DNA of 23,400 nt from a virus. The position numbers were made by a program, and so were the translations under genes. Within the stretch, counting starts at the first letter, position 1. Each line of letters starts with the position of its first letter. Below the pieces are notes generated by a model. It saw only the letters and a list, made by a program, of their open reading frames with translations. It was not told where the DNA came from and did no database searches. The DNA is taken from the IMG/VR virus record IMGVR_UViG_3300044647_001119, positions 1 through 23,400 of that record. One strand, 5' to 3'. Below are positions 1 through 23,400 of this stretch, one piece after another.

Positions 1-35
1 CCACCCAAAATTGCCGCTGGAACACCTATTGCCAT
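1..35 (-). CDS. Start of a gene truncated by the left edge
   Basis: Only the first 11 codons are in the window (MAIGVPAAILG). The start is supported by a clear AAGGA ribosome binding site 6-7 bases upstream, one of the best in the window. It also follows the stop codon of the connector-like gene by 16 bases in the same direction, so it is the next gene of the leftward tail operon. The Ala/Gly-rich, hydrophobic beginning would suit a virion or membrane-interacting protein, but nothing can be assigned from so short a piece. Confidence 0.6.
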   Translation of the reverse strand, partial: MAIGVPAAILG

Positions 36-51
36 AAATTATCCTTTTGGT

Positions 52-1023
52 TCAGAACCATTGCGAGAATCCACCGCCATTCAATCCTACACCGACCATG
101 CGTATCGTCGCCACCGCATCGCCCAGATACTGCATCGTCTGCTCCTGAACAGCTTGAACCGCTTTGGCTTCGTAGGCCACTGCTTCCTGAATCAAATCGT
201 TCTCCTCCTTACGAATGGCCATGACCATCAACTTGATGGCATCAGGACACGGAGGAATGAGGTAGTCGTTGACGGTCGTCGCGTTGATATGGCGCATCTT
301 GCCAATCACCGTAACGGTCTGAGTGCAGGAATCGCTGTTCCGACCAGTCCAGAAGCTACGACGATATTGCGGCAAAGTTTCATCAGGGTCGTAAACTGCC
401 AGATCAATCTCAGCAAAAATTGTTTGATTGAACTCGTATAACCGCGATGCGGTATTTGTTGCCTCCCTGATTACGCCGGTCAGTGCGGTAAATTTCTTGG
501 AAGACTGAACGTACGGCAAAGCGAGCGTCAGCTTTTCGCCGTCAATCCATGCGCCGCCTGATTGGGTGCGAATCCATTGTCCGTTCGAGTCGTAGCCTTG
601 GAGCGTTATCGTTTTGCCGACATCTGAAGCATCGCCAGGATAAACTCGAATGTAGCTATTGATGCCGCCAGACATATCGCGATATGAAACAACAGTACCA
701 CGATCAACGAGCTGTTTTCCCGCGCACGGGTTGCAGCCGCTAAGGAGTCCGAATCCGGTTTCTTGGAATTCATACCATTGGTTGCGAACAGATCCTGTTC
801 CGCAGCAGTCTGCGACGGCTTCAATGGTTTCGATTGAACGAGGCCAAGTGATGCAACCGTCTACAGTGCAAACGGTGAAACGTCCGTAAGAACCCGCCCA
901 CAACCCCTTGTGTAGAAGCCTTCGACACGCTTGGTTGATGTAGTCGTAAACGCGCTGATCATCGACACATGTGCCGATGACCCGAGCGATTGTCGAGCGG
1001 ATGTCCTGAACGATAAGCTTCAT
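52..1023 (-). CDS. Tail tubular/head-tail connector-like structural protein
   Basis: A 323-residue protein. Its N-terminal ~60 residues form a helical region with arginines (RSTIARVIGTCVDDQRVYDY), followed by a beta-rich body with TWPRSIETIEAV near residues 59-70 and VYDPDETLPQYRR near residues 210-222. I recognise this pattern from conserved virion proteins of uncultured short-tailed phages that sit beside a nozzle-like protein, where a gp11-like adaptor or tail tubular A role is plausible. That family memory is not a computed match. It is cysteine-rich (CC at 73-74, then GCNPC near 96-100). The ATG overlaps the stop of the collar-domain fibre gene as ATGA, indicating translational coupling; no Shine-Dalgarno is seen. 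Alternative: another neck or baseplate component. Confidence 0.6.
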   Translation of the reverse strand: MKLIVQDIRSTIARVIGTCVDDQRVYDYINQACRRLLHKGLWAGSYGRFTVCTVDGCITWPRSIETIEAVADCCGTGSVRNQWYEFQETGFGLLSGCNPCAGKQLVDRGTVVSYRDMSGGINSYIRVYPGDASDVGKTITLQGYDSNGQWIRTQSGGAWIDGEKLTLALPYVQSSKKFTALTGVIREATNTASRLYEFNQTIFAEIDLAVYDPDETLPQYRRSFWTGRNSDSCTQTVTVIGKMRHINATTVNDYLIPPCPDAIKLMVMAIRKEENDLIQEAVAYEAKAVQAVQEQTMQYLGDAVATIRMVGVGLNGGGFSQWF

Positions 1024-1823
1024 TTTGTGTAGTAGACTCGGCCCGTTCGCTTGATAAAGTAAACACCGTAAAATGGCGGAAGATTGTTATGGCCGATGGC
1101 GTTCTGACTGTCGTTGCCAGTCTTGTCAGCGTTCGTTGTTCCGACATCTCCGGTCGTGATACTCGGCCCAGAACCGCCGCCACCGCTTCCCGCAGCACCT
1201 TGAAGGATCTGTGTCGGGTACGAACCAAGTCCAGTCCATGACTTGTTGACGAGGTAGTAATCGTCGTTTGCGGGGGCAATGAGTTGAGCGACGCCGTGAG
1301 TATGTTCGTTGAACGGGGTTTCAGGAACAGTCAGGGTATGCTTGTCTTCACCAGAAACAGATGTGGTTGTCGTCGTCCCCTGAACATTCACCGTACCGCT
1401 TGCTGCAAACGCTCCAACGCCAACCGGGAATCGAGCATCGAAAGCTGTGTCAACCTCCCACATTGGGCCGGAAGTCACATTTGTTGATGTCGCGGTTCCA
1501 TCGCCACCGTCGTAGCTTAGGACATCAGCAGCAGTGCCAACGAAGATGCGCCGTTCAGGACCGTTGGCCGGAATAGGATTCTTTCTCGCCCAGTATCCAC
1601 TGACGCGCACCCACCACTCACCGTTCTCGTCCAACCACGGATAAACCTGATTGTTTAGCGCAGGCGTCGATGCTCCGTAATTGAAGAACGAGTTTCCAAT
1701 CGAGCTGTTGAACGTCGCTTGAGTGCCGCTGATGATGTCGTTGGCCAACGACTGGTAATTGAGCGGACAATATCCAACCGGCAGACTCGGCGGAGTAAGA
1801 GTGATGAGCGTAAGGTTTGGCAT
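1020..1823 (-). CDS. Tail fibre/collar-domain protein
   Basis: A 267-residue putative tail protein. The C-terminus HNNLPPFYGVYFIKRTGRVY is the characteristic ending of phage tail-collar and microcystin-dependent-type proteins, which usually end in a short sequence like NLPPYYAL-FIIK. Upstream are a histidine pair in EHTHGV (about residue 172) and a flexible stretch GSGGGGSG near residues 211-218, both typical of collar fibre heads. The middle is Ser/Thr/Gly-rich beta-structure-like sequence. It lies 10 bases after the nozzle-like gene and overlaps the connector gene by 4 bases, so it belongs to the same leftward operon. There is no Shine-Dalgarno; the start is preceded by CAATT. Confidence 0.6.
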   Translation of the reverse strand: MPNLTLITLTPPSLPVGYCPLNYQSLANDIISGTQATFNSSIGNSFFNYGASTPALNNQVYPWLDENGEWWVRVSGYWARKNPIPANGPERRIFVGTAADVLSYDGGDGTATSTNVTSGPMWEVDTAFDARFPVGVGAFAASGTVNVQGTTTTTSVSGEDKHTLTVPETPFNEHTHGVAQLIAPANDDYYLVNKSWTGLGSYPTQILQGAAGSGGGGSGPSITTGDVGTTNADKTGNDSQNAIGHNNLPPFYGVYFIKRTGRVYYTK

Positions 1824-1833
1824 AATTGTTAGG

Positions 1834-3687
1834 CTATTCTGACGAGTAGGTCAGAGGATTGACATCGCAGACATCAAGCGGTGTGCAAGCAGGGAATACC
1901 GTCCGGCACTCGCCAACACTCGATTCCTGAATGTCGTAGGCGTGAACTCGAAGACTCTTGATCCGGCAATACCCCATGATGGTCAGCATGACCTGAACCT
2001 CGTAAAGATTGCGAGCGGGAGTGCTGATCGTCGCGTTACACGGCGAATCCGATGGAGTCGGGAATCGCATCTTAGGCCGGTACTGCGGCTTGAAATTCGT
2101 AATCGGACAAAGATCCAAGCACTGCGTCACAGTCGCGCATTCAGCAAAGTCAATCCACTCGATCCAGCCGGGATACTGGTCCGGTCGATAGGTGACATTG
2201 AAGGAGACATCGCCCTCAAGCTCATCAATGAACAAGTCACCGGAATCGAGTCGCTTCAAGCCAAACGGAACCTCGAAGTTGTAGGCTCGAGTCTGCACTT
2301 GCCATTCGATTTCCTTCTTGGGAGTCGCACTCAAGTTCATGTCGAACCTTTCGGCCTTGGTGATTTCCCAAATCTGGATCGTGTCGTCCGACCCGCGAGC
2401 AATCGCAAAGCAAGCGTCTCCGTAAGCGTTCTCGGTCTTGACGAGCTGCAAGATGTTCAAGCCAGTCCAGATACCTGACCAAGCTGGAGGAGCTTTCTTC
2501 CGCATCGAAGTGATAAGCTCCATATCCAACACGGATATAGCCTTGTGAATGACTCCCTCTGAATCGAAACGAGGCTGAGAAGTCATCAGCAAACGGTTAT
2601 CGAAGACAACCGCAGAGCTGGCCCACAAAAGGTTTGTCTGATCGTTCTCGACGATGGGCGTCATCTCCCCACTGATCGGCGTGTTGCCCCAATCGGTGAA
2701 CGACCGGCGAGCGATGATGAACGAGCGGATGCCGTCGATAGCTCGGTAGAATACATCGCCATTGACGGTGATGGCCGACCGTGAGCCTAACGCGCCGCTG
2801 GTCAGCAAGCTGATAGCCTGAATCGGATAGTTCAGGTTCTTCCAAACATTGCGGTCTACAGGAGCTTGAACGCTGAAGACGTAGCGAGGTGTGAAGATGA
2901 GAAGCGGTCCTTGGCCAAGCGATGTGTCTGGATTGCCTGGGACGGCCATTGCCGTGATGCCGCCTGAATCCGACGGAACCGCAAAGTCACCACCTTCATT
3001 GAGGAAGGTGTTCTCGGTTTCTTTGAGAACGCTGGCTCGCGAACCGTCTCCATAAACAATGTCTGTTGCTCGGAATGAAAAGCCGTTCGGCAGTGCGTAC
3101 CAGATGCGGCCATTGACGTAGGCCATAACTCTACCGCACTTGATTTCATCGTCATTCGCTCGACGCAGGCTTGTGCCGTTGAAGATTAGCGGCTTGCTGA
3201 AGCCGTCTTGGATAACGACGAAGTTCTCAGCTTGAACCATCCAGCCATCGAGCAGGTTGGAAGGATTTTCTAGGTCAGCGGACAGCGTGAGGTTTTGGGC
3301 CTTATTCTGAAGGCAGTCGTAAAGCCACACTTTACCACTGATCAGCATCAGGATGAACGTACGTCCATCGTCCGAGATGTATGGCAGCGCGCATTGGAAC
3401 GTGCCGGTCAGACCCTGAGGACCGTAGCAATCCTCTGACCAACCGTCCGCCGTCACGTTCGTTTGATCTGCGGTAATCTCGGCATTGTCAGCGGTGATAC
3501 TGACGCAAAGGTCGTAGTCTTTTTGAACGTAACCGGGGCGAGGAGAAACGAATCCTTCTCGGAAGTTGGCATTGACGGCGAACGCAACCTGATTCTTTTC
3601 CACCTCGGAAGGCATCACGCCAGCATCAATGCCACCCTCAAAGGTAACAGATCCGTCCGTGTACCTGCGTGGTGCGCGTTCGCTCAT
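1834..3687 (-). CDS. Large nozzle/tail tubular B-like structural protein
   Basis: A 617-residue protein, all-beta in appearance, with regularly spaced hydrophobic strands and motifs such as FEGGIDAGVMPSEVEKNQVA near the N-terminus, then DGRTFILMLISGKVWLYDC and AYVNGRIWYALP. Proteins of this size and opening (a gene product listing virion 'values' over a propeller-like body) sit next to connector-like genes in short-tailed phages, so a gp12-like nozzle or stabilisation role is inferred. Residues 64-83 carry three TAD-containing 7-residue repeats flanked by cysteines at 61 and 87. The C-terminus is cysteine-rich (about residues 594-608). The start lies 3 bases after the preceding stop. No catalytic motif is seen. 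Confidence 0.55.
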   Translation of the reverse strand: MSERAPRRYTDGSVTFEGGIDAGVMPSEVEKNQVAFAVNANFREGFVSPRPGYVQKDYDLCVSITADNAEITADQTNVTADGWSEDCYGPQGLTGTFQCALPYISDDGRTFILMLISGKVWLYDCLQNKAQNLTLSADLENPSNLLDGWMVQAENFVVIQDGFSKPLIFNGTSLRRANDDEIKCGRVMAYVNGRIWYALPNGFSFRATDIVYGDGSRASVLKETENTFLNEGGDFAVPSDSGGITAMAVPGNPDTSLGQGPLLIFTPRYVFSVQAPVDRNVWKNLNYPIQAISLLTSGALGSRSAITVNGDVFYRAIDGIRSFIIARRSFTDWGNTPISGEMTPIVENDQTNLLWASSAVVFDNRLLMTSQPRFDSEGVIHKAISVLDMELITSMRKKAPPAWSGIWTGLNILQLVKTENAYGDACFAIARGSDDTIQIWEITKAERFDMNLSATPKKEIEWQVQTRAYNFEVPFGLKRLDSGDLFIDELEGDVSFNVTYRPDQYPGWIEWIDFAECATVTQCLDLCPITNFKPQYRPKMRFPTPSDSPCNATISTPARNLYEVQVMLTIMGYCRIKSLRVHAYDIQESSVGECRTVFPACTPLDVCDVNPLTYSSE

Positions 3688-3690
3688 GGA

Positions 3691-4812
3691 TTAAAGTGTA
3701 TCGATGCGCTCGATAGTAAAAGAAGAATGGTCGCGTAGAGTTAAATTAGAAAGACCCGGAACATAAGCAAAAATTGCAAAAACGTCAGTGTTAGCTGTGA
3801 CAACTTTTTCAATATGCGTAAGAACAACAAGTCCATCTCCAGTATTTTGATAAGTATGGCTTACAATAGTTCCATTCTTTTTTAACCTTATCACCAAATC
3901 ACCTGTCGCATAAGCGCAAACTGTGAACTTAAAATATCCAGTATTTAGTGCTGTATATTGACCTGATGCAGAATTCCATTGAGCGTTTGTTGTAGGTTGA
4001 TCTAAAGTGGTTCCTACATAAATTTGAGTTTCGACGCTATTAAGCAGTGAAGCACTAGGTCCAGCGATGTACGCAAACTCTCGCGTCATCGAACTGGAAA
4101 TGGAAGGTGCTGAAATCGTGATGTTTCCAGCCGAATTCGTGACGACAATCGGAGCCGTTCCGACGATTTCCTTCTGGAGATAGGTGGTTCCATCGCCCAC
4201 CGGAATCTTGTTGAGTGGAGCGGTCGTTAGGTTCGTTCCACCCTTGGCAATCGGCAACGTACCGCTGATGTCGCCGACCGGAACCGTAGCAACGGTCGAG
4301 ACAGCACCAGCACCGCCAGATCCAGCGGTCTTCATGTAACCGGCTGACAAAGAATCGAGAGCTGTCTCGTTCGTCAAGGTTACGTCCGATGTCCGGCAGA
4401 TGTATGAAGCTCCATCCGGCGCACCGCCAGACACACCTGCGGCACCCGTAGGGCCAATCGCTCCAGCCAGCGTGATGAGCGAGCCGGACGGAATCAACGT
4501 AGTCGGAACCGCATTGGCAATACCGAGAACACCAGCGGCAGGATTCTGCAAGGTCAGCAGCAGGCCATCGACCGAGGTAACCTGCATGTACCCAACACCC
4601 TGAATGGAAACGAAAAACTGTCCGGCGACTGATTCAGGCAAAAACTCAGTATTATCGACCGGAACAACAACCGATGCTCCAAGAGCAGGAACAAAAAATG
4701 GAGCCGTCGTGTAAGTAAACGAATCAATGCCATTTGTCCCATTTGTTCCGTTCGTTCCAGCCTGACCGCGAGGGCCTGGAATGTTGACGACGTATGGGTT
4801 CGTGCAGCTCAT
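3691..4812 (-). CDS. Collagen-like tail fibre with C1q/TNF-like tip
   Basis: A 373-residue fibre protein. Residues 13-30 are six Gly-X-Y triplets (GPRGQAGTNGTNGTNGID), and a shorter collagen-like piece (GAIGPTGAAG) lies near residues 117-126. Residues ~185-200 contain ISGTLPIAKGGTNLT, a connector motif seen in many phage fibres. The C-terminal ~130 residues (from about REFAYIAG) look like a C1q/TNF-type jelly-roll, with YTALNTGYFKFTVCAYA and RLKKNGTIVSH. An AGAGGA-like ribosome binding site lies about 10 bases before the ATG. The DNA for the C-terminal tip (about 3711-4080) is visibly more AT-rich than the rest, suggesting an exchanged receptor-binding tip. Role: host attachment, inferred. 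Confidence 0.7.
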   Translation of the reverse strand: MSCTNPYVVNIPGPRGQAGTNGTNGTNGIDSFTYTTAPFFVPALGASVVVPVDNTEFLPESVAGQFFVSIQGVGYMQVTSVDGLLLTLQNPAAGVLGIANAVPTTLIPSGSLITLAGAIGPTGAAGVSGGAPDGASYICRTSDVTLTNETALDSLSAGYMKTAGSGGAGAVSTVATVPVGDISGTLPIAKGGTNLTTAPLNKIPVGDGTTYLQKEIVGTAPIVVTNSAGNITISAPSISSSMTREFAYIAGPSASLLNSVETQIYVGTTLDQPTTNAQWNSASGQYTALNTGYFKFTVCAYATGDLVIRLKKNGTIVSHTYQNTGDGLVVLTHIEKVVTANTDVFAIFAYVPGLSNLTLRDHSSFTIERIDTL

Positions 4813-4827
4813 ATCAAAATGGTCCTC

Positions 4828-4986
4828 TTATCTCCAAATTCCCGCAATTTTAATCTTGGGGTCAGCTTGACGCCAAACGCCCGAAATCTTGATCCAAGTA
4901 ATCGCTTCCTTCCAAGTTCCAGATATTTTGATCCAGAACTTGTTGGATGACGAAGATCCTTGGTTTGAGAGAAGGGTGAGGAGCAT
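4828..4986 (-). CDS. 52-residue protein with WIKISGxW repeats
   Basis: A small gene whose ATG shares a base with the stop of the preceding gene (TAATG) and whose stop lies 15 bases before the collagen-like fibre start. After a Ser-rich linker (GSSSSN) it contains three copies of a short unit: FWIKISGTWK, WIKISGVWR and IKIAGIWR, spaced about 13-14 residues apart. Such Trp/Lys/Ile units occur as short beta repeats in phage fibre-associated proteins. The gene is in phase and spacing with its operon, which is the main support for its being real. Its function is not known; a fibre or tail accessory peptide is the likeliest. Confidence 0.6.
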   Translation of the reverse strand: MLLTLLSNQGSSSSNKFWIKISGTWKEAITWIKISGVWRQADPKIKIAGIWR

Positions 4987-5165
4987 TACGCCAATCGACC
5001 TAGATTAGTTTCGTGGTCTGTCCAGCAGCCAATTCCAGTCACTTCTATTGCGTCACCATTTGAAATGAGCTGATCAGAAGGAGGGTTTCCAAACGCAACA
5101 GGTTGGTTGGCTGCGTAGAACACGCCGCTTACCCAGCAGTCTCGAGTAAAACGCAGGACCTTCAT
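4986..5165 (-). CDS. 59-residue hypothetical tail-operon protein
   Basis: The ATG lies 1 base after the stop of the large repeat-containing fibre gene, and the stop overlaps the next start (TAATG), so it fits the operon exactly. An in-frame extension to 5285 is open but would run deep into the upstream gene and is not preferred. The protein begins MKVLRFTRDCWVSGVFYAAN and is short, with QPVAFGNPPSDQLISNGDAI in the middle and Trp/Cys residues. It resembles small phage proteins that carry one 'parameter' beta-hairpin, but I do not recognise a family. Its function is unknown. Confidence 0.6.
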   Translation of the reverse strand: MKVLRFTRDCWVSGVFYAANQPVAFGNPPSDQLISNGDAIEVTGIGCWTDHETNLGRLA

Positions 5166-5166
5166 T

Positions 5167-7158
5167 TTACGCAAAGAAAAGTTCACCAACGATGTCACCC
5201 ACCCCGACCGCCGCTGTGTCGGCGTCGGCGGAGCCGGTGACGGTCGTAAGGCCGATGCCCGTGGAAAATGCGATGCCGCCTTCAAGTTTCATTTGAGCCA
5301 AACTGTTTGGAGGGATGGCAATTGTGCGGACAACTCCAGTTCCTGCGGTCGGAGTTGTGGTCTGGTTGTGCAGCTTAACGTATCGAAACGCTGCGTTGGT
5401 GTTTGCTAATGCCCATCCTAGCACACGCCCAGCAGAACCTTTTACAATGGTGGCGTTGGTGGTTGCGGCACTAACTAAATGAGCGCCAGAAGCGGCACCT
5501 GTGGCGTTTGCACGGTATTGCTGGCCCACGTCGCCGATTGCGGCAGTGCCAGCCACAAGCGCGGGCTGCGAGGTCGGAAGGACAGCAATAGCGGCCTGTG
5601 CGCCATTCGGTCGAACACCGGCTATGTAAGTGGGGACGTTGGCGTTATCTTCGACCGAAAGGAATCCAATCGTCCAAGTAGTTGTGCTGGCTGGAGCGGT
5701 GGTTCCGTTCCAGAGCCAGAGATAGACGTAAAGTTCGGTGTCGTCATCCGGGATGTTTTCAATTCGGCTTCCGCGTGCGGTTACCGTTGAAACGGTTGTG
5801 CTTGCAACCGTAGTGTCAGACCAGTTGACGTTTCGGCCGTCTACATAGGTCTGCACGACGTGGCCGGCAGACGCCGTTGTATTGATCGTTATTGTGGTAA
5901 CACCGCTATTCCAGCCCTTGCGCTGCGCATCCACGTTTGCAGCCGTTGCGGTCGTTCCGGTGTACTGAGTCCACAAATAGTTGTAACCAAAAAGATCGAC
6001 CGTGCATGAACCGGAAGCTGGCCAACTGGCCACCGTGAAGTTGATCGTGTCAACGCTCGGAATCGAAGCGATGGCATATCGACCGGGGACACCGTTTGCG
6101 CCGGTGATTGCACCGACCATCATGGACTGGCCAACGTTCTCAGACGTGAAGCCGTGAGCGGTCAGTGTGACGGTGATGCTTGTCGCGCTGTTGATTGTGC
6201 ATGACAACCCTTCGCCAACCTTGTCGGCCAGTAAGACCGCAAAGTTTTGGTTTGCGATGCGCTGAGAAAGGATCGTTTTTTGGCGAGCGGTCAGCGCACC
6301 CCGAAACGATTGAACGCTGCGGGCAAGAAACTCTGAGTTGGCAGTCGTGCCACTAGTCAGGACAAGATTGGACGAACTCTGGGAAACACCGACGCCAGTG
6401 CCAAGGCGGCGTTGGGTCAGTTCAGTAGCCATTAACGAAGAGCCGACATCAGCAAATCCCACCGACCAGATTTCAGATGGGACTTGGCGAACCACAGCAC
6501 CACTTGCATTTGGAGACGGGTGGCTTGTTGTCAGCGGAGCTTGATTGGCAGACGTAGCAGCGCCGGAAGGCAGCGGGAGAGCGGCGGCAGAAACGGGTTG
6601 GGTGGCCTGCCAAAATGTTCCACTGACCGGCTGAGTAACGCCCGATCCGTCTACCGGAACTCGACCGGAAACAAGAGCGGGTGTTTTGGAGTCAATGGTA
6701 AAGGTAGATGACGCAATGGTCGACGTATTCACCTCGACTGCTGCCAGAGTGGTTTCTGTTGATGCGCCGGAAGGCAGCGGCAACGATGCTGCGGAAACTG
6801 GCTGTGTTGCCTGAAAGAACGTGCCACTCACCGGGACAGCACTTGCGCGAAGTTGAGCGTCAGTCAACGGACCTGTAACAGGAACAGACGCTGCGATACT
6901 GACAGGTTGAGTTGCTTGAAAAAAAGTACCGCTCACCGGAACGGCTGCGGCGCGAAGTTGGCTGTCCGTCAGAGGTTGAGACAGGCCGGTGTTTGCCGTC
7001 ACAGTACCGCTGATCGGCATCGGGTTGCTGGATGACACATCAACCGCAACACCATCGCCACCAACGCCAATTTTTACGCGCTGATGCAAAACTCCGCTGA
7101 TGTCGTCAGCGGCTACTGTCGCGCCAGTTCCCGGTGTGTATCCTACGTTGTCTGCCAT
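5167..7158 (-). CDS. Large repeat-containing tail fibre/virion protein
   Basis: A 663-residue Ser/Thr/Ala-rich protein. Residues 63-122 hold two near-identical 25-residue units, LTDxQLRAxAVPVSGTFFQA followed by TQPVS, and residues 178-190 a third variant VSGTFWQATQPVS. Such units are common in fibre-like proteins of uncultured phages. The C-terminal 90 residues (FRYVKLHNQTTTPTAGTG, then IPPNSLAQMKLEGGIAFSTG and SADADTAAVGVGDIVGELFF) form a recurrent virion C-terminal domain. The middle (about residues 300-480) is beta-rich. The ATG lies 3 bases after the previous stop, with leader TAATTT. A structural role in tail or fibre is inferred; no enzymatic motif is visible. Confidence 0.6.
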   Translation of the reverse strand: MADNVGYTPGTGATVAADDISGVLHQRVKIGVGGDGVAVDVSSSNPMPISGTVTANTGLSQPLTDSQLRAAAVPVSGTFFQATQPVSIAASVPVTGPLTDAQLRASAVPVSGTFFQATQPVSAASLPLPSGASTETTLAAVEVNTSTIASSTFTIDSKTPALVSGRVPVDGSGVTQPVSGTFWQATQPVSAAALPLPSGAATSANQAPLTTSHPSPNASGAVVRQVPSEIWSVGFADVGSSLMATELTQRRLGTGVGVSQSSSNLVLTSGTTANSEFLARSVQSFRGALTARQKTILSQRIANQNFAVLLADKVGEGLSCTINSATSITVTLTAHGFTSENVGQSMMVGAITGANGVPGRYAIASIPSVDTINFTVASWPASGSCTVDLFGYNYLWTQYTGTTATAANVDAQRKGWNSGVTTITINTTASAGHVVQTYVDGRNVNWSDTTVASTTVSTVTARGSRIENIPDDDTELYVYLWLWNGTTAPASTTTWTIGFLSVEDNANVPTYIAGVRPNGAQAAIAVLPTSQPALVAGTAAIGDVGQQYRANATGAASGAHLVSAATTNATIVKGSAGRVLGWALANTNAAFRYVKLHNQTTTPTAGTGVVRTIAIPPNSLAQMKLEGGIAFSTGIGLTTVTGSADADTAAVGVGDIVGELFFA

Positions 7159-7161
7159 AAA

Positions 7162-7512
7162 TTAGATGTATTGAAGGTAGATGTCGCCGTCAGATCCGCC
7201 AGATGGCGACGCGGTTCCGCTCGTAATGGTTTTCTGGGCAGTAAGATTTGACCGCGCAGAATCAGCCGTAATTGCCCCAGTTCCACCGCTTGCAACTGCA
7301 AGAGTTCCTCCAATCGTCATCACGCCGCTTGTGGTGATTGGAGAATTTGAAACGGTGAGTCCGGTTGCTCCGCCAGAAACTCCGACGCTCGTAACGGTCG
7401 GAGCCGTGTAAATGACGTTTACGACGTTAAGCGTGTAATCCAGCTCGTTCTCAGAAATCGTTGATACGACTCCAGTTCCTTCAAATTGAATGGAGATGTC
7501 GTAACTGCTCAT
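7162..7512 (-). CDS. Small fibre-like protein (GGTG motif)
   Basis: A 116-residue protein. The middle has LAVASGGTGAITADSARSNL, a version of the 'GGTGxTTAxxARxNLG' segment found in the shafts of many phage tail fibres, and the end GGSDGDIYLQYI is a recurrent C-terminus of such proteins. The start is an ATG overlapping the upstream gene's stop by 4 bases (ATGA-type). It belongs to the leftward fibre group. It is short for a complete fibre, so it may be an adaptor, a short head-fibre, or a remnant of a longer one. Confidence 0.6.
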   Translation of the reverse strand: MSSYDISIQFEGTGVVSTISENELDYTLNVVNVIYTAPTVTSVGVSGGATGLTVSNSPITTSGVMTIGGTLAVASGGTGAITADSARSNLTAQKTITSGTASPSGGSDGDIYLQYI

Positions 7513-7931
7513 GGTGGGACTGTGATTCCGTCACAGACGATAAGCTTGTAAGTTCCGGTGGTTTTTGGTCCAAAAGTTCCGACAACCTCGAACGAAAAAT
7601 CAACGTAGTACGTTCCAGCAGGCCAGATTGCGGTGGACGCACCAGATGCCACAAAGTTGATTGTCGCATTCCCGCTGCCATCAACGGTTCCAGCCACCGT
7701 TCCAAAATCGTAGAGGAGAACGCCTGACGCATCCCTGATCTGAGAGTACCCAACAATTCCCGCCCACGAAATCGGGGGATTCGCCGGAACAAAGAGCGAA
7801 ACGGAAAACTGCTCCCCAATTTTGATGGTCATTACGCCAATAATGGCACAATCATCACCTGAAGGCTGGCATTCGGTAGTCGTCACACATGGTGACGAGC
7901 AGGATGAACCGAAGTATGGTTGCGAAGGCAT
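7509..7931 (-). CDS. Beta-sandwich-like virion protein, first gene of the left operon
   Basis: A 140-residue protein. Its N-terminal 30 residues hold five cysteines (CSSPCVTTTECQPSGDDC), then a beta-sandwich-like domain with IGEQFSVSLFVPANPPISWA, IWPAGTYYVDFSFEVVG and TGTYKLIVCDGITVPP. The layout resembles small Ig-like or baseplate/fibre accessory proteins in tailed phages. AGGAAGG lies just before the ATG, a strong ribosome binding site. It is the first leftward gene, divergent from terminase across 47 bases, so a leftward promoter is expected in that gap or just inside the flanking genes. No family can be named with certainty. Confidence 0.6.
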   Translation of the reverse strand: MPSQPYFGSSCSSPCVTTTECQPSGDDCAIIGVMTIKIGEQFSVSLFVPANPPISWAGIVGYSQIRDASGVLLYDFGTVAGTVDGSGNATINFVASGASTAIWPAGTYYVDFSFEVVGTFGPKTTGTYKLIVCDGITVPP

Positions 7932-7978
7932 AACCTTCCTAAAACTCTGAATCCACGAATCTTTAACGCAAGGTCAAA

Positions 7979-9655
7979 ATGGCAGATCAAACCACTGAGC
8001 ATCCACTAATTCAGCACAAGTATGGAATTCGTTCTCCGGTCAAGATTCCCGATCTTGAGCTTGAGCTTTACGCATTCCGAAACCGGCTCCAGCCCAATGA
8101 GGGCGGACTGGGTACTTTCGACCATTTTGTTAACGCCACCAAAATGCTCTGGCCAAAGATGAGTTGGAATCCGTGGCTTGAAGCTCAAGTCGAAAGCCTC
8201 TGCGAACACGACTACGTTGGATGGGCGGGATGCGGCGCGAGCGGCAAGACCTTTGGAGCAACGCTTTTTGCTACCGTTTGGTGGCTGGCCAATCCTTCCA
8301 AGTCAACGGTTGTCCTGACATCGACGACCGCGAAGATGATCCGCAAGCGTATGTGGGCCAATCTTCAGGATTTGGTTCGTAAGTCTCGCGGGTTTCCAGG
8401 CAACATGGTCGATTCCAAAATGGCCTTACAGGCTGTCAAAGGTGACGACCGCCATTCCATTTCCGCTATCGCCGTCGCCGAAGGTAACACCTCGAAGGCA
8501 GTGGCCAACATCCAAGGTATTCACGCCGAGCGGGTGATGGTCATCATTGACGAAGCTACGGACACCCCCGAGGCAGCGTTCGAGGCTTGTACAAACCTCT
8601 CCAAGGGTTGCCGTGAGTTCAAGATGCTAGTCATCGGAAACCCTGCTTCGAAGTACGATCCGCACGGACGCTTCTGCACACCGGCAAAGGGTTGGCGCAG
8701 TGTCACGATTGAGGATCAGCATTGGCTGACCGAACGCGGGATGTGCCGACGGTTCGACGGCATGAAATCGCCCAATATCAGCGAAGGGCGAACAAAGTAC
8801 CCATACCTCATCACGCACGATCAGGTTTTGTCGGCTATGCGCCATGAGGGCGAGCAAAGCCCCACATTCTGGAAGTACACACGCGGATTCTGGGCACCGG
8901 ACGGCATGGTCAAGACGGTGCTTTCCGAATCACTGATCGAGACGCACACGCCTACAAAGAACTTGGTGTTTACGACCAATGTCCAAATTGTTGCCGGACT
9001 TGATCCGGGCTTTGGCGGCGATAGATGCGTTCTACGCTTTGCCAAGATTGGCACCGCAAACGACAAGGCGAGTGTACTCTTTGGCGATGTAGTTCAAATC
9101 TCACCGAATGCCGCGCTGACCGAGCCGGTGCATTACCAAATAGCCAATCGAGTCAAAGAGGAATGCGCCAAGCGTGGCGTTGCACCGGACAAATTCGCTC
9201 TGGATTCAAGCGGTGAAGGCGGTGGGTTGGCCGACATTCTGACCCGCGAATGGGGTGTGGTTCATCGCGTTGAGTTTGGTGGTTCTCCGTCAACCATCCC
9301 GGTCAGCGACGAGGACAGTAGGCCATGCAATGAAGCATACGACCGCAAGGTGACAGAACTCTGGTTCTCGATGCGAAAATGGGTCGTCGAGGAGCGTGTT
9401 GGTGGTATGGACATCGAGACGTTGCAGGAGTTCTGCGGTCGAATGTTCGACGATTCCAAGCGTAAGATATCGGTCGAATCGAAGACCGTGATGAAGCAAC
9501 GAACCGGAAAATCGCCCGACTTGGCCGACGCTGCTGTAGTCTTGCTTGATCTAGTCCGCAAAACCGCCGCATTTGAACCGCGAGCAAGCAGAATGGATAA
9601 GGTCTGGGAAAAGCTCGTTCGAGATGCTGATTCAATTTATCACGACGACTTATGA
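7979..9655 (+). CDS. terL: Terminase large subunit (DNA packaging ATPase-nuclease)
   Basis: A 558-residue motor protein that powers DNA packaging into the prohead and cuts the concatemer. Residues 84-91 are a Walker A (GCGASGKT) and residues 186-193 a Walker B (VMVIIDEA), with the adjacent Glu expected for catalysis. The C-terminal RNase H-like nuclease shows Asp342 (AGLDPGFGGD), Asp409 (FALDSSGEGGG) and Asp514/Asp517 (KSPDLADAAVVLLDLVR). Length is usual for the family. The ATG follows AAGG by about 6 bases. It starts the rightward block and its stop overlaps the next gene by 4 bases. No small terminase subunit is seen in the window. Confidence 0.93.
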   Translation: MADQTTEHPLIQHKYGIRSPVKIPDLELELYAFRNRLQPNEGGLGTFDHFVNATKMLWPKMSWNPWLEAQVESLCEHDYVGWAGCGASGKTFGATLFATVWWLANPSKSTVVLTSTTAKMIRKRMWANLQDLVRKSRGFPGNMVDSKMALQAVKGDDRHSISAIAVAEGNTSKAVANIQGIHAERVMVIIDEATDTPEAAFEACTNLSKGCREFKMLVIGNPASKYDPHGRFCTPAKGWRSVTIEDQHWLTERGMCRRFDGMKSPNISEGRTKYPYLITHDQVLSAMRHEGEQSPTFWKYTRGFWAPDGMVKTVLSESLIETHTPTKNLVFTTNVQIVAGLDPGFGGDRCVLRFAKIGTANDKASVLFGDVVQISPNAALTEPVHYQIANRVKEECAKRGVAPDKFALDSSGEGGGLADILTREWGVVHRVEFGGSPSTIPVSDEDSRPCNEAYDRKVTELWFSMRKWVVEERVGGMDIETLQEFCGRMFDDSKRKISVESKTVMKQRTGKSPDLADAAVVLLDLVRKTAAFEPRASRMDKVWEKLVRDADSIYHDDL

Positions 9656-10284
9656 GCAGTAACGTCACCGGATACAAAGTGCTGAACGAACACATGGTCA
9701 TCCCTGGCGGGTGGCATTACCGTGTTCCTGAGACTGGCATCGAAATCATGGGTGGATCTTGGCCACAGCTCCATGAGTTCGTTCGTAACCATTACACCGC
9801 CAATGCGATTAAAATTCCCGAAAATCTCGACACGTTAATCACCGAGTATGCGTGTCGTAACGGTGCTGATTGTATGTACAATGAAGTTGAAATCCGTAAG
9901 CCAGAAGGCCGTAAATCGCTCCAAATTGGCGATGTAATCCGCTTCAGCATGAGCCTCTTGCACGGTCTGACCGTTGGCGGAGGCAAAGTAAGCCAAGCGG
10001 AAGCGACTCGAAGAGCGTCAATCTGCTCGACATGCATTTACAACCGTAAGCCGCTCGGATGCACTGGATGCAACGCTCGGGTGCTGAAAGAGGCGGTCAA
10101 AACCTTTTCCCAGCATGGCAGCACACCCCTAGACGAAAGCCTACAAAGCTGCGAATTTTGCGGTTGCTTTATCAGAAGCATGGTGTGGTTTCCCATTGAA
10201 ACACTTCACCGCTTCACGGACGCTACAGAGAACGCAAACTTGCCAGCTTACTGCTGGAAAAAACGACCATGTACGGAAACCTAG
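9652..10284 (+). CDS. Cysteine-rich zinc-ribbon-like protein
   Basis: A 210-residue protein between terminase and portal. It has paired cysteines typical of metal sites: C125-C128 (CSTC), C137-C140 (CTGC), C167-C170-C172 (CEFCGC), and C201 and C207 near the end; C68 and C74 add a further pair. Such zinc-ribbon proteins occur at this position in uncultured phage packaging modules. The first ~100 residues (VIPGGWHYRVPETGIEIMGG) form a separate domain with no recognised fold. The ATG lies in the terminase stop (ATGA), and its end overlaps the portal start by 16 bases, so the three genes are translationally linked. A packaging-accessory or DNA-binding role is inferred only. Confidence 0.6.
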   Translation: MSSNVTGYKVLNEHMVIPGGWHYRVPETGIEIMGGSWPQLHEFVRNHYTANAIKIPENLDTLITEYACRNGADCMYNEVEIRKPEGRKSLQIGDVIRFSMSLLHGLTVGGGKVSQAEATRRASICSTCIYNRKPLGCTGCNARVLKEAVKTFSQHGSTPLDESLQSCEFCGCFIRSMVWFPIETLHRFTDATENANLPAYCWKKRPCTET

Positions 10285-12518
10285 CCCAACTGCCGCTCGA
10301 AACCATTAACGAGGAGGGTAAAGCTCCCGAAACTCGTATTGCCGACGCGGCATCGGCTCGCGAGATATTCCAAAAGCTCATCATGGCCGACGAGTTGCGG
10401 AATAGCACACGCGCAAAGCTCCGTGGTCTTGTTGACGGCAATCCTCCGTACAATCCGGCAGAGCTTCGGCGAAACAACCAAGCGTTCCGTACCAACGTCA
10501 ACTTCCGCGAATCGGAAGCGTTCCTCACGTTGGCCATGTCAGCCTTCTACGATGTGTTCGCCGAAGTTCCGACCTACGCAAATGTCCGTACCGCTTACGG
10601 CAACGACATGGATAAGCGAGAGGAATGGTCGAAGATCATCACCGAGGAGTTTGACCGTCTTCAGAAGCTAGACAAGGACTTCGACTACATCATGCAGCTC
10701 TCGCAGCGTGAGATGGTCCTGATTGGCAATGGTCCGCTAATCTTCGAAGACGGCTCCAATTGGCGGTGCAAGGCCATCATGGCGACGGATCTTCTCGTCC
10801 CCGATGGCACCAAGTCCAATGTCAGCGATTGGAAGGTGGCCTGCGTCCGCACTCGCATGGGCGTGGATGATCTGTTCGAGAAGATCCAAGACGAGCAGGC
10901 GGCGACTGCTGCCGGTTGGGATGTGAACTATGTCCGTCAGCGTATCCGCGCTGCGATGCCTGAGCCGTATCGTTCCGGCGTTCAGTACGATTGGGAGTTT
11001 TTCCAACGCCAGCTTCGCTCGAACGACATTACGTTCTCCGCACGGTCAGAGGTCGTGTTGATGTCCCATATCTTCTACAAGGAGTTCGATGGGCAGATCA
11101 GCCATGCCATCATTGACGAGCGGGACAGCGAGAGCTTCATGTATCGGAAGCTGCGCCGGTTCAAGCGGTGGGAGCAGATCATTCATCCGATGTATTACGA
11201 CCGTGGTGACGGCGAGCATCACGGTGTGAAGGGTCTTGGCATCAAGATGCTTCAGGCGATGGAGCTAAAGAACCGGCTTCGTTGCTCGATGGTGGACAGC
11301 GCGTTCGCTCGTACGCAGATTCTCTTCCGCCCCCTCAACCCGAACGCTCTCAGCAAAACAAGCGTCGTTCAGCAAGGACCGTATGCCATTCTCCCTCCAG
11401 ACTATGAAGTCATTCAGCAGAACATTGCTGGCGTTCTCGACGCTCCTATGGCGGTCAACGCGGACCTTGAGAATGTTCTTCAAGGCAATCTCTCTCAATA
11501 TCGCCAATCGCTCAACAAACCGGCTGGCAACCCACGAACCGCGACTGAAATCCAAGCCATCGTGGCACAGCAGTCAGCAATCGGTAAGACGCAGCTCAGC
11601 CGGTATTACAACCAGCTCGATTCATTCTTCGAAGAGCGGTACAACCGAGCCTCCAATCCCAACCTGAACCCGATTACCAAGTCGGATAAGGACGCGATTG
11701 AGTTCCAGCGTCGTTGCGCCGAACGAGGCGTTCCGGTTCAAGCCATGCTGGACATCGACTTCGTTGAAGCGACTCGCACGGTCGGCCAAGGTTCTCAGTT
11801 CGCGAAACAACAGCTCCTCGGATCTTTGCTCGGACTTCTTGGTTCTCTTCCTGAGGGCGGAAAAGTCAGTCTTTTGCGCGACTACATCGCCGCTCAGGTT
11901 GGCCAACAAATGGTGGATCGTTATCTGCCGACTCAGATCCAGTCTTCGCGAGTTCAGGATCAGACCGCACTGGCTGTTCTGGAGCATTCGTCCTTGCGCC
12001 AGGGCAACATGGCAATCGTCACGGATACGCAGAATCAAATCGTTCACATCGACACGCATCTTGCGGCGGCGAACGAGGCGGCTGCATCGATCCAGCAGGG
12101 CGGCAATCCGCAGGAGATTATGCTCTTCCTGCAAGGCATCGGTCAGCACGTTCAAGATCATCTGGCTCGCTTGTCCACCGATCCTACTCGTCGTCCTCAG
12201 GTCGAGGCGTACGCGCAGCAGCTCCAGATGGTTGTTCAGACCGTTCAGCAGCTTGGTGAGCTGTTGCAGCAGCAACAGGAAGCTCAGGCGCAAATGCAGC
12301 AGGCTCAGGCGATTCAGCAGGGCGTCGATCCAAAGACGGCGATGATGAATGCCGAGGTTCAAGCAAAAATCGCTCGCCAGAACGCCGAAACTATGGCCAA
12401 CATTCAGCGTCAGAACGAGAAGGCGATGGCAGATTTAGCTCGCCGGAATGCGAAGACAACCGCTGATATTCAGCGAGCGAATGCAACTGCCGAGTCTAAC
12501 TTGGCGCGTCAGGGATAA
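10269..12518 (+). CDS. Portal protein
   Basis: A 749-residue portal, the dodecameric ring through which DNA enters and leaves. Recognisable portal features: LVDGNPPYNPAELRRNNQAF (residues ~54-73), an alpha/beta stem-wing core, and PRTATEIQAIVAQQSAIG (about residues 418-435), the Thr-Ala-Thr-Glu motif near the tunnel region. The C-terminus from about residue 665 is Gln/Ala-rich coiled coil, ending in four exact 11-residue units (701-744). It is at the upper end of portal length, which fits podovirus portals with a long C-terminal barrel. It starts 16 bases inside the upstream gene. Methyltransferase starts 5 bases after its stop. Confidence 0.85.
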   Translation: MYGNLAQLPLETINEEGKAPETRIADAASAREIFQKLIMADELRNSTRAKLRGLVDGNPPYNPAELRRNNQAFRTNVNFRESEAFLTLAMSAFYDVFAEVPTYANVRTAYGNDMDKREEWSKIITEEFDRLQKLDKDFDYIMQLSQREMVLIGNGPLIFEDGSNWRCKAIMATDLLVPDGTKSNVSDWKVACVRTRMGVDDLFEKIQDEQAATAAGWDVNYVRQRIRAAMPEPYRSGVQYDWEFFQRQLRSNDITFSARSEVVLMSHIFYKEFDGQISHAIIDERDSESFMYRKLRRFKRWEQIIHPMYYDRGDGEHHGVKGLGIKMLQAMELKNRLRCSMVDSAFARTQILFRPLNPNALSKTSVVQQGPYAILPPDYEVIQQNIAGVLDAPMAVNADLENVLQGNLSQYRQSLNKPAGNPRTATEIQAIVAQQSAIGKTQLSRYYNQLDSFFEERYNRASNPNLNPITKSDKDAIEFQRRCAERGVPVQAMLDIDFVEATRTVGQGSQFAKQQLLGSLLGLLGSLPEGGKVSLLRDYIAAQVGQQMVDRYLPTQIQSSRVQDQTALAVLEHSSLRQGNMAIVTDTQNQIVHIDTHLAAANEAAASIQQGGNPQEIMLFLQGIGQHVQDHLARLSTDPTRRPQVEAYAQQLQMVVQTVQQLGELLQQQQEAQAQMQQAQAIQQGVDPKTAMMNAEVQAKIARQNAETMANIQRQNEKAMADLARRNAKTTADIQRANATAESNLARQG

Positions 12519-12523
12519 GAATT

Positions 12524-13141
12524 ATGGGAAACGAAGAAAACATTGTTCAATTCATCGCCGACAACTTCCCGAAGATGGGCGGTTGGTGCGATCCGAAAAA
12601 AGGTTTGGAAATCGCCAAACTTGTTCTCGAAACGAAACCGCAGCGCATTGCTGAAGTTGGTGTTTTCGAAGGCAAGTCCACGCTCGCACTCGCCCAAGCC
12701 TGCAAGCTGAACGGAAGCGGAACCGTCTACGCTATCGATTCTTGGAAGAAAGAAGACTGCATCGACGACGAGACGAATGCCAATCAGGAATGGTGGGCGA
12801 CACTCGATCTGGACAAGCATTACGAATCTTTCGTTGGTCATTGCGTTCGCGCGCAGGTCGTAAAGCAGATTCAGTTCTGCCGAATGTCCTCATGGGATGC
12901 GTCACGGTTTCTGCCCGACATGGACATGGTTCACATCGACGCCAATCACGCCGAATGGCCTTCTACGAGCGATGTCGTCAACTGGCTTCCGAAGCTCAAG
13001 GTTGGCGGCTACATCGTGATGGACGATGTGAACTGGGAATCGACCCAGACTGCTCTCAAGTTCGTCATGAAACGCTGCGAATTTGTTTCGCGATTTGATC
13101 TGAGCGAGAGCGTTTTTGCTATCTATCGAAAACTGAAATAA
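12524..13141 (+). CDS. Class I SAM-dependent methyltransferase (Methyltransf_24-like)
   Basis: A 205-residue protein. Motif I is IAEVGVFEGKSTLALA (residues 42-57), with the acidic residue of motif II at VYAIDSW (Asp72). A third conserved piece is DMVHIDANHAEW (about 133-144), followed by LKVGGYIVMDDVNW. This arrangement is that of the Methyltransf_24 group, frequently found in sugar or surface-modification clusters. It opens the five-gene cassette between portal and scaffold. The start has a GGATAAGAATT leader, a weak Shine-Dalgarno. The methyl acceptor is unknown; a glycan or nucleotide-sugar-linked substrate is inferred from neighbours. Confidence 0.75.
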   Translation: MGNEENIVQFIADNFPKMGGWCDPKKGLEIAKLVLETKPQRIAEVGVFEGKSTLALAQACKLNGSGTVYAIDSWKKEDCIDDETNANQEWWATLDLDKHYESFVGHCVRAQVVKQIQFCRMSSWDASRFLPDMDMVHIDANHAEWPSTSDVVNWLPKLKVGGYIVMDDVNWESTQTALKFVMKRCEFVSRFDLSESVFAIYRKLK

Positions 13142-13145
13142 CCCC

Positions 13146-13748
13146 GTGCAAACGGTCGTTATCACGATGCGAGGCAGTTCTCGCATCCCGCGCCTACAAA
13201 GAAACCTTGATTCCGCTGGAATCACGGACTACCGCATTTTCTATGGCCTGAACGGCGCGAAGTCCGGCCTGAAAGCGAGCATTCCATACGAGATAGATGC
13301 TCCCGGCTCAGGCTACCTCATCTGCTCCAAGCACGTTGGATGCAGCATGTCCCATTGGATGCTATGGAACGCGCTGGATTTCGATCCTTCCACGCCGGAC
13401 ATGGTGATGGTCCTAGAGGACGACATCCTATTCCGTCCGCATTGGCGCGAAACAATCGAACGTGCGCTGACAAAGCTGCCCGAGGATTGGGATATTCTCT
13501 ATCCTGGCTCTTGTTGCGCGCATGGAAAGCTCTCACGCGAGCTGGATTCAAACCTCTTCGAAGGAATGCCGCTTTGCACTCACTGCTACATCGTCCGCAA
13601 AAAGGCTCTCAAGACTCTCATCGAGACGAACGAAGAGGTCTTTGCACCAATCGATTTGCAGATGTACTTCAAGAGCCGCCAGCATCTGAAATGTTTCACA
13701 ATTTTCCCGCGAGTTGCCGATCAAGAAGACTGCGCTTTAGCCGACTAA
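13146..13748 (+). CDS. Glycosyltransferase family 25-like (copy A)
   Basis: A 200-residue protein starting at GTG, 4 bases after the preceding stop. It has the GT25 pattern: VVITMRGSSRIPRLQRNL at the N-terminus, GCSMSHWMLWNAL (residues 65-77), VLEDDILF with the metal-binding-like EDD at 91-93, LPEDWDILYPGSCC (111-124), CTHCYIVRKKAL, and APIDLQM at 167-173. GT25 enzymes transfer hexoses, often in LPS outer core. It is paralogous to the gene at 14340: both share EDD, GSCCA, SNL, CTH, ETN, PID-QM and PR-A-QE. It is shorter than many GT25s but keeps the core. Donor and acceptor cannot be read from sequence. Confidence 0.75.
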   Translation: MQTVVITMRGSSRIPRLQRNLDSAGITDYRIFYGLNGAKSGLKASIPYEIDAPGSGYLICSKHVGCSMSHWMLWNALDFDPSTPDMVMVLEDDILFRPHWRETIERALTKLPEDWDILYPGSCCAHGKLSRELDSNLFEGMPLCTHCYIVRKKALKTLIETNEEVFAPIDLQMYFKSRQHLKCFTIFPRVADQEDCALAD

Positions 13749-13752
13749 AATT

Positions 13753-14343
13753 ATGGGTTCACCTTTCAATGGAGACACATTCATCGAGCAGGAGTTTCTT
13801 TACCTCAAAGAACGCTTCGAGCTGACGACCGCTGTCGAAACCGGCACTCACGAAGCGGACACTACCGTTTGGTTGGCCAAGAACTTCCTCAAGACCGTTT
13901 CATGCGAGCTGAACCACGACTTGGTTGAGAAAGCTAAGGAGAAGTTCAAACGCGAGAATGTCTACGCTGAGATGTTCGAGGGCAGTAGCGATGCCTGCAT
14001 GAACTGGTTCATTCCGCATCACGGAATTGGACACGACACAATCTTCTTTCTCGACGCCCACTGGAACGACTACCTGCCGCTGCTCGAAGAGCTTGAGGCA
14101 ATCAATCGCTACGATCTGCATCCGGTCATTGCCATCCACGACTTCAAGGAACCGACCGGACAGCTTGGATACGACAGTTACAATGGCCACGACATTTGTC
14201 TTGGCTACGTCAAGGAGAAGCTGGACGCGATTTACCGCGCCAAGACGCTGACACAGAAGTACGGCTACAGCTTCTACTACAACCACCCTAGCCGATGCGT
14301 AGGTGCGCGTCGCGGCATCATCTACATCCTCCCGAACCGATGA
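13753..14343 (+). CDS. Second SAM methyltransferase-like protein
   Basis: A 196-residue protein. AVETGTHEADTTVWLA (residues 27-42) resembles the glycine-containing SAM-binding loop, VSCELN (49-54) supplies the acidic residue after strand two, and IFFLDAHWNDYLPLLEEL (98-115) with Asp101-Ala-His103 resembles the DAHW segment of class I methyltransferases. HPVIAIHDF (123-131) adds another conserved Asp. It differs clearly from the upstream methyltransferase, so it is not a simple duplicate. It sits between the two paralogous glycosyltransferases; ATT leader, ATG 5 bases after the previous stop. Substrate unknown; sugar methylation is inferred from context. Confidence 0.65.
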   Translation: MGSPFNGDTFIEQEFLYLKERFELTTAVETGTHEADTTVWLAKNFLKTVSCELNHDLVEKAKEKFKRENVYAEMFEGSSDACMNWFIPHHGIGHDTIFFLDAHWNDYLPLLEELEAINRYDLHPVIAIHDFKEPTGQLGYDSYNGHDICLGYVKEKLDAIYRAKTLTQKYGYSFYYNHPSRCVGARRGIIYILPNR

Positions 14344-14969
14344 AACTACAGCTCGAAAAGACGCCGTGCTTCATCATCTCGAAGCCTGAGAGTGAGAAGG
14401 AGCGACGCTGCATCCGCTACATGAAGTCATTCGGAATCGATGCGGTTCCGATGTACGGATTCAGGGCTGAGAACTGCGGCATATCGACCGACTACTACCA
14501 CACACGCGAGAAGGAGAAGGCGAAGGTCAAAACAATCGTCGCCGGACTCAGCCATTTTTCTGTCTGGTCGGCCATCAAGTGGATGGTCGAGTCGAAGATA
14601 ACCGATCATCGCACATTTCTCATCGTCGAGGATGACGTTGAGTTCACATGCTCCGATTGGAAGAAAAAGCTGGCCGACAATCTGGACTATCTCCCGAGCG
14701 ACTGGCATGTCGTCTACATCGGAAGCTGCTGCGCCGACCCGATTGAAGACCACGGCTACATCGCGTCGAACCTTTACAAGCTCGTTCGCGGCATGTGTAC
14801 GCATGCTTACCTTGTAAATTACGAAGGTGTCTGCAAACTCCTCGAAACGAACCAGAAGGTTTGGTGTCCAATCGACATCCAGATGCTGGTCGATTCGATG
14901 CCTAGAATGAACTTTTACGGGATTCTTCCGAGGCTCGCGACGCAGGAGAACACAAAATTGTATCCATAA
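14340..14969 (+). CDS. Glycosyltransferase family 25-like (copy B)
   Basis: A 209-residue protein. The chosen ATG overlaps the preceding stop (ATGA); an in-frame start 45 bases upstream lies inside the previous gene and is not preferred. Family marks: PCFIISKPESEKERRC at the start, GLSHFSVWSAIKWM (69-82), LIVEDDVEF with EDD at 97-99, LPSDWHVVYIGSCCADP (118-134), MCTHAYLV (152-159), CPIDIQML (176-183) and LPRLATQEN near the end. It is paralogous to the gene at 13146 but diverged over most of its length, so the two likely transfer different sugars or act at different positions. Its stop shares a base with the next ATG. Confidence 0.75.
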   Translation: MKLQLEKTPCFIISKPESEKERRCIRYMKSFGIDAVPMYGFRAENCGISTDYYHTREKEKAKVKTIVAGLSHFSVWSAIKWMVESKITDHRTFLIVEDDVEFTCSDWKKKLADNLDYLPSDWHVVYIGSCCADPIEDHGYIASNLYKLVRGMCTHAYLVNYEGVCKLLETNQKVWCPIDIQMLVDSMPRMNFYGILPRLATQENTKLYP

Positions 14970-16321
14970 TGAAAGACATTATACGAAGTCTGTCTCTTAA
15001 AGCTCTCAAGCGGTTTGCAAATGGTGGTGATGGTCAGGCCGATTTGCTCATGCAGATCGAGGATTTGCGAAAGACGCTTGAGATTCGAGCTAAAGAACAT
15101 GAAGAGCATCTGACCGAGGTCCGCGAGGAACGCGATCATTGGCTTTCCCAATACGACGAAATCAAATTCGCAGCAGAGTTTCTAATGAGCTACGCAAAAA
15201 ACGACGTACCCAAGCTGGCCGAACAATGCGACTGGGAGGTTGGTAAAATCACGCTTCCTGAGGAGGTTGGAACGTACTACTTCAACCCTGCAATCATTCA
15301 GGAACCAAACGGTCAGATCCTGCTTTTCACCCGACGCTGCCGCAATAAGCGCGAGAAGGACGAGGACGTTTACCTTGAGAAAAACGACATCGTTATCTTC
15401 GAGCTGACCAAGGATCTTGGAGCAATCAAGAAGGCGTTGCTCAACCTTACCTCGCATTTTCCAAACGAGCAGTTCGAAGATCCGCGCATCGTCAAGTTCG
15501 GCGACAAGTACGGCCTAAGCTGCTGCACATTTGTTCCATTCAAGAGCTACGCGCATCAGGCGATGTTCGTCTTGGACAAGCAGTTCCTGAATGTTGCCCG
15601 ATTCGATCCGATCTACGGAAACAACTACGCCCAGGCGATGGTGAACGATGGCCATGAAAAGAACTGGCTCTATTTCACGCACGATAACGCGCCACACATG
15701 GTGTATTCGGCCAATCCTCATGTCGTAGTACGCCTTAATGGGCGTCTTGAGAAGGAAGCGGAGTACGTCACAGACGAGTTCAATCCGCTCTGGAAGTTTG
15801 GCGAGGTGCGCGGCGGCTCGAATCCGATTCTGGTCGATGGCTTGTACTGGACCTTCTTCCACAGTTCATTGCCGTGGATCAACAAGAAGCGTCGTTACTA
15901 CATGGGAGCGTACGCATTCGAGGCTAAGGCACCGTTCCGCATTGCTCGGATGACAACGTTGCCGCTTCTCACCGGCACGAATCAGCAGGACTGGTGGCCG
16001 GGATTACCTGCGGTAGTGTTCCCGTGCGGAGCGTTCTACGACAGCGCAAAGAATCATTTCGTCGTCTCGTACGGCATCAACGACGTTGATTGCGGCTACA
16101 TCAAGCTACCGTTGGCCGACATGCTGGAGGTTACGAAGGTGATTCGACCCAAGCGCGATGTCGTCAACAAGGAGAAGCCGATGAAGCTAGACGACATTCT
16201 CGACCCAATTCCGCAGAGGCATAAACTCAAACGACATCTAACAACACGATATGATCAATTGGCTAAGAGGCTCGACGAAGAACCGCAAGGAGACAGTGAA
16301 GAACCTGATGGAGCTGCCTGA
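14969..16321 (+). CDS. GH130-like five-bladed propeller protein with coiled-coil N-terminus
   Basis: A 450-residue protein. Residues ~20-65 are a charged helix, probably coiled coil. Residues ~95-395 follow the order of motifs of glycoside hydrolase family 130 (mannoside phosphorylases and related hydrolases): YYFNPAII (103-110), EDPRIV (170-175, where family members carry the proton-donor Asp), HEKNWLYF (229-236), VRGGSNPIL (280-288) with GLYWTFFH to His298, a strand YYMGAYAFE, and FPCGAFY plus VSYGIND (351-372). Family members use phosphate or water to break beta-mannosides, and related proteins act as mannosyltransferases. The C-terminal ~55 residues are basic/acidic and unassigned. The ATG shares a base with the stop of GT25 copy B. 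Catalytic competence is not proven. Confidence 0.55.
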   Translation: MKDIIRSLSLKALKRFANGGDGQADLLMQIEDLRKTLEIRAKEHEEHLTEVREERDHWLSQYDEIKFAAEFLMSYAKNDVPKLAEQCDWEVGKITLPEEVGTYYFNPAIIQEPNGQILLFTRRCRNKREKDEDVYLEKNDIVIFELTKDLGAIKKALLNLTSHFPNEQFEDPRIVKFGDKYGLSCCTFVPFKSYAHQAMFVLDKQFLNVARFDPIYGNNYAQAMVNDGHEKNWLYFTHDNAPHMVYSANPHVVVRLNGRLEKEAEYVTDEFNPLWKFGEVRGGSNPILVDGLYWTFFHSSLPWINKKRRYYMGAYAFEAKAPFRIARMTTLPLLTGTNQQDWWPGLPAVVFPCGAFYDSAKNHFVVSYGINDVDCGYIKLPLADMLEVTKVIRPKRDVVNKEKPMKLDDILDPIPQRHKLKRHLTTRYDQLAKRLDEEPQGDSEEPDGAA

Positions 16322-16583
16322 GGTAAATATCCAAGATTGGATAGATTCCGATCAGCATGCTGAGCTAGGAAAGATCCTCAGAACTCCAATTCTACGCATG
16401 GCAATTCGTATCGTTGCAGAGTCGATGCCTATCCCGATGCCATCCAATGTGAGCAAGGAATCGGACATTATTTTCGCTGCCGGTGTAACCGCTGGCTACG
16501 CGCATTGTCTTGAAAACCTTCGAAAATTGTCGGTGAATGACACTACTAAGGAACCTGAAGCAACCTTTGATAAGCAAAACTAA
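16308..16583 (+). CDS. Small helical protein upstream of the scaffold gene
   Basis: A 91-residue protein from the chosen ATG, with possible in-frame starts at 16251 (ATG) and 16296 (GTG). The 16308 start overlaps the preceding gene by 14 bases, similar to other junctions; AAGGAG lies at 16287-16292, spaced poorly for each choice. The sequence is helical-looking: MELPEVNIQDWIDSDQHAEL, then LRMAIRIVAESMPIPMPSN and a Gly/Ala-containing segment with GYAHCLENLRKL. No family is recognised. Its place just before the scaffold-like gene suggests a head-assembly accessory, which is inference only. Confidence 0.55.
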   Translation: MELPEVNIQDWIDSDQHAELGKILRTPILRMAIRIVAESMPIPMPSNVSKESDIIFAAGVTAGYAHCLENLRKLSVNDTTKEPEATFDKQN

Positions 16584-16591
16584 CTAACACT

Positions 16592-17755
16592 ATGGAAGAA
16601 CCACTTAATACACCTCTGGTAAACTCGGCGCAAATGCCGGACTTCGGCAGTTCATTCATCGAGGCATTCAAGGCAAGCGGTCTTGAGGACGCTGCATCGG
16701 CTGATGAATCGGCCAATTCTGCCTCGCAGGTTGTTGAGCAGAAGCAACCGAAAGCTGACAGCACGGCGAAGCCTAACAAGTCCGAGATGGACATCGAGCG
16801 GTTGTTTGGCGCGAAGAAAGCTGACGCAGTCGCCAAGGATTCAGCAGCCGCTGATTCGGACATTCCTGAGTCGATCAAGTCCACGAAGGCCGCTGATGCT
16901 TTCCGTAAGATCAAGGAGGAGAAGGCGCAGCTCGCGAAACAATTAGAGGAGCTGAAGGCTGGCAAGACTGCCAATCCGAACTTCGAAGCTCAGCTCAAGA
17001 CCTTGCAGGAAGAGCGTGATGCGCTTTCTGAGCGTGTCCGATTGCTCGACATCGAGCGTCACCCTGAGTTTGTTAAGAAGTACGAGGGAAAGATCAATGG
17101 CGTCTTCGAATCGGTGAAGGGTCTTGTCGGCACCGATGGAGAACGGCTTGTTGGCCTACTCAAGTCGCCTGAGAGCGACTACCGGAACTCGCAGATCGAC
17201 GACATCGTTGAAGGTCTTTCACCGGCCAAGAAGGCGAAGCTCGGTGCGTTGATCGTCAAGTACGACGAGATTAACGGCGAAAAGACTGCGGAGATGTCTG
17301 AGGCGAAAGCTGATTACGATGCGGTCATCTCGAAATACCAGAAGGACAACGAAGAGGGTACTAAGGCTGCATTGGAGTCGGCCAGTAAGACCTGGGCGAA
17401 GGTGAGCGAGAACGCTCGCGCACTTGAAATCTTCGAACCGCGTGAGGGCGACGAGGAATGGAACGGTGAATTGAACCAGCGTCTGAGCCTCGCCAAGCAG
17501 ATATTCAATGGTGAGAACAGCGAAGAAGACCTCGCCAAGGCCGCTCTTTGGGCCGCTGCCGCGCCGAAATACCGTGAGCTTCTCTATTCTCAGGTCGAGG
17601 TAAACAAACGCTTGCAAGCCGAACTAGCGAAGTATCGTGGCAGCGAGCCGGGAGTCAGTTCGAAGGCGACGAATCCTGGCTTGAAGTCGGCGAATGTAAA
17701 CGCTGCCAAGAGCGAGGACTTCGTTGCGAGTGTCTTGAAGTCGTTGGGACGCTGA
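16592..17755 (+). CDS. Scaffold-like coiled-coil head assembly protein
   Basis: A 387-residue highly charged, Ala/Lys/Glu-rich protein with a disordered N-terminus (residues ~1-90), a long coiled-coil region (DAFRKIKEEKAQLAKQLEEL, residues ~101-120, then LKTLQEERDALSERVRLLDI, about 136-155), further helices and a disordered C-terminus ending in FVASVLKSLGR. Composition and location downstream of the portal resemble phage scaffolding proteins, which template prohead assembly and then leave. The capsid gene is not adjacent but lies on the opposite strand about 4 kb away. It is the last rightward gene; a terminator follows at 17764-17795. No Shine-Dalgarno precedes the ATG. Could instead be another internal head protein. 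Confidence 0.65.
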   Translation: MEEPLNTPLVNSAQMPDFGSSFIEAFKASGLEDAASADESANSASQVVEQKQPKADSTAKPNKSEMDIERLFGAKKADAVAKDSAAADSDIPESIKSTKAADAFRKIKEEKAQLAKQLEELKAGKTANPNFEAQLKTLQEERDALSERVRLLDIERHPEFVKKYEGKINGVFESVKGLVGTDGERLVGLLKSPESDYRNSQIDDIVEGLSPAKKAKLGALIVKYDEINGEKTAEMSEAKADYDAVISKYQKDNEEGTKAALESASKTWAKVSENARALEIFEPREGDEEWNGELNQRLSLAKQIFNGENSEEDLAKAALWAAAAPKYRELLYSQVEVNKRLQAELAKYRGSEPGVSSKATNPGLKSANVNAAKSEDFVASVLKSLGR

Positions 17756-17763
17756 AAACAATT

Positions 17764-17798
17764 ATCCCCCGATGGTTTCTTAGCCACCGGGGGATTTT
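17764..17798 (+). terminator. Rho-independent terminator after the scaffold gene
   Basis: A 12-bp stem with one A-C mismatch (ATCCCCCGATGG with CCACCGGGGGAT), an 8-base loop (17776-17783) and a following TTTT run. It lies 9 bases after the scaffold stop. In reverse it is preceded by AAAA and followed by AATTGTTTT, so it may also stop leftward transcripts from the lysis operon, whose last gene ends at 17807. This is the convergence point of the two transcription blocks. Confidence 0.85.
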
Positions 17799-17806
17799 CG
17801 TTTCAA

Positions 17807-17953
17807 TTACTTGCCTCGATAAGGACCGCTTCCGCTCGGAACCGGCCTAGGCTGAGGTCGAACAGGCGGCTTAGGGGGAGGAGACTGCTTGTAAGGTCCG
17901 CTTCCACTGCCACCGACGGCGGGAGAACCTTTATACGGCGCGTTATTGCTCAT
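17807..17953 (-). CDS. 48-residue Pro/Gly-rich small protein, last gene of lysis operon
   Basis: The ATG overlaps the stop of the lipoprotein-like gene by 4 bases (ATGA), which supports it being translated. The sequence begins MSNNAPYKGSPAVGG and ends SGSGPYRGK; SGSGPY occurs twice (residues ~16-21 and 40-45) with a PYKGS near the start and a Pro-rich middle (PPPKPPVRPQPRPVPS). It has no membrane segment. Proline-rich tails are known in spanin proteins, so a link to the lysis cassette is possible, but its function is unknown. It ends about 10 bases from the terminator. Confidence 0.6.
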   Translation of the reverse strand: MSNNAPYKGSPAVGGSGSGPYKQSPPPKPPVRPQPRPVPSGSGPYRGK

Positions 17954-18180
17954 TCTTTTGGAAGTGCATACCAGCCTTCATGGATGGTGATGCGGTTATT
18001 ACTACGCACGTTTTTGCCGTTCGCGTCAACCACCCAAACTTTCGCTTTAACGCTCTCAGCAAGGCGCACAGGCTCACCGTGGGGGACGTAAATCACTCGA
18101 CTCGCGCAGCTCACGCTCATGCTCGCGCACACGATCAAGAAGACCGCGCTTAAGATCAGATTGTTTCTTGGCGTCTTCAC
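17950..18180 (-). CDS. Lipoprotein-like small protein, candidate outer-membrane spanin
   Basis: A 76-residue protein starting at GTG (18180), inside and out of frame with the gene at 18253. Residues 1-28 are signal-like: MKTPRNN positive start, then LILSAVFLIVCASMSVSCAS with Cys18 and Cys25; SVSC is an imperfect lipobox, so lipidation is possible, not certain. The rest (VIYVPHGEPVRLAESVKAKV, then WVVDANGKNV and ITIHEGWYALPKE) resembles small conserved phage proteins of lysis regions. The overlap with the upstream small gene is the classic Rz/Rz1-like arrangement, which suggests a two-component spanin that joins inner and outer membranes. Alternative: host-surface exclusion lipoprotein. Confidence 0.6.
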   Translation of the reverse strand: MKTPRNNLILSAVFLIVCASMSVSCASRVIYVPHGEPVRLAESVKAKVWVVDANGKNVRSNNRITIHEGWYALPKE

Positions 18181-18253
18181 TTGAGATGTCTTGTTTCGTC
18201 AGTGCATGAAGCCAGATGACCAACTTCATCACCAAGTCGGCCAAGAAGTTCAT
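18074..18253 (-). CDS. 59-residue candidate inner-membrane spanin (overlaps lipoprotein gene)
   Basis: The ATG overlaps the holin-like gene stop by 4 bases (ATGA). Residues 1-18 (MNFLADLVMKLVIWLHAL) are hydrophobic and could anchor in the membrane; residues ~22-53 are a highly charged helix (DAKKQSDLKRGLLDRVREHE continuing to LREL-type sequence), coiled-coil-like. This matches the shape of an inner-membrane spanin with a periplasmic coiled coil, though it is shorter than typical Rz. It shares 107 bases with the lipoprotein-like gene, which is read in another frame. Support is positional plus composition; no family match was computed. Confidence 0.6.
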   Translation of the reverse strand: MNFLADLVMKLVIWLHALTKQDISSEDAKKQSDLKRGLLDRVREHERELRESSDLRPPR

Positions 18254-18429
18254 TCAGTCTTCGAGGCGTTCTTCTTATTGTTGAAGATCGACCAAGCGAC
18301 TCCGATGATGCTGACGGCGGCACCGGCAAGTTCGGCGACTTGATCGGCACTGGCCAAACCTTTGGCGACGAGGAAACCGCCAGCGGCGGAGAGAAGATGG
18401 CGGATGAGAGAGGTGAAGTTAGGGTTCAT
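18250..18429 (-). CDS. Holin-like membrane protein (Pam3-gp28-like)
   Basis: A 59-residue protein. It has two hydrophobic stretches (about residues 8-24, SLIRHLLSAAGGFLVAKGLA region, and 33-49, ELAGAAVSIIGVAWSIF), an intervening short loop with ADQ, and a basic C-terminus (NNKKNASK). Size, spacing and sequence resemble a small holin family found in several tailed phages, such as Pam3-gp28. Holins form the lesion that begins lysis. The ATG overlaps the upstream holin-like gene stop (ATGA) and its own stop overlaps the spanin-like start (ATGA). No endolysin lies beside it. Confidence 0.65.
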   Translation of the reverse strand: MNPNFTSLIRHLLSAAGGFLVAKGLASADQVAELAGAAVSIIGVAWSIFNNKKNASKTE

Positions 18430-18608
18430 TTGATTTTGCGGTAAAGGTCGATGGCTTTTGCTAGACAGACGAGAAGAGCGGTGACGGCACCTAACGCGAG
18501 CGATGCCGTCTTGAGATTCGGGTCTGAGAAAATCGCGTTCCCGAGAATGCCGATGAATGGTCCACTAGCAGCGGCAATCATGTCTCGCATAAAATGGGAC
18601 TCAGTCAT
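18426..18608 (-). CDS. Second holin-like membrane protein
   Basis: A 60-residue protein. Two hydrophobic segments are visible: MIAAASGPFIGILGNAIF (about residues 10-27) and LKTASLALGAVTALLVCLAK (about 32-51), followed by a charged end IDLYRKIK. The two-segment plan is typical of small holins or antiholins. It is followed directly, with a 4-base overlap, by another holin-like gene, so one may be the holin and the other its antagonist or a pinholin. The upstream gene ends 10 bases before its ATG. The exact role of each cannot be read from the sequence. Confidence 0.55.
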   Translation of the reverse strand: MTESHFMRDMIAAASGPFIGILGNAIFSDPNLKTASLALGAVTALLVCLAKAIDLYRKIK

Positions 18609-18618
18609 GGCGTGATGA

Positions 18619-18849
18619 TCAGCTCAGGGCAACCCTGATGGAGTTCTCGTTGGAGTCAACGAACGGAAAGCCCATGACGTAGCCGATCGGCAAGATCCGT
18701 GCGATGACCATGCCGGACGCATCGGGTGGCTCAATTTCCGCCGAGGTGACTACGGTGCCACCGACGATCTTGTCCTCCGAAACCTTGATCGAAGGGTCAA
18801 AGATGATGGTTTCGAGCGGCTCGGTTTTGATTGCGAGTTCGGTTTCCAT
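18619..18849 (-). CDS. 76-residue hypothetical protein between fibre and holin genes
   Basis: Begins METELAIKTEPLETIIFDPS and continues with VSEDKIVGGTVVTSAEIEPP, then MVIARILPIGYVMGFPFV. It looks like a compact beta-rich domain with no membrane segment and no catalytic motif. It starts 3 bases after the fibre stop and ends 10 bases before the holin-like start, so it is in the same leftward operon. It does not look like an endolysin: it is too short and has no muramidase or amidase residues. Function unknown; a fibre chaperone or tail accessory is a guess from position. Confidence 0.6.
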   Translation of the reverse strand: METELAIKTEPLETIIFDPSIKVSEDKIVGGTVVTSAEIEPPDASGMVIARILPIGYVMGFPFVDSNENSIRVALS

Positions 18850-18852
18850 AGA

Positions 18853-20556
18853 TCAAGCGGCGATGGTGTAGAGGATGGTGAATTGGAGCGTCACGGCTGC
18901 GGAACTGTTCACCCACAGATTGCCGGTGGTGCTGAACGGTGTGGCGATGGTGAGCTTCTGTCGGCCAGAGACAACCGATGCAGCATTGACGATCTGGGTG
19001 CCAGCGGAGACGTTGCCGAGACTCACGGTAGCCGATCCGGTCGAGTTGACGATTACGTCCTCGATGATGGCGTTGGTCGGGATGGCCAACGAACCAAGGA
19101 GTTGAGTGTTGCCAAACGCAGTAGTCGTCGCATAGAGAACCGCCATACGCCTCGGCTGCGTGAACTCAACACCGTTGAACAGCGTACCGTGCAGCGCGTT
19201 GGTCGAGCGGTCGGTGGCTTGGTAGCCGGTGCCAACGGTGAAGTCGAGGTCTACGATTGCGCCGATTCGGGTGAATGTGACGTTATCGATCCAAATTGAA
19301 CCATTTAATGATCCAACAAATCGACCAATGGTAAATGTATCTGTTCCGCCACCTTCAGTCACAAACTCAAATACTCTTTCCTGCCAGCTCAAGTTGTCCA
19401 AAACAGCACCAAACGCAGAAAACGACGCAGAACCAACATTAACCGCCAACCTGCCATTGGTTGCCGTCGATCTTGCAAAACAGGATACGCGATAGCGTTT
19501 ATTTCTTGCAAAAGTTACAGACTGAAGGTTTACAGAGCTTCCGGTAATATCCAAATCAAACCGGCATGATGCGGTTCCAGCGTAGAATATTGATGTATCG
19601 CGATTGATCGTGGAAGACCCTGATGTTACTTCAGTCCAATTAGCAAACACATCAGCGCCGCCACCTCCAGCGGTTTCAAAACCGCCATTGAGTGTGCTTG
19701 CATTGATAATATCCGTCTGCGTCCCCCACTGATCCGCCGGATTCACGCCGAGGGTGATAAGCTCGGTGACATCCGCAGCGGACAGTGCGCGGTTGAAGAC
19801 GACGGAGCGGTAAACCCTCTTATCGAAGACTTGAGAAGCCGTAAAGTAGCCACCGACTCGAAGATTGGCTGCTGCGCTAAGACTGATATTTCCAGTCGTG
19901 TTTGTGAGTGTGTATGCAGAACCGTTGACGTAGACAGAAAATACACCAGCACTACGCACCAAAACGAAATCAACAATTTGTCCGGCAAATGCAGCCCCAG
20001 TAAATCCAGTGATGGTTGCATTGGAGGCAACCCCTCCAATTGTCTTATCCAAGCCGTAAGCACCCGAAGATGTTGTCAGTCCAAAGTAGTTGTTTGCGTC
20101 TTCTACTACCGAAAATACGGCTTTAGCCGTTGCCTGTGAAATCTTGAACCGGCACCAGATTGAGAAGTCGCCCGTGCCAATGGCTTGTCCCGTCAGCGTC
20201 GAGGAAATCCGCGTGCTTGCCGTCGTCCCATCGAAGTTCACAGCAGCGTAGTCGGAAGCAGCGGCGCGGATGGCGGAGGGGGTGTCACCATTACGCGCAG
20301 CAAAGGTTCCGCTCAGCACCAAGTTGACGAGCGACATCGTATCGGTTGACGGATTGTACGTCATCCCGGCATCGCCAGCGATTGCAGTTCCGTTATTGAA
20401 CAGCACCTGATTCGTAGCCCCAGGTAGGCCAGTGCCACCTCCTAGAGCCGTGTACAGCTCCGTGAAGTTGCTGTTCGTGTACTGGAATGCCGTCCGCAGC
20501 GGACTCCCCGTTCCGTCGTTGGCTGAGGCTCCGACATTGATCGTTTGCTGTGCCAT
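18853..20556 (-). CDS. Tail fibre with LamG-like and carbohydrate-binding-like domains
   Basis: A 567-residue fibre. The N-terminus (INVGASANDGTGSPLRTAFQ, then TNSNFTELYTAL, residues ~5-38) is a well-known T4-like/cyanophage fibre start. Residues ~105-275 resemble a LamG/concanavalin-like domain (GDFSIWCRFKI; VYVNGSAYTLTN; DKRVYRSVVFNRALSAADV). Residues ~290-435 resemble a CBM4/9-type carbohydrate-binding domain (NGGFETAGGG; YRVSCFARSTATNGRLAVNV; SIWIDNVTFTRIG). The C-terminal ~100 residues are another beta-rich domain (LLGSLAIPTNAIIEDVIVNS). The middle DNA, about 19270-20115, is AT-richer than its flanks, consistent with domain exchange. Role: host-surface glycan recognition, inferred. Confidence 0.7.
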   Translation of the reverse strand: MAQQTINVGASANDGTGSPLRTAFQYTNSNFTELYTALGGGTGLPGATNQVLFNNGTAIAGDAGMTYNPSTDTMSLVNLVLSGTFAARNGDTPSAIRAAASDYAAVNFDGTTASTRISSTLTGQAIGTGDFSIWCRFKISQATAKAVFSVVEDANNYFGLTTSSGAYGLDKTIGGVASNATITGFTGAAFAGQIVDFVLVRSAGVFSVYVNGSAYTLTNTTGNISLSAAANLRVGGYFTASQVFDKRVYRSVVFNRALSAADVTELITLGVNPADQWGTQTDIINASTLNGGFETAGGGGADVFANWTEVTSGSSTINRDTSIFYAGTASCRFDLDITGSSVNLQSVTFARNKRYRVSCFARSTATNGRLAVNVGSASFSAFGAVLDNLSWQERVFEFVTEGGGTDTFTIGRFVGSLNGSIWIDNVTFTRIGAIVDLDFTVGTGYQATDRSTNALHGTLFNGVEFTQPRRMAVLYATTTAFGNTQLLGSLAIPTNAIIEDVIVNSTGSATVSLGNVSAGTQIVNAASVVSGRQKLTIATPFSTTGNLWVNSSAAVTLQFTILYTIAA

Positions 20557-20582
20557 AGTATGAAGTGTTTCCTAAACCGTTG

Positions 20583-20807
20583 TTAAAATTGGGTCTGATC
20601 CGCAGTAATGGTCGTCACATCGGCAGTAATCGAAGTCAAATCCGCCGTCAGCGGAAATCCGACCGAACCACCGCTAGAATCAGAAATGCGATTCAAAAGC
20701 GCAAGCTCAAGCATGTCCATCTCCCACGGAGAACGACATCCAGTCGCCGAAACCTCGGCAATCAACTGAGCAGCTTCCGTACAAGTGATGGATGATGCGT
20801 CGGCCAT
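20583..20807 (-). CDS. 74-residue structural protein with TAD repeats
   Basis: The first ~45 residues (ITCTEAAQLIAEVSATGCRS, PWEMDMLELALLNRISD) closely match the N-terminus of the adjacent gene at 20809-21252. The C-terminus has three 7-residue TAD units (LTADLTS, ITADVTT, ITADQTQ), also seen in the nozzle-like protein at 1834-3687. It starts 1 base after the upstream gene. It looks like a truncated or domain-split paralogue of its neighbour: same head, different tail. Role probably virion decoration or fibre-associated, inferred from the company it keeps. Confidence 0.6.
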   Translation of the reverse strand: MADASSITCTEAAQLIAEVSATGCRSPWEMDMLELALLNRISDSSGGSVGFPLTADLTSITADVTTITADQTQF

Positions 20808-20808
20808 G

Positions 20809-21252
20809 TTATTGGTGAGCTATGATGAACCACGCTGTTCCGTTGCTTATGAATTCAACCCTCTGCCATTGAGCGGTCAAAACATGAGTCGCGGCACCAT
20901 CAATCGTTTCAGCACCAAACGGATCGACAGTCACATTGTTCGCGCCAGCATTCACCCGCTTCACGAAAAATATACGACCATTGGCCGTCGCAGCCGGGGG
21001 AAGCGAAACCGTAATCGCTCCCGATGTCGAATTTGCGATAATCGCGAAATCATTCGACAAAATCGCCGTGGACGCCGTCACCGAACGAGCAGTTCCAAAC
21101 CCAGCAGCATTAGCCGCCGCCGTTCCAGTTCCATCAGCAATGCGATTGAGAAGCGCAAGTTTCGCCATCTCACGCTCCCACGGCGAGCGACATCCAAGAG
21201 GCTGAACCTCACTTAGCAACGTCGCTGTTTCAGTGCATGTAATGTCAGCCAT
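20809..21252 (-). CDS. 147-residue head/fibre-like protein, paralogue of the downstream gene
   Basis: Residues 1-40 (ITCTETATLLSEVQPLGCRS, PWEREMAKLALLNRIAD) match the next gene. Residues ~65-147 form a recurrent phage fibre-end domain: DFAIIANSTSGAITVSLPPA, ANGRIFFVKRVNAGANNVTV, AETIDGAATHVL and WQRVEFISNGTAWFII. That domain occurs at the tips of small fibres in many tailed phages. It is 17 bases downstream of the acidic protein gene. It may be a head fibre or short tail fibre; placing it after the capsid gene favours a head-decorating role, but this is uncertain. Confidence 0.6.
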   Translation of the reverse strand: MADITCTETATLLSEVQPLGCRSPWEREMAKLALLNRIADGTGTAAANAAGFGTARSVTASTAILSNDFAIIANSTSGAITVSLPPAATANGRIFFVKRVNAGANNVTVDPFGAETIDGAATHVLTAQWQRVEFISNGTAWFIIAHQ

Positions 21253-21269
21253 ACGCTTTTATCTTTGAA

Positions 21270-21554
21270 TTAGGCCATCGGACCTGCACCACGCTGCATT
21301 ACCTCAGCAATGAAACCGCCGCCGCCAGGAGCCGTCTCCTCCTCCTCCTCCTCCTCGTACTCCTCCTCGCCACGCTCAGCCAACTTCTTGCCCTTCGACT
21401 TGTTCTCGTAGCCTGGAATAGCCATGCCATCAATCTCGATGAACTCGGCCTTGCCGTTCTTGCCAAGGACAATCGTCGCCATCGTCTGGAACGCCTCGCC
21501 TTCCTTCAAATTCTCAGGAATCTCAACGCCTTCGGGGAGAGTAAAACTCGGCAT
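21270..21554 (-). CDS. Acidic small protein after the capsid gene
   Basis: A 94-residue protein. The N-terminal part (MPSFTLPEGVEIPENLKEGE, then ATIVLGKNGKAEFIEIDGM) is a compact beta-type region; the middle is acidic with a Glu run (EEEYEEEEEEE, about residues 63-73), followed by APGGGGF. The Glu run is encoded by seven GAG codons in a row (21336-21356), a simple trinucleotide repeat. Small acidic proteins next to the capsid gene are common in phages of this type and may help assembly or decorate the head; I do not recognise a defined family. A TTGACA-like sequence lies upstream at 21583-21588. Confidence 0.6.
   Translation of the reverse strand: MPSFTLPEGVEIPENLKEGEAFQTMATIVLGKNGKAEFIEIDGMAIPGYENKSKGKKLAERGEEEYEEEEEEETAPGGGGFIAEVMQRGAGPMA
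21336..21356. repeat. GAG/CTC trinucleotide tract
   Basis: Seven perfect CTC units on the plus strand, coding for seven Glu residues in the acidic protein on the minus strand, with further near-copies on the right side after a GTA (21357-21368). Tracts like this are prone to length change by slippage in whole-codon steps, which would alter acid-run length without breaking the frame. Confidence 0.9.
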
Positions 21555-21597
21555 ACGGGGAGCATCAGATCCTACTGATCCTTGTCAATGCAAAAGC

Positions 21598-21628
21598 AAA
21601 AACCCGCAAGCCTTTTGGACCTGCGGGT
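21598..21628 (-). terminator. Rho-independent terminator after the capsid gene
   Basis: Read on the minus strand: an 11-bp stem with two G-U pairs (ACCCGCAGGTC with GGCTTGCGGGT), a short CAAAA-type loop and a run of five T (21598-21602). It begins 21 bases after the capsid stop and precedes the acidic protein gene. It would stop or reduce transcription after the capsid gene, allowing high capsid expression relative to genes further left. Confidence 0.85.
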
Positions 21629-21649
21629 CTGTTACTTATCCAACTCGAA

Positions 21650-22897
21650 TTACGAGCAGATGATGGTTGTCAAAGCTCCGGTGCAACGACGGAAGATGAT
21701 CGTCATACCCTGGTTCGTGAAGATCGGCTCCACAGCATGAACGAACTCAGCGTAGTGCTGACCCTTCTTCTCCAGAGGATCGGCGCAATCCACATCGAGC
21801 TTGTAGGCACCAGTCACCCACTGCCACTCGCCCATGTAGTTGGTCGGCTGCCAGCTCAAGTCGCCAACACGGTTCACCGGGCGAACGATATGGCTCTTGA
21901 TGACGTACGGAGTCGGGATGAACGCACCCTCGAACAAGGCGGTCGTCCAGCTCGGGTTGACGCTGAACACAGTACCCTTCGTGCCAGACGAGCTGGTGAA
22001 GGGCTGGATGAGCGTGTACTTGCCGCCAGCATAGCTGAAGCGGGGCGGGAACAGGTTCGGGATATGGCGAAAGTTCTTGATGACCCGATTCGCGCCAATC
22101 CGACGGAGCAGCTCGGCACCAGCACCAGAACCCATGTCAGCGAACCGCAGATCCTCACGCAGCGCAGCATTGTTCTGAGCAATACGCTGAGAAGCCTCCA
22201 TGCCGATGTACAACGGGAACACCGGACCGTCGCTAGAGAAGCTAATGAACCCAGAACTATCAGGATTCGTCGCGCCATTACGAATCAACGTAGCAGCAGC
22301 AACATCCAACATCTCCTGCGTCAGCTCGGAGGTAGCCTGATTCAACGCCTGGCCAACCGAACCAGTCTGAATCCAAGGCAACTCATTCACACCAGACGGA
22401 ATCGTCTCCACCTGCGTAAACGACGAGTCGGCCACCGCCTTGATGGCGTACTTGGCAAACATGTTCTGGTAACGAGTCTCCCACGAACGCTGTGCGCGAA
22501 TGGACAACTTCTCCAAGTACACACGCAAGAACGCCTCAACTCGATGATCAAAGGTCAGATCATCCTTACACAAGAGCGGACCTTTCAGCGCAAAACGCTC
22601 AGGCCCCCAAGTGACAGCGTTGTAGCCAACCGGAACGTCATTGTAGGTGACATCGCAAGCACCACCGTTATCGCCGGGGTTGCCGGACGCGAGGGTGATG
22701 GCCGACCACTCCTCAGCCGCAGTCGGCTCAATCGAAGTGGTGGTGAACGAGGTCTGGGTCAAACCAGTACCCTGAGGATACTCGCCACGCTCAATGAGGT
22801 TCAACCACATCGAACGATACGAGGCGCGCTTGTAAACGTCCTGCGCGAGCGACTCAGTCGCAACGGCGAACGCATTGAAAACATTAGGACAAGCCAT
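21650..22897 (-). CDS. Probable major capsid protein
   Basis: A 415-residue protein from the chosen ATG at 22897 (MACPNVFNAFAVATESLAQD). An upstream in-frame start (22954) would add a hydrophobic stretch and lie inside a leader hairpin, so it is less likely. The N-terminal region is helical (DVYKRASYRSMWLNLIERGE), then TSIEPTAAEEW, a middle with LKGPLLCKDDLTFDHRVEAF, and a C-terminal domain with FIPTPYVIKSHIVRPVNRVG and NYMGEWQWVTGAYKLDVDC. Size, beta-rich make-up and position followed by a terminator fit a capsid shell protein. I recognise the family as structural from uncultured phages but cannot show the HK97 fold from sequence. No clear Shine-Dalgarno (leader CATT). Confidence 0.65.
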   Translation of the reverse strand: MACPNVFNAFAVATESLAQDVYKRASYRSMWLNLIERGEYPQGTGLTQTSFTTTSIEPTAAEEWSAITLASGNPGDNGGACDVTYNDVPVGYNAVTWGPERFALKGPLLCKDDLTFDHRVEAFLRVYLEKLSIRAQRSWETRYQNMFAKYAIKAVADSSFTQVETIPSGVNELPWIQTGSVGQALNQATSELTQEMLDVAAATLIRNGATNPDSSGFISFSSDGPVFPLYIGMEASQRIAQNNAALREDLRFADMGSGAGAELLRRIGANRVIKNFRHIPNLFPPRFSYAGGKYTLIQPFTSSSGTKGTVFSVNPSWTTALFEGAFIPTPYVIKSHIVRPVNRVGDLSWQPTNYMGEWQWVTGAYKLDVDCADPLEKKGQHYAEFVHAVEPIFTNQGMTIIFRRCTGALTTIICS

Positions 22898-22933
22898 AAT
22901 GAGTAAAATTAAAACCGACGTTATCTGCGTTAT

Positions 22934-22975
22934 GGTAGGCCATCTATCCACCACACAGTGGACGATTATCCTACC
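22934..22975 (-). promoter_or_regulatory. 42-base imperfect hairpin in the capsid gene leader
   Basis: On the minus strand: GGTAGG pairs with CCTACC (outer 6 bp), then a 7+7 base internal region with several possible A-U and G-U pairs, then GTCCAC with GTGGAT around a TGTGTG loop (inner 5-6 bp). It ends 36 bases before the capsid ATG. No T-run follows it, so it is not a typical terminator. It may be a processing site or a stabilising 5' structure for the capsid message; this is a structural observation only. Confidence 0.5.
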
Positions 22976-23083
22976 TCACCAATGCGGAACGTCATCGCCG
23001 CTTAGACAGTTTGCAGTGGCTGACCAACCCACCACCTCGCTTAAGGTCGTTACACGCACTGACGCATACGAATCCCTACTAAG

Positions 23084-23400
23084 TCAATCAGATTTAGCGG
23101 ACTCACTCAATTCCCGCTGATCCGCAATGTAACTCTTGTACCCGCAAAGTTCGCCAATCCTCTCCGGCCTGATGATCTTCGTCTTCGCAATGAATCCCTT
23201 GAACGCATACGGCCCAGGGAAACTTCCAGTCATCAACACATAGAAATCCACGCCATCCGTCTTCTTACCCTTACGCGCATCCACCAACAACTTCCCATTC
23301 TCGTACTTCGTCGTCTTCACATCCACCCTCATCCCATTCGATAGCACACAGTCATAAAGCGGATGCGGCGGCTCACGCTCCGTATCCAAATCAGGATACA
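23084..23400 (-). CDS. PD-(D/E)XK nuclease-like protein, cut by the right edge
   Basis: The frame stays open to the window end (about 105 residues visible), so the true start lies outside; an in-window TTG at 23389 is not a credible start. Visible: YDCVLSNGMRVDVKTTKYEN, with Asp and Lys spaced as D-x-K (DVK) in a nuclease-like core, then GKLLVDARKG, VDFYVLMTGSFPGPYAFKGF. Family members in phages have a similar G-x-x-VDVKTT core. The first catalytic Asp/Glu would be upstream or in the missing part. A DNA-processing role, such as recombination or resolution, is inferred. Confidence 0.5.
   Translation of the reverse strand, partial: YPDLDTEREPPHPLYDCVLSNGMRVDVKTTKYENGKLLVDARKGKKTDGVDFYVLMTGSFPGPYAFKGFIAKTKIIRPERIGELCGYKSYIADQRELSESAKSD

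Follow-up and report, generated by a model that had tools for sequence, protein, structure and literature searches.

Why does a phage carry genes for glycan and methyl chemistry among its packaging and head genes? The question is raised by the window, a 23,400-nt stretch of IMG/VR record IMGVR_UViG_3300044647_001119 whose positions serve as coordinates here. From the terminase to a scaffold-like gene, its ORFs form a single same-strand run with start/stop overlaps.

7979..9655, + strand: terminase large subunit (PHROG_2, 1e-22), which opens the run
9652..10284, + strand: cysteine-rich protein of 210 aa in the terminase-portal interval (ORF; relatives have it)
10269..12518, + strand: portal-like protein (labelled solely by position and size), which anchors the cassette site on its 5' side
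12516..12518, + strand: 5' swap boundary, the portal stop codon (blastn against relatives with other cassettes)
12524..13141, + strand: MTa, Methyltransf_24-type methyltransferase of the variable cassette (PF13578, 3.6e-20)
13146..13748, + strand: GTa, GT25 glycosyltransferase of the variable cassette (PF01755, 3.9e-10; GTG start codon)
13753..14343, + strand: MTb, variable-cassette gene predicted to have a class I SAM methyltransferase fold (AF2 model and Foldseek; Pfam weak)
14340..14969, + strand: GTb, divergent GT25 of the variable cassette (PF01755 at 5e-4, below cut-off; identity to GTa; EDD motif)
14968..14971, + strand: 3' swap boundary, the GH130 start codon (blastn against L086, L087 and L025)
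14969..16321, + strand: GH130-like protein, fixed core gene and 3' anchor of the cassette site (PF04041, 9e-9)
16308..16583, + strand: small ORF with no function assigned (listed ORF start 16251), present in 71 of 78 cassette groups
16592..17755, + strand: scaffold-like protein (by position and composition only)

An earlier note had described the genes from MTa to the GH130-like gene as a closely linked modification cassette, and the ORF list confirmed the linkage. Gaps of 5, 4 and 4 bases separate portal from MTa, MTa from GTa and GTa from MTb; GTb overlaps the GH130-like gene by 1 base and MTb by 4, if its start is the likely in-frame ATG at 14340 rather than the listed ORF start at 14295. 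Neither promoter-like sites (5 against 6.0 in shuffles) nor terminator-like sites (11 against 12.0) were in excess between 7700 and 18000. The identity of the large terminase was supported by its PHROG match. The portal-like protein had no significant match in Pfam, PHROGs or PDB sequences (single sequence, and profile against PDB) and no similarity to the 740-aa connector of MW202879; the terminases of the two phages are 25-26% identical. The 'portal' label is therefore purely positional. The scaffold-like protein had no match above cut-off in Pfam or PHROGs, and neither label goes beyond what position, size and composition suggest.

Profile and structure comparisons bore out the proposed glycan and methyl chemistry, with family assignments that held above cut-off for MTa, GTa and the GH130-like protein and fell below it for GTb and MTb. 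MTa passed Methyltransf_24, while GTa passed Glyco_transf_25 with 40.4 bits against a cut-off of 24. GTb reached 20.4 bits and was placed with the GT25 enzymes because it is 35% identical to GTa. An acidic EDD motif, which we take to be functional, was conserved without exception in the 21 GT25-type sequences aligned. For MTb, no Pfam family passed its cut-off (best 0.088). The AF2 model of this protein (mean pLDDT 70) matched SAM methyltransferase folds in Foldseek, with 93 PDB matches at E<=1e-3; all 50 PDB matches listed were methyltransferases or enzymes of the same fold, with TM by query of 0.33-0.55. A Rossmann-like class I SAM methyltransferase fold is thereby predicted for MTb. Among PDB sequences, the best relatives of the GT25 profile were 'putative glycosyltransferase R655' and procollagen galactosyltransferase 1, a protein glycosyltransferase, followed by a 'glycosyltransferase family 25 protein'.

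The GH130-like protein scored 35.1 bits against the PF04041 cut-off of 26, and all 25 aligned sequences keep an EDPR motif, whose DPR portion presumably carries the catalytic Asp. It missed both beta-mannobiose phosphorylase equivalogs of NCBIfam (38.7 vs 550 and 35.1 vs 450 bits). Across the catalytic domain it is similar in sequence to GH130 proteins such as Lin0857, from which it differs in having about 100 N-terminal residues outside the family match. GH130 enzymes fold as five-bladed propellers; the AlphaFold2 model of this protein (mean pLDDT 39.1) was unusable for fold assignment.

Comparison with relatives changed the picture of a single conserved five-gene set. We fetched 80 IMG/VR loci via the portal gene, and all 59 that extend far enough downstream carry a cassette and the GH130-like gene at the site. 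Ten architectures built from nine gene families occurred among 78 cassette loci; that of the window accounts for 31, and nine others exist. The GH130-like gene, present whichever cassette occupies the site, is thus fixed in the phage lineage, and MTa, GTa, MTb and GTb are one swappable four-gene cassette. Cassettes comprise two to five genes (1.2-3.1 kb). Other alleles also hold GT32-type and GT2-type glycosyltransferases and several methyltransferase families.

The cassette boundaries are precise to the gene. In blastn comparisons with relatives carrying other cassettes (L086, L087, L025 and L099/L008, the last two being one contig), homology ended in the portal stop codon, and it restarted at the GH130 start codon in L086, L087 and L025. 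Architectures differed in 52 of 105 pairs with portal DNA more than 96% identical. At least 26 changes of architecture were needed on a portal tree with 68 rows, compared with a mean of 38.5 in 100 shuffles. One contig, L004, matches the window without a difference over 269-12331 and with six mismatches over 12332-12449; it then continues into a GT32-type cassette, and as far as this cassette was retrieved it is identical to the one in L087. Contig L083 bears the metagenome number of L004 in its name and shows no difference from the window over 12233-22989. The two look like alleles in one population, but a strain-chimeric assembly may also account for them, and we therefore gave them no weight.

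Ten different contents at one site could also mark a generic hotspot for auxiliary genes, in which unrelated genes collect behind the portal gene and share no pathway. We regard this as very improbable, since the identified contents of the site are glycosyl- and methyltransferases and at least one GT25 and one methyltransferase were present in 78 of 78 cassette loci. The earlier note had held that its reading would fail if such genes turned up in related phages just one at a time and at unconnected sites; the reverse was observed, with GT32-type relatives at the same site in 45 of 45 loci and GT2-type relatives in 11 of 12. Furthermore, the four cassette genes of the window are under purifying selection (dN/dS 0.02-0.12, eight relatives), which also argues against a hotspot.

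The closest known system is found in the cluster O (Corndog-like) mycobacteriophages. In Firecracker, Dylan and Catdawg, a methyltransferase and three more genes lie directly 3' of the portal gene, as four overlapping genes between portal and head-assembly genes. The window shares this placement of a methyltransferase and glycosyltransferases after the portal, among head genes, with its own portal label being positional. PMC4351075 describes an O-methyltransferase and three glycosyltransferases in this position and proposes capsid modification from mass spectrometry; PMC11600133 states that the enzymes modify capsid and tail tube. The earlier note's remark that it knew of no described pathway with this gene set therefore needs amending, while its placement of the genes with packaging and head genes, and its view of virion modification as a serious option, are supported.

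Methyltransf_24 and GT25 are common to the two systems above cut-off: the Catdawg methyltransferase passed TylF and Methyltransf_24 (the latter with 37.4 vs 26.3 bits), and its last cassette gene passed GT25 (24.5 vs 24 bits). Of the other two Catdawg proteins, one had sub-threshold GT2/Glyco_transf_7C matches only and one had none. GT2/Glyco_transf_7C was above cut-off in allele L008 (23.3 vs 23) and below it in Catdawg, BLASTP gave an E of 4.8, and the allele of the window lacks this type. By BLASTP, the Catdawg GT25 matched GT25c (1e-9), GTa2 (2e-7) and GTa (4e-4), while its methyltransferase and two other proteins had no convincing match to cassette proteins here; the Catdawg cassette is therefore not orthologous as a whole. 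Cluster O cassettes are nearly invariant (98-100% in the three phages compared), in contrast to the ten architectures swapped at gene boundaries here. By annotation, the 7.5 kb retrieved from cluster O contain hypothetical proteins but no GH130 gene, whereas a GH130-like gene is fixed here. Cluster O is a separate phage lineage; the cassettes here include GT32-type and several methyltransferase families.

Our preferred explanation, which we hold with somewhat better than even confidence, is that the locus directs virion glycosylation and is shuffled by recombination. Soluble phage glycosyltransferases (GT25, and GT32-type or GT2-type in other alleles) would act in the cytoplasm while particles assemble, attaching a short glycan to virion proteins, and the sugars of this glycan would be methylated by at least one SAM methyltransferase. 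Different cassettes would yield different methylated glycans, and near-identical phages would therefore carry different coats. Because cassette contents differ wholesale between near-identical phages, the cassette probably sets which methylated sugars decorate the particle. Homologous recombination in the conserved flanks (portal and GH130) would exchange whole cassettes, as well as single genes at start/stop junctions, perhaps assisted by the phage's own recombinases; a near-identical contig, G001, encodes RecE- and RecT-like proteins. The GH130-like protein would accompany each cassette, perhaps to trim the glycan or to act by phosphorolysis. Against virion glycosylation stand the near invariance of the cluster O cassettes and their lack of orthology as wholes, the absence of cultured relatives in the collection searched, the positional labels of portal and scaffold and the fact that GT25 is also the classic LPS family.

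The fibre N-terminus carries GxxGTNGTNG-type repeats in the alleles listed. Together with the procollagen galactosyltransferase match, these invite the speculation that a collagen-like fibre is the glycan acceptor; the listed repeats lack lysine, however, and no hydroxylase was found among the proteins scanned.

The main rival, which we consider unlikely, is modification of the host surface, whereby a changed LPS core, capsule or other cell glycan would give superinfection exclusion by blocking adsorption of other phages, or of the phage's own progeny, to the infected or lysed cell. The GT25 family is named for LPS biosynthesis. The gtrABC serotype-conversion cluster consists of a membrane flippase and membrane glucosyltransferases. 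Such membrane proteins were not matched here: hydropathy showed no transmembrane-type segment in the 14 cassette representatives except one methyltransferase stretch above 1.6 (19-mer mean 1.75), which we read as its SAM-binding motif.

Cassette type was compared with 15 genes (300 permutations each, uncorrected, 32-65 groups per gene). The observed association was reached in 0 permutations for GH130, 3 for fib373, 10 for g147, 23 for TerL, 35 for t267, 36 for t617 and at least 94 for the remaining genes. For the variable fibre gene, partial rho was 0.096 (3 of 300). This association is in keeping with a role at the host surface, yet it is weak, while exclusion should follow the receptor used. 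In typing of the tail module, an ORF was present there in only 6 of 57 loci, a number too small to support a test. The head-gene neighbourhood also suggests late expression, the least useful time for exclusion.

Other phages lend the host-surface reading some precedent. Pelagimyophages carry variable glycosyltransferases in a host-recognition cluster of the structural region, read by their authors as O-chain modification (PMC7029224). The placement of variable glycosyltransferases within the structural region of aquatic phages is similar; that island averages 44.6 kb and includes tail fibres, whereas here 1.2-3.1 kb occupy one site apart from the fibre genes. In gut 'Gratiaviridae', a glycosyltransferase gene adjoins a kinase gene that lies between portal and MCP, and it is read likewise (PMC8008677). 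The cluster O precedent, in contrast, favours virions.

DNA base glycosylation clusters carry a TET or hydroxymethylase partner gene. Thirteen G001 proteins that lie beyond the window or at its edge were scanned (all 13 with PHROGs, 10 of them with Pfam), and no TET/JBP or hydroxymethylase family was found among them. This result and the placement among packaging and head genes count against a reading that we hold as highly unlikely, namely that the glycosyltransferases protect the phage genome from restriction by acting on its modified bases. In its favour, phage glycosyltransferases able to act on DNA are described (PMC12619734) and one PHROG match of MTa is named 'DNA methyltransferase' (6e-16).

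Bacterial O-antigen and capsule loci place variable glycan genes between conserved flanking genes. The cassette resembles them in its working and differs in sitting on a phage genome; unlike in those loci, genes for a polymerase, a flippase or nucleotide sugars are missing from the cassette families identified. By this analogy, the site may be a 'glyco-serotype' locus, a tentative proposal that we rate somewhat below even: one lineage would draw on a pool of interchangeable methylated-glycan cassettes beside a constant GH130-like anchor, recombined between near-identical genomes, and virion types with different coats would be under frequency-dependent selection through defence sensing, grazers or particle adhesion.

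A portal scan of a collection of genome contigs gave no relative, and three bacterial loci came up in the GT25 scan, at 25-32% identity; we therefore propose no host. Taken as a whole, the earlier reading stands for chemistry and location and gives way on the single five-gene unit. Glycosylation of phage virions has precedents in a small number of cultured phages, cluster O among them (PMC11600133 and PMC4351075). No description of this lineage or of a variable portal-GH130 cassette was found among titles and abstract openings. Here a similarly arranged locus occurs in a lineage for which the collection searched holds no cultured relatives, and its contents differ between near-identical phages. 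Allele pairs on similar backbones make its function directly testable. The diversity implies that something in nature reads the glycan of the particle (or cell) and favours its variety.

The five genes that the earlier note had placed behind the portal hold as ORFs in the source sequence, a virus record of 23,400 bases. Methyltransferases (MT) and glycosyltransferases (GT) alternate ahead of a GH130-like gene, within a run of genes on one strand.

Genes of the run that begins with the terminase
From 7979, run strand: terminase
9652-10284, run strand: 210-aa protein with several CxxC pairs
10269-12518, run strand: portal-sized protein (label positional)
12524-16321, run strand: MTa, GTa, MTb, GTb and the GH130-like gene, in this order
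After the GH130-like gene, run strand: small ORF, then scaffold-like protein (label positional)

Profile matches back MTa (Methyltransf_24-type), GTa (GT25) and GH130. GTb gave a GT25 match under threshold and shares 35% identity with GTa, while for MTb the predicted fold is that of a methyltransferase. The CxxC-pair protein, kept in relatives, had no significant match in a profile search. A terminator-like inverted repeat of twelve pairs (17764-17795) separates the scaffold-like gene from the opposite-strand genes that converge on it.

Relatives were taken from IMG/VR as the best 80 of 166 matches to the portal and the best 80 of 136 to GH130. In a phage collection, tblastn with the portal and megablast with the terminase-scaffold stretch gave no match, and GH130 gave one weak partial match (26.9% identity over 26% of its length). 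The 173 loci with both flanks were reduced to 78 by removing identical cassette-plus-flank DNA. These relatives all keep the portal, GH130, the small ORF and the scaffold-like gene. GH130 is a fixed member of the noted gene set, whereas the portal-GH130 interval, which we call the cassette, takes ten architectures. For 74 of the 78 groups, GH130 identity to the window is 81-100%; in a few farther loci it is 77-79%.

Cassette architectures in 78 loci
MTa-GTa-MTb-GTb: 31
GT32-MT11-MTa-GTa: 17
GT2-MTb-GTb: 8
GT32-MT11-GT25c-MTc: 8
MTa-GTa: 5
GT32-GT25c-MTc: 4
MTa-GTa-MTb-GTb-MTc: 2
GT2-MTa-MTb-GTb: 1
GT32-MT11-GT25c: 1
GTa-MTb-GTb-MTc: 1

Among the 78, L083 is a copy of the window whose flank is cut short; by cassette DNA alone n = 75, still with ten architectures. 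All loci are metagenomic contigs, where strain chimeras occur; most architectures were seen in several contigs and three in single ones. By Pfam, the further families comprise Gly_transf_sug (here termed GT32-type), a Methyltransf_11-type enzyme, a second Methyltransf_24 enzyme, a canonical GT25 (1.6e-24) and a GT2/Glyco_transf_7C-type enzyme scoring barely over cut-off. One relative (L019, IMGVR_UViG_3300021962_000056) comes from a contig of 92.5 kb, roughly double the length of the long contigs examined (41.7-47.7 kb); it may be a concatemer or a larger relative.

As read from aligned sequences, cassette exchange is gene-precise. Between the window and three loci (L086, L087 and L025), homology stops at 12516, inside the stop codon of the portal gene, and returns where GH130 starts (14968-14969). 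With the contig that L099 and L008 share, homology returns at 13747, just 5' of MTb, and in L084 only GTa is absent, with a GT2-type gene ahead of MTa. At the junctions, genes meet by start/stop overlap or with a few bases between them. A further locus (L004:12064-13326), joined to window 12332-12516, is identical to the window until 12331, carries six mismatches in the portal end and continues into a GT32-type cassette; it represents either two alleles within one population or an assembly chimera.

On a portal DNA tree (68 rows), architecture changed at least 26 times, against a mean of 38.5 and a minimum of 35 in 100 shuffles; the corresponding count on a GH130 tree (71 rows) was 25. Architecture therefore partly tracks ancestry but often turns over. 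In all, 52 of 105 equal-length pairs with portal DNA identity above 96% differed in architecture, at up to 99.7% identity. With portal distance controlled, cassette type was weakly tied to 15 other genes (partial rho at most 0.14), of which GH130, the cassette neighbour, and, weakly, the fibre gene stood out. A near-identical 47.7-kb contig (G001) encodes a RecE-like exonuclease VIII adjoining a RecT-like annealing protein (L162:6349-7973), SSB-like proteins and a resolvase, a set that would be a plausible engine for the exchange. A second variable module, a three-gene block (663, 116 and 140 aa; 5167-7931, minus strand), separates the fibre gene from the terminase; of the 57 relatives in which both flanks are present, 51 lack any ORF of at least 100 aa on that strand in the interval.

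Among the portal-fetched loci (best 80 of 166), 21 end too soon; all 59 testable loci carry cassette and GH130, and none lacks the cassette. At least one GT25 and one methyltransferase occur in 78/78 cassette loci. In scans that pick up mainly close relatives, all 45 GT32-type relatives from IMG/VR sit immediately downstream of the portal (GH130 is reached in 43, while two stop short of it), and 11 of 12 GT2-type relatives lie at the portal-GH130 site. The twelfth (26% identity) is on a 128-kb contig that otherwise shows no gene of this phage. The four cassette genes of the window appear to be functional, with dN/dS of 0.02-0.12 against eight hand-chosen relatives where dS was obtained, although many dS values exceed 1 and L011 GTa and two further cassette comparisons gave none.

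Cluster O mycobacteriophages provide the closest precedent, and a strong one. According to PMC4351075, their portal and capsid protease genes flank three glycosyltransferases and an O-methyltransferase; records of Firecracker, Dylan and Catdawg show these four genes, one annotated as hypothetical in two of the phages. The Catdawg methyltransferase exceeds the TylF and Methyltransf_24 cut-offs and the last gene barely exceeds that of GT25, while the other two enzymes gave only sub-threshold GT2/Glyco_transf_7C matches or no match. The Catdawg GT25 matches GT25c of this lineage at 1e-9. The cluster O cassettes overlap the portal by 4 bases, as several alleles here also do. In contrast, the three cluster O cassettes that were compared share 98-100% identity, whereas the present cassette is variable, has a constant GH130-like partner and GT32-type and further methyltransferase families, and belongs to another phage lineage. 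Pelagimyophages carry glycosyltransferases within a much larger variable structural-region island, according to PMC7029224. In open-licence literature, judged mostly by titles and the opening lines of abstracts, no account of such a variable cassette at this portal-GH130 site came to light.

Among cassette products, transmembrane-type segments were absent except for one stretch in a methyltransferase, taken to be its SAM-binding motif; nor was any flippase, polymerase or sugar-nucleotide family identified. The products thus probably act in the cytoplasm, on an acceptor already present there. The fibre-like protein (3691-4812, minus strand) has a collagen-like GPRGQAGTNGTNGTNGID stretch at its N-terminus, with similar stretches in the alleles listed; its NGT repeats could be glycan acceptors. 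In cluster O, Corndog enzymes were detected in infected cells but were absent among virion proteins, and capsid modification was suggested (PMC4351075); PMC11600133, citing Freeman et al. 2023, reports that the enzymes modify capsid and tail tube. Because of this precedent of portal-adjacent enzymes with reported capsid and tail-tube modification, we favor virion glycosylation as the cassette's rather probable role over host-surface modification, the less likely rival.
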